The position numbers were made by a program, and so were the translations under genes. From an uncultured Lachnospiraceae bacterium (GTDB lineage: Bacteria > Bacillota > Clostridia > Lachnospirales > Lachnospiraceae), in assembly GCA_947566645.1 (NCBI GenBank), contig CANOKL010000011.1, positions 1 to 64,000 of the forward strand: 64,000 nucleotides of DNA, read 5' to 3'. Shown here piece by piece: positions 1 through 64,000 of the stretch; the stretch's first letter is position 1; every line of letters begins with the position of its first letter. The notes under the pieces are model-generated. The model was not told the DNA's origin. It saw only the letters and a program-made list of their open reading frames with translations, and ran no database searches.

Positions 1-195
1 TCTAAAACACTTGTTGAACAAATGAAAGGAACTATATCCGCAACATACGAAAACAGCAGATTAAGCATTCATATCTTTTTCCCAGAGAACCGTCCCCTTC
101 CAGGGAAAGACTATTGTGCTGGAAAGCCTTACCCCGATGCCTTCCCCAAAAGAGAAATATTCCCACCCTTTTTGAAAAACTCTCAACGTCATTGA
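1..195 (+). CDS. C-terminal end of a sensor histidine kinase (5' end outside window)
   Basis: Reading from base 1 in frame 1 gives an open frame to a TGA at 193-195. The first residues, LVEQMKGTISATYENSRLSI followed by HIFFP, resemble the last strands of a HATPase_c domain (the segment after the G2 box, where kinases read LVE.M.G.I...S). That supports the C-terminus of a two-component sensor kinase that would phosphorylate a response regulator encoded upstream. The last 35 or so residues after the ATPase fold (Pro- and Lys-rich) look unlike a kinase and may be a tail picked up by a 3'-end rearrangement. Only about 64 codons are visible, so the call rests on a short match. A strong hairpin terminator overlaps the stop. 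Confidence 0.5.
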   Translation, partial: SKTLVEQMKGTISATYENSRLSIHIFFPENRPLPGKDYCAGKPYPDAFPKREIFPPFLKNSQRH

Positions 196-203
196 GAGTT
201 TTT
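175..203 (+). terminator. Rho-independent terminator after the kinase tail
   Basis: A perfect 12-bp stem, AAAAACTCTCAA against TTGAGAGTTTTT with a 5-base loop, overlaps the stop codon at 193-195 and ends in a T run. Because of the A and T runs on both arms it could work in both directions, also closing the minus-strand GT2 gene that ends at 309. Confidence 0.75.
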
Positions 204-308
204 ATCCTCATCCACTATTTCCGTTAATTCCTCAATGCTTTTATTCGGCCAAATCGTAACAGCCGTAGTACCGCAGGGCTTTTTCTATACAAAACTCTAT
301 TTTTCATA

Positions 309-1313
309 TCAGCGCCTCATCCTTGCCTCCTTGTGAATCCGGACTCTGATCCTCCTGTAATGCTCCCGGCAGTCGAGCCAGTAGGTATCAATCAGCTGCC
401 TCTCCATTTTCCGTATCTGGGGATAATGACGAACAGTTAGCCACAGCATGATGAAATAATAGGGTGAGAAGAATCTGAAAAGTCTTACAAAATAATTGCC
501 ATGTGACCGCACAGCCGCAGATTTTTCCTGAAGCTTTAACATGGTTCTCATGAATCCCTGCTTCTCCCCTTCCATCTCTGCCCCGCAGAGCATTCCTACC
601 TCCTGGTTGTGCAGCTTCCTGGTGGGACTGTTAAAATTGGAAATGGAATGCTCCGATATCCGATACATAATAAACGGACGGTTCACATAGCATACCCGGA
701 TCCCTTCATGGTCATCCACGATCTTCTGAAAGCATGCCCTGTCATTCACGGTCCGGTACTGCAGGATAAAGTCAAACACTTCCTTGGTCAGCAGCTCCTT
801 TCTATATACCGCCGTACCCATAACCGGGCAGCCAAGCCGGACGGCCCTGCGCAGTACCTTTCCTTTCATGTAATTTTGCAGCACTACCTCCAGATAGGTT
901 CCGTATGACCGTATCATGTCTCCCTTACCCGTAAATTTTATAAAGGCAGTGCACACCATATCGTATTTGTCCAGCAGATCCGTAATCTCAAATACATTAA
1001 AAGGGGCAAGCAGGTCGTCCCCGTTCAGCACAAGGAACCTCTCTCCTGCCACTCTCTTCAGGGCATCCACGTAATTCCTGCAGATCCCCGCATTTTCCTT
1101 TCTGAAAAGCCGGTCTGTCTTAGCAAAGAGCCCCTTATTTCCCGCAATCCACTGGTCTATGACACCCACGCTTTTATCCGTGGATCCGTCATCTGTAACA
1201 ATGAGCTGGAAACTCTGCCCTTCTCCGTATTGTTCAATCTGATATCTAATACTCTCCAGCGCATATCTCACAACATCCGCCTGATTATAACACGTAACTA
1301 CAAATGTAAACAT
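309..1313 (-). CDS. GT2 family glycosyltransferase
   Basis: 334 residues, a GT-A fold family 2 glycosyltransferase, probably adding a sugar to a surface glycan at the inner face of the membrane. The N-terminus reads FTFVVTCYNQADVVRYALES, then VTDDGSTDKS (the nucleotide-sugar contact region) near residue 40, and NGDDLL near residue 97 in place of the usual DxD. The C-terminal 60 residues are basic with an aromatic stretch (RLFRFFSPYYFIMLWL) that may sit on the membrane. An AGGAAGG site just upstream supports the ATG. It lies 94 bp downstream of the SpoIID-like gene on the same strand, so the two may be co-transcribed. Donor and acceptor cannot be told from sequence. Confidence 0.85.
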   Translation of the reverse strand: MFTFVVTCYNQADVVRYALESIRYQIEQYGEGQSFQLIVTDDGSTDKSVGVIDQWIAGNKGLFAKTDRLFRKENAGICRNYVDALKRVAGERFLVLNGDDLLAPFNVFEITDLLDKYDMVCTAFIKFTGKGDMIRSYGTYLEVVLQNYMKGKVLRRAVRLGCPVMGTAVYRKELLTKEVFDFILQYRTVNDRACFQKIVDDHEGIRVCYVNRPFIMYRISEHSISNFNSPTRKLHNQEVGMLCGAEMEGEKQGFMRTMLKLQEKSAAVRSHGNYFVRLFRFFSPYYFIMLWLTVRHYPQIRKMERQLIDTYWLDCREHYRRIRVRIHKEARMRR

Positions 1314-1407
1314 GATTCCTTCCTCCGTTGGACATAATTGCGGTTTCAGCGCCGCAGCCTTCGCAAATCTATAAGCGATTCACTCTGAAAATGGGACATA
1401 CACCGAA

Positions 1408-2736
1408 TCACTTTTTTTCAGGCTTTCCGGGATCCTCGTCCCCCACTGTTACCCCTTGAAAGAAGAGTGACAGGATCTCCTTGTAATCCCGGCCCTTTTT
1501 CGCCATCTCGTTAGCCCCGTTCTGGCTCATTCCGATTCCATGACCTAAGCCTCCTCCGGCAATCACAAAGGTATCTCCTTCCTTCTTTATCGTAAAAAAT
1601 GCGCTGGGAAGGAGTGCGGAACCCGGCTCTGCCGTGCCGTCCTGCTTCGTGATCTCGAAGCCGCTGCCGCCGAGAGCTTTCCGGATCTTATTCTCCGTGT
1701 CAACCGTCACGGTTCCTTTATCGCCTGTGGCCTTGATCTGAAGGGCAATGCCGCCCTCTCCGGTCTTCGTAATCTCAATGTCCTGAAGTGTTCCAATCTC
1801 TGTCTCTGTATTGGTGCTTATGAGACCGGACAGAAGGTCAGCGGGCATCTTAATCTCCCACTTGTACCACGGAAGCTGTGCCTCATAGTCCCCGTCCTCA
1901 TCCTTTACTTCTACAGACTTCAGATAACGACTGGCCGCATTGTCTTCTGTCCCCCACGCTTCCAGGCCTGCCGTATGCCCGCAGGATGTGGAGAAGAAAA
2001 ATGTCTCAATCAGCTCGCCCTCAAAGCGGATGACCTGGTTTTCCGTCTCCTTTACTGCCTTGTTCGTCACCTCGTCCTCCTGACAGTTTCCGTATACCTG
2101 GTAGCGGGTGCTGTCATTGATCTGTGCCTCATACTCAGGGTAAGCTTCCTGCTGTGTCTGCTGGTAAGCATAGTTCCGCGCACACACGGCCTGTGCCTTG
2201 AGCGCCTCCGGCTCGTAGTAAAAAGGCATCTCACTGGGCACAACCTTACACAGATATTTTTCCAGAGGAAGCTCGTTGATCACCGCGATCCCCTCCTCCG
2301 TACTCCGAAGCTCAATGACCCCGGCATAAGAGGGAGTCCCATAGGCTCTCTGAATGCTGTGAAGCGTAATCTCCCCATCGTCCTTTGCACGGATGCGGAT
2401 GCTGACGTTTTCATCCTCCTTACCGAATCTCGGGTCGTCCGGGGCAAAGCTTTCCTTTTTCCCAGGCTCTGTCTCGCTCTTTTCCTCCCCGTATGTAATC
2501 TCCATTCCCCCCGCCGCGGATACTTCCATGACCGGGTGCGTAATGTCTGCAAAATCATTTGTCATGATCAGCACCCGGATATCCGGGTTATTAATGGGAG
2601 GCCCGAAGTCCTTCACTTCTTCCTCTTTCTTGTCTTCTTTCCCCGTTAAGGCAATGATTACTGCCAGGAGAATCACGGCAAGTACCGCCGCCCCGCACAG
2701 GAGAAATTTTTTATTTAGTTTTCCTTCTTTATTCAA
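1408..2736 (-). CDS. SpoIID/LytB domain protein, membrane-anchored
   Basis: 442 residues with an N-terminal membrane segment (about residues 10-31) and the SpoIID domain facing outside. SpoIID proteins are peptidoglycan lytic transglycosylases that cleave stem-free glycan strands. The domain is marked by LPLEKYLCKVVPSEMPFYYE, whose Glu in SEMP matches the catalytic acid of the family, then ALKAQAVCARNYA, FFSTSCGHT with a conserved Cys-His, and GGGLGHGIGMSQNGANEMAK near the C-terminus. Residues 40-140 are an acidic spacer of no recognised fold. The start is a TTG preceded by GTGAGGG, an unusual but acceptable start. It is not inside a sporulation operon here, so a vegetative wall-remodelling role is as likely as engulfment. 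Confidence 0.85.
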   Translation of the reverse strand: MNKEGKLNKKFLLCGAAVLAVILLAVIIALTGKEDKKEEEVKDFGPPINNPDIRVLIMTNDFADITHPVMEVSAAGGMEITYGEEKSETEPGKKESFAPDDPRFGKEDENVSIRIRAKDDGEITLHSIQRAYGTPSYAGVIELRSTEEGIAVINELPLEKYLCKVVPSEMPFYYEPEALKAQAVCARNYAYQQTQQEAYPEYEAQINDSTRYQVYGNCQEDEVTNKAVKETENQVIRFEGELIETFFFSTSCGHTAGLEAWGTEDNAASRYLKSVEVKDEDGDYEAQLPWYKWEIKMPADLLSGLISTNTETEIGTLQDIEITKTGEGGIALQIKATGDKGTVTVDTENKIRKALGGSGFEITKQDGTAEPGSALLPSAFFTIKKEGDTFVIAGGGLGHGIGMSQNGANEMAKKGRDYKEILSLFFQGVTVGDEDPGKPEKK

Positions 2737-2868
2737 TGTCCCTCACCCCTTGTTTTCGTTACCGGTTTACTTTCAGCTCTACAATAAGTTCTCCCTTGAT
2801 ATTTTAACATTTTTACCCATTCAAAACAACAGGTCTTGTCAATAATTCATCTTTTCTGACGTTCCTGG

Positions 2869-2905
2869 GTTACCATTCACGGACTAACCGTCCGCTCACA
2901 GTAAC
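2869..2905. repeat. Short imperfect palindrome (GTTAC...GTAAC)
   Basis: Arms GTTAC/GTAAC and CGGAC/GTCCG pair in order around a 5-base loop. Related GTTACTGTTCAC and ACGGA words recur at 19786-19922, 24667-24741 and 27117-27255, so this may be one member of a degenerate short repeat family. No function is assigned. Confidence 0.35.
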
Positions 2906-2998
2906 GCATCCAGCCCATTTCAAAGTCGCTTTGAGCAAAGGCTTTTTATATAAATAGATAGACACAATAAATAAAAACAAGAAATTGTACAAAAGTGA

Positions 2999-3027
2999 TT
3001 GACAAAACGCAATGATATCTATATAAT
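2999..3027 (+). promoter_or_regulatory. Consensus sigma-A promoter of the nucleoside operon
   Basis: TTGACA at 2999-3004, a 17-bp spacer and TATAAT at 3022-3027 match both consensus boxes exactly. Transcription should start near 3034, giving a leader of roughly 45 nt to the ATG at 3078. The rest of 2737-2998 holds a short palindrome (2869-2905) and A+T-rich DNA and I see no gene there. Confidence 0.85.
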
Positions 3028-3034
3028 TAGATAT
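3015..3034. promoter_or_regulatory. Operator-like dyad covering the -10 box
   Basis: A perfect inverted repeat, ATATCTA then TAGATAT, encloses the TATAAT hexamer. A protein bound here would block RNA polymerase. The first gene of the operon encodes a kinase with an N-terminal winged helix domain, which is the obvious candidate ligand-sensing repressor. Confidence 0.55.
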
Positions 3035-3077
3035 AAACAAAAGATTACTTAAATAAACAAATATAAGGAGTGTGATT

Positions 3078-4196
3078 ATGCTAACAGAAAGAGAACAGGA
3101 AATTTTAAAATTAATTGAAGAAAATCCTTTGATGTCCCAGGAAGAACTAGCTGTTAAAACAGGAATTACGCGTTCATCAGTAGCAGTACATATATCAAAT
3201 CTGATGAAAAAAGGCGCTATATTGGGAAAAGGATATGTTTTGCAAAAGCAGCCTTATGCTGCCATCATCGGCGGGGCAGGCATTGATATCAGCGGCTATC
3301 CGGATAATCATCTTATAAGAAAGGATTCACCTGGACGTGTTGAAAACTCATTCGGCGGAACAGGACGCAATATTGCGCATAATTTACGTATGCTTCAAGT
3401 AGACGCCAAAATGCTTACTCTTTTCGGAGAGGATATGTACGCCGAAAAGCTTAAGGAGAATTGCCGGGGACTGGGAATAGATATTACATATTCCCCGGTT
3501 ATTCCAAATGGAGCAACCCCTATTTATCTGTCTGTTATGGATTCGGACGGGGGAATTTTATTCAGTATTTCTGAATATTCCCAGTTATACGCCGGGTTAA
3601 CTCCGCAGATGTTAGAAGCGAGAATGAACGTTATAAATCATTCCAAAGTCTGTTTTGCAGAAGCTGATCTAAGGCCGGATTCCATCATGTATCTGGCACA
3701 GAATTGTCAGGCGCCTCTTTTTATTTCGGCAGCCTCGGACGCAAATATGAATAACATCCGTATGATTCTGGATAAGATTTATACCCTTAAAATTAATCCA
3801 GGAGGAATCGAAGCAGTCTTGCAATGCGAAATCCGCACAGAGCAGGAATTGTATAATGGGATTGAGAAATTACTGGAGCAGGGAGTCCAGCGTATTTATG
3901 TCTCCCACGAGTCTGGAGATGTCATATTTGCAGATCACTCCAGGAGGGGGCGGCTAAAGGGTTATTCTGACAGAAAAAGCATGCATGAACTGGGTACACG
4001 CGACAGTTTTATGGCAGCACTGATCTGGGCGTATATGCAGGAAATGGGAATAAAAGAATCTGCCAGAGCAGCATTGGCGGCAGATTATATTAATGCAGAG
4101 TGCGCCCGCACAGTAAATGAGGAAATCACAGTGGAAAAACTGACGGATGCCCTTAGGGCCCCAGGTATAGCAGCAGATTATTGTGCAAAAATATAA
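3078..4196 (+). CDS. PfkB-family sugar/nucleoside kinase with N-terminal winged-helix domain
   Basis: 372 residues. Residues 1-55 (LTEREQEILKLIEENPLMSQ onward) form a winged helix-turn-helix as in MarR/AsnC-type regulators. The rest is a ribokinase-fold PfkB kinase with IGGAGIDISG and FGGTGRNIAHNL in the sugar-binding half. The second PfkB signature, normally GAGDxF, reads LGTRDSF, keeping the catalytic Asp but losing the Gly-Ala of the anion hole. Such HTH-kinase fusions include E. coli YeiI; pseudouridine and ribosyl nucleosides are family substrates. AAGGAG at 3065-3070 sits 7 nt before this ATG; the in-frame GTG at 3072 is too close to it. First gene of the importer operon, so it may both phosphorylate and sense the imported compound. 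Confidence 0.8.
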   Translation: MLTEREQEILKLIEENPLMSQEELAVKTGITRSSVAVHISNLMKKGAILGKGYVLQKQPYAAIIGGAGIDISGYPDNHLIRKDSPGRVENSFGGTGRNIAHNLRMLQVDAKMLTLFGEDMYAEKLKENCRGLGIDITYSPVIPNGATPIYLSVMDSDGGILFSISEYSQLYAGLTPQMLEARMNVINHSKVCFAEADLRPDSIMYLAQNCQAPLFISAASDANMNNIRMILDKIYTLKINPGGIEAVLQCEIRTEQELYNGIEKLLEQGVQRIYVSHESGDVIFADHSRRGRLKGYSDRKSMHELGTRDSFMAALIWAYMQEMGIKESARAALAADYINAECARTVNEEITVEKLTDALRAPGIAADYCAKI

Positions 4197-4210
4197 AGAG
4201 GCAGGAAGCA

Positions 4211-5422
4211 ATGAATTATTATAATGAACTAATAGAATACATGAAGACAATCCGGCCAGTCAGCACACACAGCCACTTCCTGACCGATGAAATATTTGGC
4301 GGAGGGTATTGCCTGAAAACAGTATTGCAGCAATCCTATAATCAGGATTTATGGTGTGGTGTAAAACTTGATGATACATTAGAAAGCCGAAAAAATTATT
4401 TTAACTTATTAAAGAATCGTAATTGTTTTAAATGGCTGGAAAAAGCATTACAGCAAATATACCACCTTGATGTTCCGCTTCGCGAAGATACCTATGAGCT
4501 ATTTGACCAGGCAGTCAGAAGTTTATATAGGAATGGGCCGAAAAAGCATCTTGAATTATTGAATAAATATACTGGATACAGCCGGATTATTTTAGATGCG
4601 TACTGGAACCCAGGAGATGACAATGGTCATCCCGATATATTTGCAAAAGCTTTCCGCATTGACAGCTTTTTTGCAGGAATAGATACACAAATGAAGGATC
4701 ATGACGGCAACAATTGCAGAAATCTTTATCATGAAGTATTTGATGACTTTGACAGCTTTTTTGAGTCTATGTACCGCATTATTAAACAACAGGTACAGGG
4801 AGGGGCATCTGCATTGAAATGCGCAATCTCCTATGAACGGGGACTTAATGTAGAGCAGGTAAAAGAAAGCGAGGCACGTACGAGGTTTCAAAAGCTGCCG
4901 CAGAATAGAAGTGCCGCAGATATCAAGGTATTTCAGGATTATGTCTTTCAGGAGGCATGTCAGATTGCAGCCCAGCTGGATATCCCCATGCAGATACATA
5001 CTGGCCTCGGAAGACTGCACAGATCAAATGCAATTCTCCTGCAGCCAGTGATTGAAGCAAACCCGGATACAAAATTTGTTTTATTCCACGGCAGCTATCC
5101 ATGGATGGATGATATTCTGGGGCTGGTAGAAAAGTATCCCAACAATGTATTCCCAGACCTGGTCTGGCTTCCATTGATTTCCTGCGAAGCCTCAGTACGT
5201 TTTCTTTCGGAATTGATTGAAGTGACCAATTCCCATTCGATCTGCTGGGGGGATGATACATGGACGCCGGAAGAAAGCTTTGGAGCATTACTGGCAGTAC
5301 GCCATGTATTGGCAACAGTATTATCAGAAAAAATCCAGACAGGATATCTGTCAAAAAGGGATGCCCTTGAAATTGTTTCAAACATTCTCTGCGACAATGC
5401 GGCACGTATTTATAAATTATAA
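4211..5422 (+). CDS. Amidohydrolase-superfamily protein, uronate-isomerase-like
   Basis: 403 residues from an ATG 14 bp after the kinase stop, preceded by AGGA. An N-terminal THSHFLTDE supplies the HxH metal motif of the amidohydrolase TIM barrel. MQIHTGLGRLH, FVLFHGSYPW and ICWGDDTWTPE later in the chain supply further candidate metal ligands (His, His, Asp) in the expected order. The early LWCG and WLEKAL stretches recall glucuronate isomerase, but overall length and spacing differ. Its position between a nucleoside-type kinase and an ABC importer suggests it deaminates, hydrolyses or isomerises the imported compound or its phosphorylated form. The actual substrate is unknown. Confidence 0.65.
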   Translation: MNYYNELIEYMKTIRPVSTHSHFLTDEIFGGGYCLKTVLQQSYNQDLWCGVKLDDTLESRKNYFNLLKNRNCFKWLEKALQQIYHLDVPLREDTYELFDQAVRSLYRNGPKKHLELLNKYTGYSRIILDAYWNPGDDNGHPDIFAKAFRIDSFFAGIDTQMKDHDGNNCRNLYHEVFDDFDSFFESMYRIIKQQVQGGASALKCAISYERGLNVEQVKESEARTRFQKLPQNRSAADIKVFQDYVFQEACQIAAQLDIPMQIHTGLGRLHRSNAILLQPVIEANPDTKFVLFHGSYPWMDDILGLVEKYPNNVFPDLVWLPLISCEASVRFLSELIEVTNSHSICWGDDTWTPEESFGALLAVRHVLATVLSEKIQTGYLSKRDALEIVSNILCDNAARIYKL

Positions 5423-5450
5423 AGACAGGGAGCAGGAGAGGAGTGGAAAA

Positions 5451-6971
5451 ATGAATGCGGCACATGCAATAGAAATGCATGGTATAGTGAAACGATTTGG
5501 CAATTTTTGCGCGCTGGACGAAGTTGAGCTTGAAGTAAAAAAGGGAAGTATACATGCGATTCTAGGAGAAAACGGCGCCGGAAAAACCACACTTATGAAC
5601 ATACTATATGGACTCTATGATTATAATAAAGGACAGATTCTGGTGCACGGGAAAGAGGTTCATTTTAAGAGTCCAAGGGATGCCATTCACGCCGGTATAG
5701 GTATGGTGCATCAGCATTTTAAACTGATAGAGCCTTACACAGTACTCCAGAATATCGTACTTGGTTATGAGAAAAAAGGACTGTTTGGATTTATAGATTA
5801 TCGGAAAGCCAGAAAGGAAATAGAGGCTCTTATTAAAGCATATCATTTTAAAATTGACCTTGATGCAAAAGTGAGGGATATCTCTGTCGGCATGCAGCAG
5901 CGTGTAGAAATTGTAAAAGCACTGTACAGAGGTGCAGATATACTGATTTTTGATGAACCTACAGCTGTACTTACTCCTCAGGAGATTCATGAGCTGACAG
6001 GCTGTATGAAGAATATGACAGAAGAGGGCAAAACAGTCATCATCATTACACATAAACTGGAAGAGATTACACAATGCGCGAGCAGATGTACCATTATAAG
6101 GAGAGGAAAATTTATTACAGAAGTAGCCGTGGACGGTTGTGATACGAAAAAACTGGCATCCCTGATGGTCGGACGAGAAGTAAATTTTTCTGTAAAAAAG
6201 CAGAAAAAGGCAGGAACCGAACCAATGTTTGAAATCCGAAATCTGACGGTTGAAGACAGACAGGGAATCTGCAGGCTTTCGGATTTGTCGTTAGAAGTAC
6301 ATCATGGAGAAATAGTCGGTATTGCGGGTGTTGACGGAAACGGACAGCAGGAGCTGTTTGAAGCAATTTCATCCTTAATTATGGTCAAAAGTGGTACCAT
6401 TACGATTCATTCAAAGGAAATACAGAACACTGACCCGAAAACAATGCTGGAAAACGGAATTACAGTGATACCAGAAGACAGGCAGAAGGACGGATTGGTC
6501 CTGGATTTTACGGTAGCAGAAAATCTGATTTCCCAGAACTTATCAGCGCCCCAGTTCTCAAGGCATGGTTTCCTTAAAAAGCCAGAGATTATGGCAAGCT
6601 CGGCAGCACTGATTGAAAAATATGATATCCGCCCTTCGGGCTGTTCGGCATTAAAATGCAGGGCCCTTTCAGGCGGGAACCAGCAAAAGGTGATTATTGC
6701 CCGGGCTATAGCCAGAAATCCTGATCTGATAATAGCAGTACAGCCTACACGGGGCATGGATGTTGGGGCAATTGAGTTCGTTCATAAGGCACTTATAGAG
6801 GAGCGGGAGAAAGGAAAAGGAATACTGTTAATTTCCCTGGATCTGGATGAAATATTAAAGCTTTCAGATCGTGTGGCAATAATCAGCAGCGGTCATATTA
6901 CAGGGGTCTTTGACGCACAGGATGCGGACAAGGGTAAGATCGGCACATTGATGGTCGGAGGGAAGAATTAA
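5451..6971 (+). CDS. Nucleoside-type ABC transporter ATP-binding protein (two NBDs)
   Basis: 506 residues with two fused nucleotide-binding domains, as in the RbsA/BmpE/NupA class. Domain 1 has Walker A GENGAGKTT, the Q-loop MVHQHFKL, a signature SVGMQQRVEI and Walker B ILIFDEPTAVL. Domain 2 has a degenerate P-loop GVDGNGQQEL, signature LSGGNQQKVI and the diverged LIIAVQPTRGMD, which is usual for this family. It energises the two permeases that follow. AGGAGAGGAG at 5433-5442 fixes the ATG. It is the third gene of the operon, 28 bp after the amidohydrolase. Confidence 0.92.
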   Translation: MNAAHAIEMHGIVKRFGNFCALDEVELEVKKGSIHAILGENGAGKTTLMNILYGLYDYNKGQILVHGKEVHFKSPRDAIHAGIGMVHQHFKLIEPYTVLQNIVLGYEKKGLFGFIDYRKARKEIEALIKAYHFKIDLDAKVRDISVGMQQRVEIVKALYRGADILIFDEPTAVLTPQEIHELTGCMKNMTEEGKTVIIITHKLEEITQCASRCTIIRRGKFITEVAVDGCDTKKLASLMVGREVNFSVKKQKKAGTEPMFEIRNLTVEDRQGICRLSDLSLEVHHGEIVGIAGVDGNGQQELFEAISSLIMVKSGTITIHSKEIQNTDPKTMLENGITVIPEDRQKDGLVLDFTVAENLISQNLSAPQFSRHGFLKKPEIMASSAALIEKYDIRPSGCSALKCRALSGGNQQKVIIARAIARNPDLIIAVQPTRGMDVGAIEFVHKALIEEREKGKGILLISLDLDEILKLSDRVAIISSGHITGVFDAQDADKGKIGTLMVGGKN

Positions 6972-6972
6972 T

Positions 6973-8094
6973 ATGAACATGGAAAAACTAATAAAAATAC
7001 AACTGACCAATATTATTCTCGCAACAGTAGTTGGATTTATTCTAGGAGGGATTGTACTTGTACTGACTGGCTATAATCCACTGGAAGCATACGGGGCGCT
7101 GTTTTCAGGGATCTTCTCTAAACCCAAATATATTGCCCAGGTTGTTATCAAAAGCACTCCGATCATACTGACAGGTTTGTCATTTCTTGTGGCATTTAAA
7201 TCCGGCCTGTTTAATATGGGCGCGGAAGGCCAGTATCTTACGGGATCCATTGTAGCAGCAATTGTAGGAAGTAAACTGGATTTTCCAGGTGGAATCCACT
7301 TTCTGGCTGTGGTAGTTTCAGCAGTCACCGCATCGGCTTTATTAGGGGCAGTAATTGGTATACTCAAAACAAAATGGGGAGTAAATGAAGTTATTTCCTG
7401 TATTATGTTTAACTGGTTTTTACTCTATCTGAATAATTATCTGATAACAACCCCGTGGCTAAAAAAACCAAATGCGGAAGCTTCTTATGAAATCCACGAA
7501 ACAGCCTGGTCTTTAGTCGCAGGCAAATGGAAAACCACAGAAAAAGGAATTGCGGCTTTGTCAGGCAGCGGTTCGCCGTTTGCTGAGATGCTTCTTAGGA
7601 CAGATCTGAATTACGGCATAGTGATTGCGGTAATTGTTGCAGTTATAATCTATATTCTGTATAAAAAAACAACAACAGGATACAGGCTTCAAAGTGTTGG
7701 CGCCAATATAAATGCATCCAGGCTATCCGGAATCCCAGTTGAAAAAAATATTATCTGTGCCATGGCATTGTCAGCTGCCATTTCCGGACTGGCGGGAGCC
7801 CTCACGATTACAGGTATGATGCCGCACCGCCTTTCACAGCTCAGAGTCCATGAAGGCTATGGCTTTTCTGGTATTGCCGTAGCCCTCATAGGCGCAAATT
7901 CACCAATAGGATGTATATTTTCCGGACTGTTTTATTCTATGCTAGAGTATGGAAGTTCTTCAATTCAGTCAAAAACCGGGGCGGCAAGTGAAATCATGGA
8001 TCTTGTTATTGGCACCATCATCTTTTTTATTGCAATTTCTTCACTTTTTAGAATTGTCCTAAAAAAGAAAAAGGGGGAAAGCAAACATGAATAG
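6973..8094 (+). CDS. Nucleoside-type ABC transporter permease 1
   Basis: 373 residues, BPD_transp_2 family (RbsC/BmpF/NupB type), an inner-membrane channel subunit. About nine hydrophobic segments are visible, with the family-typical FNMGAEGQYLTGSI near residue 80, WGVNEVISCIMFNWFLLYLN, and VGANINASRLSGIP in the cytoplasmic coupling region, where a Gly-Ala-Asn replaces the more usual GxNxxAA. It begins 1 bp after the ATPase stop and overlaps the next permease by 8 bp, so the three are translated as a unit. Confidence 0.92.
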   Translation: MNMEKLIKIQLTNIILATVVGFILGGIVLVLTGYNPLEAYGALFSGIFSKPKYIAQVVIKSTPIILTGLSFLVAFKSGLFNMGAEGQYLTGSIVAAIVGSKLDFPGGIHFLAVVVSAVTASALLGAVIGILKTKWGVNEVISCIMFNWFLLYLNNYLITTPWLKKPNAEASYEIHETAWSLVAGKWKTTEKGIAALSGSGSPFAEMLLRTDLNYGIVIAVIVAVIIYILYKKTTTGYRLQSVGANINASRLSGIPVEKNIICAMALSAAISGLAGALTITGMMPHRLSQLRVHEGYGFSGIAVALIGANSPIGCIFSGLFYSMLEYGSSSIQSKTGAASEIMDLVIGTIIFFIAISSLFRIVLKKKKGESKHE

Positions 8095-8980
8095 TATAGG
8101 TGTTATTCTTGGTATTACACTGATGTATTCGGCTCCATTAGTATTTGCAGCAATGGGCGGGGTGATTTCTGAAAAAGCCGGTGTTATAAATATCGGGATC
8201 GAAGGGATGATGACGTTCGGTGCATTTACAGGGGCCGCAACGGGCTATTACCTGGACAATCCATGGATAGGATTTCTCTGCGCAGCTCTGGCAGGGGGCG
8301 CTATATCTATACTACATGCAGTTGCATGTGTAAACTTCCATGCAAATCAGACTATTTCTGGCGTTGCACTGAATCTGATCGGGACTGGCGCGTCGCTTTA
8401 TCTGGCCAGGATATTATTTGATGGAGCAACACAGACACTGCCGCTTAAGAAAAAACTGCCGAAGCTGGTCAGTAATGCAGATGGTACGATCAGTCTGGAT
8501 TCTACAGCTGCAATTGCTTTCATACTTGTTGTGCTTCTATGGCTTTATCTATACCGGACAAAAGGGGGATTACGGCTTATGGCAGCAGGAGAACATCCGG
8601 AAGCCGTAGATTCTTTGGGAATCAGTGTAGAGAAAATACGATTCTGCGCTGTCATTGCATCGGGCATCCTTGCAGGCGCAGGCGGCGCGGCAATGTCCCT
8701 TGCAGTTGTATCCAGCTTTTCACAAACCGTAATTTCGGGGCATGGATACATTGCTCTGGCCGCAGTTATATTTGGAAGATGGAATCCAGCCAGCGTAGCT
8801 CTGGCATGTCTGCTCTTTGGATTTTCACAGTCATTAGTGGTTTTCCTGGGAAATGGTACAATTACTATTCCATCCCAGGTACTGGCAATGCTGCCTTATG
8901 TTGTGACAATAATTGTATTAATTGTTATGCATGGGGAAACAAGAGCGCCAAAGGCAAGCGGCGTGCCGTATGAAAAATAA
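8087..8980 (+). CDS. Nucleoside-type ABC transporter permease 2
   Basis: 297 residues, the shorter partner permease of the same family (BmpG/NupC type). The N-terminus carries APLVFAAMGGVISEKAGVIN then IGIEGMMTFGAF, the standard signature of this subunit. VNFHANQTISGVALNLIGTG and AAGEHPEAVDSLGISVEKIR mark the cytoplasmic loop that contacts the ATPase. It starts inside the end of permease 1 with an 8-bp overlap. A GGAGGAG site just after its stop serves the lipoprotein gene. Confidence 0.92.
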   Translation: MNSIGVILGITLMYSAPLVFAAMGGVISEKAGVINIGIEGMMTFGAFTGAATGYYLDNPWIGFLCAALAGGAISILHAVACVNFHANQTISGVALNLIGTGASLYLARILFDGATQTLPLKKKLPKLVSNADGTISLDSTAAIAFILVVLLWLYLYRTKGGLRLMAAGEHPEAVDSLGISVEKIRFCAVIASGILAGAGGAAMSLAVVSSFSQTVISGHGYIALAAVIFGRWNPASVALACLLFGFSQSLVVFLGNGTITIPSQVLAMLPYVVTIIVLIVMHGETRAPKASGVPYEK

Positions 8981-9003
8981 GACAATAAAGGAGGAGTTAT
9001 AAG

Positions 9004-10053
9004 ATGAAAAAAACACGATTGATGGCAACTATGATAATAATAGCATGTATTTTTGCAATGGGATGTTCTGGTAAGAAAAAAGGGGATGCAGATTCAAAAA
9101 ACGGAGATATGAAAGACGACTATAATTTCGGCCTGGTCACAGGAGAAGGCGGAGTCAATGACCAGGGGTTTAATCAGCTTGCCTGGGAAGGCTATAAGAG
9201 ACTGCAGGACGAATTTGGATATAATGTCAAATACCTTGAATCCAAGCAGGAATCTGACTATGGCGCGAATCTGGACAAATTTGCTGATGAGGGAATGAAT
9301 ATGATATGGACCCTTGGCTTTACAATGAAAGATATTACTGTGAATGCGGCAAAAATGAATCCGGATCTGAAGTATGGAAATATAGATTCAGTCTGTGAAC
9401 AGATAGCAGATAATATGGTAAGTGTAGTGTTCCGTGCACAGGAATCCACATTTTTAACCGGTTATATTGCAGGACGGATGACAGAAACAAATCATGTTGG
9501 TTTTATCGGAGCTATGCGCAGTGAAGTAATCGACCAGTTTGAATATGGCTTTCGCGCAGGAGTAGCCTACGCAGCAAAAGAGACAGGAAAAGAGATTGAC
9601 GTCGATATACAATATACTGAAAGCTTTACAGACACGGCAAAAAACAAATCTATTTCAACATTGATGTATAGTAACGGTGTGGATATTATTCTTCCCTGCG
9701 GCGCGACACTTGGCTCTATCGAGGCGGCAAAAGAAATGAATAAATACGTAATTGGAATTGATATGGATCAGAGGCATCTTGCTCCGAATCAGATGATTAC
9801 GGTAGCAATGAAAAATGTCGATGTGGCAGTTTATGAAATTACAAAAGAATTAGCAGAAGGAACATTTGAAGGCGGCACAGAACATTCCTTCGGATTAGCA
9901 GAAGGAGGGGTTGGAATTGCCCCACATTCTGATAATTTAGTTCCAGGAGAAGTACTTAAAGAAGTCGAAGAAATTTCAGACAGAATTATCAATGGCAGTA
10001 TACTGCCGCCAAAGGATGAAGAAGGATTTGAAGCGTTCTTGAAAACATTATAA
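9004..10053 (+). CDS. BMP-family substrate-binding lipoprotein
   Basis: 349 residues. A lipoprotein signal peptide ends in the lipobox FAMGC (Cys at residue 21), followed by a charged linker and a periplasmic-binding fold of the Bmp/PnrA type. FGLVTGEGGVNDQGFNQLAW is the classic purine-nucleoside-binding start, and VGFIGAMRSEVIDQFEYGFR and DIILPCGATLGSIEAAKEM follow in the usual order. It should capture a nucleoside or related ribosyl compound outside the cell. GGAGGAG at about 8990-8996 fixes the start. Placing the binding protein last in the operon is unusual, since it often comes first in BMP operons. Confidence 0.92.
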   Translation: MKKTRLMATMIIIACIFAMGCSGKKKGDADSKNGDMKDDYNFGLVTGEGGVNDQGFNQLAWEGYKRLQDEFGYNVKYLESKQESDYGANLDKFADEGMNMIWTLGFTMKDITVNAAKMNPDLKYGNIDSVCEQIADNMVSVVFRAQESTFLTGYIAGRMTETNHVGFIGAMRSEVIDQFEYGFRAGVAYAAKETGKEIDVDIQYTESFTDTAKNKSISTLMYSNGVDIILPCGATLGSIEAAKEMNKYVIGIDMDQRHLAPNQMITVAMKNVDVAVYEITKELAEGTFEGGTEHSFGLAEGGVGIAPHSDNLVPGEVLKEVEEISDRIINGSILPPKDEEGFEAFLKTL

Positions 10054-10095
10054 AATTGGGGACGGGGCATTTTTAAAAATACCCCGTCCCCAATT
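10054..10095. repeat. GGGGACGGGG palindrome, copy 1
   Basis: 42-bp inverted repeat (AATTGGGGACGGGGCATTTTT and its complement) directly after the stop of the lipoprotein gene and 10 bp from the stop of the convergent gene at 10106. The arms differ at one position (CAT against ATA), which would pair G-U in a minus-strand transcript. Likely a shared terminator or a REP-like element. Confidence 0.85.
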
Positions 10096-10105
10096 CGCAC
10101 TCATG

Positions 10106-10969
10106 CTATCCTGCAAGCCTCTGGGATACACCGCGATACCATTCGTTTCTGGTATATGATCCTTTGATGCGGACCCATCCAGTTCTTTTTCCCTTCTTAA
10201 AGCAGAGATACATTTTCTTTTTGGAAATCTTTACTTTCTTAAGTGTAACGATATCTCCTTTTTTCGTGGTAAATGCTTTTTTCTTCAGACTGGCGGATGT
10301 ATAGTAAGTACGTCCGGATGACGTAACAAACTGGTTTTTCTTAAAATATTTTCGATATCCATCCGAAGGGTAGGTTAAATCACCAAGCGCACTTACCACT
10401 GGGGCCGTGCTGCTTTTAAGTTTCAGCCTGCTACCTGATGGCTTATATTTAAAGCTCCATTCTATACGGCCTGTTTCAAATGGCTGGACTGAAAATCTGG
10501 CCTCAATATAGGACGAGGTTACTTTCGTGATCTTGGCACTCATATTGTCAGCCCGCCCCAGGTCAGCGACTGCAGTCAGTTTGCCTTTGGAGTATCTGTA
10601 GATTTTATTCATCGTCATAAATCCTCCGTCAGCATGAGCCTCAATCTGAAGATAATTCTTCTTTTTTGAGCAGGAGATATGTCGGAACTGAATAGCATTG
10701 CAGGCTCTGATATTCAGGGTCAGAGCCTGTTTCCCGTTTACATAAACATAGGCTTTGTTACAATAATCACTGCCGCTCAGCGCTGTAACACGGAAGCGGA
10801 GGGTATCCTTCTTTCCATCATTTGTTATGTCGTGGGATATTACTTTTTCGCCGGGGGTAAGCCAGTTCTCCTGGCCCAGTGACGCCGCCTGTGTCCGGAT
10901 CCCGCAGAACATCAGGCTGAAAAGCATTGTGACAAATACAAAAAATACAGGAGAAATTTTCTTTTTCAT
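10106..10969 (-). CDS. Secreted basic protein with possible C-terminal SH3-like region
   Basis: 287 residues from the ATG at 10969, which is preceded by AAAGGAAG and starts a clean signal peptide (MKKKISPVFFVFVTMLFSLM, cleavage after QAA). A longer in-frame reading would begin inside the palindrome upstream and is unlikely. The mature protein is rich in Lys, Ser and Tyr; residues 30-190 look like a beta-rich domain (THDITNDGKKDTLRFRV-like spacing with many aromatic residues). The last 60 residues (GDIVTLKKVKISKKKMYLCF then GWVRIKGSY) resemble a small SH3-like wall-binding fold. No catalytic motif was recognised; function unknown. Confidence 0.7.
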   Translation of the reverse strand: MKKKISPVFFVFVTMLFSLMFCGIRTQAASLGQENWLTPGEKVISHDITNDGKKDTLRFRVTALSGSDYCNKAYVYVNGKQALTLNIRACNAIQFRHISCSKKKNYLQIEAHADGGFMTMNKIYRYSKGKLTAVADLGRADNMSAKITKVTSSYIEARFSVQPFETGRIEWSFKYKPSGSRLKLKSSTAPVVSALGDLTYPSDGYRKYFKKNQFVTSSGRTYYTSASLKKKAFTTKKGDIVTLKKVKISKKKMYLCFKKGKRTGWVRIKGSYTRNEWYRGVSQRLAG

Positions 10970-11011
10970 AGTTTTTATGCTTCCTTTCTTTTTCATGGAA
11001 TATTTTACTAT

Positions 11012-11041
11012 AGTATAGCATACGGCTGACACAAACTGCAA
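11012..11041 (-). promoter_or_regulatory. Promoter of the secreted basic protein gene
   Basis: On the minus strand TTGCAG, an 18-bp spacer and TATACT (11012-11017) precede the start at 10969. It lies between that gene and palindrome copy 2. Confidence 0.5.
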
Positions 11042-11044
11042 GTC

Positions 11045-11086
11045 AAATGGGGACGGGGCATTTTTAAAAATGCCCCGTCCCCATTT
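11045..11086. repeat. GGGGACGGGG palindrome, copy 2 (covers a stop codon)
   Basis: Perfect 42-bp palindrome. The minus-strand GH127 gene reads into it and stops at the TAA at 11064-11066, in the centre of the dyad, so its last residues MGTGHF are encoded by the repeat. Confidence 0.9.
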
Positions 11087-13331
11087 CAAAGTAAACATGA
11101 TAAGCTTCGAGATCTACCTCCGCGAACGGAACGTATCTCACCCCGCCTGCCTCAAAATGGCATTTTCCTTCCAACCTACGCATCTCACTTAATTCCGGCG
11201 CTGGCAGGAATGTCTTTTCTTCTGACAGCGCCACCAGTATATACGGGCCATATACCAGGTTTACAAGGCTTCTATCGGAATCATTTTCCAGTATCCGAAG
11301 CTCCATCGGAAATTTTAATACAGCTTCATCCCCTTCTCTTCCAAAACCAGCAGCACATACATATCCGTTTTCTATACATACCTCTTTCTGCAGGATACCG
11401 TTCACAGACAGTGTAAAGCGCTTCCCTGCCCATGCCGGGATATGTATTTTCAGTTTTTTATCCATTTTCTTCATACACTGGATTGTCACCTCTCCGGTCT
11501 CCATATTACTGTGCTGCCTAAGTGCAGTATTCCCGGAAAGCACAGAGTCGATCAGCAGGTTCACATATATGTACTCCTCATCATAAGCATAGATATGCTC
11601 CATGTACCGGAAGCGGCTCTCCATACCGGTTCCGTGGCAGCATGAATTTTCTGCTGTTGAATATTCCTTGCGTCCTCCTGGCTCTAAAGGCAAAAAGTAG
11701 GTGGTCCCGCCGTCATCTGTATGACTGCAGGATGTGAGGATATGGTTCCTCAGTGTATTGTCGTAATAATCCATGAGAGCGCCGTCCATTGTATAAGAAA
11801 ATAGCTGTCCGGTAAGGCGGAGCATATTATAACTTGCGCAGCTTTCCGCTGATTTGTCTGTCAGATAGTCACACGTTGATCCTGCCCGGTGAAACATCTC
11901 CGTCTCTCCTGTACCCCCGATACAGTAGATATGCCCTCCTGTTACAATCTCCCAGAAATTCTTTCCAATGTCCCAGTATCTGCGTTCCTTACATGCACCA
12001 AGCAGCTCCATTGCCCCTATGATCTGGGGGATGTGCTGATTCGCGTGGATATCCTCCAGGGTATCCACTCCCTGCTCCATAGGGTAAAATAATTTTTCAT
12101 TCAGGAACATCTTAGCCGCCTTAAGATGTGCTTCCTTCCCGCTTATCTGATACAGCTTTACCATAGTGCCCATCATACCGCCGAACTCTCCGGCAATATA
12201 CATGGACCACATTTTATCTAGCTTCTCCTTCGGAAGCCTGGACAGACGGTCATATACCCAGTCCCCCATAAGCTCCAGAACATTACGGGCCTTTTTGTTT
12301 CCCGCAAGCTGATAGCAGTCATAAAGACCTGACATGATTTTATCCAGTGTATAGTAAGGCGCCCATATTTCAGGATATTTTGTATATTGCTCCAGGAGAT
12401 CGAACTGCTCTTCTGAATAAGCGCTCAGGAAACCTCTGTGATACTTTCCGGAAGCCTCCATCTTTTCCTGGCATTCGCAGAGCGCGTCTACCATATAATC
12501 AATCTTTTTCCGGATCCGCATGTCTCCCGTGGCGCCCCAGGCCAGCGCAAGCCCTGACAGATAATGTCCCGTCGTATGCCCCTTAAGCTTACAGCTCTCT
12601 TCATCCCAGCCTGTCATAGGAGGAGCGCCCTTTGTATCTAATCCTGCCTCCCTGCGGAAATTATAAAGCATCTGGTCATCGTCTGTCTGAAGCAGATACT
12701 CCAGCATGCGCTGCTGATATTCATAGTAAAGCGTCCCCTCTGACAGCCGGACATCCTGCAGGCTGAAAAAGCTTCCCTTCTGTTCCGGGGCTTTTTCTTC
12801 CTCTTTCTCAGCAGTATAGGTAATCCGTGCTGCTGCTTTCTTGCCGCATTCCTTTACCGTCCCACTCATACAGACTGTTCCTTCCTCAGAAAGCGGGGCG
12901 TAGTCCTCCCAGCAGACAGGCATGGTCATGCACCGCCCGTCCCCACAGTTCACGATTACCTCCGGCGGCAGCTCTGCCTTCTCTCCCAGGACTTCCGTCA
13001 CAGTCACCTCAAGGACTTCCGTGACCTTTGTCTCCTTCTCCTCCTGCAGAACCGTTGCGGTAAATTCCCGCTCCCCGGAACAAGCGCCATACACAGCCTT
13101 AACGGTCAGTGTTACCTTCCGGTTTTCCATTCCATGAAGCGGACGGTGCACTGTGCCGTCCGCTTCGATAAAGCGCTCTTCTCCCGTTGTCCATGAAAAG
13201 CGGGAGCCATTCTTTCCTTTTAACGGCAGTACAAGATCTGCCTCCACAGTGTTCAGATTCCCGATATAGATTCCATCCAGGTCTGCCTTAATAATTTCTT
13301 CTGCTGTTCTGATCTCTTTCTTCTCGCTCAT
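11064..13331 (-). CDS. GH127 (DUF1680) beta-L-arabinofuranosidase-like enzyme with N-terminal Ig-like domains
   Basis: 755 residues with no signal peptide, so probably intracellular. Residues 1-170 hold Ig-like segments, one of Big_4 type (LPPEVIVNCGDGRCMTMPVC). Residues about 190-750 form the (alpha/alpha)6 GH127 domain, whose characterised members remove beta-L-arabinofuranose by a Cys-nucleophile, Zn-dependent mechanism. The expected Glu lies in GGTGETEMF, a Cys in ESCASYNML and the Cys pair in NSCCHGTGMESR. It may degrade arabinose-containing plant glycans taken up as oligosaccharides. The C-terminus runs into a palindromic repeat that supplies the stop codon, so the original end may be altered. 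Confidence 0.85.
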   Translation of the reverse strand: MSEKKEIRTAEEIIKADLDGIYIGNLNTVEADLVLPLKGKNGSRFSWTTGEERFIEADGTVHRPLHGMENRKVTLTVKAVYGACSGEREFTATVLQEEKETKVTEVLEVTVTEVLGEKAELPPEVIVNCGDGRCMTMPVCWEDYAPLSEEGTVCMSGTVKECGKKAAARITYTAEKEEEKAPEQKGSFFSLQDVRLSEGTLYYEYQQRMLEYLLQTDDDQMLYNFRREAGLDTKGAPPMTGWDEESCKLKGHTTGHYLSGLALAWGATGDMRIRKKIDYMVDALCECQEKMEASGKYHRGFLSAYSEEQFDLLEQYTKYPEIWAPYYTLDKIMSGLYDCYQLAGNKKARNVLELMGDWVYDRLSRLPKEKLDKMWSMYIAGEFGGMMGTMVKLYQISGKEAHLKAAKMFLNEKLFYPMEQGVDTLEDIHANQHIPQIIGAMELLGACKERRYWDIGKNFWEIVTGGHIYCIGGTGETEMFHRAGSTCDYLTDKSAESCASYNMLRLTGQLFSYTMDGALMDYYDNTLRNHILTSCSHTDDGGTTYFLPLEPGGRKEYSTAENSCCHGTGMESRFRYMEHIYAYDEEYIYVNLLIDSVLSGNTALRQHSNMETGEVTIQCMKKMDKKLKIHIPAWAGKRFTLSVNGILQKEVCIENGYVCAAGFGREGDEAVLKFPMELRILENDSDRSLVNLVYGPYILVALSEEKTFLPAPELSEMRRLEGKCHFEAGGVRYVPFAEVDLEAYHVYFEMGTGHF

Positions 13332-13444
13332 TACTCCTCCGCTTCTTCGTCTGATCTGATCTTACCGTTATTTTTGCTTTCCCTGCATTCTTTGCCATAA
13401 CCATCCCTTTTTTGCTTACAAAGCTATTTTTTTGCCAGGAGTGG

Positions 13445-13473
13445 AATATATCAGCTCAGAGAAAGATTGTCAA
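13445..13473 (-). promoter_or_regulatory. Promoter of the GH127 gene
   Basis: Minus-strand TTGACA (13468-13473), 17-bp spacer and TATATT (13445-13450), a near-consensus sigma-A promoter. The leader to the ATG at 13331 is about 110 nt. The remaining bases of 13332-13573 show no gene. Confidence 0.75.
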
Positions 13474-13573
13474 GTGTATTTGTAAACTTTTTCTCTAAAA
13501 AGTTACTTTCACTATCCACTGTACGATATTCTGACAATAATGCCATAGCATGACTCGGCCTAATCTGGCGGAG

Positions 13574-15169
13574 CTATTGAAAGTCGAAAGACGCCCCCTC
13601 TAATTTTTCTATCGTACATGTATGACGGCGTGTACCGGCCGGTGCATCCTTATCATAGTTCACCGCAACCAGAAGAATATCTCCTCCATAATTCTCCAGC
13701 GCCCTGGGATACTGCCGTTCTTTTATCTGTCTGATTGCACCAGATACTGTCTTATTCCATTTCATCTCAATTACAAGTGCCGGATAACCGGAACTCTTCT
13801 TCGGAAGATAGACAATATCCGCATACCCTGCTCCCGCCGGCAGTTCCTCCCATTGCAGATAATGATCCTTGTACGTATAGTATGCCAGCTTAATCACACT
13901 GCGCAGGCTCTCCTCTTTATTATAATGTAAAGGCACTGTCTCCTCCAGATGAATTTTTTCTATTGCAGCCGCAACAGCTTCCTCGTTCATGTGAATGGTA
14001 TCATACAGCAGCTGGTCACTTTCCGCGACGCGCTTCATTGTTTCCGCATGATCCACCTCCCTGACAGACTTCAGGAATTCCATCCGTATCTCTTCATTGG
14101 GAATATGAACCGCCTTTTTACTTTCATCATATGCCAGATAACCCAGGTGGATCAGAAGTGTCAGTACATCATCTTTTCCCTTGAAAGTAACAAGGTCATT
14201 TCCGAACCCATTCGTATTCACCTGGACCTCCACCCCGCCAATTAACCTGGCAATTGTCCTTGTCAGACCCGTATATCCTTTACTGATGTAATCTAGCAGG
14301 CTTTCTGCTGCAGATGTCTCTGTCCAGTAGGAATCAAAATCACGATTGTCAATTGCCTGCATAACCGAATTCGGATTATATACTGAACCGACGCCATTAA
14401 AAAAATATCCGTCATACCACTGCTTCATTGTCTGGAAATCTATCCCGTTTTTCTCGCAGAGCCCTGCCACCTCCCCCTCTGTAAAGCCGGCATATCTGCC
14501 AAATTTCCGCGGCTTAATCATCGTATATTCCTTAAAATCAGAAATAGCGGACTGTTTCCCATCCTTTTTAATCGGAAGAATTCCCGTCATATAAGCGGCT
14601 GCAAATATCTTTGCAGTCGTTCCGCTGCTTTTAAACAGAGTCCTGAGAAACTCCAGATATTCCTGCTGAACCAGCGGATTTTCCCGGATCGGGGCATCCC
14701 ACTCATCAATGATCATGATAAACTTATTACCAGTAAGCTCCGTTGCATTTATCATGGATGCAGGCAGTTCACTGCTTACATGAATCTCTGGGTAAGCTGC
14801 CTTCAGTTCCTCTGTAATCCTGCTGCTCAGATAAGGCACAAGCATCCCGTACTGATCTGTAAATGGCTTAATATATGTCATGTCAACATAGATCACATCA
14901 TACTGATTCAGATATCGCCTGTAGCTTTTGTCCATGCTGATCTCCTTATGGTGAAACAGCTCCGAAGAATCACATGTCTTGTCATAATAGGCACAAAGCA
15001 TCTGTGCCGCGAATGATTTTCCAAACCTGCGGGGACGGCTGATACAGGTTAATCTTCTGGGTGTTTCAATAGAATCATTAATCAGTCCGATCAGCCCCGT
15101 CTTATCAATGTACTGGTCATTCAGTATTCCGGCAAAGCCGCTGTTCCCAGGATTCAGATAGATCCCCAT
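13574..15169 (-). CDS. AAA-ATPase-like / PD-(D/E)XK nuclease protein (DUF1703 type)
   Basis: 531 residues of the AAA-ATPase_like plus PDDEXK architecture (PF09820/PF08011), common in multiple copies in gut Firmicutes and Bacteroidetes. The N-terminus has YIDKTGLI, a P-loop-like RPRRFGKSFAAQML at about residues 45-58, and Walker-B-like IMIIDEWDAPIRENPL near residue 158. The C-terminal domain has GYADIVYLP and PALVIEMKWNK, fitting the D and ExK of the nuclease core, then IRQIKERQYP. The cellular role is not established; mobile-element or defence roles have been suggested. A GGGGAGG site lies 10 nt before the ATG. It starts 34 bp after the dehydrogenase gene and may share its promoter. Confidence 0.85.
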   Translation of the reverse strand: MGIYLNPGNSGFAGILNDQYIDKTGLIGLINDSIETPRRLTCISRPRRFGKSFAAQMLCAYYDKTCDSSELFHHKEISMDKSYRRYLNQYDVIYVDMTYIKPFTDQYGMLVPYLSSRITEELKAAYPEIHVSSELPASMINATELTGNKFIMIIDEWDAPIRENPLVQQEYLEFLRTLFKSSGTTAKIFAAAYMTGILPIKKDGKQSAISDFKEYTMIKPRKFGRYAGFTEGEVAGLCEKNGIDFQTMKQWYDGYFFNGVGSVYNPNSVMQAIDNRDFDSYWTETSAAESLLDYISKGYTGLTRTIARLIGGVEVQVNTNGFGNDLVTFKGKDDVLTLLIHLGYLAYDESKKAVHIPNEEIRMEFLKSVREVDHAETMKRVAESDQLLYDTIHMNEEAVAAAIEKIHLEETVPLHYNKEESLRSVIKLAYYTYKDHYLQWEELPAGAGYADIVYLPKKSSGYPALVIEMKWNKTVSGAIRQIKERQYPRALENYGGDILLVAVNYDKDAPAGTRRHTCTIEKLEGASFDFQ

Positions 15170-15203
15170 AATATGTTCACCTCCCCTTCAAAAGCAGTTT
15201 CTG

Positions 15204-16442
15204 TCAATCCCGTTTATATATATCCCGTGTATATACTTTATCTGTCACATCATCCAGGCAGTTATCATATCTGTTCACCACGATACAGTCCGAAACCCGC
15301 TTAAATTCCTCCAGGTCATTCACCACCCGGCTTCCAAAAAAGGTGGAATGATCCTCCAGCATAGGCTCGTAAATAACCACCTCCGCTCCCTTGGCCTTAA
15401 TCCTCTTCATGATTCCCTGTATAGAGCTCTGCCTGAAATTATCGCTGTTGCTCTTCATAGTCAGACGGAAAATGCCAATCGTAACCGTTTTCTCCACATC
15501 CCTCTCATAGAGGTTCCTCGTCCCATAGGCATAATACCCAACCTTATTCAGAATCTGGTCCGCAATAAAATCCTTCCTTGTCCGGTTCGAGTCTACGATT
15601 GCCCCGATCAGATTCTCCGGAACCTCCCTGTAATTGGCAAGAAGCTGCTTCGTATCCTTCGGCAGGCAGTACCCTCCATAGCCAAATGAAGGATTGTTAT
15701 AATAGTCCCCAATACGGGGATCCATGCAGACACCCTCTATAATCTGCCGCGTATTAAGTCCCTTCATCTCCGCATAGGTATCCAGCTCATTAAAATAGCT
15801 GATGCGCAGAGCCAGGTAAGTGTTTGCAAACAGCTTCACTGCTTCTGCCTCCGTGGTTCCCATAATGAGCACAGGCACATCCTCCTTCAAGGCGCACTCC
15901 GAGAGCAGACCGGCAAACTGCTCTGCATAACGGCAGGAGAGCCCGTCTGCCTTATCACAGCCCACAATAATCCTGGACGGGTAAAGGTTATCATACAGCG
16001 CCTTCGATTCCCGGAGAAATTCCGGGCTGAACAGAATCCGCCCTGTTCCATATTTTCCAGAAATACTCTCTGTAAAGCCTACCGGAACTGTTGATTTAAT
16101 CATGATCACAGCCTCCGGATTCACTGACCGGACTTGTTCTATCACATTTTCAACAGCAGTTGTATCAAAAAAATTGCTCTGGCTGTCATAATTGGTCGGG
16201 ACAGCCACAATCACCAGCTCTGCCCCCTCATATGCACTCCGGCAGTCCGTTGTCGCCCTCAGCCGTAATTCCTTCTCTGACATGTACTGCTCAATCTCTG
16301 CGTCCCGGACCGGCGACCTCCGTCTGTTCACCAGCTCCACCTTGTCTGGCAGAATGTCTGATATCGTGATATCATTGTTCTGAGCTAATAATACCGCAAG
16401 CGATAAGCCCACATATCCAATTCCTGCAATCGTAATCTTCAT
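15204..16442 (-). CDS. ugd: UDP-glucose 6-dehydrogenase
   Basis: 412 residues, short bacterial Ugd/HasB type, oxidising UDP-glucose to UDP-glucuronate with two NAD+. [20 protein letters not shown] is the Rossmann start, with [11 protein letters not shown] and FSPEFLRE in the first half. The catalytic Cys is in [14 protein letters not shown], and the C-terminal UDP-binding domain contains [17 protein letters not shown]. The ATG at 16442 is chosen because a promoter (16494-16522) lies just upstream, ruling out the longer frame; its ribosome site is weak. It would feed glucuronate-type sugars to the surface glycans encoded nearby. Confidence 0.93.
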
Positions 16443-16493
16443 ATCGCTTTCTCTATACTCCTCATCTTTGTATGCAAATTTCTGTCTGTTGAT

Positions 16494-16522
16494 AGTATAG
16501 CAATTTTGGAACCCAGTTTCAA
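16494..16522 (-). promoter_or_regulatory. Promoter of the UDP-glucose dehydrogenase gene
   Basis: Minus-strand TTGAAA (16517-16522), 17-bp spacer and TATACT (16494-16499) preceded by TGC, an extended -10. Transcription would start about 45 nt before the ATG at 16442. Confidence 0.75.
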
Positions 16523-16670
16523 GCTGTAACAACGCTTTCGGGGTCGCGCACTCTGCTGCACAGCATCCGGTCCTGTCTTTATAACAGCCTGCCCCAACCG
16601 TTCATTTATCATAAAATGGGATTTTATGGTTTACAATTCTGTATCGCTTTCCGCATTATGGCACACACTA

Positions 16671-16756
16671 TCTGCATATTTTTTAGCAATTTATATGCAG
16701 AAAATATATATGGCATCTTGTTTTTCTGCATAAAGCAAGATATTATTATATGCAGA
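16671..16756. promoter_or_regulatory. Two pairs of inverted TCTGCATA boxes upstream of a GT2 gene
   Basis: TCTGCATAT (16671-16679) pairs with ATATGCAGA (16693-16701), and TCTGCATA (16725-16732) pairs with TATGCAGA (16749-16756). Four copies of one half-site in two inverted pairs, in an A+T-rich gap, suggest operator sites or an RNA structure upstream of the gene at 16879. The rest of 16523-16878 shows no convincing gene. Confidence 0.45.
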
Positions 16757-16878
16757 AAGGAACTTGATAAGCGTTTCGCTGTTGTTCAAGGAAAAAAGAT
16801 TACAAAGAAAGCCCGTATTGAGGCTACAATATTAAATAGTCTGACGCCGCTTTCCATAAAACAAAGAAAGGATAAAAA

Positions 16879-17901
16879 ATGATTTCCATTATAATCCCCG
16901 TCTATAACACAGAAAAATATCTGCACCGCTGTCTTGATTCCATCTTAGATTCCACTTGTGTTGATTTTGAGGTCATTTTAATCAACGACGGTTCCACCGA
17001 CAGAAGCCCCGGAATCTGTGAAGAATATTCCGCAAAAGATTCCCGCATAAAAGTCATTCATCAGAAAAACCAGGGAGTTTCCGCCGCCAGAAACAGAGGC
17101 ATCAGCGAATGCAGCGGAGAGTGGATTATCTTCGTGGACTCAGACGACCATATTTCCCCCGGTTTTCTTAGCATGGTGGCGCAGGAAAAATATAAGAACA
17201 CGGATCTCCTCCTATTCGATTTTGTAAAATCAACAGAAGACCGCAAAAGTCCAGAACAGCCTGTAAAATCCCTTGTCTTCGGAGCACACAGAATGCCTGA
17301 ACTTCTTAGGCGGATCCTGGTTCCCAGGCGGCTCTCCCGTATGGGAAATGCAGATTTCCGCTCCCCCTGCGCAAGAGCCTATAAAAAGTCCATTATAGAC
17401 CAGTATTCCATCCGTTTCTCACCGGACATTGCAATCGGAGAGGACCTCCTCTTCAACATGGAATACCAGTTAAGAGCGCGCTCCTGCGTATATACTCCCA
17501 TACCCGTGTACGTCTACGACATCCACACAGGCTCCGCAACCCACGGCTTTTGCCCAGGCCTTATAAAAAACCACGCAAGGCTACAGGCCGAGCTAAAAAA
17601 ACTCCTGACAAAATGCCACATGTTTTCGGCCCTGGAGACAGAATTCTACTCCTACTCCCTGGAAAACATGACATACGTACTGATCCACGAGATCTTCAAT
17701 CCAGATAACCCTGCGCCATACCATACAAAACGCCGCCAGTGCGCCTCCATGCGCAAGAACAACATCTACCGGAAAGCAATGGCCTACAACACAAAAACAG
17801 GCATCCTCCCACGGAAGATTCTCGTACTCTTCTTCTGGCTGAGATGCTATCCGGCCACAGCCCTCATAAGCCATATCAGCTATCTATACCTGACTGCTTA
17901 A
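16879..17901 (+). CDS. GT2 family glycosyltransferase
   Basis: 340 residues. IIIPVYNTEKYLHRCLDSIL and INDGSTDRSPGICEEYS at the start, NQGVSAARNRGI near residue 68 and the DSDDH divalent-metal motif near residue 92 are those of EpsJ/CpsI-like GT2 enzymes that extend lipid-linked glycans in the cytoplasm. GEDLLFN near residue 188 is the usual acceptor-side motif. AAAGGAT precedes the ATG by a few bases. It is a lone plus-strand gene diverging from the dehydrogenase; the palindrome at 17905 ends it. Substrate unknown. Confidence 0.88.
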   Translation: MISIIIPVYNTEKYLHRCLDSILDSTCVDFEVILINDGSTDRSPGICEEYSAKDSRIKVIHQKNQGVSAARNRGISECSGEWIIFVDSDDHISPGFLSMVAQEKYKNTDLLLFDFVKSTEDRKSPEQPVKSLVFGAHRMPELLRRILVPRRLSRMGNADFRSPCARAYKKSIIDQYSIRFSPDIAIGEDLLFNMEYQLRARSCVYTPIPVYVYDIHTGSATHGFCPGLIKNHARLQAELKKLLTKCHMFSALETEFYSYSLENMTYVLIHEIFNPDNPAPYHTKRRQCASMRKNNIYRKAMAYNTKTGILPRKILVLFFWLRCYPATALISHISYLYLTA

Positions 17902-17904
17902 TTT

Positions 17905-17936
17905 GGGACGGGGTATTTTTAAAAATACCCCGTCCC
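17905..17936. repeat. GGGGACGGGG palindrome, copy 3 (TA variant)
   Basis: Perfect 32-bp palindrome three bases after the GT2 stop. Where other copies have GGGGCAT and ATGCCCC, this one has GGGGTAT and ATACCCC, so both arms changed together and pairing is kept. Confidence 0.88.
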
Positions 17937-17976
17937 CGTGCAATAGTCCCACTCGCACTCTGGAGCCGATATATGA

Positions 17977-18192
17977 ACCGAAGTCATTCGGGATACGGTC
18001 TGCGCAGATGCCATCGATTATACAGCAAAACGGTTGGGGCTGAGCCATCAGACTGTATTTCATATGGGACACAAACTATTCCATCTGAAGTCAATTCTGG
18101 GAAAAAGCAGGTATTTCTTCTACAGAAATTCGTCCTTTAATCAATACAAAATTGAAGGAATAGGATACTACTTTTCCTATTCCTCTTTATAA
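17977..18192 (+). pseudogene. Transposase remnant (IS1595-like helix-turn-helix piece)
   Basis: The frame beginning just after a TGA at 17974-17976 reads CADAIDYTAKRLGLSHQTVF then HMGHKLFHL. This matches the DNA-binding segment of IS1595-type transposases (family form T..RLG.S..T.F.MRHK). No catalytic part follows: the frame turns into low-complexity sequence and stops at 18190-18192, and no upstream zinc-ribbon part is left. It is a decayed fragment between palindrome copy 3 and the A+T-rich cassette, evidence that insertion sequences have acted here. Confidence 0.5.
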
Positions 18193-18741
18193 TGCTCGTA
18201 CACGTTTATATATATCCAATAATCTATCCATTGTCTTTTTATAATCTGTGACTTCACTTAAAATGGGCTCATGATTGCTAACATCCTTTTCCTCTCTATA
18301 TTTAGCAATCATATAAGGGACTTCATTGATAAACTTTTTTACAGATTCAAAATCATCATATTTTTCTTCATATTTTTTTCTCTTTGAATTAAATGACAAT
18401 TCCTCACGCACATATTTTCTACAGATATAAGTAAACCAATCTGCCATGTCAAAAAATGCCCTGTATTCATGCCCAAATGCTTTTTTTATATTATCTAAGA
18501 TATACTCTTCCACATCTAATTCACTGTCATGTTTAATTGCCAATGTAAAAACCCGAATCAAATGATCATAAGCATCTCGATGCTCCTTTAAAGGTTGTAA
18601 AAACGTAACACCTTCTTCTGATATTTCTTCCGCTATGAGCAAATAATGCTTAGTAAACATATGGACTTGACTCATTTCATTCAAGTAATGGCTAATCTCA
18701 TTTTTGCTCAAAATAGAAAGTATTTCTTCTTGTTTCATCAA
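18187..18741 (-). CDS. Unknown helical cytoplasmic protein (third gene of A+T-rich cassette)
   Basis: 184 residues, no recognised family. It is almost all helix, highly charged, with no signal peptide or membrane segment. Aromatic and acidic clusters (FFDMADWFTYICRKYVREEL) in the middle recall helical-bundle proteins but no motif is diagnostic. It is the last of three genes on the minus strand (19463 to 18187) with short gaps (15 and 17 bp), so they probably act together. Codon use is more A+T-rich than the flanking polysaccharide genes, which suggests import. Confidence 0.65.
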   Translation of the reverse strand: MMKQEEILSILSKNEISHYLNEMSQVHMFTKHYLLIAEEISEEGVTFLQPLKEHRDAYDHLIRVFTLAIKHDSELDVEEYILDNIKKAFGHEYRAFFDMADWFTYICRKYVREELSFNSKRKKYEEKYDDFESVKKFINEVPYMIAKYREEKDVSNHEPILSEVTDYKKTMDRLLDIYKRVRAL

Positions 18742-18756
18742 TCACTCCTACAACAT

Positions 18757-19053
18757 CTACAATTTCTTGCTATACTCTTCCTGTCTCAATTGACTAAATG
18801 TTTTTACTCCCATCACTTGATTCTGAGCTAAACGCCATGAGCCCCCCATTGCTAATGCTTGTGAAGGCACAAAATCATTATCTATATATTCCATTGACAA
18901 TTCATCCATATCAACATCAACACTTTCTGTCCACTTCCGACTAAATGATTTGTCACCTCGTTCTATTTCCTTTTTATCAAAATAACGATATTTTATTTCT
19001 CCTAAAATAACTATAGAGCAAATAATCGCTAAAAGCCAAACTCCTATAATCAT
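18757..19053 (-). CDS. Unknown small membrane-anchored protein (second gene of cassette)
   Basis: 98 residues with one N-terminal membrane helix (IIGVWLLAIICSIVILGEI) and a charged tail predicted to be cytoplasmic because Lys/Arg follow the helix. The tail has an acidic stretch (VDVDMDELSMEYIDNDFVP) and a Gln-rich end. No family recognised. It sits between the four-helix membrane protein and the soluble protein in the same cassette, as a possible link between them. Confidence 0.6.
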   Translation of the reverse strand: MIIGVWLLAIICSIVILGEIKYRYFDKKEIERGDKSFSRKWTESVDVDMDELSMEYIDNDFVPSQALAMGGSWRLAQNQVMGVKTFSQLRQEEYSKKL

Positions 19054-19070
19054 AATAACTTACCTCTTCT

Positions 19071-19463
19071 TTAATATCGATTATGTCGTACCAAGCTATA
19101 TACTTCGATTCCAAAATGCAATATTGGTATACTGAGTGCTATAGCAATTCCAATAACAAAGTTTCGCGAATCAACAACACTTCCTCCATTGGTAAAATGT
19201 ACTACCGCTAATACTGCTGATCCTAATGCACCTAAAAATGCCATTATCTGAAACGCTGTTACAAACCTTGTGTACCCTCCAAAAAAAGCACTTGAATCGT
19301 ACAGATTATTAACCGCCTGAACTAAAACAGCAATATAAAATGCACTATAGGAATCAATCCAGCCACACCACAATCCGATACTAATAGTAATGACCATTAC
19401 CGCAATCTTAACCATGAATTCACGTAATGTCCATCCTATATTCTTTCGTTTCTTCGTTGACAT
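19071..19463 (-). CDS. Unknown four-helix membrane protein (first gene of cassette)
   Basis: 130 residues with a basic N-terminus (STKKRKNIGWTLREF) and four hydrophobic segments, about residues 14-35, 38-56, 66-90 and 100-120. The second half reads FGGYTRFVTAFQIMAFLGAL. No known transporter or enzyme signature. As first gene it follows a 15-bp palindrome TATCCT-TTT-AGGATA at 19524-19538 that could be an operator. Confidence 0.6.
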   Translation of the reverse strand: MSTKKRKNIGWTLREFMVKIAVMVITISIGLWCGWIDSYSAFYIAVLVQAVNNLYDSSAFFGGYTRFVTAFQIMAFLGALGSAVLAVVHFTNGGSVVDSRNFVIGIAIALSIPILHFGIEVYSLVRHNRY

Positions 19464-19785
19464 TATCCTATATTTTCTCCCAAACCTTATGTTGCCCTGA
19501 AAATCTAGACAACCTTACATTCATATCCTTTTAGGATAGAACCTGCTTCAGTACGCAAAATCCAGGTGTCTACATTCAGTTCTATACATTTTAGCATGCT
19601 TCCCCTTGTAGGACAAGCTATTTTTGCAATCTCGCATAATTATCATACGGATGGGAATCTTATGAAAAGTTTTCCTATTCTGTTAACAACATATGCTCTG
19701 AAATTACATTTGATACTTTTTATAATTATAGCACCTCAGCATTATAAAAGATAGTTTTCCACATGACTGATTCCTTATTTTTTCC

Positions 19786-19922
19786 AAGTTACTGTTCAAT
19801 TCGTGACCAGTAACATTCGCAAATCCATCTTAAATTCGCTTCGCGAATGGGATTTGCTCACTCCCTAGTCACTTTCTTACGGTCTGTGCAGTGAATGCAC
19901 AGACCTATGTAAACAGTAACTT
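19786..19922. repeat. Small element with 11-bp inverted ends and internal hairpins
   Basis: AAGTTACTGTT at 19786-19796 is mirrored by AACAGTAACTT at 19912-19922. Inside are two further palindromes, one around ATTCGCTTCGCGAAT and one GGTCTGTGCAGTGAATGCACAGACC-like. The whole gap 19464-19937 holds no convincing gene. It looks like a small non-coding palindromic element; no target duplication was seen. Confidence 0.45.
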
Positions 19923-19937
19923 TTCCAATACTTTTCT

Positions 19938-20990
19938 CTATATTTTTGAGGAACCCCGCTGAATTAATGTCCCCAGTTTCTTATAAATCGGATAAATATG
20001 CTCTTCCACCCATCCGTTCACGAAGCAAAGCCATATAATCTCCTTTAAAGCCTCGCTCACGCTGAAGCCGCCGCACCGGTGCAGCCACCCGAGCGCCCGG
20101 ATAGCATCGGATTTATAGCCGTATTTCAGCGCAATCTTATACCTACGTCTCGCCTTCCAGCAGGTAATGCGATCCTTAGCCTCCTTATCCCTGATCTGGC
20201 AGATCCTGGCAATCTCATCCACCAGCTTCTCATAGTCCCTGTACTTTTTCTCCTCCTGCTCCTGTGTAAGGGGAAGCCTGGAATGGCTCCCTGTCCGGAC
20301 CGCCACCCCGTAAAGCTCCTCACAAAGGGTCGGGCACTTATGACGGTACATAAACGGAAGCAGCATCTGAAAATTCTGCCCCACCCCATATTCCGGTATC
20401 CTCCTGTCCGGATACACTGCAAAAAAACTCTCCGCCTTCAGCATATAACATCCACAGCACACAAAAGTCTTTGCCTCCAGAATATCCCAGAACAGATCCT
20501 CCTTTGACAAATCCCCCCTCTGCTCATCCGCCTTTTCGCTCCTCTCTCCCGTCTCCGCATTAAAATAATAAGACAAGGACCGGACACCTTCATACTCCGG
20601 ATGGCTCCTCAGAAATTCCACCCTCCGCTCAATAGACTCCGGCTCCAACACATCGTCACTATCCGGCCAGACCAGGTACTCCCCTGTCACAAAAGGCAGC
20701 CCCCGATTAATCGCAGCAGACGCATTCCTGTGTTCTGCCTGCACAATCCGGAAATCATACCCCCTGGCAGCAAATTTCTCAAGGTATCCCTCCGCCACCT
20801 TCACAGTCCCATCCTCCGAGCCATCATCCACCAGAATCATCTCCACCCGGGGATAAGTCTGCCCCAGCACCGAATCCAACATCCCCGCCAGATACCCCTC
20901 CCCATTAAAAACCGGCGAAACCACCGAAACCTTCCCCGTCTCATACACATATCCCTTCTCCATCTTCTCCATCTCTCCCATCCCTTTCAT
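19938..20990 (-). CDS. GT2 family glycosyltransferase
   Basis: 350 residues. VSVVSPVFNGEGYLAGMLDS and LVDDGSEDGTVKVAEGYLEK near residues 20-70, a RNASAAINRGL segment, and PDSDD near residue 112 as the metal motif. The C-terminal half is basic and predicted helical. AGGA 7 nt before the ATG supports the long start, though several in-frame ATGs follow closely. It is the most distal of the minus-strand polysaccharide genes and is split from the ABC exporter gene by about 740 bp of repeats, so it may have its own promoter. Confidence 0.85.
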   Translation of the reverse strand: MKGMGEMEKMEKGYVYETGKVSVVSPVFNGEGYLAGMLDSVLGQTYPRVEMILVDDGSEDGTVKVAEGYLEKFAARGYDFRIVQAEHRNASAAINRGLPFVTGEYLVWPDSDDVLEPESIERRVEFLRSHPEYEGVRSLSYYFNAETGERSEKADEQRGDLSKEDLFWDILEAKTFVCCGCYMLKAESFFAVYPDRRIPEYGVGQNFQMLLPFMYRHKCPTLCEELYGVAVRTGSHSRLPLTQEQEEKKYRDYEKLVDEIARICQIRDKEAKDRITCWKARRRYKIALKYGYKSDAIRALGWLHRCGGFSVSEALKEIIWLCFVNGWVEEHIYPIYKKLGTLIQRGSSKI

Positions 20991-21176
20991 CCGTTTTCCT
21001 AAAATCTATCACAATTAACTCGCACTCAAAAACCCACTCCCACTCAATCTGCACAAGTTATATCGTGGCTATTTCTCAGTGTTTTTCTCGTCCCAAGTCA
21101 TACTTTTTCATGCGGCCATGAAACGTATGAACTTTTGATGCTCGTATCATATTAAGATGTAAGCTCCAAACAAATT

Positions 21177-21334
21177 TTTGACACTTCTGATGCACGGATC
21201 GCTCTATGCTAAAGCGTGTTTGAAAATTCATTCCCGCCGTCTGCACACCCCACTTTGCGTGATATTTGCGCCATCAGATAATGAAAGCGTCAAAAGGTAT
21301 TTTGACGCTTCTGATACACGGATTGTTCCGTGCT
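21177..21334 (+). repeat. 34-bp direct repeat pair
   Basis: The unit starting TTTGACACTTCTGATGCACG at 21177-21210 recurs at 21301-21334 with 6 changes, all transitions. The second copy lies inside the inverted-repeat element 21207-21475 and the first overlaps its left end. Confidence 0.5.
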
Positions 21335-21475
21335 TACTCACTCCCACAATCCTAAAACGTTCAATCTGCATAAATTCAGGCTATTCAGCCCACTATGCGC
21401 CCTTTATTTGACACAAATCTCCCACAATTTGTAATGCACATACGGCAAAAAACAATTTTCAAACACGCTCTAGCA
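21207..21475. mobile_element. MITE-like element with 22-bp terminal inverted repeats
   Basis: TGCTAAAGCGTGTTTGAAAA (from 21207) is the inverse complement of the sequence ending at 21475 except for one base; the inner 16 bp are perfect. The 269-bp interior has no gene. Size and ends fit a non-autonomous DNA element; no transposase using these ends is present and no target duplication is obvious. The gap 20991-21731 holds this element, the direct repeats and the fold-back sequence, and no gene. Confidence 0.5.
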
Positions 21476-21550
21476 CACAACAATACAACCGCGCAGCCTC
21501 CCTCCGGCACTTCCCCAAATCATCCCCTCCGCTGCCAAAAAACAGCAGGC

Positions 21551-21719
21551 AGGGACAAAAATATATTCCAATGAAAACAATCAGGGGCGTTTTTTATGGA
21601 GGTGAAATCCACTGTCTACGAAGACTTAGGCATGAGGGCTCTCCCGAATGCCTTAGTCGCAGTTGACAGTTAGTTCACCGGAATATTGCCCCGTTTGAAT
21701 GGAATATATTTTTGTCCCT
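21551..21719. repeat. 169-bp fold-back sequence downstream of the ABC exporter gene
   Basis: AGGGACAAAAATATATTCC at 21551-21569 is exactly complementary to 21701-21719. Nested inside are further pairs: GGTGAA with TTCACC, CACTGTC with GACAGT and GACTTAGGCAT with ATGCCTTAGTC (one mismatch). The whole length can fold as one long hairpin. It ends 12 bp from the exporter stop and may be a MITE or a structured RNA end. Confidence 0.6.
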
Positions 21720-21731
21720 TCCTGCGTCCTC

Positions 21732-23441
21732 CTAGTTCACCTTTACAGGGATGATCTTCTGCCCCTCAATCCTGTAGATGACATCGCATTCGTTTGCCAG
21801 ACTCATATGGTGGGTCACCATAATCAGAGTCTTATCCTCCTTAATCTGCCGGATTGAATCAATGACCGCCTTCTCCGTCTCCATATCAAGCGCCGCCGTG
21901 GCCTCATCCATCACAAGCAGTTCAAAATCCTTATAAAGGGCCCTTGCAAGCGCAATCCTCTGTCTCTGTCCGCCAGAGATGGCAGTCCCATTCTCTCCGA
22001 TCAGCGTATGAACCCCGTCCGGCATACGCTGCACATCCTCCCAGATCTGGGCACATCTCAGGCATTCCTCCACGCGGGCGTCATCCACCTCGTCCTCTTC
22101 CTCAAAAAATGCCACATTATTCCTGATGGTCTCCCCGTTCAGGAATACCGTCTGGGGAATATAACTCACCAGCTCGCCCATACTGGCTCTGCAAGGCCCA
22201 TCTGCATCCCTCTGGGCCACAATATCATAATCATCAAAATACACATGCCCACCCTGTGGCTTTAACAGACCCAGAAGCAGATCTACGAAGGTAGTCTTCC
22301 CTGCCCCCGAAGCCCCGATCACGGCAATGGAACATCCAACCGGAATGTCAATAGACGCGTCCTCGAATATTTTTCTCTGATCCGTATACCCGAAGGTCAG
22401 ATTCCGGACAGACACTCCTTTCTTTAAGGTAAGCTTCTTCTGTCTGACCGCCCCTGAGCGTTCTTCCTCCGCCTTGATCCTGTCATACTCCGCCATGCTG
22501 TCCTTCAGCTCCCCATATGCCTTTTCCGCAAATTCCACATTATTCATCCCGCTCAGTATCCCGTATGCCATAGGCAGCATACGCACCAGGGCAGTGATGT
22601 AGACTACCATGGGAGCAAGAACCGCTGACAGATTAGACCCGAACACAAGAATCACTGCAAGTATGACAAACAACACCGCCATAATGGAATTCTGCAGAAT
22701 CACACTAATGCCGCTGATCTTATACTTGTACTCTCCCTGCACCTGGGCATAGGCGCTGCTGGCATCCTCGTATTTATTCAAGACAAATGCCGAGCGGTCG
22801 TCAATCTTCATTTCCTTAAAGGAACCAAATGCGATGGTGATCTGGGAATTTGCCTTGATAGACAATGCCCTGCTCTTCTCCCCGTAGGCTCTCATCCGGG
22901 CGCGCATCTGCACGAACACCACCGCCATGAGCAGGATGAGAATCACGCTGCTCGCCACACCCAGCCATTTTGAAACATAAATAAGGAGGACGGCATAGCC
23001 TGCCATCGTAATTCCATTTATCACAACCCCGATGCAGTCTACGATAATCTGAATGCAGCTGGTTGTATCATTACGGACCAGGTTCAGAGCCTGCATGGCG
23101 CTCTTTTTGTTGTGCTCCATGAGCTCCTCCTTAATCAGCAGCTCATAGATCTTCATAGACAGCTTCTGCGCCCCGTCATAGACAAACCGGTTGGCAATCT
23201 TGCTCTTATACAGCTCAAAAAGCCCTTTCAGCACAGAAACCAGCACCATAAATACCGTAAACGCCGTAAGCTCCGGGGAGGCCTGATTCTCTCGCACCAC
23301 AATATTAATAATATAGATGATTACCGAAAAGCTGAAAATATCCACGATAGGGCTGATCAGGCTTAAAACCGCATAAATCTTCCAGATTTTCTGCTCCTTT
23401 TCATCCAGTATCCCTGTCAAATATCTGAACATTTCTAACAT
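21732..23441 (-). CDS. ABC transporter with fused permease and ATPase, flippase-like
   Basis: 569 residues, a half-transporter of the exporter type (ABC_membrane then ABC_tran), acting as a homodimer. Six hydrophobic segments fall in residues 20-310. The ATPase has Walker A GASGAGKTTFVDLLLGLL, signature ISGGQRQRIALARAL and Walker B LLVMDEATAALD, with H-loop MVTHH. The closest architecture is PglK-like lipid-linked oligosaccharide flippases, and its place between glycan genes supports export of a glycolipid. AAAGGAG before the ATG fixes the start. It follows the iron-sulfur protein gene by 21 bp, so the two are co-transcribed. Confidence 0.88.
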   Translation of the reverse strand: MLEMFRYLTGILDEKEQKIWKIYAVLSLISPIVDIFSFSVIIYIINIVVRENQASPELTAFTVFMVLVSVLKGLFELYKSKIANRFVYDGAQKLSMKIYELLIKEELMEHNKKSAMQALNLVRNDTTSCIQIIVDCIGVVINGITMAGYAVLLIYVSKWLGVASSVILILLMAVVFVQMRARMRAYGEKSRALSIKANSQITIAFGSFKEMKIDDRSAFVLNKYEDASSAYAQVQGEYKYKISGISVILQNSIMAVLFVILAVILVFGSNLSAVLAPMVVYITALVRMLPMAYGILSGMNNVEFAEKAYGELKDSMAEYDRIKAEEERSGAVRQKKLTLKKGVSVRNLTFGYTDQRKIFEDASIDIPVGCSIAVIGASGAGKTTFVDLLLGLLKPQGGHVYFDDYDIVAQRDADGPCRASMGELVSYIPQTVFLNGETIRNNVAFFEEEDEVDDARVEECLRCAQIWEDVQRMPDGVHTLIGENGTAISGGQRQRIALARALYKDFELLVMDEATAALDMETEKAVIDSIRQIKEDKTLIMVTHHMSLANECDVIYRIEGQKIIPVKVN

Positions 23442-23462
23442 GTCGTCTCTCCTTTGTTATAT

Positions 23463-24629
23463 TTAAGGCTTCTGCCGCATTTTACAGACTGCCGTCATTC
23501 TTTTTAATAAAGCAGCAGCTGATGCAGCGGCAAGGAAGCATACCCGAAAAGCAGAAAACGGAAGCATCCTGTAAAATGTCATAAATACTTTCCGGCTCCC
23601 GGCTGCTTTTGTAGGCTCTGTAAGTCTTGGCTGCAGTACATCTTTCTCTTCACACGCAAACCATGCAAGCTGATCCTTCACTGCCTCCCAGATTTCCTTT
23701 GCCTTTTCCGTATGCACGATCACCATGGAGGTACCCATCCCGTCATCAAGCTCTGGCTTCACCTTCTCAATCCCCCAGAAATCACCGATTGTAAAATCAC
23801 TGCTCCGCTCCACTGTGCAGAATCTGCACTCATGGCAGGACGGGCGGATAATTTGGTTGGAAAAGTACATCCTGCAATAGACATCCGCGTACAGGGAGCC
23901 CGCATACTCCTTCCCCCCTGCCACATAGGCACACGTATGACCGCTGTCGCGCATCCGCTTATCCCGGAAGGCAAAATCCGTAATCTGACCGCCCCTCTTT
24001 TTTTCAAGGTCCTTCACATAATCCCTCCACACACCTGGGGACGGCGCGCCGTAGCAGACCAGGTCAGCCACAATAAGCTTCGGGTAAGATTTCTTCAGAT
24101 ACAGCATAAGACCCCTGGCCTGGCACGGAGTTCCGCAGAACAGCACCCACCGGTCTGCCTTAAGCTGCTTTTCAACCCTCTTATAAATCCCCTTAAGGCT
24201 GCTCTGTACATACTTTGTCCGCTTAATACGGTCCAGGTCCTTAAGGCTCCTTACCTCCCTGTGTACAACCTTCATGTCCTTTCCATAGGAAGCGCCGTAG
24301 ACTACCCCCTGCCTCTCCAGAACATATCCTGCAAGAACCGGGAACATGCCCCCCGAGGAACTCTCATACCGTGTCTTCTCCTCCTTCGCCTGTACACCGA
24401 AGTACTGTCTGACATTCCGCTCCTCTTCCTTAGCACTCTTACTTCCTGCAGCTTCCCTGACAGGACACACCTGCTCACACCGCCCGCAGTCCACGCACAA
24501 TTTTTCATCAACTCTCGGATACCGGAAGCCCTCCCGGTCCACAAACATCCTGACCGCTCCCTTTGGACAGGCATCCACGCAGGCTCCGCAGCCACAGCAC
24601 TCTTCTTTTTTTATGTACAAATCTTTCAT
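23463..24629 (-). CDS. F420-hydrogenase beta-subunit-like iron-sulfur protein
   Basis: 388 residues. The first 60 carry two 4Fe-4S motifs, CCGCGACVDACPKGA and CVDCGRCEQVCPV, followed by the FrhB N- and C-terminal domains (SSSGGMFPVLAGYVLE near residue 92, FCGTPCQARGL near residue 165, CRFCTVERSSDFTIGDFWG near residue 270). Such proteins sit beside polysaccharide pyruvyl transferase genes in many glycan clusters, where a redox step on a sugar or lipid carrier is suspected but not proven. AAAGGGG lies before the ATG. The gap to the upstream fusion gene is filled by repeats. Confidence 0.85.
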   Translation of the reverse strand: MKDLYIKKEECCGCGACVDACPKGAVRMFVDREGFRYPRVDEKLCVDCGRCEQVCPVREAAGSKSAKEEERNVRQYFGVQAKEEKTRYESSSGGMFPVLAGYVLERQGVVYGASYGKDMKVVHREVRSLKDLDRIKRTKYVQSSLKGIYKRVEKQLKADRWVLFCGTPCQARGLMLYLKKSYPKLIVADLVCYGAPSPGVWRDYVKDLEKKRGGQITDFAFRDKRMRDSGHTCAYVAGGKEYAGSLYADVYCRMYFSNQIIRPSCHECRFCTVERSSDFTIGDFWGIEKVKPELDDGMGTSMVIVHTEKAKEIWEAVKDQLAWFACEEKDVLQPRLTEPTKAAGSRKVFMTFYRMLPFSAFRVCFLAAASAAALLKRMTAVCKMRQKP

Positions 24630-24666
24630 ATTCTGCCCCTTTACATCTATGATGACTTTTTTGCAT

Positions 24667-24741
24667 CATGTTCTCACGGAATACCCTCGCTTCGCTGGGG
24701 CAGACCCTGCGCAGCTTACGCGCATTCCTGCCCCGTGAATC
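24667..24741. repeat. Short palindromic repeat (CATGTTCT.ACGGAAT ... CCCGTGAA), left copy
   Basis: Begins CATGTTCTCACGGAAT and ends GCGCATTCCTGCCCCGTGAA. The same ends occur at 27117-27163 with a shorter middle. Together the two copies flank the 24945-27089 gene in the same orientation. Confidence 0.5.
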
Positions 24742-24930
24742 AATGTCATTTAGTTAAGCCAGTACACAGCGTCTGACATGATGTAGTTCTCTTAAAGACC
24801 GTTGGAAAACGCCGGCACTTAGCGAGGTTTTTCACGAGCTTAGTACCGCTGCGTTTGGAACCGAGCGAAAGCGTGTCTGAAAGAGAACTACATCATGTCA
24901 GACGCGTCCGGCTTAACCAAATGACATTGA
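24742..24930. mobile_element. MITE-like long inverted repeat, full copy
   Basis: The ends AATGTCATTTAGTTAAGCC and its complement (one mismatch) extend inward as arms of about 50 bp containing GTCTGACATGATGTAGTTCT and its exact complement. A 10-bp direct repeat CCCGTGAATC lies at both borders (24732-24741 and 24931-24940), as expected for a target duplication. No coding capacity. A shortened copy is at 27259-27378. Confidence 0.75.
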
Positions 24931-24944
24931 CCCGTGAATCGTAA

Positions 24945-27089
24945 CTACTTTTGTATATTTTTCAACAGAAATTCACCTGATGCTTTCACGTACTCCCTGG
25001 TCTTTTCTCTCACTGCATCCCAGTCCACAGACGCATTGATATCAGAAATCTCATTTTCATCGCACAGTCTGTCCTGAAGGCCGTGGATTTCGATAATATT
25101 TCTCAGCCTGGCGCCCAGATTGCTGTGCACGAATGCCAGGAACTGTTTCTCATAGATGATGCAGAATGCAGCCGCATGGAAGGAGTTTGATACTACATAA
25201 TCCGCATGATGGATATATCCAAGGAACTCCGCCGGCCCCGCAGTATGGTCCACGTAAAAGCCTGCCTCTGTCCCCTGCTGCCCGGCCCGCACCTCTGTCA
25301 CCGGAAGTCCGGTCTCCTCTGCCAGCTTCTTCGCATAGTCTGACATGGCTTTATTGGGCTCTGTGACATACACGAAGATATACCCCTTCTTCTCTGCCCT
25401 CTCAGGAATCCGTTCCACCCTCTGCCAGGATTCCTTCTTCAGGAAAAATACAGGATCCAGCACTGCCGTCACATCATGTCCGCAGAATTTCTGCACATAG
25501 GGGATGGCAGCCTCCTCCCTTACAGATACCGCATCCACATGCTGCAGCAGTTCCCCGAACTCCCTGTCATGGCAGGATGCAAGCTCTGATCCCCCGAAAC
25601 TTGCCGCATAGGAGACAGCTCTCTCCTTATATTTATTCTGGAATGCCCCGAAATACGCCTTCCTAAGCCCACATGTAATATCCGGGTTCCAGATCTGGTC
25701 GCTTCCAAGTACATAGTTTCTGTATTTCAGTCTCTTAAGGCCGCGCTCACTCAGAAACTTACGCTGCCTCTTATCCACCACGTATCTGTATCTGAAATAA
25801 TTCATATTCTTACGCTGCATGGCGAAGTCCTCCTTCGTCCGCAGGTGTGCCATAAATCCGTTCCACATATTGAACAGTCCCCATATACGTCCCTTAAGCC
25901 CCTTAATCGGCGCATATGGGATCCACCAGTGCCTGCCCGTCATGTAGACCGGTTCATAGCGGACAATCTCCGCCTTCCTGCCATTTTTCCTGAGAAATGT
26001 CCGAAGCCCGTATGCCTGCAGCATGGCTCCGTAATTGTTGGAACAGTGGAACGTAAGAATCCCGGTATCCGCCTGATTCTTCTTCATAGTAATCTCCTCC
26101 TTCACCTTTAATAACACTGGAACCACCCCGTTTACCGGACGGTAGAGCGGATAACAGGAAAAGCACAGGCCAAACAGCACCTTCTCGCTCAGACAGAGCC
26201 TTCCAAACAGCGGACGTCCCGCCTCTTCAAGCGCTTCCCTGCGAAGAGCCTGAAAAGCTGCCCTGTCCCCGGCGCCTCTGTATGCCCCGTAAGTTCTCTC
26301 CATCTGCACAGCCAGAAGACGCTCCCAGGCAAGGGCATAATCCGGATGTCCCCTTCTTAACTCCCCGTCCCGGATTCTCCTGCTGCTTTCAAGATAATCC
26401 ACTCCCTTTCGCATAACCTGGGAGCCTGTTGCACTGTCCGGATGCATCCGGTAATAATACCAGTCCCGTTTAAGATAAGCCGCCCTCATCCCCTGGGAAA
26501 TCAGTGAATACAAAAACAGCGTATCCTCCCCTCTTGCCAGTCCTTCCTCAAACCGGAGCTCCCCAATCCGTTCTCTCTTGATCAGCTTGCCGCCAATGCC
26601 TGACATTTCATCCCTGTATTTTATATGGAACCATTCCTCTGCATTTCCCGCATCTGCTCTTTCCCACCGGACGCTTCCATACATCCTGCATCCTTCCTCC
26701 AGGGCTACATTCATCTGATCCACATGCACTCTGCTGTATCCGCAGAACAGAAGCTCTGCCCGGGATGTCTGCACCTCCTTTAGCATCTCCTCGAATAACC
26801 GGGGATGGATCCCATCATCACTGTCCAGGAAAAATACATAATCCCCTTCGGCAAGATCAAGTCCCCGGTTCCTTGCCGCAGACACTCCTGCATTCTCCTG
26901 ACAGACAAGCCGGATCCGTTCATCCCCAGAAGCAGCTTCCCTGCACAGCCCGGCTCCCCTGTCCGTTGATCCGTCATCCACCACAATGACTTCAAAATCT
27001 CCGCAGGACTGCCCGCTCACCGTTCCAAGGCATTCCTTAATAAACTTTTCTGCATTATACAACGGAATAATGACCGATATCCTCTTCAT
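24945..27089 (-). CDS. Fusion of GT2 glycosyltransferase and polysaccharide pyruvyl transferase
   Basis: 714 residues. Residues 1-330 are a GT2 enzyme (ISVIIPLYNAEKFIKECLGT, VVDDGSTDRG, ENAGVSAARNRG, FLDSDDG near residue 90, RGEDTLFLYSL). Residues 335-714 are a PS_pyruv_trans domain that would move pyruvate from PEP onto a sugar as a ketal: GILTFHCSNNYGAMLQAYGL, GSDQIWNPD, SYAASFG, and SNSFHAAAFCIIYEKQFLAF near the end. The junction codes KVKEEITMKK, where the DNA itself spells GGAGGAG seven bases before the Met-335 codon, so the second half could also be made separately. Together with the F420-like protein and flippase it fits a pyruvylated glycan pathway. Confidence 0.85.
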   Translation of the reverse strand: MKRISVIIPLYNAEKFIKECLGTVSGQSCGDFEVIVVDDGSTDRGAGLCREAASGDERIRLVCQENAGVSAARNRGLDLAEGDYVFFLDSDDGIHPRLFEEMLKEVQTSRAELLFCGYSRVHVDQMNVALEEGCRMYGSVRWERADAGNAEEWFHIKYRDEMSGIGGKLIKRERIGELRFEEGLARGEDTLFLYSLISQGMRAAYLKRDWYYYRMHPDSATGSQVMRKGVDYLESSRRIRDGELRRGHPDYALAWERLLAVQMERTYGAYRGAGDRAAFQALRREALEEAGRPLFGRLCLSEKVLFGLCFSCYPLYRPVNGVVPVLLKVKEEITMKKNQADTGILTFHCSNNYGAMLQAYGLRTFLRKNGRKAEIVRYEPVYMTGRHWWIPYAPIKGLKGRIWGLFNMWNGFMAHLRTKEDFAMQRKNMNYFRYRYVVDKRQRKFLSERGLKRLKYRNYVLGSDQIWNPDITCGLRKAYFGAFQNKYKERAVSYAASFGGSELASCHDREFGELLQHVDAVSVREEAAIPYVQKFCGHDVTAVLDPVFFLKKESWQRVERIPERAEKKGYIFVYVTEPNKAMSDYAKKLAEETGLPVTEVRAGQQGTEAGFYVDHTAGPAEFLGYIHHADYVVSNSFHAAAFCIIYEKQFLAFVHSNLGARLRNIIEIHGLQDRLCDENEISDINASVDWDAVREKTREYVKASGEFLLKNIQK
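26085..26100 (-). promoter_or_regulatory. Internal ribosome binding site and start codon at the fusion joint
   Basis: Minus-strand GGAGGAGATTACTATG inside the 24945-27089 frame: a full Shine-Dalgarno sequence with ideal spacing to the ATG at 26087-26085, which begins the pyruvyl transferase domain. It suggests two genes that became joined, or overlapping products. Confidence 0.6.
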
Positions 27090-27116
27090 AACAGCGTCCT
27101 CTCCTTACTCCTGTAT

Positions 27117-27163
27117 CATGTTCTTACGGAATGCGCAGTTTATGCGCATTCCTGACCCGTGAA
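27117..27163. repeat. Short palindromic repeat (CATGTTCT.ACGGAAT ... CCCGTGAA), right copy
   Basis: CATGTTCTTACGGAATGCGC to CCCGTGAA, with a perfect inner stem GGAATGCGC/GCGCATTCC. Related to 24667-24741. The interval 27090-27413 holds this, an ACAGTGA/TCACTGT pair and the shortened MITE, and no gene. Confidence 0.5.
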
Positions 27164-27258
27164 CAGTGATTCAAGCACATTATTCACTGTTAATTATGCA
27201 ACGCTATACTGGTTTTTTCCCCCGGATAATGATATAATAGCGTTACTGTTCACAGACC

Positions 27259-27378
27259 AATGTCATTTAGTTAAGCCAGTACACAGCGTCTGAGTACCGC
27301 TGCGTTTGGAACCGAGCGAAAGCGTGTCTGAAAGAGAACTACATCATGTCAGACGCGTCCGGCTTAACCAAATGACAT
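27259..27378. mobile_element. MITE-like long inverted repeat, internally deleted copy
   Basis: Same ends as 24742-24930 (AATGTCATTTAGTTAAGCC and complement) but 67 bp are missing from the middle, removing most of one arm. Elsewhere it is nearly identical to the full copy. It ends 35 bp before the start of the plus-strand gene at 27414 and may affect that gene's expression. Confidence 0.7.
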
Positions 27379-27413
27379 CAGTATAAAATATTCTAAGACA
27401 GGAACTACATTCT

Positions 27414-28847
27414 ATGAAAACCAGAAAAAAACTTACCACCATCATACTAACCCTGTGTGCCTGTGTGACCGCAGGATGCCTTTTTTTATTTACCACATGC
27501 CGTTTCATCAGCTATTCTTCCCTTCCCTGCGCAGAATCCGCCAGGGAACTTCGCAACCCTTATATTGGCTGGTACCAGATCTACAAATACGACCTCTCCG
27601 ACGCCTCTGCCTGTGACCTTACCGGAGTCCAGAACCTGGAGCATGGCGCCGGACTGGCGCTTTTAGAGTTCAATCTTCAAGGCTTCGCCAATGGTCCGGT
27701 CAGCGAATCTGCGCTGAAGCTTCTGGAGCATATCCTGAAAAGCTGGCAGGCAGCCGGAAGACAGCTGATCATACGCTTCCTCTATGACTGGGACGGAAAC
27801 GCCCTGGAAAAAGAGCCCGGAGAACTTACCGTCATCCTTGGGCATATGACACAGACCGCTGAAGTCATAAACCGGTATCCTGACTGCGTCTATATCTTAC
27901 AAGGGCTTTTTATCGGCTCCTGGGGTGAGATGCATGGATCCCGCTATGCCAATACAGATGATATGATGACTCTGGCAGAGCACCTGTATGAGGTCACAGA
28001 CCCTTCCATCTTCCTTGCAGTACGCACTCCGGAGCAGTGGCGTCTCCTTGCAGGCTCTGATGAACCCCTTACCGGGGACTCTGCATACGACGGTTCACTG
28101 GCCTCAAGACTCAGTCTCTTTAATGACGGCATGATGGGCTCTGCCACAGACTTAAATACCTACGCAGAGAATTCCTCCCCTGCCGCCACACCTTACGGAA
28201 TGAGAAACCGCCAGGATGAGCTTGCCTTCCAGAACCTCTTATGTGCTTATGTGCCAAACGGCGGCGAAGCTGTGATTGATAACCCTTATAACGACTTCCC
28301 CACTGCCATTGAAACACTTGCAGATACCCATGTCTCTTACCTGAACGAGACCTACGATCCCGCTGTCCTGGAAAAATGGAAGGCTGCTTCCTATACCGGA
28401 GATGGCCCTTATCATGGAATGAATGGCTTTGACTATATCTCCAGGCACTTAGGATACCGCTATGTCCTGCGCTCCTTAGAATGCCCCGGCATCCTCCCCT
28501 GGGAAAGGGAGGGAAGCGTTACCCTCACCCTGGAAAATACGGGCTTTTCCACCAGCTTCCGTTCCTTTGACTGCTCCCTGATTCTTAAAAATACCCGGAC
28601 CGGCAGGGCACACAGCCTGCCGCTTGCATGTGATACCCGCTTTTTTCTGCCAGGCACACATCTGACACTGAATACAACATTTCATACCCATGAATATTCC
28701 GCGGGAACCTATGATCTGTACCTGAAGATCACGGATCCCGCCACAGATCTGCCGGTTCTTCCTGCCAACGAAGGAACCCTGACCGAAGACGGCCTTCTCA
28801 TCGGAAGTCTAAAGATCAGCATATACCCCTGGGGCAATAGATCCTAG
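27414..28847 (+). CDS. DUF4832/DUF4874-type protein, membrane-anchored
   Basis: 477 residues with an N-terminal membrane or signal segment (LTTIILTLCACVTAGCLFLF). The body has the features of the DUF4874 TIM-barrel plus DUF4832 beta-domain pair: RNPYIGWYQIY, FIGSWGEMHGSRY (a GEMH Glu is a plausible acid), FNDGMMGS, VPNGGEA, HVSYLN and HLGYRYVLR. The fold resembles glycoside hydrolases but no activity is established. It is the only plus-strand gene in the 18.2-64 kb polysaccharide and surface region and overlaps the end of its paralogue by 39 bp, tail to tail. It probably acts outside the cell on a glycan. Confidence 0.8.
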   Translation: MKTRKKLTTIILTLCACVTAGCLFLFTTCRFISYSSLPCAESARELRNPYIGWYQIYKYDLSDASACDLTGVQNLEHGAGLALLEFNLQGFANGPVSESALKLLEHILKSWQAAGRQLIIRFLYDWDGNALEKEPGELTVILGHMTQTAEVINRYPDCVYILQGLFIGSWGEMHGSRYANTDDMMTLAEHLYEVTDPSIFLAVRTPEQWRLLAGSDEPLTGDSAYDGSLASRLSLFNDGMMGSATDLNTYAENSSPAATPYGMRNRQDELAFQNLLCAYVPNGGEAVIDNPYNDFPTAIETLADTHVSYLNETYDPAVLEKWKAASYTGDGPYHGMNGFDYISRHLGYRYVLRSLECPGILPWEREGSVTLTLENTGFSTSFRSFDCSLILKNTRTGRAHSLPLACDTRFFLPGTHLTLNTTFHTHEYSAGTYDLYLKITDPATDLPVLPANEGTLTEDGLLIGSLKISIYPWGNRS

Positions 28848-30182
28848 CAAAACCTGGTCCCCGGCTCCCTTATTTGCAAAGCGAAGGAGCCGGCCGTCCC
28901 TCCTTCTCCTAAGTTCAAGAAGGCATCTGACCCTGTCTGGCTGTCCCTCCCGGGTTCCAGGCAGCACAGCCTCTATCTGCGTCCTTTTTCCGCTTTCCCA
29001 TCTGCGGGCATCAGTATCCACAAGACTCCTGTATGATCTGTCCTGCCCCTCCAGTAAGACAAAGCAGTCCGCCTCTTCTGTAAGGCAGGCAAATCCAAGA
29101 TTTTGCACTGTAATCCGAAGGATCACTCCCAGTCCTTCCGCCCTTTTCTCTCTGGGGGAACACGAAACCGCTTCTACATCCCGGACAACAAACCGGTAGC
29201 CAAGATGGCATCCGATATACTCGTATCCGCTTCGTCCCTCAAAGCATCCGGCCTCTCTGACGATTTCCTTCCTCCAGCTGTCAAGACGCTCCTTGTGGTA
29301 AATACTGTTCAGATAGCTGATATGCATCTTCCTCATAAGCTCTGCTGCCTGCCGGTATCCGTTAAGATAAAGGCCGGACAATGCCTCGCCGCCATTTGGG
29401 GCTGCACCGACATTTTCTTCCTGCCACCTCAGCTCCTCCTCACGTCTCCAGGAATCTGTTCTTCCGGCTTCTCTCTCTGTCAGAGTTCCATACGTCCCCA
29501 GGTCAGTAGGGGAGCCGAACATTCCGTCATTATAAAGTGCAAGCCTTTCTTTCAGGCCGCTCTCCGTAAGGCGGCTCTGTGCCGCCATCCTCCACTGGGC
29601 AGGGGTGCGTACTGCAAGATAGCACCGGCCTTCCGTCGCCCTGTATAATGCATTCAGAAGACTGCATACTGCCTCCTCATCAAGGAATCTGGAATGATGC
29701 ATCTCTCCCCAGCTCCCTACAAGGATCCCCTGTATTACCAGGATATCCTCCGCGAATTCCTTCAGCACTTCTCCAAGCTGCCCGATATGCCGCTTCACCA
29801 GCGAGAGGTCTGACGGCTCCTTTGCGATACCAGCCCCGCTTATATCATAGGCAAATCTCAGAATCATCTGCTTCTTCCTCTCCCGGAAAAATTCCATAAT
29901 CCGGAAGATATGGCTGACCGCCTCCTGTGAAAATTCAGATTCCCTAAATGCCCCGATATCAATCAGTACAAGGGCCAGCTGCTCCTTCTCGCACTCTTCA
30001 TCAAGCCAGGTCTCTTCTGCCACCCGGCATGTGCCCTCCCGGGGCAGTGCCGTAAATGTATAGATATGATACCATCCGCACCCGGGATTAAAAAGCTGAT
30101 CACCCTTTTCCTGGTAATCCGCCTTCTGAAATCCAGCCGCATGTCTAGATCTTATCCGCACTGCGCAGTCCCACCTCCGCAT
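28809..30182 (-). CDS. DUF4832/DUF4874-type protein, paralogue without membrane anchor
   Basis: Up to 457 residues. It shares the landmark motifs of the neighbouring plus-strand paralogue: NPGCGWYHIY, ILVGSWGEMHHSRF, YNDGMFGS, APNGGEA, HISYLN and HLGYRFVVR. The N-terminus overlaps the preceding GT2 gene by 38 bp and shows no signal peptide, so either the true start is later, or a frameshift has separated the original leader (a neighbouring frame offers an ATG at about 30144). Start therefore uncertain. It is the last gene of the Pel-like operon. Function unknown; a glycan-acting enzyme is inferred from fold and context. Confidence 0.7.
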   Translation of the reverse strand: MRRWDCAVRIRSRHAAGFQKADYQEKGDQLFNPGCGWYHIYTFTALPREGTCRVAEETWLDEECEKEQLALVLIDIGAFRESEFSQEAVSHIFRIMEFFRERKKQMILRFAYDISGAGIAKEPSDLSLVKRHIGQLGEVLKEFAEDILVIQGILVGSWGEMHHSRFLDEEAVCSLLNALYRATEGRCYLAVRTPAQWRMAAQSRLTESGLKERLALYNDGMFGSPTDLGTYGTLTEREAGRTDSWRREEELRWQEENVGAAPNGGEALSGLYLNGYRQAAELMRKMHISYLNSIYHKERLDSWRKEIVREAGCFEGRSGYEYIGCHLGYRFVVRDVEAVSCSPREKRAEGLGVILRITVQNLGFACLTEEADCFVLLEGQDRSYRSLVDTDARRWESGKRTQIEAVLPGTREGQPDRVRCLLELRRRRDGRLLRFANKGAGDQVLLGSIAPGVYADL

Positions 30183-30927
30183 CCATCTTAAGAACCTTTA
30201 CTCTGAATAGCACAATCAGAACACTGTACATAACCCGGAGCATATACCAGAAGGGCTTAAGACCTGAATGCATACTCTTTCCTTCCAGTCTTGTATGCAT
30301 CACCGCCGGGATCTCCACCACGCGGAACTTCACAAGCATCATCAGAATAATCATATTTGCATCCGGATATTTATCATCAAAATGATTGTACTTTGAATAA
30401 TACAGGAAAGCCTTCCGGCTCAGCCCCTGCAGTCCGGTGGTTGGATCCGCAATCCGGTTTCCTGTAGTCCTGCGGATCAGGAAGCGGAACATGGAATAGA
30501 CAATCTTTTTCGCCATGGAAACCGGAAAGTCCCCGCTCCCCTCCATAAATCTTGCACCAAGTACAATATCCGGGCACTGCCCGTCCGGTCCTTTTTCCTT
30601 AAGCTTCTCATAGATGACAGGTATATTACACACATCATGCTGCCCGTCCCCGTCCATCTGGATCACATATTGATAGCCTCTGCGGACTGCGTACTTATAT
30701 CCGGTCTGCAGCGCACACCCGTAGCCCATGTTAAATAACTGGGAAATCATGGGATAGTGCATCTCCTTTACAATCCAGTTTGTAGAATCCGTAGAAGCAT
30801 CATTGATCACAAGAATATCCGCATTTTCCTTCATCTCCAGATTCTCAAGCTGGGTCAGTGTCCTGCGTATATTATTCCCCTCATTATAAGCAGGTATAAT
30901 AATTAACACATCCTTTTTCTTCATCAC
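30145..30927 (-). CDS. GT2 glycosyltransferase, dolichol-phosphate-mannose-synthase-like
   Basis: 260 residues. VLIIIPAYNEGNNIRRTLTQ, VINDASTDSTN, FNMGYGCALQTGYKYA and QMDGDGQHD are the standard signature of DPM1/DPG synthase-like enzymes, which charge polyprenyl phosphate with one sugar. TTGLQGLSRKAFLYYSKY and the basic C-terminus also fit. No C-terminal membrane pair, so it is peripheral. It overlaps the following DUF4832 gene and lies 45 bp after the GT4 gene. It could supply a lipid-linked sugar to the membrane proteins of the Pel-like operon. Confidence 0.88.
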   Translation of the reverse strand: MMKKKDVLIIIPAYNEGNNIRRTLTQLENLEMKENADILVINDASTDSTNWIVKEMHYPMISQLFNMGYGCALQTGYKYAVRRGYQYVIQMDGDGQHDVCNIPVIYEKLKEKGPDGQCPDIVLGARFMEGSGDFPVSMAKKIVYSMFRFLIRRTTGNRIADPTTGLQGLSRKAFLYYSKYNHFDDKYPDANMIILMMLVKFRVVEIPAVMHTRLEGKSMHSGLKPFWYMLRVMYSVLIVLFRVKVLKMDAEVGLRSADKI

Positions 30928-30971
30928 CGTACCTCCTGGTATTACTAGTACAGCATTGCATTAAGGCTGTA

Positions 30972-32198
30972 CTATATCAATTCGTTGTCAAGGAGCTCAT
31001 ACAGCTTTCCAAGCTCTTCCTCCTGCGATACTGCCTTTTGTGCAGCTGCCATGCCAAGTCTCTTTCTCTTTTCCTCATCTCCAAGGAGCTCCCTGATACT
31101 GTCCGCAATTGCTTCCGGCTTAAGCTCACACAGGATTCCATCCCGGCCTGTCTCAATCTGCTCCCTGTTTCCGTTGCAGTCTGAGGCAATCACCGCGCAC
31201 TCCAGGGTCTGGGCCTCCTGGATCGCAATACTTTTTCCCTCAAACCTGGTGGCATGGATATACAGATCCGCCTGCGCATAATAGGGGTAAGGATTCGTAA
31301 CCGCTCCCAGAAGCACAAAGTCCTCGGAAAGCCCAAGCGCGGCAATCTTCTTTTCCAGCATCCTCCGCTGGTCCCCGTCCCCAAGTACATACCACCTGGC
31401 CTGAATGCCTGCATCTTTCAAAAGCTTCATTGCATCTATGGCAATATCATACGCCTTCTGATAAGTAAGCCTTCCCACTGTCAGAAGGCGCATCCCTTCA
31501 TAATTATCCCGGAAACCTCCCGGCTCCCCCGCGCGCCTGCGGATTCCTTCCTGGTCAATCAGGTTATGGAAAATATCTGTCCTGGCCTCATACTCAGGAT
31601 ACACCTTCAGGAAATGAGTTCTCACTTCATCTGACACGGTGAAGATCCGGTCAAATTTCCCAAAACATCCCCGGTCCATCCTCCGTGTATACCCTGCGCT
31701 CTCATAGTCAATATGTATAAATGCACATTTTCTCTTTGCCTGCACATGCTCAGCCACATAGTAGGCAGAGGCCCCCTCCAGATATGCCACTGCCAGGTCA
31801 AAGGTCACCGGAAAACGCTGCGCGCCGTCTGAGAGCATTCTCCACAAGAGCTTATCCGTCTGAACCTTTCCGCTTTGCCTCATTTCCGAAAAATTCGTGG
31901 AGATGCCCCGAAGCTTCCTCGAAAATTCTCCATTTCTCAAAAAGCTTAAGAGCACTGCTTTTGCCATATCGCCCTTTCCCTTTCCGGACAGAACCGGTCT
32001 GCTGCTAAAGTTCTGGTTCAGGAGTTTTACATGGGAAGGCAGCTCTCCAATCATCTCTCCCTGCCCCATAATCACATAAAGAAATAATTGATATTCTCTC
32101 GCATCAAGCCGCCTTAAGAGCTCCAGAAGCGCTGTCTCTGCACCGGCGCGTCCCAGTGTATTAACTACGAATAATATCTTTTTTCTCTTCTTTTTCAT
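30972..32198 (-). CDS. GT4 family glycosyltransferase
   Basis: 408 residues from the ATG at 32198, which follows GGAGGGC and continues as MKKKRKKILFVVNTLGRAGA. GT-B fold: RAGAETALLELLRRL at the N-terminus, LTVGRLTYQKAYDIAIDAMK and HATRFEGKSIAIQEAQTLE (the EX7E region) in the donor half, then SDCNGNREQI. It overlaps the end of the DUF2304-like gene by 38 bp, so translation is coupled. Not a usual member of the core pel locus; in this operon it may decorate the polymer or make a primer. Confidence 0.88.
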   Translation of the reverse strand: MKKKRKKILFVVNTLGRAGAETALLELLRRLDAREYQLFLYVIMGQGEMIGELPSHVKLLNQNFSSRPVLSGKGKGDMAKAVLLSFLRNGEFSRKLRGISTNFSEMRQSGKVQTDKLLWRMLSDGAQRFPVTFDLAVAYLEGASAYYVAEHVQAKRKCAFIHIDYESAGYTRRMDRGCFGKFDRIFTVSDEVRTHFLKVYPEYEARTDIFHNLIDQEGIRRRAGEPGGFRDNYEGMRLLTVGRLTYQKAYDIAIDAMKLLKDAGIQARWYVLGDGDQRRMLEKKIAALGLSEDFVLLGAVTNPYPYYAQADLYIHATRFEGKSIAIQEAQTLECAVIASDCNGNREQIETGRDGILCELKPEAIADSIRELLGDEEKRKRLGMAAAQKAVSQEEELGKLYELLDNELI

Positions 32199-32574
32199 CA
32201 CTGCCCTCCACGATACTGGAAATCCTCTCAAGCTCATTCATCAGCCGTTCGTTTTCCTGGTTCAGCATGGATACCTGCATCGCCATCTCCCGCGTCTTTA
32301 ACAGAAGCTGGGAAATCATGACACTATTTCGAAATTCTTCGAACAAAAAGATCGCTCCCACACAGGCAAACGCAAGCCCCGTACCGGATGCAAGGCGCTT
32401 TGTCCACTCAGAAAATACAGGGACACACCCTATTAAAATCAGCACAATTCCCAGAAGCTCCCAGATCACTGTATAATTGACCGTAATCTTCTTGTAGGAA
32501 TGCATCAGAAAGCTGACCACCATAAGCACAAGCCCTGCAGCCGCAATTCCCAGTTTTACAACTAAACTACCCAT
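32161..32574 (-). CDS. DUF2304-like small membrane protein
   Basis: 137 residues from the ATG at 32574, preceded by GAGGAG. Three hydrophobic segments in the first 95 residues, then a coiled coil (KTREMAMQVSMLNQENERLM) and an acidic/basic tail. This arrangement matches DUF2304 proteins that occur next to GT2 and GT4 genes in glycan clusters, where they are thought to assist a glycosyltransferase at the membrane. Its first codons overlap the end of the PelG-like gene and its end overlaps the GT4 gene. Confidence 0.75.
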   Translation of the reverse strand: MGSLVVKLGIAAAGLVLMVVSFLMHSYKKITVNYTVIWELLGIVLILIGCVPVFSEWTKRLASGTGLAFACVGAIFLFEEFRNSVMISQLLLKTREMAMQVSMLNQENERLMNELERISSIVEGSDEKEEKKDIIRS

Positions 32575-34039
32575 CCTGTCTCTCCTCGCTTCCAATTTTT
32601 TCTGTTCTATCGTAAACCTTTCCCGGCGGCTGCGTGCCTGCTCCAGGCTTCAGGATTGAGCCCTCACAGAAAATATGCACATCCAGCCGTCTCTCCATAT
32701 ATCTCAGCCGGAAATAAGCAACCGTAAAACCCGAGAAAGCACCCAGCACAACCCCCAGTCCGTACCACAGCTCCGGCAGACGGGACGCCAGGATACTGCC
32801 CAGGAGTGTTACAAGACAAAAGGTTACTGATGTAAGCGTAGCCCCTGTCAGGTCATTAAAGTAATATAAGAATATGATTTCCGAATACATCAGAAATACA
32901 ATAAAATACCCTGCCACCAGGCATGGATAAATCCTGAGTGTAAGGTTCGAAAATCCAAGCCTTAAAAGTATTGCAGTACAGATCAGATATACCACTGAGG
33001 TGATAATGAACTGCACCCTCACAAGGCTCATAAGCTCACTGGAGAGCTGCCGGAACATCTCTGTCCTGGCAATGTCAATATCCGCCCCCCGCCCGCCGAT
33101 CACAGATTCTGAATAGTTTTTATATTTATCATGAAAATACATCTCGACCCGTGCAATAAAGATGACAGTTGCCGAGATATTGGTAAACATGGCAAGACAG
33201 GTTGCCATGTCATAAGGCTGGTTGCACACAAAGGTTTTCACAAGCACCATCCGCATATCCGTGGTCCAGAATACAAAATTATGAATATAAAGCCCCAGGA
33301 TATAGCAGAAGTTTGCCACCACCAGCTGCCAGTATTTCTTAAAATATCTGAGTACTGACCGATACCGGTTGCTGTTCTTTGTAAAATACCGTTTTACAAT
33401 GGCAATCTCCAGAAATGCAATCAGATAAAAGCCCGTCATCAGCGCAAACAGCATACTCTCCCTGATTCCCCACTTCATAACATACCGGAGGAACAGTGAA
33501 AAGAAAAACGCCCACACCATGCCAATGGAATAAAACAGAGAGATTCTCTGATAATCCTTTGCAATCGAGAGATACACCATAGAGTAAAATACAAGTACAA
33601 GCGCAATATAGCCGCAATATCCGGTGAACACATAAAACACATCCACCTTTCCCACGAAATGCTCCCACAGACAGAAGGGAATCCCCAGAAGACTGCTTAA
33701 GGACAGATTCATCAGCATTCCCAGATAATAGCATGGCCTGATATCCTGATAGCGTTCCTCAAAGATTACATCTGACATATATTTTGACAGGACTGAATTA
33801 AACGGGGCGCATGTAAGCAGTGCAAAGATGAAGATATATAGCACTGTACAGGAAAACAGCTCCCTCTCAATTACCCCGAGGCTGCTGAACTTCAGGAAAT
33901 GTCCCATGAGCATAATATTTATAATGATTACAAACATAGGAGTCACCGTGGACATGGAACTGTATCCAAATCCAATGAGATACGTTGTAACCGTACTTTT
34001 TTCAAAGATCTTACTTAGTTTTTCACCTATCCCGGACAT
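32567..34039 (-). CDS. pelG: PelG-like polysaccharide transporter
   Basis: 490 residues, polytopic with about 12 membrane segments and no ATPase, MOP/Wzx-like. The N-terminus (IGFGYSSMSTVTPMFVIIIN) and the LYIHNFVFWTTDMR and MATCLAMFTNISATVIFIAR segments are characteristic of PelG, the presumed inner-membrane exporter of Pel polysaccharide that works with PelD, PelE and PelF. The ATG at 34039 starts five bases after the PelF stop; the upstream in-frame TTG is less likely. Order pelF-pelG matches both P. aeruginosa and Bacillus cereus loci. Confidence 0.85.
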   Translation of the reverse strand: MSGIGEKLSKIFEKSTVTTYLIGFGYSSMSTVTPMFVIIINIMLMGHFLKFSSLGVIERELFSCTVLYIFIFALLTCAPFNSVLSKYMSDVIFEERYQDIRPCYYLGMLMNLSLSSLLGIPFCLWEHFVGKVDVFYVFTGYCGYIALVLVFYSMVYLSIAKDYQRISLFYSIGMVWAFFFSLFLRYVMKWGIRESMLFALMTGFYLIAFLEIAIVKRYFTKNSNRYRSVLRYFKKYWQLVVANFCYILGLYIHNFVFWTTDMRMVLVKTFVCNQPYDMATCLAMFTNISATVIFIARVEMYFHDKYKNYSESVIGGRGADIDIARTEMFRQLSSELMSLVRVQFIITSVVYLICTAILLRLGFSNLTLRIYPCLVAGYFIVFLMYSEIIFLYYFNDLTGATLTSVTFCLVTLLGSILASRLPELWYGLGVVLGAFSGFTVAYFRLRYMERRLDVHIFCEGSILKPGAGTQPPGKVYDRTEKIGSEERQDG

Positions 34040-34043
34040 CAAT

Positions 34044-35474
34044 CTAGTCCTCCCATTCAATCTTCATGCTGTCTGCAAAATCCTTATAGATCTTCCGGTA
34101 GGTCTCCCGCATGTGCTGGATCTTATACCGGAACATCACTCTTTTATACCCGCTCTCTCCCATGGCAAGACGCATAGGCTCATTTCTTGCCAGATCCACC
34201 ATAGCCTGTGCAATCTCCTCCACATTCATAATATGGGTGATGATCCCTGCCGGGCCGAAATCATCCGTTTCGCCGTACACCAGCCCTTTGCAGTTTCCCA
34301 CATCCGTGGCGATTACCGGCTTGTGAGCCGCATAGCCCTCCAGGATGGTCAGCGGCTGTCCTTCACTTAAGCTGGTCAGAATCGTCATGTCCATTCTTCC
34401 AAGATAATCCCGGATATCAATCCTCCCGGTAAAGACAACATCCTGGACCCCCAGTGCCTCCACCTGTTCGAAGCACTCACGGGCATACCCTTCATCTTCA
34501 TCCATGGGGCCCATAATCCAGAGCTTCAGTCTCGGCTCCCTCTCCTTGGCAAAGGCAAATGCCTGGATCATCGTCTTCACGTCCTTAATGGGCGTAACCC
34601 TTAAGACAGCGCCGATATTCACCATGCCCTCATCCTCTTCGGTCTTCCCAGGGATATCCGCAAGACGCTCTGTGGCAACTCCATTGGGTGTTACCATCGT
34701 CTTCTGGACCGGACAGCCAAGCTCAATCTGAAGCTCCCGCGCGTATTCATACAGGCTGGTAACCAGATCTGCCTTGTCATAAGCCAGCAGGGACATTTTC
34801 TTAAACTGCTCAATCCAGATATTCTTATACACCCCCTGTACCCAGTCGGCTCTTAAGAGTTCCTCCTCCCGTTCCCTCGTGTAGATTCCATGCTCAGAGA
34901 TCAGAAGCCGGCTTCCATAAAGAACCTTTGCCATGCTGCCAAGCACCCCGGCATATCCCGTAGCAACGCAGTGATACAGATCCGCCCTGGGCAGCTTCAT
35001 CTTCAGGGCAAAAAACAAAGGCAGATACACGGAACGCATGGTCCACAAAAAATCAGAGAACACAAGCTGGCTGTAATTCTGATCATAATATTCTCTTACA
35101 ATATTTAGAAAATCCTCTCCCATCAGAAGCTTATCCAGGGAAACCGACTTCTCCTGGAACAGGCGGAACACTGTCTCCCACTCCACACGGCGGTTTCTCA
35201 CAAGGCTGCGCAGCGCATGGTGCTCTTTCTTATTCAGCTTCAGGCTGCGCCATCCCTTCCGGTTCCAGTCAACATCCTCCAGATACAGCTCATGTACCTC
35301 CGAAACGTTCTCTGGCAGCTCATAAGTAAACTTCCCGCTCATGGAACGGTTGCTGATAATCGTCAGAATCACAAATTCCAGTTTCGGAAAAGACTGTATC
35401 ATTCCATGCACCCAGCTGGATACACCTCCTGCAACATATGGATAACATCCTTCTACTACTATACAGACCTTCAC
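34044..35474 (-). CDS. pelF: PelF-like GT4 glycosyltransferase
   Basis: 476 residues from a GTG with a perfect AAAGGAGGAG site. CIVVEGCYPYVAGGVSSWVH is the hallmark N-terminus of PelF, the GT4 enzyme that polymerises Pel from UDP-sugars (UDP-GalNAc preferred in Pseudomonas). Also visible: HGIYTREREEELL, IGAVLRVTPIKDVKTMIQAF and SLSEGQPLTILEGYAAHKPV (EX7E region), then TDVGNCKGLVYGE. It is cytosolic and should dock on the PelD/PelE/PelG complex. Sugar type in this organism cannot be predicted; the fused epimerase-like domain of PelD is not catalytic by sequence. Confidence 0.9.
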   Translation of the reverse strand: MKVCIVVEGCYPYVAGGVSSWVHGMIQSFPKLEFVILTIISNRSMSGKFTYELPENVSEVHELYLEDVDWNRKGWRSLKLNKKEHHALRSLVRNRRVEWETVFRLFQEKSVSLDKLLMGEDFLNIVREYYDQNYSQLVFSDFLWTMRSVYLPLFFALKMKLPRADLYHCVATGYAGVLGSMAKVLYGSRLLISEHGIYTREREEELLRADWVQGVYKNIWIEQFKKMSLLAYDKADLVTSLYEYARELQIELGCPVQKTMVTPNGVATERLADIPGKTEEDEGMVNIGAVLRVTPIKDVKTMIQAFAFAKEREPRLKLWIMGPMDEDEGYARECFEQVEALGVQDVVFTGRIDIRDYLGRMDMTILTSLSEGQPLTILEGYAAHKPVIATDVGNCKGLVYGETDDFGPAGIITHIMNVEEIAQAMVDLARNEPMRLAMGESGYKRVMFRYKIQHMRETYRKIYKDFADSMKIEWED

Positions 35475-35522
35475 TTGCCTCCTCCTTTCAGAGTAACTGC
35501 CGCGCAATTACCTTTCAGGGAC

Positions 35523-37406
35523 TCAATAATAAAATCTCTCATCCCCGGGCTTCAGCCTGATCTCAATCTCACTTTTCCTTGCCTCAATCAGACAGACGCC
35601 CTCTTCCAGCTCCCGGAAGTCTCCGCCCTTAACCTCTTTGATCTCATTTCCATAATTTCTGAACAAAAACCACGACGTGCCCTCTGCCCCTTCTATTTTC
35701 AGATAAATCGTATCCCCCTTCTGGCTGTCTGTGTAATCAAGCGCCAGTAAATTCCGGATACGGGCATCGCTCTCCGTCGCCGCCACACCGTCAAAGCCCT
35801 CAAAACTCTGTCCGAAGACATTCACATTTCTGATAAATTGTTTGTGGCACTCATCCCATGTATCCTCCTCATTCTCAGGATACGCCACGCGCTCCATATC
35901 ACAGGAAAGATTCAGATATCCCAGCGCTGTCTCCACACTCCGTACCCGGAAATCACTCCTGTAGGAATACTTAAGCCCGTCGCTGACTGCGCGCTGGACT
36001 GTGATATAATCTGACAAGTATCTGATCAGGCTTACATCCTTCTCATCGTAATCCATAAGCACTGTTCTGACTGAGGACAGGAATTCCCCCTCCAGAACCT
36101 CTTCCGTCTCAGCCTCCTTCATGTCTCCTGCATAAAATGAAGAAAACCTGTAATCCGGCGCATGCTCCTGCATAAATCTCTCATCCTCGGAAATCTTCTC
36201 TCCGACAGTGGTATCTGACACGCTAAGCCCGGTCAGTCCAGGCTCTGCCGACCTCTCGTGGAAGATCTTCAGATAATACTGGAACTGCTCTGCATCCGGA
36301 AGATTCTGATCCGAATAATCATACTGGGGAGTCATCATACAGGAAATTCCAAATGAATAATCCCGGAGCGCGGATGTAATATCAGGCCATACAAGCTCCT
36401 GATCTAAGAGCTTCATAGAACGTGCATAATACTTCTCCATCTCGTCTCTGTTCTCATCCGCTGTACCCGGATAATTTGCCAGGACCAGATTCTGGGCATT
36501 CACGACCGGATAGAGCTCGTAAGGATACATCTCCGCCGACATAGCGGACAAAAGGCCAAGCCCTGTAATCCCCTCCATATAGTCACCGTTCACTGCGAAC
36601 ACATAGGCGGAGCCAAAGCTTTTCCGCCAGATCACAACCGGATAGTCCTCCTTTTCCACGCTCTCATCTGCCGGGATTCCCTTCATATATACCTTTGTAC
36701 CCGAAGACAGGCTGTACCATGGAAAGGTTAGATCCATATCCTGATATTTTTCCTCTTCCTTCTCCTCTGCCTTATAGATCACCTCTCCGCCCAGTAAAAA
36801 GCCTCCGTACAGATGGATTCCCTCTACCGTAGTCTCGGATGCAGAGATCCGGCGTATGCCAAGAAGCTCTCTGACTGCTTTATTTCGTCTGACAACTGAT
36901 ACATCCGGAAGACCAGAAAGCACAAGATGTGTCCCCTTGTCCACACATTGCATGAGAAAGTCCGTCTCTTCCTTCTCTCCCCATTTCACACAGTCCGGAT
37001 TCAGCACCAGCATCTCTGGAAGCTCTGCCTGCACCTGTTCCTCCCTGTACGCAGAAAGGCACTTATAAATAGATATATCCCGCTTTGTATAAGAAACCCA
37101 TTCGCGGACTGTCTCTGCCAGACTCTTTCCTCCCGAGCTGATACACACTACCTTGTTACGCCTGGAGGACTCCCGGCTCTCTTTCCCAGTACCGCCCTCT
37201 TTCTGTTCTGCTGTATGCTCTTCCTCTTTCACACCATCCGGCACATACATGCTGACCTTCGAAGGATAATCCTCTGCTGTCTCCGTAATAAATGGATTTG
37301 CCTCATACTCATTCCATCTGTCCTTCAGATTATTCATAAACATACAGAGGAAAAAAATTACAAACATCAAAGTACTGATTGTGAAAAAATTCCGGCGTGA
37401 TATCAT
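35523..37406 (-). CDS. DUF2194-like membrane-anchored protein of the Pel-like operon
   Basis: 627 residues: an N-terminal membrane anchor (FFTISTLMFVIFFLCMFM), a charged linker to about residue 85, then a large extracellular domain of the DUF2194 type. Landmarks are GSAYVFAVNGDYMEGITGLG, YPVVNAQNLVLANYPGTADE and a C-terminal beta-rich part. The order of genes (pelD, pelE, this region, pelF, pelG) puts it where Gram-positive pel loci carry the deacetylase PelA-DA, so it may be its counterpart. The segment LANYPG lacks the acidic pair expected of a metal-dependent deacetylase, so enzyme activity is doubtful. That link is inference. Confidence 0.6.
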   Translation of the reverse strand: MISRRNFFTISTLMFVIFFLCMFMNNLKDRWNEYEANPFITETAEDYPSKVSMYVPDGVKEEEHTAEQKEGGTGKESRESSRRNKVVCISSGGKSLAETVREWVSYTKRDISIYKCLSAYREEQVQAELPEMLVLNPDCVKWGEKEETDFLMQCVDKGTHLVLSGLPDVSVVRRNKAVRELLGIRRISASETTVEGIHLYGGFLLGGEVIYKAEEKEEEKYQDMDLTFPWYSLSSGTKVYMKGIPADESVEKEDYPVVIWRKSFGSAYVFAVNGDYMEGITGLGLLSAMSAEMYPYELYPVVNAQNLVLANYPGTADENRDEMEKYYARSMKLLDQELVWPDITSALRDYSFGISCMMTPQYDYSDQNLPDAEQFQYYLKIFHERSAEPGLTGLSVSDTTVGEKISEDERFMQEHAPDYRFSSFYAGDMKEAETEEVLEGEFLSSVRTVLMDYDEKDVSLIRYLSDYITVQRAVSDGLKYSYRSDFRVRSVETALGYLNLSCDMERVAYPENEEDTWDECHKQFIRNVNVFGQSFEGFDGVAATESDARIRNLLALDYTDSQKGDTIYLKIEGAEGTSWFLFRNYGNEIKEVKGGDFRELEEGVCLIEARKSEIEIRLKPGDERFYY

Positions 37407-37422
37407 GTTATCCTCTCCTCAT

Positions 37423-39822
37423 CTATTCCTCTCCATTAAATCCGTAATCAATCGCAAAATTATACAGGCTGTATCCATTCTGTTTCACACGATAGCAGAC
37501 AAAACGATCTGTTTCATAGTAAGTCTCCATCTCATTGGGATACAGTTCTTTGAACTTCTGCGCCCAGTAATACATATGAGACATGGTAACGTAGCGGTCA
37601 TCCCCGATATAGGGCAGAATTCCCGGCTGCTCTGACACCGGCTGCCGCGCGCCCTCCAGTGATACCTTCTTCACAGCCTCTTCTGTATTAATATAATCCC
37701 GGTACAGCAAGGGGATCTTTTCTATAAAAAAATACACTGTGGAGGTAGGAATCGTAATATCCGTATCCTCATCAAGGGAACGCATATCCTTCAGAAATTT
37801 AATGATCTCATAGTGATAGCCAAGGTCATAATCTCCCAGCATCTGGCGCTCATCATTTGCGGAGCAGATAGTAAATGCTTCCTCCTTATTTTCCCGTACT
37901 ATATTGCTCAGGCAAGTCATCGCTTCATTTGTCTCATAGGGGCTCACGCACACAGGAGCTCTTGTTCCCGTCATGACCGTCAAAACACAGGCCCCGGCAA
38001 GTGCTGCAAAGGAACAGACATTACGTGCCTTCTCCCATTTAAACAGGACGAATATCACCCCGTCCACGCAGAGACTCCATACCACCGGAATCCCGTACCC
38101 GATATAGACAGAATAGCGGGAAACCTCCAGAAGCTGCATAAGCCCCAGTTCAGCCGATGCCTGGAGCACCGCCATGGCCGCCATATAGATACTAAATGAA
38201 AGCAGCACGCCTCCATAATCCGCCCTCCGGAAGATGCACCAGAAAATTCCAAGCAAAAACAAAGCCACGATACTTCCCAGCATAAATTCTGCGGTCTTCA
38301 TATCCGTTGACACATAGTAGTCAAGACGGTCCAGCACGGCCTCCTTCACACCCATCTGCCCTTTCTTCTCACCGGCGTTTCCGTCATCTGCCGGCTTCTG
38401 CGTCTGTGAACCGGACTTCCATTGGGCCAGCCCCCAGTTCAGGGAAGCCTGCATCGGCGTTCCGGTGACAAATGCTGCCGCCATCGGAAGCACAGCAAGC
38501 AGAATCCCCGCAATACCCGCTGCCACAATCCGCTTAAAATACCGCCACCGGAATACACGGAAGCAGAATCCTGCCCCAATCGCAAGACAGAGCAGACCGG
38601 CTATGATCGTATCGTAAAAATGCACGGAAAGCGTAAGGGATACACTAATGGCAAATAATACCAGGTTCCCTCTCCTGCATAATCTCTGAAATACTCTGCC
38701 GGCTGTGGCTTTCGCCTTGTCTACTGCTCTCTTCCACCGGCCTTTTCCTGCACTCCCCGTATTTTCCGTAACATCTTCACCCTCTGTACCAGCCACATGG
38801 TCTGTATCCGCCACATGATCTATATCTGCTATATGACCCATATCAGCTTTATGATCTGTATCCGCTACATGATCTATATCTGCTACATGACCTGTATCAG
38901 CTTTATGATCTGCAGCAGTCAGGGCTATCCCTTTCTCCTGCAGAAATGCAAAGGCAAAATAAGCCGCCGGCAGGATAAAGGCCATGCCAAACTCCTGGGG
39001 AAGGGTTGCATGGTACCTGATATAGGTATATTCATAAAATCTATTTGAAACAATATAGATAAAAATCCCGATATATGGGGCATACTTCGACTTGCACACA
39101 CTGCGCAGGAATGCCAGAAGCACCAGATGGATCACAACCGTCTGCACAAGGTAAAAGAGTCTGAGAAGCACATAGGTATGGAACCCGAACACTGCATGCA
39201 GATAATAAAGCAGGCAGTGAAGACCAAAGGGATAGACACCGTCTGCAAAGATATTTCCATTCCCCATTTCATTAATCCAGTAATTGTGAAGTACAATATC
39301 AGAAGCGCAATAGCCGTAGACATTGACTGCATTGGTCCCATACATATAAAGAAGCAGCACAAGAAGACCAGACACCAGCAGGATCTCCAGTCCGTGATTT
39401 TTCCGGTATTCCCTGCACTTTTTCCCGGCTGAAGCAGAAAAGCGCCTGAGACTTCTTCCGAGTTTAAGAAGCAGTGTCTTTCTCCCCATCTCACCGCCCA
39501 GAATCAGCAGCAGCCTCCACAGCTTTTCTTCCGTCTGACGGCCCAGTGAGTCCCTGTACCTTTTCCAGGCAGCCAGAAGAAACGGGGCAAGCGTGCCCAG
39601 AATCAGTGTAAACCGAAAGGATATATGTAAAAGCTGCAGCAGGTATACCAGGTTAATAATATAAAAATGTCCGATTAAAAAATATGCCATGAACCTTGCA
39701 GGCGCACTGCCAAAGCCCGAAAGCCTCTTATGCAGAAAAAGCCATGGCAGCAAAAGTGTCACGCCAAAATATGCCGCTGTGATTCCTATAAGCTGTAATA
39801 CCGTAAGCATTGACATTGACAT
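37423..39822 (-). CDS. Large polytopic membrane protein of the Pel-like operon
   Basis: 799 residues from the ATG at 39822, which follows AAGGGGG. About 13 hydrophobic segments in two blocks, separated by a soluble stretch around residues 300-370 that includes seven hexapeptide repeats of the D/G-H-x-A-D-x type. The C-terminal 170 residues are outside or inside as a soluble tail. Topology and the YASDIVLHNYWINEMGNGNI-like loop after the fourth helix recall GT-C glycosyltransferases and polysaccharide polymerases, but no catalytic motif is certain. It is not in the canonical pel set, so it may be a lineage-specific part. Confidence 0.7.
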   Translation of the reverse strand: MSMSMLTVLQLIGITAAYFGVTLLLPWLFLHKRLSGFGSAPARFMAYFLIGHFYIINLVYLLQLLHISFRFTLILGTLAPFLLAAWKRYRDSLGRQTEEKLWRLLLILGGEMGRKTLLLKLGRSLRRFSASAGKKCREYRKNHGLEILLVSGLLVLLLYMYGTNAVNVYGYCASDIVLHNYWINEMGNGNIFADGVYPFGLHCLLYYLHAVFGFHTYVLLRLFYLVQTVVIHLVLLAFLRSVCKSKYAPYIGIFIYIVSNRFYEYTYIRYHATLPQEFGMAFILPAAYFAFAFLQEKGIALTAADHKADTGHVADIDHVADTDHKADMGHIADIDHVADTDHVAGTEGEDVTENTGSAGKGRWKRAVDKAKATAGRVFQRLCRRGNLVLFAISVSLTLSVHFYDTIIAGLLCLAIGAGFCFRVFRWRYFKRIVAAGIAGILLAVLPMAAAFVTGTPMQASLNWGLAQWKSGSQTQKPADDGNAGEKKGQMGVKEAVLDRLDYYVSTDMKTAEFMLGSIVALFLLGIFWCIFRRADYGGVLLSFSIYMAAMAVLQASAELGLMQLLEVSRYSVYIGYGIPVVWSLCVDGVIFVLFKWEKARNVCSFAALAGACVLTVMTGTRAPVCVSPYETNEAMTCLSNIVRENKEEAFTICSANDERQMLGDYDLGYHYEIIKFLKDMRSLDEDTDITIPTSTVYFFIEKIPLLYRDYINTEEAVKKVSLEGARQPVSEQPGILPYIGDDRYVTMSHMYYWAQKFKELYPNEMETYYETDRFVCYRVKQNGYSLYNFAIDYGFNGEE
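38785..38910 (-). repeat. 18-bp tandem repeat coding for His/Asp hexapeptides
   Basis: Seven consecutive 18-bp units code DHKADT, GHVADI, DHVADT, DHKADM, GHIADI, DHVADT and DHVAGT. Units 1-3 and 4-6 form two 54-bp higher-order repeats. It lies in a soluble loop of the large membrane protein and is likely to vary in copy number. Confidence 0.9.
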
Positions 39823-39871
39823 GGTTAATAGCCCCCTTATGTAATCAGTTCCGCAAGTTAACAAGTCTTTT

Positions 39872-40837
39872 CTATGAACTAAAAATACGAATCAGTTCCA
39901 GCGTCTCATTGTCAATCAATACATCTGACCTTTTCAGAGTCTCCAGGGTCTCAAAGAACTTTTCCCTGTTCTGTTCCGCAAAGTAGAGCTTCATCCTGCA
40001 GGTATAGGAAGCCAGTTCCTCCGGGTACTGCTCCTTCATACGGAGGCACCATTTTCCAGTACTTTCGTAGTCCTTCATCTCCAGCAGCCTCAGACAGACC
40101 GCCTCATATCTCACATCTGTAAGCTTAGAAGCATCCTTACCATACAGAAGCTCTGCCGTCTCTTCCATGATCATCACAAATTTTCTCTGTTCATGCTCTG
40201 AAAAGATACGCTGTCTCAGAATATGATCCATATAATCAATCAGCATCTCCTCACATTCCGTCTGCGAGTCGTCCTCTTCCTCAATCTGCTTCCTCAGCTT
40301 CTGTACATAGAGCCGGAATTTGTTCAGCTCATCTGACAAAACCGCAGCCGCATAATGAGAGGTCTCCGAGTCCTCGCTGTCTAGTGCAAGCGTAATGGAT
40401 GCAAGGGAATCCCCGATATCCTGCCGCATCACATTCATAAGAACAGAACGGAGATTCTTCTTTTCATTTACCAGAATCGCTTCTTCCAGAGGAATGATAT
40501 CCCGTTCTGCCTCTTCGTCCGCCTTCTGGTTAGTCTTTACACGGTCCTTACTAAAAACAACATCAGCCAGGTTCGCATCACGCCAGAACACAAACAGATA
40601 AAACAGATGTCCCATCAGAAAAAACAGCGGGACAATCATCGGGCAGAGTACCATTACAATAAACCGGATCACATAGGCTCTCCTGTTATCATACAGAGCC
40701 TCCTCCTTATCCTGATCAGAGGCCAGGGCATGCGCCGGCACAATTACAAAGATCCCTGCCAGCAGATAAATGACTGACACGATCAGATTCACGGCAATCA
40801 CCAACAGAAACAGAACCTCGTCCCGTGCCATACTCAT
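39872..40837 (-). CDS. pelE: PelE-like membrane/TPR scaffold protein
   Basis: 321 residues. Two membrane regions (about 7-36 and 52-85) precede a cytosolic helical domain. RSVLMNVMRQDIGDSLASIT followed by DSETSHYAAAVLSDEL is the sequence I would expect of the PelE family, which links PelD to the PelF synthase through TPR-like repeats. The rest is helical pairs of TPR size. It overlaps the PelD-like gene by 4 bp (ATGA), so the two are translationally coupled. No enzyme motif. Confidence 0.8.
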   Translation of the reverse strand: MSMARDEVLFLLVIAVNLIVSVIYLLAGIFVIVPAHALASDQDKEEALYDNRRAYVIRFIVMVLCPMIVPLFFLMGHLFYLFVFWRDANLADVVFSKDRVKTNQKADEEAERDIIPLEEAILVNEKKNLRSVLMNVMRQDIGDSLASITLALDSEDSETSHYAAAVLSDELNKFRLYVQKLRKQIEEEDDSQTECEEMLIDYMDHILRQRIFSEHEQRKFVMIMEETAELLYGKDASKLTDVRYEAVCLRLLEMKDYESTGKWCLRMKEQYPEELASYTCRMKLYFAEQNREKFFETLETLKRSDVLIDNETLELIRIFSS

Positions 40838-43029
40838 AATACCGCCTCCTCATCAATCCGGCACTCATAGCCAAGATTCCTGAAGCGTTCGATAATACCA
40901 CCCACATTCTGCTTATTCGTATTGGACAAAAGGGCATAGAGCTTTCCCTTCTTAAAGATCCCCAGATAATCCGTCTGCCGGATCGTACTGCCAAGCGCTT
41001 TTGCCACCTGTTCATAATTCTTTTCCTTTGTGAGAACTTCTAATAATACATATTCCGTAAGCCCTTTATCCTTTGCATCGAAAAAGGCCTTCGCCAGCTG
41101 GGTAAATGCCTCCTCGCCAAGAACACTTGTCCCCTCTACATACCGCTGATTCCTGAGCGCCTCAAGATAACGGTTAGCACGTACAACCGCATTCTGTATC
41201 AGATAACCTACAATAGTAAGCCGGTTCGCCTCTCCAAGCGTCATGCGCTCCCACGGAACGCCCCAGAGCATCAGAATCAGCTGCATATCATCCTCTGAAT
41301 AGACGGAACTTGCCATCATGGGCATATTCTCCACCATATCCCGGTTTATGTACACACGGCGTTCCCTGATCTCGTTATACATGTCCTCCATATCCGTATA
41401 TTTTATGGAATACCCAAGTCTGCGCGCCTCTGGAGAAGTAGCGGAAAAAAGTCTCGCATAATCCCCATTAGCAACGTTATATACTGCCACATCCCTGCAG
41501 TCCATAAGCCTTGACAGCACCTGGGCCGCATAGAACAGTACTTCCTCCGGTCCGTACTGTTCAAGAGTCGAGGATACCTCATAGATCTTCCCAAGGCTCT
41601 CCTTATGATTAACTACCTGGGACTCAAAATTATGCTTCATCTTAACATTGCTGTCATTAATCTCTTCAATATCCTTAAGCTGTCCGTTCAGATACTTTGC
41701 CCTGCTGTTCCCCTCATTTCTGATAAAGCTCACCTGGTCCTTCAGATACCCTACAACCAGTCCGACTATAAATAGCTGCGCCATCCACACATAGGTATTA
41801 TAATCAAGCAGCACATCAAACCCGCTGTGACTTCCCATCTCATAATAGCAGTATCCCACAACCGAGAGCAGGCCGGAAAACACAGCCTGCTGCTGCCCGT
41901 GCACCACTGCAAACAGCAGTACATACAGCAGATAAATATCAAGCTTTGCCAGAAACTCACTGTCTCCCGCTATGCGGTTCAGCCAGGAGGCAAGGAAAAA
42001 GCACGCCAGAGCCTCTACAAAGGGAAATGCAGCCTTAACAATCCTCCTAAGAAGGTTCCACAGCCTGACTGCCAGCCCGCCGCCTGTATCCTCCTCTGTG
42101 ATAAAGGAATTGCTGTGCCGCTTCATATAATGGACAACCTGCCGCACTCCCCTCTCATAATCATTGAACAGATCATAGGGAAACTCAGCCTTATATCTGC
42201 TGCTGTCCAGAACAATCCGGTTATTCAGGCCTGCCGTACTGTCAGATACCGTAACCCCGGCACCCATCTCCTCCTTCACCTGCTCCGCAAGCTTCAGCTC
42301 ATCAATCGCAGCCTCTGAAGAAATATTATAGACAGAATGCCATGGTTTCCCCTCGCACATCACTCTGTAAGCCAGCTCTACGGCATCATTAATGTAAATC
42401 ATGGAAAAAACATTCTTACCGTTCGCCGAAATCCTTCCAGTCTTCAGCGCCTCCAGGCACATCCTGAAACAGGCATGCTCCTCTGTCTTTCCCTTCTGGG
42501 GCACCCAGTACATATTGTCAAAACGCAGAACCAGTGTATCCACTCCCTGGGTCCTGCGGTAATTTTCACACGTCTCCTCGCCCTGTGCCAGAGCCAGCGC
42601 CCGGAATCCTCTTGGGGACAGAGGTTCATCCTCCGGCACATTGTCAATATGTACTCCTCCGTATACTTCCTGGGAAGAAAAATATACGAACTTCCCACTT
42701 CCGGACATGCTAAAAGCAGACAGAATATTCACAAGCCCTGTCGTATAACGCACGGCCTCCTGTCTTGCCTCTGTCTCCCAGTTAAAGTTCGTGTCATATG
42801 CACCCATAAACACAACAACATCCGGTCTTATACTTTCAAAAATATCCTTGATGCTTCCGCTGTCATATGGGAAATTATACTTTTCAAATACCTTCTTATA
42901 AGAAAAGCGATTGTCTCTCTGCCCCGTCAGCAGATATACGCGGTGACCATTCTTGCTTAACTTGCTAATCATCTGATCCATCAGCACGCTTCCGCCGCCA
43001 ATCAATAATACAACCATCATTTTCACCAT
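40834..43029 (-). CDS. pelD: SDR-PelD fusion: c-di-GMP receptor of the Pel-like operon
   Basis: 731 residues. 1-310: extended short-chain dehydrogenase/epimerase fold (LLIGGGSVLMDQMI, FSSQEVYGG, then PRGFRALALAQGEE where active enzymes have YxxxK, so Tyr is Phe-142 and Lys is Ala-146). 330-430: four membrane helices. 435-475: coil. About 480-610: GAF-like. 615-731: degenerate GGDEF domain in which the active site reads FKKGKLY while an RxxD I-site is kept (R684-Q-T-D687). In PelD this site binds c-di-GMP and switches on Pel synthesis. First gene of the operon. The start codon is uncertain (ATG at 43029 or 43020), as ribosome sites are weak. Confidence 0.85.
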   Translation of the reverse strand: MVKMMVVLLIGGGSVLMDQMISKLSKNGHRVYLLTGQRDNRFSYKKVFEKYNFPYDSGSIKDIFESIRPDVVVFMGAYDTNFNWETEARQEAVRYTTGLVNILSAFSMSGSGKFVYFSSQEVYGGVHIDNVPEDEPLSPRGFRALALAQGEETCENYRRTQGVDTLVLRFDNMYWVPQKGKTEEHACFRMCLEALKTGRISANGKNVFSMIYINDAVELAYRVMCEGKPWHSVYNISSEAAIDELKLAEQVKEEMGAGVTVSDSTAGLNNRIVLDSSRYKAEFPYDLFNDYERGVRQVVHYMKRHSNSFITEEDTGGGLAVRLWNLLRRIVKAAFPFVEALACFFLASWLNRIAGDSEFLAKLDIYLLYVLLFAVVHGQQQAVFSGLLSVVGYCYYEMGSHSGFDVLLDYNTYVWMAQLFIVGLVVGYLKDQVSFIRNEGNSRAKYLNGQLKDIEEINDSNVKMKHNFESQVVNHKESLGKIYEVSSTLEQYGPEEVLFYAAQVLSRLMDCRDVAVYNVANGDYARLFSATSPEARRLGYSIKYTDMEDMYNEIRERRVYINRDMVENMPMMASSVYSEDDMQLILMLWGVPWERMTLGEANRLTIVGYLIQNAVVRANRYLEALRNQRYVEGTSVLGEEAFTQLAKAFFDAKDKGLTEYVLLEVLTKEKNYEQVAKALGSTIRQTDYLGIFKKGKLYALLSNTNKQNVGGIIERFRNLGYECRIDEEAVL

Positions 43030-43101
43030 CTTTACTAGTTTTATATGGATATTTTTTTAACTTTTTAGCACAATTGCAAAATAGCTTCATTTTCTCATAT
43101 C

Positions 43102-43136
43102 AGTATAGCAAATGAGGGCGTACCACTAAGCGTACC
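43102..43136 (-). promoter_or_regulatory. Promoter and direct repeats upstream of the Pel-like operon
   Basis: Minus-strand extended -10 TGC-TATACT (43102-43107) with a weak -35 (TTAGTG, 16-bp spacer). Two direct GCGTACC copies (43118-43124 and 43130-43136 on the plus strand, 12 bp apart) cover the -35 region, a likely activator or repressor site. Confidence 0.5.
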
Positions 43137-43152
43137 TTTTTTATAAAATTTG

Positions 43153-43192
43153 ATTGGGGACGGGGCATTTTTAAAAATGCCCCGTCCCCAAT
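43153..43192. repeat. GGGGACGGGG palindrome, copy 4
   Basis: Perfect 40-bp palindrome, 28 bp downstream of the stop of the minus-strand SEC-C gene and just before the Pel-like promoter; it could insulate that operon from read-through. Confidence 0.88.
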
Positions 43193-43220
43193 TTTACCAT
43201 TTTACCCTTGCCTGCTGCCT

Positions 43221-45431
43221 TTAAGGCTTGCCGCAGCATTTCTTATACTTCTTGCCGCTTCCGCAGGGACATGGGTCATTACGTCCGATCTTCGGCTGCT
43301 CTCTGCGGTAGGTCATGGCATTTGACTTTGGCATCTTACCTCCATCCACCATATCCCATACAGACATCTCCTCATCTGCCGTCTGCCTCTGCATTGCAGA
43401 CCGGACTATTTTAAGCATATATTCAATCCCCTTATCCCCCGGGTATTCTTTCCTGATCTTTCGCAAAAGCCTCTGTGCATTTTCATACTCTCCTGTATAA
43501 ATCAGGCTACTGCTGAAAAGATACATCAGTTCATAGTTCTCACATTCCAGTTCCTTAACCAGATGCTCCAGTTTCTCTCTCCGCTTCCTGTCATCCCTCT
43601 CTTCATCCGCTTCATAGACCTGGAGCTGAAACTCCACAGGCAGTTCAGACAAATGGGATGCCTTTGTAATCTCTCCGTCTGGCTTAAAGTCCTCATAAAT
43701 TCCAAGTTCCGCAGCCGGAGTACCAGTAAGCTTCGCATATTCTTTCCTTGAATATCCCTTATACTCCGGAAGCCCTGTTGTAAGAATTGCTCCAAACAAG
43801 TAATGCCAGAAGCATACATAATCTTCCACACTTTCCAGAATATAATCCTCACTGGCCATCTCCCACAGCGCCTCCATACCTTCCCCGTTCTTTACGCTAT
43901 AGAAATACTCCAGAAGGTCCTCTTCCAGCTGGAACTCATCTACATCAAAACTTTTCAGCAAATATTCGCCAAATTCCTTCCATACAGGATATAACCCGGC
44001 ATAGCCGCGTAACATATTCCTGCGCTCACGGGCAGAAAACGGACGATAATCTATTTTATCACCAGCCTTAATCTGCCTGTCGGCCACTCTGGGCGTATCA
44101 ATCTCACTCTGTGCAACGAAAGTAAATCGATTGCCATACGTCCCGCATTCCCCTGTCGAAAGCCTCTGGCAGAAGGTGCCGCCAAGGTAAATACTGCGGT
44201 AAACCTCCTCCCGGACGGCATCCGGCTCGTAATATTCCCGGTATTTTTCATAAAATATGTCGAGATCCATAAAATTATAGAGATTCAGGAGTAAATCGCA
44301 CTTTTTGATTCTCTCTTCGGACTTCTTAGAAAAATCTTCCCATTCAGCCCTCGTATACTGCCCAAGCAGGGCAGCCGCCTCACGAGTCTGGCGCAGGACA
44401 ATGTAAGGTTTCCTGTTTACCTGTTCCTCACTCATGTCCAGAAACCCAAGAGACATTGCCTTAGACATCATATCCATATCCGGAACCTTCTGGCAGATGC
44501 CGTTCGGCTGTTCCATAAATGCAATCAGCATCTCCAGCTCCCTCCAGGAAAATACATATGTCAGATACCAGGGATGGTCCTCCAGTTCCTTCCAGAAGGC
44601 GTCTGCACTCTCTGCAATACAATCTGCTTCCTCATAAGACACTCCTATATATTTACAGTAATCCCTTGCTTCCTTCGCATTTAATTGTGAAAGAAGCTCT
44701 GTGCTGCTCTTTGAACTGATATTTTTCAGAATATTATTTTTCCCAGGCGCTTCGCTGGTTTCACATAAAGCTCTCCACTGGCGGACCCTTTTTGACAGCT
44801 CGGATTCTTCGTTATCCTCATCCCTCTTCCGGATTTCCTCCGCAATCATGCTTAGCTTTTCTCCTATCTCATTAAGGCTCTGCAGTAATTTCTTGTAGTC
44901 CTTCCCTACAGATATATCTTCCAGAAGAGTCTTGTCGGCACGGTCTGCCTTCTGCACTGGGAAATCCATATCCTTTAATATCCCATTTATCCTCTCCAGA
45001 TCAAATGCAACACGCTCTTCTTCCCCGCTTCCCCAGACACCTCCCGAATCCTCTTCAAAGCTGTCTCCTTTATATTTTATCACCGAAGCATAGCGGTTCC
45101 GGTAATCCGGATCCTCCTTTTCAAATGCAATCTTGTGCCGCCAGTTGTCTCCAAAATCATATGTATACCGTATAAAACGAAAGAAAAGCAGAAACTCGTC
45201 CACCAGAACCCGTTCCTCTGATGAATCATCCTCGTCAGCTTCCCCTTCCATTACAATATGGTCCGGCACATTTGGGAAAGAAAAGTCATGCATATGATAG
45301 TCCTCCCACTGGAATGCTGTCTGCAGGATTCTGTGCAGACTTTTAAAACTGATTCTGTCCGGTATGACAATCCTTCTCCATACTGGTGGGTGGGTATCCT
45401 CAATCGTTACTTTTATAACATATCCTGGCAT
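43221..45431 (-). CDS. pRiA4b ORF-3-like protein with C-terminal SEC-C motif
   Basis: 736 residues from the ATG at 45431, which follows GGAGG. Residues 1-140 match the plasmid pRiA4b ORF-3 family ([44 protein letters not shown]), a domain of unknown function common near mobile elements. The long middle is helical with no recognised fold. The last 22 residues, [17 protein letters not shown] then CGKP, are a SEC-C zinc-binding motif. Often linked to protein-protein or nucleic-acid contacts. It is separated from the methylase genes only by about 50 bp and may be co-transcribed. Confidence 0.85.
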
Positions 45432-45480
45432 GTCCTTTTCCTCCACGGTTTCTTTTTTTCTGTAACAGTTTGTATATTAT

Positions 45481-47313
45481 CTATGAAGCCATCTCTATGT
45501 AGTGTTTAACCTCTTTATAATTCAATTTATATAGCTCTGCAATGAATTCTTCCCGCTCTTTGTCCGGGAGTGTCAGTAAAGATTCCTCTTCCGCAACAGA
45601 TAATGCCGGTATCCCAAAATTTTTAATATAATTTTTAGCCAAAGCCATAAATCCTTTAGAATACGGCTTACTTGTCATACGTATATAGAACCAGAACACA
45701 TCTGATTCTATAAAACACTTTAATAAGAGCAGAGTGCGTTCATCCTCAGCAAAAATTGCATAACCACAATAAAACAGAAGATTTTCGTTTTCCGATATAA
45801 TTGCCACCCCCCGGTCTGCCATGTACGGGACAAGAACTTTTAGTCCAATATTATTCATTCCCTGTGTGCGTCCATATGCATACCAGGCAGGATAATTCTT
45901 AGTTTTTCCTTTATCCCTGCTGCCTAGTTTATCCTTATATTCCAATAAAAAAGCATATGTTTTCGGATATTGGGATGCAACTATACATTCTGGTATAATG
46001 GTTCCATTTTCATATGGAAAAATAGCTTTTTCACCCTTTTCTATGAGATCCGCCTCCGACCTCATTATATTAGGCTTCGCAACATCTATGCATATTCCCT
46101 TTTCGATCTTATATCTTTTTTCATTATACGTCCTGTAATAATAGCTTTGGTCCTCATTTTCACTTTTAAAAAAGAAGAGATCATTACAAAGCGTGGCCAA
46201 ACCATTTCGAATTCCATAATCATCAAGCTTCTGAGGTTGATGCTCTATTTGGTATATCAACTTGTCAACATGCGGATTGCCAAAACGCCATGGCTGATTA
46301 TCAGCATATGACGATATATCGTAATGTGTATATTGGCACTCTTCCAGACATCCATCCTTATTAATTGAATAATCAATGCCGCCATTGCCATTCATTTTTA
46401 TCAAAGTCACGCATGTATAACTTGTAATGCCTGGAAAATTTTGAGTTTCCTTAAAATTTATTATTTCTACTGATGCTTTAACATCACGTATGTAGTTCCG
46501 CAGCCCTCTGCCGTTAACGCTTTGCAAATAAGTATTTGGTGAAATATAGCCAAGCATGCCATCCTTTCTCAACATCTCCATTCCCAGTTGATAAAACGGA
46601 ATATACAAATCAACATTTCCAGTTACTACACTCCAGCCCGAAAGAGTTTTTTTCACTGCTCCATCAATATTCCTGGCCCTGACATATGGGGGATTACCCA
46701 TTACAACATCAAATTTGTGTCTGTATTTATCTGAATTGAAAAGTTCCAAAGAATTGCAAATTAACAAATTAGGAAAATTCTCCACAATCTTTCCTTCAGT
46801 TTCTAATGCTAACAGGCAAAGCAAGACCTTACATTTCTCTATACTATAAGAATCAATATCCGCACCGTATATATTTTTATTGAACAAATCCTCGCATGAC
46901 ACATTGAACTTGTTCTTTATAGTCCTCACCGCAGAAATCAGAAATGCACCGCATCCACATGTTGGATCTATCAGTACAGGTATTCTATCGCTCTTTATTA
47001 CCTTCCCAGATATATATTCTCGTATAGCTGGCGGCGTATACACAACACCTTTATTCTTTTTGTCTGTAGAATCAACCAGAATTTCAAATATCATGATGAG
47101 TTCATCTATGCTTTTTAATTCCACAATTTCATCAATATACTCCGATATGTATCTGTACTGTATATCGGCATCTCCAATAAAAGAGCAAATTATACTGCTC
47201 TTCTTATAACTTATATTGTTTTGCATCACATAAGAAAGTATGAATGCCTTTTCAATTGCCCTGTTATCACATTCGGGAAACTTTGACTGAATTGACGTTA
47301 TTATCCTCTTCAC
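45481..47313 (-). CDS. Eco57I-like N6-adenine DNA methyltransferase (partner of the upstream gene)
   Basis: 610 residues. TPPAIREYISG and DPTCGCGAFLISAVRTIKNK give the SAM-binding motifs, and MGNPPYVRARNIDG is the NPPY catalytic motif IV of gamma-class N6-adenine methyltransferases. The C-terminal half has TaqI-like specificity-domain features (SKGFMALAKNYIKNFGIPAL). No nuclease motif is seen at the N-terminus. The GTG start overlaps the stop of the upstream 1000-residue gene (GTGA), so the two are coupled. Asymmetric recognition sites often need one methylase per strand, which this pair could supply. Confidence 0.85.
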   Translation of the reverse strand: MKRIITSIQSKFPECDNRAIEKAFILSYVMQNNISYKKSSIICSFIGDADIQYRYISEYIDEIVELKSIDELIMIFEILVDSTDKKNKGVVYTPPAIREYISGKVIKSDRIPVLIDPTCGCGAFLISAVRTIKNKFNVSCEDLFNKNIYGADIDSYSIEKCKVLLCLLALETEGKIVENFPNLLICNSLELFNSDKYRHKFDVVMGNPPYVRARNIDGAVKKTLSGWSVVTGNVDLYIPFYQLGMEMLRKDGMLGYISPNTYLQSVNGRGLRNYIRDVKASVEIINFKETQNFPGITSYTCVTLIKMNGNGGIDYSINKDGCLEECQYTHYDISSYADNQPWRFGNPHVDKLIYQIEHQPQKLDDYGIRNGLATLCNDLFFFKSENEDQSYYYRTYNEKRYKIEKGICIDVAKPNIMRSEADLIEKGEKAIFPYENGTIIPECIVASQYPKTYAFLLEYKDKLGSRDKGKTKNYPAWYAYGRTQGMNNIGLKVLVPYMADRGVAIISENENLLFYCGYAIFAEDERTLLLLKCFIESDVFWFYIRMTSKPYSKGFMALAKNYIKNFGIPALSVAEEESLLTLPDKEREEFIAELYKLNYKEVKHYIEMAS

Positions 47314-50312
47314 TCTTCTTCGCCTCCGGGAATTCTGCTCTCTGTACGACCTAAGCTTAATATCATCATTCGCTCGTCATCCTCTATCTCATACAGCTCA
47401 AAACAGCATTGATCAACTTCCTGCCATCTCGCCTCCATCACTCCCCTATATGATTTTCTGTCATGTTCGCTTGCTTTTTCATACTCATTTAACAAGTCTT
47501 TTATATCATCATACAGTCCAGTAAGCTTCTGTATATGTTCATCAGATGCATTAATCTTAGCATTTGGCAGAGGAACTGGCTCTAAAAACTGCTTATTAAA
47601 CTTATAATAACCATTACTTGCCGGATTTGCGCCACACTTTCCAAATACAGAGAACAATGTCGAATTTATAATCATTGTTAATGCTTTCATAACCTCCGTA
47701 TCGTTCCCTTGATAATTTATAAACCATACATTTGAATTATCCATATATAAGCCTCTGTCTTGGACATAAGACGCATAAACTTCCTTTGTTGTCATAGGTA
47801 TGATAATTTTGGCACTTTCAAAAGAATCATGGTTATGCTCTCTTGTGTATGTATGCCAATATTGTCCTTCGTTATGCTTTACATGATCAGTTATTATTTT
47901 TTTGTGGCTGGATAAATACTCATATGCAAGAGGATAGTTATCCTTTATTTCATTTATACTTAGCTTGATCTTATGCGTATCTCCAGTATATGGAAAGATT
48001 CTGTATGCATCCGGAACAATCTCTCTTAGCGGCAGGAACTTCCTATTATAAATAACCGGTTTTACCATGTCCTTTTCAATTTCAACCGTCTCTCCAAACT
48101 TATTTTTTCCGACAATCACATCACCGCACTCTTTGTAGTCAACAATATCATAAGCCTTTTTCCACAATGCCTGAATTCCATCACATATGGAAATATTATT
48201 GTTGGATCCTACTGTTCCGTATCTCTCTGCATATTTATTCTTTATATCAAATATAGCTTTCAATTCTGGCGCCCAGACTTTTGACAAAAAATATTTTGAT
48301 GATATTTTGTCTGGTTCAGAGGGATTTTCAAAATAAAGCTGAACATCCATTGCATCCCCTTTTATCAAATCGTATTCAACTGTGTCCGTCTCTTCCTTTG
48401 TAAGAATTATGATTGAAACATACGTAATTCTCCCTTTAAAAAGAGCATTTGTTTCAATATCCAGTAATTTACGCAGATGCGATCCGCCAGCTATATATTC
48501 ACGCGCTGCCTTTCCATATTTTGTTTTAAACCACCTTCGCTGAATAATCATGCCAAGCTGACCCGAATTATTTAACAATTCCATAGCACGTTCTATAAAT
48601 AAAACAGTAAGATCCACCTTCCCTTCAAAGGTGGAATAATGATCATGAAGATATGCATGTACCGTTGATGAAGCTGCCTTAAAAAACTTAGTTTCAACAT
48701 ATGGCGGATTACCAATAATAAAATCGAAGCCATCTTTTTCATCAAAAACTTCCTTGAAAACACCTCCCTTAATGTTGAGTGGGCGAATATATCTTACCTC
48801 TCTGGCATCACATGAAATATCAACATCAACCAATGTATTTCCAATAGAAATATTGTTGTGAATGTCCCTAAGAATTTTTTCTCCAAATGCACCTATTTCA
48901 TTTAAAAGTGTCTCATCTGCATCATCAACAACTTTTAATGCAAGCGACATTTTAGTGACTTCTACAGCAGTTGGATCACAATCAATGCCAAAAAGGCAGT
49001 TTTTCATTATTTCCTGCTTTGCCCTAATCGTAAGGTACTTTTTCCCGTCATCTACAATGCACCACTCATTGCTATCTACTGTCAGCCCTAACATAATATC
49101 CGCAAAGCATTCATAAGCAGCAAGTAGAAAGATTCCCGACCCACAACATGGATCCAACACCTTTGTTCTAAATATTTCCTGATAGTTATTGTATTTCTTT
49201 TGAGCCAGTGTATCCTTACATATCGCATCAGCAATAAACTCATGCGTAGGAACTGTCCCATTAGTTTTAACATAATCCTCTTTAAGCCCAGCTATTATTT
49301 GACCATTTTTTATGCAAAGAGAATATGCTAAAAACTCCTCGTATATTTTTGCAATCACCCTGGTTGGGATGACATCGAACCGGTATGGATAAGGATAGTA
49401 TAATTTACGAATAAAAGATACAAATAAATCATCTGGCAAAGCAATTTTTTCAAACTTCATGTCTTTCGAGAACATTGCCCCGTCATAGTGATTGTAGAAT
49501 TCGGCATAGCAGCTTTTCTTAAATTCAGACCAGAAACCCTTTTTGAGAAATTCTAATAGCAATCCCTCTTTTTGAAATTTCCTGGATTCGCAAACCCTGA
49601 TAAACACAATCCTGTCAAGTATCACTTGAACATAATAGTTCAACTCCTCTTCATTAAAAAGAGTTTTATTGTAATCATATAATTTATTTGCTAATTGTAT
49701 ACGAAATTCCGACAGCAATTTATTAAATATAGCATCTAGCGTTCTGGAGCCTTCTACTTTATCAACACTATATAATCTCTGTAAATTGTTTTTATAGACA
49801 AGGACACGATTAAGATGACTGTTAATGGTATCGAATTGGTCTACATAGTTTTCTATCGAAATCTGTATCGAACCAATGTTAGCATCATCGCCTTTCTGCG
49901 GCGCTATCCGACAATCAAAAATAACAAACTGTTCAAAATTAGTAAGGAATGAACACGGCAGCCCCGCCGACCATCCATATGACCGTACCTGAAATGCAGA
50001 TTCTTTGCTTTTAAAAATATCAATACCCGTCTTTTTTGCATCAAGATACGCTTTTACAGTTGACCCGTTCATCAAAGAGTAATCCGGTTTTGTGTGAGTA
50101 GACTCAATCTCTTCCAACTTCTGTTGCTGGTTTTCATCTACAATCTTTTCTTGCTGTACCTGCTTAATATTTAATACATCCCAATCAAAAATACCCAAGA
50201 ACTCATTTATCCACGAACGAGTTGACTCTTCACTCATTTCCCTGGACTTCTTTTCTTTTTTATATTTATTATATTTTTCTATTAACGTCCTCAGTCTCTC
50301 TTTAGGTTCCAT
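47310..50312 (-). CDS. Type IIG-like restriction-modification enzyme
   Basis: 1000 residues. The N-terminal 160 residues hold a PD-(D/E)XK-type nuclease site (KPDYSLMNGSTVKAYLDAKK, the last residues being D-A-K) of the HsdR_N kind. Residues about 330-620 form an N6-adenine methylase (LDPCCGSGIFLLAAYECF, FGIDCDPTAVEVTKMSL, IIGNPPYVETKFFK as motif IV). The C-terminal part is a TaqI-like specificity domain (TNSNNNI-type DNA contact region, SNGYYKFNKQFLEPVPLP). The fused nuclease, methylase and specificity parts fit Eco57I/type IIG systems. A GGAGG site and a promoter at 50439-50467 precede it. It is more A+T-rich than flanking genes, consistent with transfer. Confidence 0.87.
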   Translation of the reverse strand: MEPKERLRTLIEKYNKYKKEKKSREMSEESTRSWINEFLGIFDWDVLNIKQVQQEKIVDENQQQKLEEIESTHTKPDYSLMNGSTVKAYLDAKKTGIDIFKSKESAFQVRSYGWSAGLPCSFLTNFEQFVIFDCRIAPQKGDDANIGSIQISIENYVDQFDTINSHLNRVLVYKNNLQRLYSVDKVEGSRTLDAIFNKLLSEFRIQLANKLYDYNKTLFNEEELNYYVQVILDRIVFIRVCESRKFQKEGLLLEFLKKGFWSEFKKSCYAEFYNHYDGAMFSKDMKFEKIALPDDLFVSFIRKLYYPYPYRFDVIPTRVIAKIYEEFLAYSLCIKNGQIIAGLKEDYVKTNGTVPTHEFIADAICKDTLAQKKYNNYQEIFRTKVLDPCCGSGIFLLAAYECFADIMLGLTVDSNEWCIVDDGKKYLTIRAKQEIMKNCLFGIDCDPTAVEVTKMSLALKVVDDADETLLNEIGAFGEKILRDIHNNISIGNTLVDVDISCDAREVRYIRPLNIKGGVFKEVFDEKDGFDFIIGNPPYVETKFFKAASSTVHAYLHDHYSTFEGKVDLTVLFIERAMELLNNSGQLGMIIQRRWFKTKYGKAAREYIAGGSHLRKLLDIETNALFKGRITYVSIIILTKEETDTVEYDLIKGDAMDVQLYFENPSEPDKISSKYFLSKVWAPELKAIFDIKNKYAERYGTVGSNNNISICDGIQALWKKAYDIVDYKECGDVIVGKNKFGETVEIEKDMVKPVIYNRKFLPLREIVPDAYRIFPYTGDTHKIKLSINEIKDNYPLAYEYLSSHKKIITDHVKHNEGQYWHTYTREHNHDSFESAKIIIPMTTKEVYASYVQDRGLYMDNSNVWFINYQGNDTEVMKALTMIINSTLFSVFGKCGANPASNGYYKFNKQFLEPVPLPNAKINASDEHIQKLTGLYDDIKDLLNEYEKASEHDRKSYRGVMEARWQEVDQCCFELYEIEDDERMMILSLGRTESRIPGGEEE

Positions 50313-50438
50313 ATGTATCTGGCCTCCAGTTATATTTCAAAGCGCCTATTCCCCTCTCTTTTCATGCATTGTGTCATCTTGCCTCTTTTTTTGTTATACC
50401 ATCTTTGTCTTGTTCAATATGACACCCTTTGAACATTC

Positions 50439-50467
50439 ATTATATCAATTTTGTGGCACATTATCAA
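50439..50467 (-). promoter_or_regulatory. Promoter of the restriction-modification genes
   Basis: Minus-strand TTGATA (50462-50467), 17-bp spacer and TATAAT (50439-50444), near-consensus. It gives a leader of about 120 nt to the ATG at 50312. Confidence 0.75.
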
Positions 50468-50480
50468 GCCCAAACGCCAG

Positions 50481-50514
50481 GGGGACGGGGCATTTTTAAA
50501 AATGCCCCGTCCCC
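50481..50514. repeat. GGGGACGGGG palindrome, copy 5
   Basis: Perfect 34-bp palindrome 7 bp after the stop of the 2387-residue protein gene. Only the right flank keeps the AATT extension of other copies. Confidence 0.88.
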
Positions 50515-50521
50515 AATTTAA

Positions 50522-51049
50522 CTATTTTGTAATCTTGATGGTTACTGTCTTCTTTTTGCCTGTTCCGTCTGTTGCCATTGCAGTAATCTTCACTCTTTTG
50601 CCCTTGCCTGCTTTTAAGGCTTTTACTTTTCCGCTGCTGGTTACAGTCGCGTATTTCTTATTGCTGCTGGTCCATTTCAGCTTCTTGTTCGCATTCTTTG
50701 TTGCTTTCACCTTGCCTGTCAGCTTCAGGGTCTTGCCTGCCTTTACTGTCTTCTTTCCAGAGATGGTTACTTTTGTTACTTTGCCCTTCATAGATTTGAT
50801 CTTATAAGTTGCTTTCACTTTGCTTCCATCTTTTGCCGTTGCAGTAATGGTTACAGATCTGCCGCCGGACTTCTTCTTCATGGTAACAACACCCTTGCTG
50901 GTTACTGTTGCAACCTTCTTATTGCTGGATTTCCATGTCACTGCTTTGTTGGAAGCGTTGGACGGGGAAACCTTTGCAGTAAGTTTTACTTTCTTTCCTG
51001 CTGCAATTTTCTTAGAAAGGCCGGAGATGCTGATCTTCTTTACCTTTAC
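50522..51049 (-). repeat. Lys-rich Big_2 tail module, copy A
   Basis: The last 175 codons of the 2387-residue protein are the same as those of the gene at 59631 at all but 7 positions. Two Ig-like Big_2 repeats are seen (SNKKVATV and SNKKYATV landmarks). The module is followed by the same palindrome in both genes. Confidence 0.85.
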
Positions 51050-54000
51050 TTTCGCTGTTTCTACCGGCTTCTGTGCAGGGCTCTTCTTCACATCTTCGAT
51101 CGCTTTCTTAAGAGCTGCTACTGCTGCCGCTGTCTGGCTCTTTGTAGCCTCTGGATTATTGCAGACTGCCTCTGCATCTTTCAAAGCTTTTTCGAACACT
51201 GCCCATGCTGTTGGAGTATAATCTTCCTTTTTAAGAGCCTTTGCCGCACTTATAACGGAATTCAGCTCTGTCTTGTCAGGATTCTTATCAACCTCTTCGC
51301 ATGCTGCCTTTAACTCACTGATCATACCGTCTATTGCAGCCTGATCTGCAGTCTCATCCTTAGACAGTTCGATTGCTTCCCATAACTTTCTTACAAATGC
51401 ATCCCATGCCTCTGCCGTATAATCCTTGGCGTTCAGCTGTTCTGCTGCGCTGATTGCAGCCTCTAATCCGGATTTGTCTGGTTTTGCTGCAGGCTCTCCA
51501 AGATCAACAACTGTAAAGTGGCTGAATCCATCTGTTCTGAATACGAGTTCTTTTTCCTCTTTTAAGGTAAAGCTTATCTCTTTCAGCCCGTCCTGATGAT
51601 TATGGAAGAGCTTCAGATTATTGCTGTATCCCTCTGGCTTCGGAATAGATACTACAACTTCAGACTCTGGCTGTACTTCTTCATCCGCTTCTCCCTTCAC
51701 CAGCTTAATATCCAGTACAGAGGAATTAGCTTCTGTTACTTCTACGCCTTCTGTTACGCCGAGCGCTTCTTTTATCTTTTCCGCGATGGCGCCAAGCATC
51801 TCTGCAACCTGCTCATCACCGGAAGCTGCTTTTTCTACTAACAGCTTAACACCTTCCTCAATCTGGGCTGCCAGTACACTAACCTTTGATTCTTCATTCT
51901 CCAGTTTCTGTGCTTCTTCAACAGTAACCTCAAATTGTACTGACTGTTCTTTGTATGTAACAGTTACTGTCTGCTTTCCTAACTGTTCTGCGTTGTATCC
52001 GCTGACTTCGAATCCTTCGGTAATAACTTCTGTACTCTCATCCGCATAAACGGCCTCAAGTTCAAATGTTGAGTTGTGGATCGGCTCTCCCGCGAGATAA
52101 GTGGTCTGCGTTGGCTCTGTTTTGAATCCGATGGAAACAGGCTTTCTTTCCACAAGTTTCTCAATTGCCGCTGTCAGAGCCTCTTCTGCTCCTGTCACTT
52201 CATCCTGCACTGCCTCTTTGTCATCATACACTGCCTTTGCTTCCTGAAGCGCTTTCTGAAGTGCAGCATAGCTCTTCTGCGTATAGTCAGACGCTGTCAG
52301 ACGCATTGCCTGGGTAATCTTAGCTGATAATGCAGTCTTATCCACCTTATCTTCCTTGACGGTTACCTTAAACTCTGTTGTTATATCTGCAAATGTTACC
52401 GTTACCGTCTGTTCTCCCAGTTTCTTTCTGTCATAACCGCTGACTTTATAGTTGTTTGTAAATGTCTTCACACTATTATCCGCATAGGTTACTTCCAGTT
52501 CAAGTCCTGTTGTGTCAAGTTTTTCACCACGGATATATTCTGTCTTTAAAGGTGCCTTAGACACTTTCACCTCTGTAGCGCGTCCTCCGGCAGATGCATC
52601 ATACACCTTCCACTCCTGGATGCCGACGCCACATCCGCTCATATCTACCTCTTCACCGTCTTCAATAATTGTCTGAATCTTATTCATCTTTACGCGGATT
52701 GCAGTTGTTTCAATCTCTGAGAATGTTGTCAGACTATAGCTGTCTTTCTTCGGCTCATAGGACGACGGATTCTCGACTTCCTTCCACTCTCCGTTATCGT
52801 CAAGGTATTCGTAAGAATAAGACTCTGGGAAATTAATTCCGCCATTGGTTTCATTTTCTCCATCATACCAGAAATAAATGTCAGCGCCATTCAGGCGAAC
52901 CTTATTTTCCCATGTATAGGTAATTGTCTCAAACTCACTTGCATGTCCCCATGAACCATATCTTGGTCCTGGCGGATTGAATGAAGTTCCTGTAAGCCTT
53001 CCGTCATTCGCTGCAGCAAGACTTTCCCATCCGGATACATAGCTTGTTGTCACTTTTGCAGTATATGCAAGGTTATTATCCGTTGTAGGAAGTGTTACAA
53101 TTACTTTTGCAAGCTTCTCAGCCGCCTGATCTACCTCTTCCTGTGTTGCTTCTTTGTTTTCAAAAACAGCCTGTGCTTCAGCAAGCGCTGTCTCAAGCAT
53201 ATCCTTTGCTTCTTCCGCAAATATTCCGATATTTATGGAATTTGCCTGATTAATCTGGCGTCTCAGCTCCATCTTATCAGCGCCCTTTCCATATCCGAAT
53301 ACCTTCCACTCAATAACGCCGCATCCTAATGTCTTTGGTGTCATTGTCATTCTAACTGCTTTTGTAGACACCGGCTCAAAGGTTGTAGTGTTGTATTTGT
53401 TCAGCTCTGTACCGCAGCCCTTTACATTCACCATACTGCGCCATGTCTCGCCGTCTTCATCCAGATACTCATATTTTACAGTCTTTGGTACAAAGTTTCC
53501 GTCTGTAAAATAATATGCATCTGACTGGTAGATTACAACCGGCTCTTCCCATGTATACTGCACCCATGCAGGACCGCTCTGATCTCCAAGCCAGTTATGC
53601 CATACTCCATGGCTCTTATCATTAGAACTTTCCGGTTCATATCCGTCATTTAAGCCTGCAACTCCTCCCAGATCCTGCGGAGTGTCAATAATTGCCGTAG
53701 GAATTGCCTCTATAGCCATGTTTCTCGCACTTCCCGCAACAACCTGGACATTTACAGCAGTCTTAATCTCTGTCTCTGGAACTGTTCCTGCAACTTCGAA
53801 GCTGCCTTCCTGGGCGTAGGACGACGCATCAATCTCAGACCAGGCAACTTCACTGTTTTGAATGGTACCGTCTGGATGAATCACATCCATTGTCTCCGGA
53901 AGCTCTGGTGCTACTCCTGTTGAAGTAAGTACTGTGCCTGTACGCTCTACGCCGTCTACCTTTCCGGTCATCTCTATCACAATGTCCTTCTGGCTGCTCT

Positions 54001-57000
54001 TTGCACCTTCTCCATATCCTGTATCTTCGTCTGTTACAGTAAGACAGATCTTATAGGTGCCTGGCTTATAAGCTTTCATACTTGCTTTTGCGGTATCTGC
54101 ATCTGCAATGATGGCGCTGCCGCCCTCTGGCTGCTCTGCAACAGTCCAGTTGTATTTTAGCTCATCATTCTGATAATACTTATCAGACGTTGCCTCTCCG
54201 GTCATCCTTGCAACAGTGGTATTGACTTCTTCCTGGGCTGCTGTAACATTCCCTATCACAGGAGCCGTTTTTTCAGGAGCCGCTCCTACATTAATATCCA
54301 GTGTAGATGCACTTTCCTTTTCCCCATCGCTTACAGTAAGCTTAGCTGTATAGGTTCCTTCCTTAGAGCATGTTATGGTTGTATATGGCTTCGCCGGAGA
54401 ACCAAGTGTAACCTTGCCGCCCTCTGGAGCTGTTACTTCCCATTTATAAGATAATGTTCCATTTGGAGCTCCATCATCATAAGCAATGCTTTCAAGTCTG
54501 AATGGAACCACTGCTTTAATTGTATTCTCTGCTCCTTCTGTTTTATCTGTAACAACTGCCTTGGTCTTTACAACCGGAGCCTCATTCGTTCCCTCGCCTT
54601 CGAAAGAAACGGAAACTACTGCTGTCTCCTTCTTAGCAGGAATCAGAACATTTGCCACGCCCTCATGATTCTTTACATAGCACTGTCCTACGTCATCTCC
54701 ATCTAACAAAATACCATAGTATCCATCCTTCAGTCCCGCACCGCTCAGTTTGATTCTTGATAAATGCTCTTCTGTAGAAAGACACTTAAGCGACATCTCA
54801 AATGACGGTCCTGCGCTGTTAATTACAGCCTGTGTACAGGAATCCTGCTCAAGCTCTGCGTATAACTTATCATCAATAATGTTGATTCGCTTGCCAACTC
54901 CGTCAGCCGGCGTAACTGTGTAGCTTGTTCCTTCTTTGGACACAGTGCTTCCATATCCGGTCAGTCCAAAGACTGGATCCGTTACAACGTCAGAACTGAT
55001 TCTTAACAGAGAGCCGTAGAGACCTTCCTCACTCTCTCCCGAGAAATCATTCCAGCCATTATTCATGACACGGGTTCCGCCGTCATTTACATTCATTGCT
55101 CCATGTCCGCCTTTGTACATGGTGTATCTCCAGCTGACACTTCCGATACTCTTATCAGAGATCTGTCCCATATTGACTGCATTGAAGTTCGACAGCTTGG
55201 CCGCATAGTTCACACGCTCTGCCCATGCACTGGAAGCTGTATCCCATCCGTTATCCTGATAACGCAGCCAGTCATCCATGATGGATCCTGCCAGTGATGC
55301 TGTATACTGGAAGTTCCACCAGTGCTCGCCTCCGATGAATACCGGATCTGCATAGTGATACCAGGTAGGCTGGATACCGCGCATTGCACGCGTCTTCCAC
55401 TCTGCCTTTTTCATATTGCTGAGAGCTTTACCGGCATTTTCATCGTCCGGATAATATTCACGAAGCGCCTTAGCCGCTGCATACGCACCCTCTTCACCAG
55501 TGTTGTCATAAGCAAACTCTGAGCCATAAGGATATGCTGCTGTAGACATTCTTGTACCTTTTTCCTGTGCAAAACGCTTCTGCAGTCTGCCGGCCTCATC
55601 TGTCATGCCTTCTTCCTTAAGCGCTTCTATCATGTCAGGCACCTGCTGCTCTCCGTAATATCCGATCGGATAAGAGCTTATCCGGTTTATATAGATTCCG
55701 TATGCTTTTTCCAAATACCATTCAGGAGTCTGACGGTACTCAATCAGATCCGGATACGCCTTCTGAATCCGGTACATATTGAAGAATCCTGTCGCCTCCA
55801 TCATCTCAGAATACGTACGGGTGTACGGTGATGATGTATCACTATAAATGCCCGAAGCTTGCAGATAGTTGGCAACTGTATAGGAATTCTGCGTATTCTT
55901 CATGTAATTATTCCACATGTAATCAACGAGGTACTTTTCAATGGATTCTACCTCTGATGCAACTGGATTCAGATAATTCTTCATTGTCATAAAGTTAATA
56001 TTATCATGGCTCCAGTCATCTCCCCAGTGGTTCAGGGCATTTTTGTCAACAGCCTCTTGTGAAATATACCAGTCCTGGTAATTTCCATAGGTCGGACTCT
56101 TGGGATCATTATCCTGAGTCTTATTCACCATAAAGTCGGCGTGTGTCTCAACAATCTTATCAAGACTTTCAAGTGCATTGAATTCATACTGTGTAAACTT
56201 ATCTACCCATGCATCTCCTACCTTAAGCTTGTAGTTTACACGCACGCTGTTATTTCCAATACATCCAAATTTCAGATTATAGATATGGTGGTTTTCTCCA
56301 TCCACTGTTTTGGTTTCAGGAGAAGATACCGAGTCATTTTTCGCACACTCGCCTGAACGTGAATTATTCACCAGTCCTTCAGTCTGTTCAGGAATATGCT
56401 TTTCATCAAACGGGTCGTTCTCATGCACACACTGAATATCTACACTGTCAACCTTAATCTTCTCATCATCATAGTGAAGATCTAACTTTGTCTCCATGTT
56501 CAGCGCTGTCTGGAATCCAGGCACTGCAATCGCATCAATCATGCCCGACTTATACAGGATTGAGCGCATATTGTTTTCACGCTCTTCCACGGAATCGGAC
56601 GCATTGTTCGCACTCTCAGCACTTTCCTGCGGAGTATTGTCTCCGGCACGGACTGCAGAGAATTTGAATGTATATGTTTTGCTCTTGCCAGGCTCCAGTA
56701 CAAGACTGGTAGCATCCGTATAGTAGCCGCGTCCTGTTTTCTGGATATCTTTGGAATGGATATAGTAAACACTTAATCCCGGCTGCCATCCGCCGCTGTC
56801 ACTGGTCCAGTTTGCAAAAGTATTTCCTGCTCGCTCTCCTCTTACCTGGTTGTTGTTGCCAACCCAGTTATCTACATATTCAATTCTTGCACCACTCTCC
56901 GGAACTGGCGTGAAAAGGATGTAATTCCCCTCGCCGCTGCATCGGATTGCATAGGCGTAGCCGCTGTCTGCACCTGCAAATGTGTGGGCTGTCACACGAT

Positions 57001-57685
57001 CATTGTATACACTTGTCAGACCTGTATATTTATTATTCCATGGCATCGGAAGTCCAACATCGCCGAACTCAATATAATTATTTCCTGTGTTCTGAAGTGT
57101 AATATTCCACAATAAGGATCCGTCCTCTGTATCCATATTGTAATTGGATGTCACGTTAAAGCCCTTCATCGAACGCTGCGTTCCGGCGTCGCCTTCTACT
57201 CCCTTGAACGTAACCTCGACTTCTTTATCACTTACTTTATTTTTCGTGATGTAAGGGTTGTCTTCTTTTATTTCAGAAGCAGTCTTTGATCCTCCTGCTG
57301 CCAGCGTCTTATTGGTATCTACTTCAACGAACCCCTTCCTGCCTTCCGGAAATTTTCCGTCTTCACTGGTACGGTAGGAGAAGATCATCTCGCCCATCCA
57401 CTGGTGTGCCTCATTATTCTGAGGGCTTGTATCATTTGGTAATACAAAGTTTACATCATTGTTCTGACCGTTCTTCCGGTTATTCACAATGTTCATTGTG
57501 GAAATCTGGCCCAAATCCCCAATTTCAATGCTAAGGCTTCCGTTGGATATCGCTGTCCCTGTCTTTTCCTCTGGCTCTTCCGCTTTTACAGTACCTTCAA
57601 AAATACCGCTCATCAGCGAAATGGTCATAACTGCAGAGAGACTTAAGGCGATTCCCCTCTTAAGCGAATGTCTTATTTTCTGCAT
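50522..57685 (-). CDS. Giant secreted multidomain protein (DUF5695-like, F5/8 type C, FIVAR, Ig-like)
   Basis: 2387 residues. Signal peptide 1-36 (ends GTVKAEE). About 40-1000: a DUF5695-like region with many Trp/Tyr carbohydrate-enzyme features (HWWNFQYTASLAGSIMDDWL). Then two PKD/Ig-like segments (about 1040-1230), a Big_4-like piece, an F5/8 type C carbohydrate-binding domain, FIVAR helices, a second F5/8 type C, Big_3 repeats (each containing VSGY and TVTVT), further FIVAR helices, and two Lys-rich Big_2 repeats at the C-terminus (2213-2387) that may bind the cell wall. No LPXTG motif. It probably acts on host or plant glycans outside the cell. It follows the solute-binding lipoprotein gene by 139 bp on the same strand. 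Confidence 0.85.
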   Translation of the reverse strand: MQKIRHSLKRGIALSLSAVMTISLMSGIFEGTVKAEEPEEKTGTAISNGSLSIEIGDLGQISTMNIVNNRKNGQNNDVNFVLPNDTSPQNNEAHQWMGEMIFSYRTSEDGKFPEGRKGFVEVDTNKTLAAGGSKTASEIKEDNPYITKNKVSDKEVEVTFKGVEGDAGTQRSMKGFNVTSNYNMDTEDGSLLWNITLQNTGNNYIEFGDVGLPMPWNNKYTGLTSVYNDRVTAHTFAGADSGYAYAIRCSGEGNYILFTPVPESGARIEYVDNWVGNNNQVRGERAGNTFANWTSDSGGWQPGLSVYYIHSKDIQKTGRGYYTDATSLVLEPGKSKTYTFKFSAVRAGDNTPQESAESANNASDSVEERENNMRSILYKSGMIDAIAVPGFQTALNMETKLDLHYDDEKIKVDSVDIQCVHENDPFDEKHIPEQTEGLVNNSRSGECAKNDSVSSPETKTVDGENHHIYNLKFGCIGNNSVRVNYKLKVGDAWVDKFTQYEFNALESLDKIVETHADFMVNKTQDNDPKSPTYGNYQDWYISQEAVDKNALNHWGDDWSHDNINFMTMKNYLNPVASEVESIEKYLVDYMWNNYMKNTQNSYTVANYLQASGIYSDTSSPYTRTYSEMMEATGFFNMYRIQKAYPDLIEYRQTPEWYLEKAYGIYINRISSYPIGYYGEQQVPDMIEALKEEGMTDEAGRLQKRFAQEKGTRMSTAAYPYGSEFAYDNTGEEGAYAAAKALREYYPDDENAGKALSNMKKAEWKTRAMRGIQPTWYHYADPVFIGGEHWWNFQYTASLAGSIMDDWLRYQDNGWDTASSAWAERVNYAAKLSNFNAVNMGQISDKSIGSVSWRYTMYKGGHGAMNVNDGGTRVMNNGWNDFSGESEEGLYGSLLRISSDVVTDPVFGLTGYGSTVSKEGTSYTVTPADGVGKRINIIDDKLYAELEQDSCTQAVINSAGPSFEMSLKCLSTEEHLSRIKLSGAGLKDGYYGILLDGDDVGQCYVKNHEGVANVLIPAKKETAVVSVSFEGEGTNEAPVVKTKAVVTDKTEGAENTIKAVVPFRLESIAYDDGAPNGTLSYKWEVTAPEGGKVTLGSPAKPYTTITCSKEGTYTAKLTVSDGEKESASTLDINVGAAPEKTAPVIGNVTAAQEEVNTTVARMTGEATSDKYYQNDELKYNWTVAEQPEGGSAIIADADTAKASMKAYKPGTYKICLTVTDEDTGYGEGAKSSQKDIVIEMTGKVDGVERTGTVLTSTGVAPELPETMDVIHPDGTIQNSEVAWSEIDASSYAQEGSFEVAGTVPETEIKTAVNVQVVAGSARNMAIEAIPTAIIDTPQDLGGVAGLNDGYEPESSNDKSHGVWHNWLGDQSGPAWVQYTWEEPVVIYQSDAYYFTDGNFVPKTVKYEYLDEDGETWRSMVNVKGCGTELNKYNTTTFEPVSTKAVRMTMTPKTLGCGVIEWKVFGYGKGADKMELRRQINQANSINIGIFAEEAKDMLETALAEAQAVFENKEATQEEVDQAAEKLAKVIVTLPTTDNNLAYTAKVTTSYVSGWESLAAANDGRLTGTSFNPPGPRYGSWGHASEFETITYTWENKVRLNGADIYFWYDGENETNGGINFPESYSYEYLDDNGEWKEVENPSSYEPKKDSYSLTTFSEIETTAIRVKMNKIQTIIEDGEEVDMSGCGVGIQEWKVYDASAGGRATEVKVSKAPLKTEYIRGEKLDTTGLELEVTYADNSVKTFTNNYKVSGYDRKKLGEQTVTVTFADITTEFKVTVKEDKVDKTALSAKITQAMRLTASDYTQKSYAALQKALQEAKAVYDDKEAVQDEVTGAEEALTAAIEKLVERKPVSIGFKTEPTQTTYLAGEPIHNSTFELEAVYADESTEVITEGFEVSGYNAEQLGKQTVTVTYKEQSVQFEVTVEEAQKLENEESKVSVLAAQIEEGVKLLVEKAASGDEQVAEMLGAIAEKIKEALGVTEGVEVTEANSSVLDIKLVKGEADEEVQPESEVVVSIPKPEGYSNNLKLFHNHQDGLKEISFTLKEEKELVFRTDGFSHFTVVDLGEPAAKPDKSGLEAAISAAEQLNAKDYTAEAWDAFVRKLWEAIELSKDETADQAAIDGMISELKAACEEVDKNPDKTELNSVISAAKALKKEDYTPTAWAVFEKALKDAEAVCNNPEATKSQTAAAVAALKKAIEDVKKSPAQKPVETAKVKVKKISISGLSKKIAAGKKVKLTAKVSPSNASNKAVTWKSSNKKVATVTSKGVVTMKKKSGGRSVTITATAKDGSKVKATYKIKSMKGKVTKVTISGKKTVKAGKTLKLTGKVKATKNANKKLKWTSSNKKYATVTSSGKVKALKAGKGKRVKITAMATDGTGKKKTVTIKITK

Positions 57686-57733
57686 AACATGTAATTCCTT
57701 TCTGTAAAATATGACGTTAATATTACCTCTTCT

Positions 57734-57813
57734 ATATCCACAGGTTATCCCTCAAATCATTCCTCACCAAAGTGACGGCGTCTTACCTCACGCCTGGGAC
57801 TCCCCGTGGATAT
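57734..57813 (-). other. Stem-loop between lipoprotein and giant protein genes
   Basis: ATATCCAC (57734-57741) pairs with GTGGATAT (57806-57813), enclosing a smaller GGCGT/ACGCC hairpin. There is no T run, so it is more likely an RNA-processing or stability element setting unequal expression of the two genes than a full terminator. Confidence 0.45.
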
Positions 57814-57824
57814 TTGCTTTTGGA

Positions 57825-59198
57825 TTACTCACCAAATTCGTTCTTCAGAGTCTGCTGAGATTCCTCCAGTGCTTCCTTCACGTCCATTCCGTTTTCATAA
57901 ATGTTGTTCAGTGTTACATTACAGAACTCATTGTTGATAGACGGGAATTTCTCACTTGTCAGTGAATCAAGCGCCATAATACCATCCTGGATCTCAAGCA
58001 GTGTGTCAAACGGATAGGTGTTGAAGAATTTTACAAACTGGTTGTCCGGATTCTGTGTCAGCTCTGTATCAGTCCATACTGCTGTATTAACCGGGTCAAA
58101 GCCTAATACATTCCATACTTCCTCATTTGCTCCCTCAGACAGCTTGATGTATGCAAATACTTCTGCTGCAAGGTCTGCGTTCTCGCTGCTTGCTACAACT
58201 GCAGTACCAGTACCGCCGCCACCGATGGACTTCACTTCATCGCCTTCATTCCATACCGGTGTCGGAGCGATTGCTACTTTTCCGGAAAGGTCTGTCATGT
58301 AGCTTGTGAATCTGGATGTCTGCCAGAAAGGCATAATCTGTACTGCGTAATCCCCGTTGTTGTAGGACGGATATGCTTCCTCATTATCCGGCTGTCCTCC
58401 CGGTACGGTTGCGAATGCGCCTGTATCCTGCATTCCCTTGATGTACTCAAGAACTTCTACCATCTTGTCATTGGTGATATCAATGTTGCCGTCAGCATCC
58501 AGATAATCTCCGCCCTTCTGTCTTAACATCAGGTTGATCATCCACTGTGCCGTTGTCTCCACGCATGCGAAGGTCTTTCCGGTCTTCTCATGGTATTTTA
58601 CTCCTGCTTCCTTGAAGTCATCCCATGTCTTGATGGTCGTATAGTCTACTTCTGCTTCCTTAAGCGCCTCTGTGTTATAGAATGCAACCATAGCTCCTAC
58701 GTGTGTCGGGAATCCATAATAAGCACCGTCTTTTCCGTAGATCTTAAGACGGGACTCAATGATGTTGCTAAGATACGGCTCAATCTGAGGTGTCAGATCC
58801 TTAAGGCCGATCTGTCCTGTCATGAATGCCGGGAACTTACCAAGCTCAATGTCTACAACATCCGGCGCACCTTCCCCGGATTCCAGGGCCAGTGACAGCT
58901 TGTTGTGCATGTCGTCATACTGCATGTTGCTAAGCACCAGCTTTACCTTCTTGTCTGGATGCTCCTCATTCCATCTCTCCGCCATGTCTGTGTAGAACTG
59001 CTGATGAAGCTCGATGAATGTCCACACTTCAAGCTCTGTGGCTTCACCCTCCACTTCCATCTCATTCTTTCCGGCTGAACCAGAGCCCGAATCTTTCGAA
59101 TCATCCGAGCCCCCTCCCTCACTTCCGGCACTGCAGCCAAGCAGCATGGATGCTGTCATGGCAACGCACAGAAATGCTGCTACCAGTTTCTTTTTCAT
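57825..59198 (-). CDS. Sugar ABC transporter solute-binding lipoprotein (family 1)
   Basis: 457 residues with a lipobox MLLGC (Cys-22) and a Gly/Ser/acidic linker, then a type-1 extracellular binding fold (MalE/SBP_bac_8 like): VWTFIELHQQFYTDMAERWN, YYGFPTHVGAMVAFYNTEAL and SIGGGGTGTAVVASSENADL are typical. It would catch an oligosaccharide for a CUT1 importer. No permease genes accompany it, unlike most CUT1 loci, so it may share permeases encoded elsewhere. AAGGAGG precedes the ATG. Promoter and operators are at 59453-59520. Confidence 0.9.
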   Translation of the reverse strand: MKKKLVAAFLCVAMTASMLLGCSAGSEGGGSDDSKDSGSGSAGKNEMEVEGEATELEVWTFIELHQQFYTDMAERWNEEHPDKKVKLVLSNMQYDDMHNKLSLALESGEGAPDVVDIELGKFPAFMTGQIGLKDLTPQIEPYLSNIIESRLKIYGKDGAYYGFPTHVGAMVAFYNTEALKEAEVDYTTIKTWDDFKEAGVKYHEKTGKTFACVETTAQWMINLMLRQKGGDYLDADGNIDITNDKMVEVLEYIKGMQDTGAFATVPGGQPDNEEAYPSYNNGDYAVQIMPFWQTSRFTSYMTDLSGKVAIAPTPVWNEGDEVKSIGGGGTGTAVVASSENADLAAEVFAYIKLSEGANEEVWNVLGFDPVNTAVWTDTELTQNPDNQFVKFFNTYPFDTLLEIQDGIMALDSLTSEKFPSINNEFCNVTLNNIYENGMDVKEALEESQQTLKNEFGE

Positions 59199-59452
59199 GT
59201 TGTGTCCTCCTTTTTTTGGTTTAATTTATCTTTCAAGGGGATTCCCCCTGTAAGATCTCAATCAACTTAATCGTTTTAACTGCAAGATGCAAAAACCCTT
59301 TCCCAGAAGCAGCCTCCGAATAACATTCCTTACTCATCACCTCCGGGAAGCGGTTCCGGCACCTCTGAATTACTGTTTTCAGAATCAATCGTCTTGCGAA
59401 CACAGACCTCTTTTTAATAATGCTTGTTTTTTCTGAATTTTTGTATAAGTAC

Positions 59453-59481
59453 TTTATAGCACCAACTACGCACAATTGCAA
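59453..59481 (-). promoter_or_regulatory. Promoter of the solute-binding protein gene
   Basis: Minus-strand TTGCAA (59476-59481), 17-bp spacer and TATAAA (59453-59458) with an extended TGC. The leader to the ATG at 59198 is about 250 nt; I recognise no riboswitch in it. Confidence 0.7.
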
Positions 59482-59488
59482 GTAGAAC

Positions 59489-59500
59489 TTAAACGTTTAA
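59489..59500. promoter_or_regulatory. LacI-type operator-like palindrome
   Basis: TTAAACGTTTAA, a perfect palindrome with central CG, as in LacI-family operators. It lies just upstream of the -35 box of the solute-binding gene. Confidence 0.55.
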
Positions 59501-59501
59501 T

Positions 59502-59520
59502 TTTGTGCATATTGCACAAA
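59502..59520. promoter_or_regulatory. Second operator-like palindrome
   Basis: TTTGTGCA-TAT-TGCACAAA, a perfect 8-bp inverted pair 2 bp from the TTAAACGTTTAA site. The two may be bound by one or two regulators, upstream of the promoter. Confidence 0.55.
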
Positions 59521-59582
59521 GTTCGCATAGAATAGGCATTTCAGCCGCTTAATCAGGCCATCAAATTCCTTATTTTCTACCA

Positions 59583-59624
59583 AATTTGGGACGGGGCATT
59601 TTTAAAAATGCCCCGTCCCAAATT
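59583..59624. repeat. GGGGACGGGG palindrome, copy 6 (GGG form)
   Basis: 42-bp perfect palindrome (AATTTGGGACGGGGCATTTT and complement), 6 bp after the stop of the FIVAR protein gene. Here the arm begins TGGGAC rather than GGGGAC on both sides. Confidence 0.9.
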
Positions 59625-59630
59625 CAAATT

Positions 59631-60158
59631 CTACTTTGTAATTTTAATTACTACTGTCTTTTTCTTGCCGCTTCCGTCTGTGGCCATTGCAGTAATTTTT
59701 ACTCTTTTGCCCTTGCCTGCTTTTAAGGCTTTTACTTTTCCGCTGTTGGTTACTGTCGCGTATTTCTTGTTGCTGCTGGTCCATTTCAGCTTCTTGTTAG
59801 CACTCTTTGTTGCTTTCACTTTGCCTGTCAGCTTCAGGGTCTTGCCTGCTTTTACGGTCTTCTTGCCGGAGATGGTTACTTTCGTTACTTTGCCCTTCAT
59901 GGATTTGATCTTGTAAGTTGCTTTCACTTTGCTTCCATCTTTGGCTGTTGCAGTAATGGTTACTGACCTGCCGCCGGATTTCTTCTTCATGGTAACAACG
60001 CCCTTGCTGTTAACGGTTGCCACCTTTTTGTTGCTGGATTTCCATGTTACGCCTTTGTTTGACGCATTAGACGGGGAAATCTTAGCAGTAAGTTTTACTT
60101 TCTTTCCTGCTGCAATCTTTTTTGACAGACCGGAAATGCTAATCTTTTTCACCTTGAC
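59631..60158 (-). repeat. Lys-rich Big_2 tail module, copy B
   Basis: 175-codon end of the FIVAR protein, matching copy A at 50522-51049 at 168 of 175 residues by eye. The FIVAR domain before it is clearly less conserved between the two proteins. Confidence 0.85.
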
Positions 60159-63100
60159 TACTACTGGCTGCGGAGTCTTCTTTGCAGGATTCTTTTTCAC
60201 TTCCTCTATCGCCTTTTTCAGCAATGCTGCTGCCTCCGCTGTCTGTTCCTTTGTAGCCTTCGGATTATTAAAGACTGCCTCTGCATCTGCCAGGGCTTTT
60301 TGGAAGACTGCCCACGCCTCCGGAGTATAGTCATCCTTCTTAAGGGCCTTTGCTGCACTTAATGCAGCATTTAATTCCGTCCTGCCCGGGTCAGTTTCTA
60401 CCAGGTTCCGAAGCGCCTCGCTAAGTTCAAAGGTTGCATCATCCACTTCTTTCTGAACTGCGTCTGCATTCCCTTCTACTTCCTTTGCTTTCGCAAGTGC
60501 GGTCTGCATTGCCGCCCAGCTTTCTTTTGTGTAATCCGTTTCTTTTCTTTCATTTGCACGGTTAATCGCATCCCTGAGGCCTGCCTTGTCTACTCTTACC
60601 AGTGCTGCAAGTGCGTCCCTGAGCGCTGCTGTTGCTGCATTGACTTCCTCCTGGGTGACTGTCTCGCTTTCCATTGCCTGGTTAGCTGTCTTAAGTGCTT
60701 CCTGCATTGCTTTCCAGCTTGACGCTGTATGGTCACTTTCTTTCAGTTCCTTTGTACGGTCAATCGCTGCTTTTAATGCATTCTTATTCACTACTTCTTT
60801 CAGATTACGGAGAGCCTCGCTGAGCTCAAAGGTTGCATCATCCACTTCCTTCTGAAGTGCGTCTGCGTTCTCTGCTACTTCCACTGCTTTCGCAAGTGCT
60901 GTCTGCATTGCTGCCCAGCTTTCTTTTGTGTAATCTGCTTCTGTTCTTTCATTTGCACGGTTAATCGCATCCCGAAGGCCTGCCTTGTCTACTCTTACCA
61001 GTGCTGCAAGTGCATCCCTGAGCGCTGCTGTTGCTGCATTGACTTCCTCCTGGGTAACGGTTTCGCTTTCTGCTGCTTCAACAGCCGTTTTTAATACCTC
61101 CTGCAATGCTTTCCAGCTTGCCGCTGTATGATCGCTTTCCTTCAGGTCTTTTGTACGGTCGATCGCTGCATTTAATGCGTTCTTATTGATGGTTCCTTCC
61201 GGATCCAGCGCCCTTAGAGCCTCGCTGAGTTCATAAGTTGCATCATCTACTTCCTTCTGAACTGCATCCGCATTCTCTGCCACTTCCACTGCTTTCGCAA
61301 GGGCCTCCTGCATTGCTACCCACTCATCCGGTTTATCCGGGTAATCCTCTTCCTTTCTTTCGTTTGCACGGTCAATTGCTGCCTGCAGACCTGTCTTGTC
61401 TACTCTTACCAGCGCTTCCAGTGCTTCCCTGAGCGCTGCTGTCGCTGCATTGACTTCCTCCTGAGTTACAGTCTCACTCTCCATTGCCTCATTAGCTGTC
61501 TTAAGTGCTTCCTGCATTGCTTTCCAGCTTGTAGCTGTGTGGTCTGTTTCTTTCAGGTCTTTTGTCCGGTCAATCGCTGCCTTCAAAGCATTCTTATTCA
61601 CTACTGCTTTCAGATTACGAAGTGCCTCGCTAAGTTCATAGGTTGCCTCATCCACTTCCTTCTGTACGGCATCTGCATTCGCTTCTACTTCCCTTGCTTT
61701 TGCAAGTGCAGTCTGCATTGCTGCCCAGCTTTCCTTTGTGTAATCCGCTTCGTTTCTTTCATTTGCACGGTCAATCGCATCCCTAAGGCCTGCCTTGTCT
61801 ACTCTTACCAGTGCTGCAAGCGCATCTCTGAGTGCTTCTGTTGCCTCATTGACTTCTCTCTGAGTAGCTGTTTCGTCTCTCATTACCTGATTTGCCGTCG
61901 TAAGCGCTGTCCGCATGACATCCCAGCTTGCTGCCGTATAATCAGTTTCTTTCAACTCTTTTGTCCGGTCAATGGCTGCGCTTAATGCATTCTTATTAAC
62001 CACCTCTTCTGGTGCTTTCACTAGCTGGTCTATTGCCTTATACAGACGGTCTGTACTCTCGTCAACCTGCTCCTGTGATGCATCTGCTGATGCAAGGACT
62101 TCTTTTACCTGATTCAAAACTTTTTCAAGCTCTGCCAGGCTTTCTGCTGTATAATCCTCCTTTACAATCCGGCCGGCATCCGCGATAGCGGCCTCTAATT
62201 CCACCTTATTTACTGTCTTAACAGGTTTCTTTTCCAGTCCGTTGACTGCCTCTGACAGTGCTGCAAGCTGACCGCTGATCTCTTCTTGTGTTGCATCCTC
62301 TTTTGCCGCAATCTGCTTTGCCGTATTGATTGCTGCTGCAAGGGCATCCTTCGTTTCCTGTGTATAAAGGTCTGATGCCGCCTCTTCTTCAACTAATGTT
62401 ATGAGTTGCTGTAAAACGACTTTTTGGTCACCTGCCGCCGGCATCAGGGCGCTGATTGCTGCTTTCAGAACTCTAACCTGTCTGTCAATCTCACTCTGTG
62501 ATACAGCTCCTCCGTCCTTTGCCATTTCCTTTGCAGCATTGAATGCTTCTTCAAATCTTGCACGGCTGTCCGCTGTATACTGCTCCAGATTCGTGATCTT
62601 CTCCGCCTCTGCAATTGCCGCTGTTAATTTGGTTTTATCAAGCTCTGCTACAGAGATTCCATTCACCTTCCACTCAATCACTCCGACATAGTTAGCAGCG
62701 CTGCCCTCTGCCGCTGTCTGCGGCTCCATTGTCATACGCAGGCCTGTAGTCTGGATATTTCCAAGAGTGGTTGTGTTATACTTGTCACTCTCACAGCCTT
62801 TTCCTTCTGCATTCGGAACCTCTGCCCATCCGCCTTCGGAAGTCTTATATTCGAATTTAACAGATTTCGGCATCTTAATGCTTTCCGTCTCATTTGAATA
62901 ATAGTATGCTTCTGTGCTGCTTAGAATCCGTGGGTCGCTCCAGCTATAGGATACCCATCCGTCCCCGGCTGCACGAACAGTTCCGCCTGCATCCTGGCTT
63001 TCTTTGTTGTGCCATACTCCATTTGCATTATCTGTTGAGTCTGCTGGCTCTTTTCCATCATTCAGTGCAGCAAGATCTGATGTGTTTCCACTGGCTTCTG

Positions 63101-64000
63101 ACTGAGCCTTTGAGGCAAGATTCCGTATCCCTTTTCCTGCCACTAATCCATCTTTTGCCGCTTTCAGATCATCCAGTACTGCCTTGATCTCTTCTGGTCC
63201 TGCTGTATTATCACCAAGAATCTTTTTCGCAGCTTTTAATGTATCTAACAGTACATTCCAGCTGGAAATGGAGTAATCTCTGCTGCCGTCTTTTACGAAG
63301 TTCTCTGTTTCCTGAACCAAAGTATTCAGGGCAGTATTGTCACCCGCAACAGCACCTCCGTATACCTTCCACTCCAGAACTCCCACGCCATTACTATCAC
63401 TTTGCTGCTTATTCATATGCACACGGATAGATGTAGTCTCTACAGGAGTAAATGTAGTATTGTTATATTTATGCAGCTCCTTTGCATAACCGGATGGATT
63501 CTCTACCTGTTTCCATGTTCCGTCATCTGCAAGATATTCATAGTAATAATCTTTCGGGAATCTGATACCTCCTACATTCTCATTATCACCGTCATGCCAA
63601 TAGTAGATATCAGCGCTGTTCAGGCTGACTTTACTGTTCCATGTGTAGGTAATTGTTTCATATGAGCTTCTATTGCCCCATGATCCATACCTTGGAGCTC
63701 CTGGATTCGTTGAATTTCCCGGAAGCTTCCCGTCATTTACTGCCGCAAGTTTTTCCCAGCTCGAAACAAAACTTGTCGATGCACTTGCGCTATATGCAAA
63801 GTTATTGTCAGCTACTGGAAGATTTGTCATAATCCGTCCAAGCTTTATGATTGCCAGATCAATCTCTGCCTGCGTTGCCGCCGCGTTATCTGCTACGCTC
63901 TGCGCTTCGCTGATTCCGGCTTCCAGAATCTCTTTCGCGCCATCTGCAAACAGGCTCATATTCAGCGCTTTTGCCTGGCTGATAATGCTGTTGAGCTTCG
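59631..64000 (-). CDS. FIVAR-repeat surface protein, 5' end outside window
   Basis: At least 1456 residues; the frame runs open to base 64000, so the N-terminus is missing. It starts within a FIVAR-like helical piece, followed by an F5/8 type C-like domain (SWEKLAAVNDGKLPGNSTNP, ITYTWNSKVSLNSADIYYWH), a second F5/8 type C-like domain, and then twelve FIVAR-type helical repeats. Eight of them alternate as two types (NKNAL... and RVDKAGL...). The C-terminus has two Lys-rich Big_2 repeats. FIVAR repeats form helical stalks that hold binding domains away from the wall. Probably a secreted or wall-associated glycan-binding or glycan-degrading protein; the enzyme part, if any, would be upstream. 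Confidence 0.85.
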   Translation of the reverse strand, partial: KLNSIISQAKALNMSLFADGAKEILEAGISEAQSVADNAAATQAEIDLAIIKLGRIMTNLPVADNNFAYSASASTSFVSSWEKLAAVNDGKLPGNSTNPGAPRYGSWGNRSSYETITYTWNSKVSLNSADIYYWHDGDNENVGGIRFPKDYYYEYLADDGTWKQVENPSGYAKELHKYNNTTFTPVETTSIRVHMNKQQSDSNGVGVLEWKVYGGAVAGDNTALNTLVQETENFVKDGSRDYSISSWNVLLDTLKAAKKILGDNTAGPEEIKAVLDDLKAAKDGLVAGKGIRNLASKAQSEASGNTSDLAALNDGKEPADSTDNANGVWHNKESQDAGGTVRAAGDGWVSYSWSDPRILSSTEAYYYSNETESIKMPKSVKFEYKTSEGGWAEVPNAEGKGCESDKYNTTTLGNIQTTGLRMTMEPQTAAEGSAANYVGVIEWKVNGISVAELDKTKLTAAIAEAEKITNLEQYTADSRARFEEAFNAAKEMAKDGGAVSQSEIDRQVRVLKAAISALMPAAGDQKVVLQQLITLVEEEAASDLYTQETKDALAAAINTAKQIAAKEDATQEEISGQLAALSEAVNGLEKKPVKTVNKVELEAAIADAGRIVKEDYTAESLAELEKVLNQVKEVLASADASQEQVDESTDRLYKAIDQLVKAPEEVVNKNALSAAIDRTKELKETDYTAASWDVMRTALTTANQVMRDETATQREVNEATEALRDALAALVRVDKAGLRDAIDRANERNEADYTKESWAAMQTALAKAREVEANADAVQKEVDEATYELSEALRNLKAVVNKNALKAAIDRTKDLKETDHTATSWKAMQEALKTANEAMESETVTQEEVNAATAALREALEALVRVDKTGLQAAIDRANERKEEDYPDKPDEWVAMQEALAKAVEVAENADAVQKEVDDATYELSEALRALDPEGTINKNALNAAIDRTKDLKESDHTAASWKALQEVLKTAVEAAESETVTQEEVNAATAALRDALAALVRVDKAGLRDAINRANERTEADYTKESWAAMQTALAKAVEVAENADALQKEVDDATFELSEALRNLKEVVNKNALKAAIDRTKELKESDHTASSWKAMQEALKTANQAMESETVTQEEVNAATAALRDALAALVRVDKAGLRDAINRANERKETDYTKESWAAMQTALAKAKEVEGNADAVQKEVDDATFELSEALRNLVETDPGRTELNAALSAAKALKKDDYTPEAWAVFQKALADAEAVFNNPKATKEQTAEAAALLKKAIEEVKKNPAKKTPQPVVVKVKKISISGLSKKIAAGKKVKLTAKISPSNASNKGVTWKSSNKKVATVNSKGVVTMKKKSGGRSVTITATAKDGSKVKATYKIKSMKGKVTKVTISGKKTVKAGKTLKLTGKVKATKSANKKLKWTSSNKKYATVTNSGKVKALKAGKGKRVKITAMATDGSGKKKTVVIKITK
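60403..62005 (-). repeat. Tandem FIVAR dimer repeats
   Basis: Four A-B FIVAR pairs. A shared TGACTTC landmark recurs at 60641, 61040, 61451 and 61850, giving periods of 399, 411 and 399 bp. The longer period holds four extra codons in a B unit (PDKP region) and an insert before the next A unit. DNA similarity is high enough for unequal recombination. Confidence 0.85.

Follow-up and report, generated by a model that had tools for sequence, protein, structure and literature searches.

The ten-gene operon in the window (the whole stretch of 64,000 nucleotides analysed here, from an uncultured Lachnospiraceae bacterium) is a Gram-positive pel operon, comprising an SDR-PelD fusion, a PelE-like protein, PelADA, PelF and PelG. 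We propose that this pel-family synthase operon no longer modifies its exported polymer by deacetylation but by glycosylation, a reading to which we give a probability of roughly 0.55. Pel is undetected in P. aeruginosa and B. cereus when their deacetylase is catalytically dead (PMC10269871, PMC13254593), and this has been interpreted to mean that Pel synthesis requires deacetylation or passes through it as a checkpoint. Here, dozens of gut genera have retained a catalytically dead copy that is under selection. The existence of such a copy in nature makes the need for deacetylation in Pel export, and its replacement, directly testable. A broader statement is tentative and has somewhat less than an even chance: a large Lachnospiraceae pel clade may have uncoupled export from deacetylation, retaining the deacetylase as a non-catalytic companion of the exporter, with a GacI/J/L-type module yielding a neutral or branched, side-chain-glycosylated polymer instead of cationic Pel.

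All ten open reading frames lie on the minus strand, from 43029 to 28809, with intergenic gaps of -77 to +44 bp, which confirms the overlaps and short gaps described in an earlier note made from the DNA letters. An intrinsic-terminator-like stem of 18 bp (43153..43192, minus strand) divides the operon from the upstream gene. Since no comparable stem was found inside the operon, a single transcript is likely. No c-di-GMP riboswitch or other Rfam RNA exceeded the gathering cut-offs in the window. The gene order PelD, PelE, GT-C, PelADA, PelF, PelG, DUF2304, GT4, GT2, DUF4832, followed by a convergent DUF4832 gene, is exact in 13 loci including the window, and close variants are found in most other loci carrying the GT-C gene. 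This recurrence is far beyond chance, and the ten genes show the conserved co-occurrence in related genomes that the earlier note had proposed to look for. A basal group (L074, L076, L080, L135) has the rearranged order DUF2304-PelD-PelE-GT-C-GT2-PelADA-PelF-PelG. Cultured strains with the operon include Schaedlerella arabinosiphila DSM 106076 (L101) and Lacrimispora saccharolytica An861 (L108).

The order PelD-PelE-PelADA-PelF-PelG is common to the window, the pelDEADAFG operon of B. cereus ATCC 10987 and its clostridial and streptococcal variants (PMC7112168, PMC12345266). These Gram-positive operons likewise contain a degenerate SDR-PelD fusion, an RxxD I-site and a DUF4832 accessory gene. 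In contrast to them, the window locus has lost the PelADA catalytic residues, lacks the CotH/VTC/DUF4956 module by profile search and adds GT-C, DUF2304, a second GT4, a GT2 and a second DUF4832 gene. CotH/VTC/DUF4956 genes do occur in L050, a locus that has no GT-C, and in L046, a hybrid locus that has one. The earlier note knew of no description of the accessory set it listed. The SDR-PelD fusion and a DUF4832 gene have been published (PMC7112168; PMC12345266); the GT-C module and the dead deacetylase are not described in the literature searched.

PelD (40834..43029, minus strand) consists of an N-terminal SDR/epimerase-like domain (Pfam Epimerase, 7e-18), membrane segments and a GAF/degenerate GGDEF part. 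The SDR domain matches UDP-glucose 4-epimerase structures, the only part of PelD with a significant match among PDB sequences. Its motifs are degenerate and the catalytic Y-x3-K is missing. GGDEF homology is weak by sequence (3ign, E 0.17). The predicted c-di-GMP I-site, R684xxD687, is intact, and RxxD is present in 40/40 GT-C loci, which is compatible with c-di-GMP binding. Six GGDEF proteins are encoded in the genome. The PelE-like protein (39872..40837, minus strand), assigned by position and an estimate of its transmembrane segments, has two TM helices and a helical cytoplasmic region. It matches no Pfam family and nothing significant among PDB sequences; its gene lies directly 3' of PelD in nearly all loci.

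PelF and PelG are unambiguous, and bear out the earlier description of the operon as Pel-like, in a Gram-positive member of the gut Lachnospiraceae. The PelF GT4 polymerase (34044..35507, minus strand) scores 377 bits against NF038011 (E 1e-112, cut-off 100) and its EX7E motif, E382/E390, is intact, as it is in 43/43 GT-C loci and 32/32 others. The PelG exporter (32567..34060, minus strand) matches PF16933 over its full length (474 bits, E 8e-142, cut-off 29). The polymer could still be unrelated to Pel, if PelF of this clade used another sugar nucleotide and a useless GalNAc deacetylase was lost. Whitfield et al. raised the possibility of a non-Pel polymer for Roseburia loci inside capsule- or teichoic-type clusters (PMC7112168), and GT2-pyruvyl-transferase and FrhB genes, which come after the window operon, count in the same direction. 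We consider this unlikely, as PelF exceeds the PelF equivalog cut-off by a wide margin and has its invariant residues in common with the deacetylating loci.

The protein encoded at 35523..37406 (minus strand) is a PelADA homologue (DUF2194, CBM114/CE26-type; PF09960, 59 bits) and a pseudo-deacetylase. The family had been named correctly before, but its listing as an extra part was rejected: hhalign against intact PelADA (probability 99.9% over 449 columns) places it as the PelADA of the known pelDEADAFG core. B. cereus PelADA, the founding CE26/CBM114 protein (PDB 9zau; PMC13254593), has the same operon position and N-terminal TM helix, and homology runs across the CBM, CE and C-terminal domains. 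Compared residue by residue with 9zau, however, the window protein has lost all seven catalytic residues: D262, D263, H350, H354, R458, H488 and D491 are replaced by A310, N311, T392, V396, A473, D503 and R506. Every residue of the catalytic CE26 signature (D-D, H-x3-H, R, H-x-D-D) is thereby replaced, and short deletions occur at the HxxxH and HPDD motifs. This lost active site is the most unusual feature of the operon and had escaped the earlier note.

The residue set is lost in 41/41 related GT-C loci and kept in 25/27 loci without GT-C, where each single catalytic residue is kept in 25 or 26 loci. Conservation within the protein is highest in the CE domain in loci without GT-C (48% vs 32-33% in the flanks); in GT-C loci this domain is the least conserved part (31% vs 33-35%). 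The dead PelADA has kept its full length and evolves under purifying selection (dN/dS = 0.10-0.19). Two loci (L138, L147) have a degenerate PelADA with no GT-C detected, on contigs that both end near the locus; PelADA loss may therefore precede GT-C or be independent of it.

Another deacetylase of the genome might have replaced the PelADA activity, the product then being ordinary, partially deacetylated Pel. Candidates for action in trans are five further CE4-type deacetylases (Polysacc_deac_1) of the genome, none of them encoded in the locus. No second active PelADA (CE26-type) was found among the 33 GT-C genomes, in which the intact-PelADA profile gave nothing above 84 bits; matches to it in two stretches within one gene omit much of the catalytic core. 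A dedicated deacetylase is moreover required in B. cereus and P. aeruginosa (PMC13254593, PMC10269871). We regard such a takeover as distinctly improbable.

Between PelE and PelADA, the window encodes a membrane protein of 813 aa (37423..39864, minus strand), with a likely start near residue 15 and a repeat insert at residues ~314-400. As sequence searches against Pfam and PDB gave no match, a predicted fold was needed. The AF2 model (pLDDT 74, pTM 0.71) has STT3/OST, DPY19, PglB and AftA as top Foldseek matches, and VIA-align gave Z scores of 20 to OST, 17.8 to ArnT and 15.9 to AftA. According to this model, the protein folds as a GT-C glycosyltransferase. D189, H193, W196, H216, R283 and E291 are conserved. 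All GT-C loci form one clade (43 loci, support 100/100), so that GT-C and dead PelADA represent one evolutionary switch and not many. Within this clade the GT-C gene often occupies the same place as in the window. Outside the family, one further GT-C pel locus was found at class level (G483, L135), together with weak non-pel homologues in genome G351; a sparse phylum sample contained no GT-C homologue.

For three further genes, Pfam matches uphold the families given earlier. The DUF2304 protein (32161..32595, minus strand; PF10066, 36.7 bits, cut-off 25.5) is a small membrane protein with three TM segments and the sole copy in the genome. DUF2304 is the GacJ/WpsB family, which activates GacI/WpsA (PMC8327497, PMC10821137). 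The DPM-like GT2 (30145..30927, minus strand; PF00535), a predicted polyprenyl-phosphate sugar synthase, matches DPMS 5mlz (E 3e-12) and contains the conserved DxD motif D92-x-D94. The second GT4 (30972..32237, minus strand; PF00534, E 1e-33) is kept in most GT-C loci and could elongate the lipid-linked sugar or work on the polymer inside the cell. GT-C, DPM-like GT2 and DUF2304 match transmembrane glycosylation systems of the GacI/GacJ/GacL type, which end in a GT-C (PMC8035078), and all three are shared with GacI/GacJ/GacK/GacL and WpsA/WpsB (PMC8035078, PMC10821137, PMC8327497). Unlike these, the window set lies in a pel operon, its GT-C family has no Pfam model, the genome has no GtrA family flippase and the operon no dedicated flippase or Wzx. 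PelG itself belongs to the MOP superfamily. In mycobacteria, PpgS (Rv3631)/Rv3632/Rv3779 adds galactosamine to arabinogalactan (PMC3485146); this system, too, has a small membrane partner, and its polyprenyl-phosphate sugar donor serves a distinct membrane transferase, as predicted here. PpgS is the best NCBIfam match of the window GT2, but at 79.6 bits it is under the equivalog cut-off of 370, and the predicted acceptor differs.

It is conceivable, though we think it rather unlikely, that GT2, DUF2304, GT4 and GT-C decorate another acceptor (teichoic acid, wall polysaccharide or surface protein) and merely share the pel transcript. Rhamnan, teichoic acids and LTA are acceptors of homologous systems (PMC8035078), and the module is also found away from pel loci, in L136, as GT-C-GT2-DUF2304-GT-C with a PelF-like GT4 as the only pel-type gene. 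Against this, GT-C lies inside the pel cluster across the 43-locus clade wherever the contig covers it, in several arrangements, and the module tracks PelADA catalytic loss. GT-C, GT2 and DUF2304 remain together in pel loci despite the rearranged order of the basal group; a few GT-C loci (L104, L046) have no detected GT2 or DUF2304. The earlier note had suggested a modified or lipid-primed polymer. A lipid carrier is a plausible route for modification; we think it very unlikely that the Pel chain is primed or anchored by a lipid-linked sugar, with GT-C as ligase. There is a precedent in lactococci, where GlcNAc-P-C55 starts an oligosaccharide that is transferred at the end by a GT-C (PMC10821137), but no feature specific for priming was found, and the lipid-sugar genes are missing from sibling pel loci that have the same PelDEFG set. 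Side-chain decoration after export by a lipid-phosphate sugar is the likelier of the two.

In the proposed switch to glycosylation, PelF would polymerise and PelG export a putative aminosugar polymer under c-di-GMP control via PelD, while PelADA, retained outside, would bind carbohydrate and accompany the exporter without catalytic activity. GT2, helped by DUF2304, would make a polyprenyl-phosphate sugar inside the cell, which the second GT4 may extend; once this product is flipped, GT-C would move the sugar onto the emerging polymer. Since B. cereus loses Pel when its PelADA is catalytically dead (PMC13254593), the lineage should make either a Pel-type polymer that is not deacetylated and has glycosylated side chains, or another polymer. 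The pairing of GT-C with dead PelADA suggests a sugar coating in place of positive charge. The reading predicts a new gut matrix polymer of different charge and names candidate decorating enzymes.

The last gene of the operon (28809..30182, minus strand) encodes a glycoside-hydrolase-like protein with both DUF4874 and DUF4832 (PF16173, PF16116), a homologue of the SIR_1591 family. PDB sequences gave nothing significant for it. D113, E160, D219 and E266 are invariant across 73 homologues, and SIR_1591, the DUF4832 protein of S. intermedius, is an active glycoside hydrolase (PMC12345266). A second DUF4874/DUF4832 protein, 30% identical to the first, is encoded convergently on the plus strand (27414..28847). 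The two may hydrolyse or trim the polymer. The plus-strand gene had been overlooked in the earlier note, as had the SDR domain of PelD and the identities of PelADA and GT-C; its convergent placement is repeated in at least 13 loci.

The ten minus-strand open reading frames proposed in the earlier note (43029 to 28809) were confirmed, and their PelF and PelG identities are certain from curated models. Intergenic gaps in this operon range from -77 to +44 bp; upstream of pelD is an 18-bp terminator-like stem (43192-43153), with none comparable within the operon. The genome belongs to the Lachnospiraceae, close to Schaedlerella. Another Lachnospiraceae isolate carries a near-identical locus (L098; L-numbers denote surveyed loci), at 97%, and the 813-aa membrane protein encoded at 37423-39864 (-), here called GT-C, is 60-67% identical to the GT-Cs of Schaedlerella arabinosiphila and relatives. 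Whitfield et al. found pelDEADAFG across bacilli, clostridia, streptococci and actinobacteria; they also reported that clostridial and streptococcal PelD carries a fused, degenerate SDR domain, and they noted an accessory set of CotH, polyphosphate polymerase, DUF4956 and DUF4832, and Roseburia pel genes within larger capsule/teichoic-type clusters, possibly for another polymer (PMC7112168). A DUF4832 protein of Streptococcus intermedius has hydrolase activity and breaks up Pel aggregates (PMC12345266). The core operon, SDR-PelD and DUF4832 are already known; neither the GT-C/GT2/DUF2304 module nor the accompanying loss of the deacetylase's active site was found in the searchable, openly licensed literature, though related loci may be shown in S7 Fig. 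of PMC7112168.

PelG was present in 53 of 299 Lachnospiraceae genomes (one per genus), and 50 of these loci were compared together with those from the window's genus, genome contigs and class. Among the 50, GT-C was seen in 27 and not in 21, two being truncated or fragmentary. By gene order, pel loci fall into two kinds: PelD-E-A-F-G followed by CotH, VTC, DUF4956 and often DUF4832 (checked on L050), and loci, the window's included, that combine the GT-C gene with DUF2304, GT4, GT2 and either a single DUF4832 gene or two. The window's exact order occurs in 13 loci, its own among them; therefore the ten genes do co-occur in relatives, which the earlier note had set as its own test. GT-C follows DUF4832 in L039, L060, L053, L038, L043, L035 and L095-L097, a basal group (L074, L076, L080, L135) reads DUF2304-D-E-GTC-GT2-A-F-G, and L046 holds both accessory sets. 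In L064, L065 and L068, PelG and the CotH-sized protein behind it appear as a single reading frame (1086-1091 aa), and PelADA is duplicated. L134 is apparently a broken pel operon: it reads D-E-GTC-PelADA, its PelF is cut to 144 aa, and the class search found no PelG in its genome.

The DUF2194 protein (35523-37406, -) had been counted among the added parts, and this was not borne out, as it aligns with intact PelADA as a homologue across 449 columns. In Bacillus cereus, PelADA acts as a CE26 de-N-acetylase, and Pel depends on its catalytic residues (PMC13254593); the P. aeruginosa PelA D528A mutant is without extracellular Pel (PMC10269871). With positions set by the B. cereus protein (9zau, which matches the intact group at E 5e-110), all seven active-site residues differ in the window: A310 and N311 replace D262 and D263, T392 and V396 replace H350 and H354, and A473, D503 and R506 replace R458, H488 and D491. 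Among loci with full-length PelADA protein, the D-D-H-H set is found in 0/41 with GT-C versus 25/27 without (Fisher p 1e-16, the loci not being phylogenetically independent). The exceptions, L138 and L147, have degenerate PelADA and no GT-C detected at the locus; their contigs end near it, and no GT-C match came from their genomes. Within PelADA, the catalytic domain is better conserved than the others in loci without GT-C (48% vs 32-33%) and is the least conserved one in GT-C loci (31% vs 33-35%). An intact-PelADA profile run on 33 GT-C genomes gave only weak matches, of at most 84 bits, and many of these consisted of two segments within a single gene that leave out much of the catalytic core.

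PelADA in GT-C loci is still full length (550-657 aa), with dN/dS of 0.10-0.19 in computable pairs, several dS values being near saturation. PelF keeps EX7E in 43/43 GT-C loci and 32/32 others, and PelD keeps RxxD in 40/40 GT-C loci. So it was catalytic function that was selectively lost, and not the operon. In the PelF+PelG tree a single clade, supported at 100/100, holds all GT-C loci together with L037, which has a truncated contig; L147 is placed beside this clade as its sister, with weaker support (85/66). The association of GT-C with dead PelADA is thus one historical switch, since kept, and not countable as many independent events. Outside the Lachnospiraceae, the SDR of the PelD fusion retains GGYGFIGS-like and Y-x3-K-like motifs in L138, L142 (no PelADA detected), L146 and L148; the epimerase part of these fusions may thus have kept its activity.

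The 813-aa protein, previously noted as a membrane protein, has no match to Pfam or PDB sequences, and its predicted fold, from structure matches, is GT-C. An AlphaFold2 model was built from a 13-sequence alignment (pLDDT 74, pTM 0.71). Its best matches among solved structures were almost all GT-C enzymes that transfer lipid-linked sugars: OST/STT3 (Z about 20), Pmt4 (18), ArnT (17.8), DPY19 (17), PglB (16.7), AftA (15.9) and AftD (14.4). D189, H193, W196, H216, R283 and E291 are conserved, and the D189 region would, from the fold class, be the extracytoplasmic active-site loop. An in-frame tandem repeat (18/36/54 bp; 38783-38912) adds a His/Asp-rich stretch, absent or variable in relatives, at residues about 314-400, a low-confidence part of the model. 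The operon GT2 is related to DPM synthases and a Pfam DUF2304 protein is encoded alongside; with GT-C this is the GacI/GacJ/GacL layout, alike in GT2, DUF2304 partner and GT-C. The GacJ family is DUF2304 (PMC8327497), GlcNAc-P-C55 is made by WpsA/WpsB with WpsB as activator (PMC10821137), and in such systems the GT-C delivers the sugar on the outside (PMC8035078). In another family, a related GTC-GT2-DUF2304-GTC block (L136, 5714-10891) stands in a polysaccharide locus beside a PelF-like DUF3492 GT4 and a CE4 deacetylase; the locus has no PelG and no other pel genes, which argues that the block is an independent module.

In the most likely mechanism, an aminosugar polymer is still synthesised and exported by PelF/PelG, and GT-C glycosylates the chain after export. 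Synthesis and export would be under c-di-GMP control (the genome encodes six GGDEF proteins), GT2/DUF2304 would make a polyprenyl-P-sugar, and GT-C would transfer its sugar to the chain. Dead PelADA may hold the chain for GT-C: its B. cereus counterpart has a carbohydrate-binding domain and is predicted to bind PelG (PMC13254593). This step is more tentative, as the carbohydrate-binding residues mapped from B. cereus are conserved in neither group of loci in this alignment. The genome holds no GtrA protein as flippase. Deacetylation in trans by other CE4 proteins, of which it has five, is possible.

The region downstream of the operon (21732-27089, -) encodes a fusion of GT2 with a polysaccharide pyruvyl transferase, a protein resembling FrhB/F420-dehydrogenase, and an ABC transporter; pyruvyl transferase or FrhB relatives also lie 3' of L034, L093, L096, L097, L100 and L101, and the polymer locus may therefore extend further. 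A further DUF4874/DUF4832 gene (27414-28847, +) converges on the operon. Upstream are two adjoining genes for Eco57I-type DNA methylase/restriction proteins of 610 and 1000 aa (45481-50312, -), within a stretch of lower GC, about 36%, and a gene for a secreted-looking multidomain protein of 2387 aa (50522-57685, -), its domains being DUF5695, F5/8C, Big and FIVAR.
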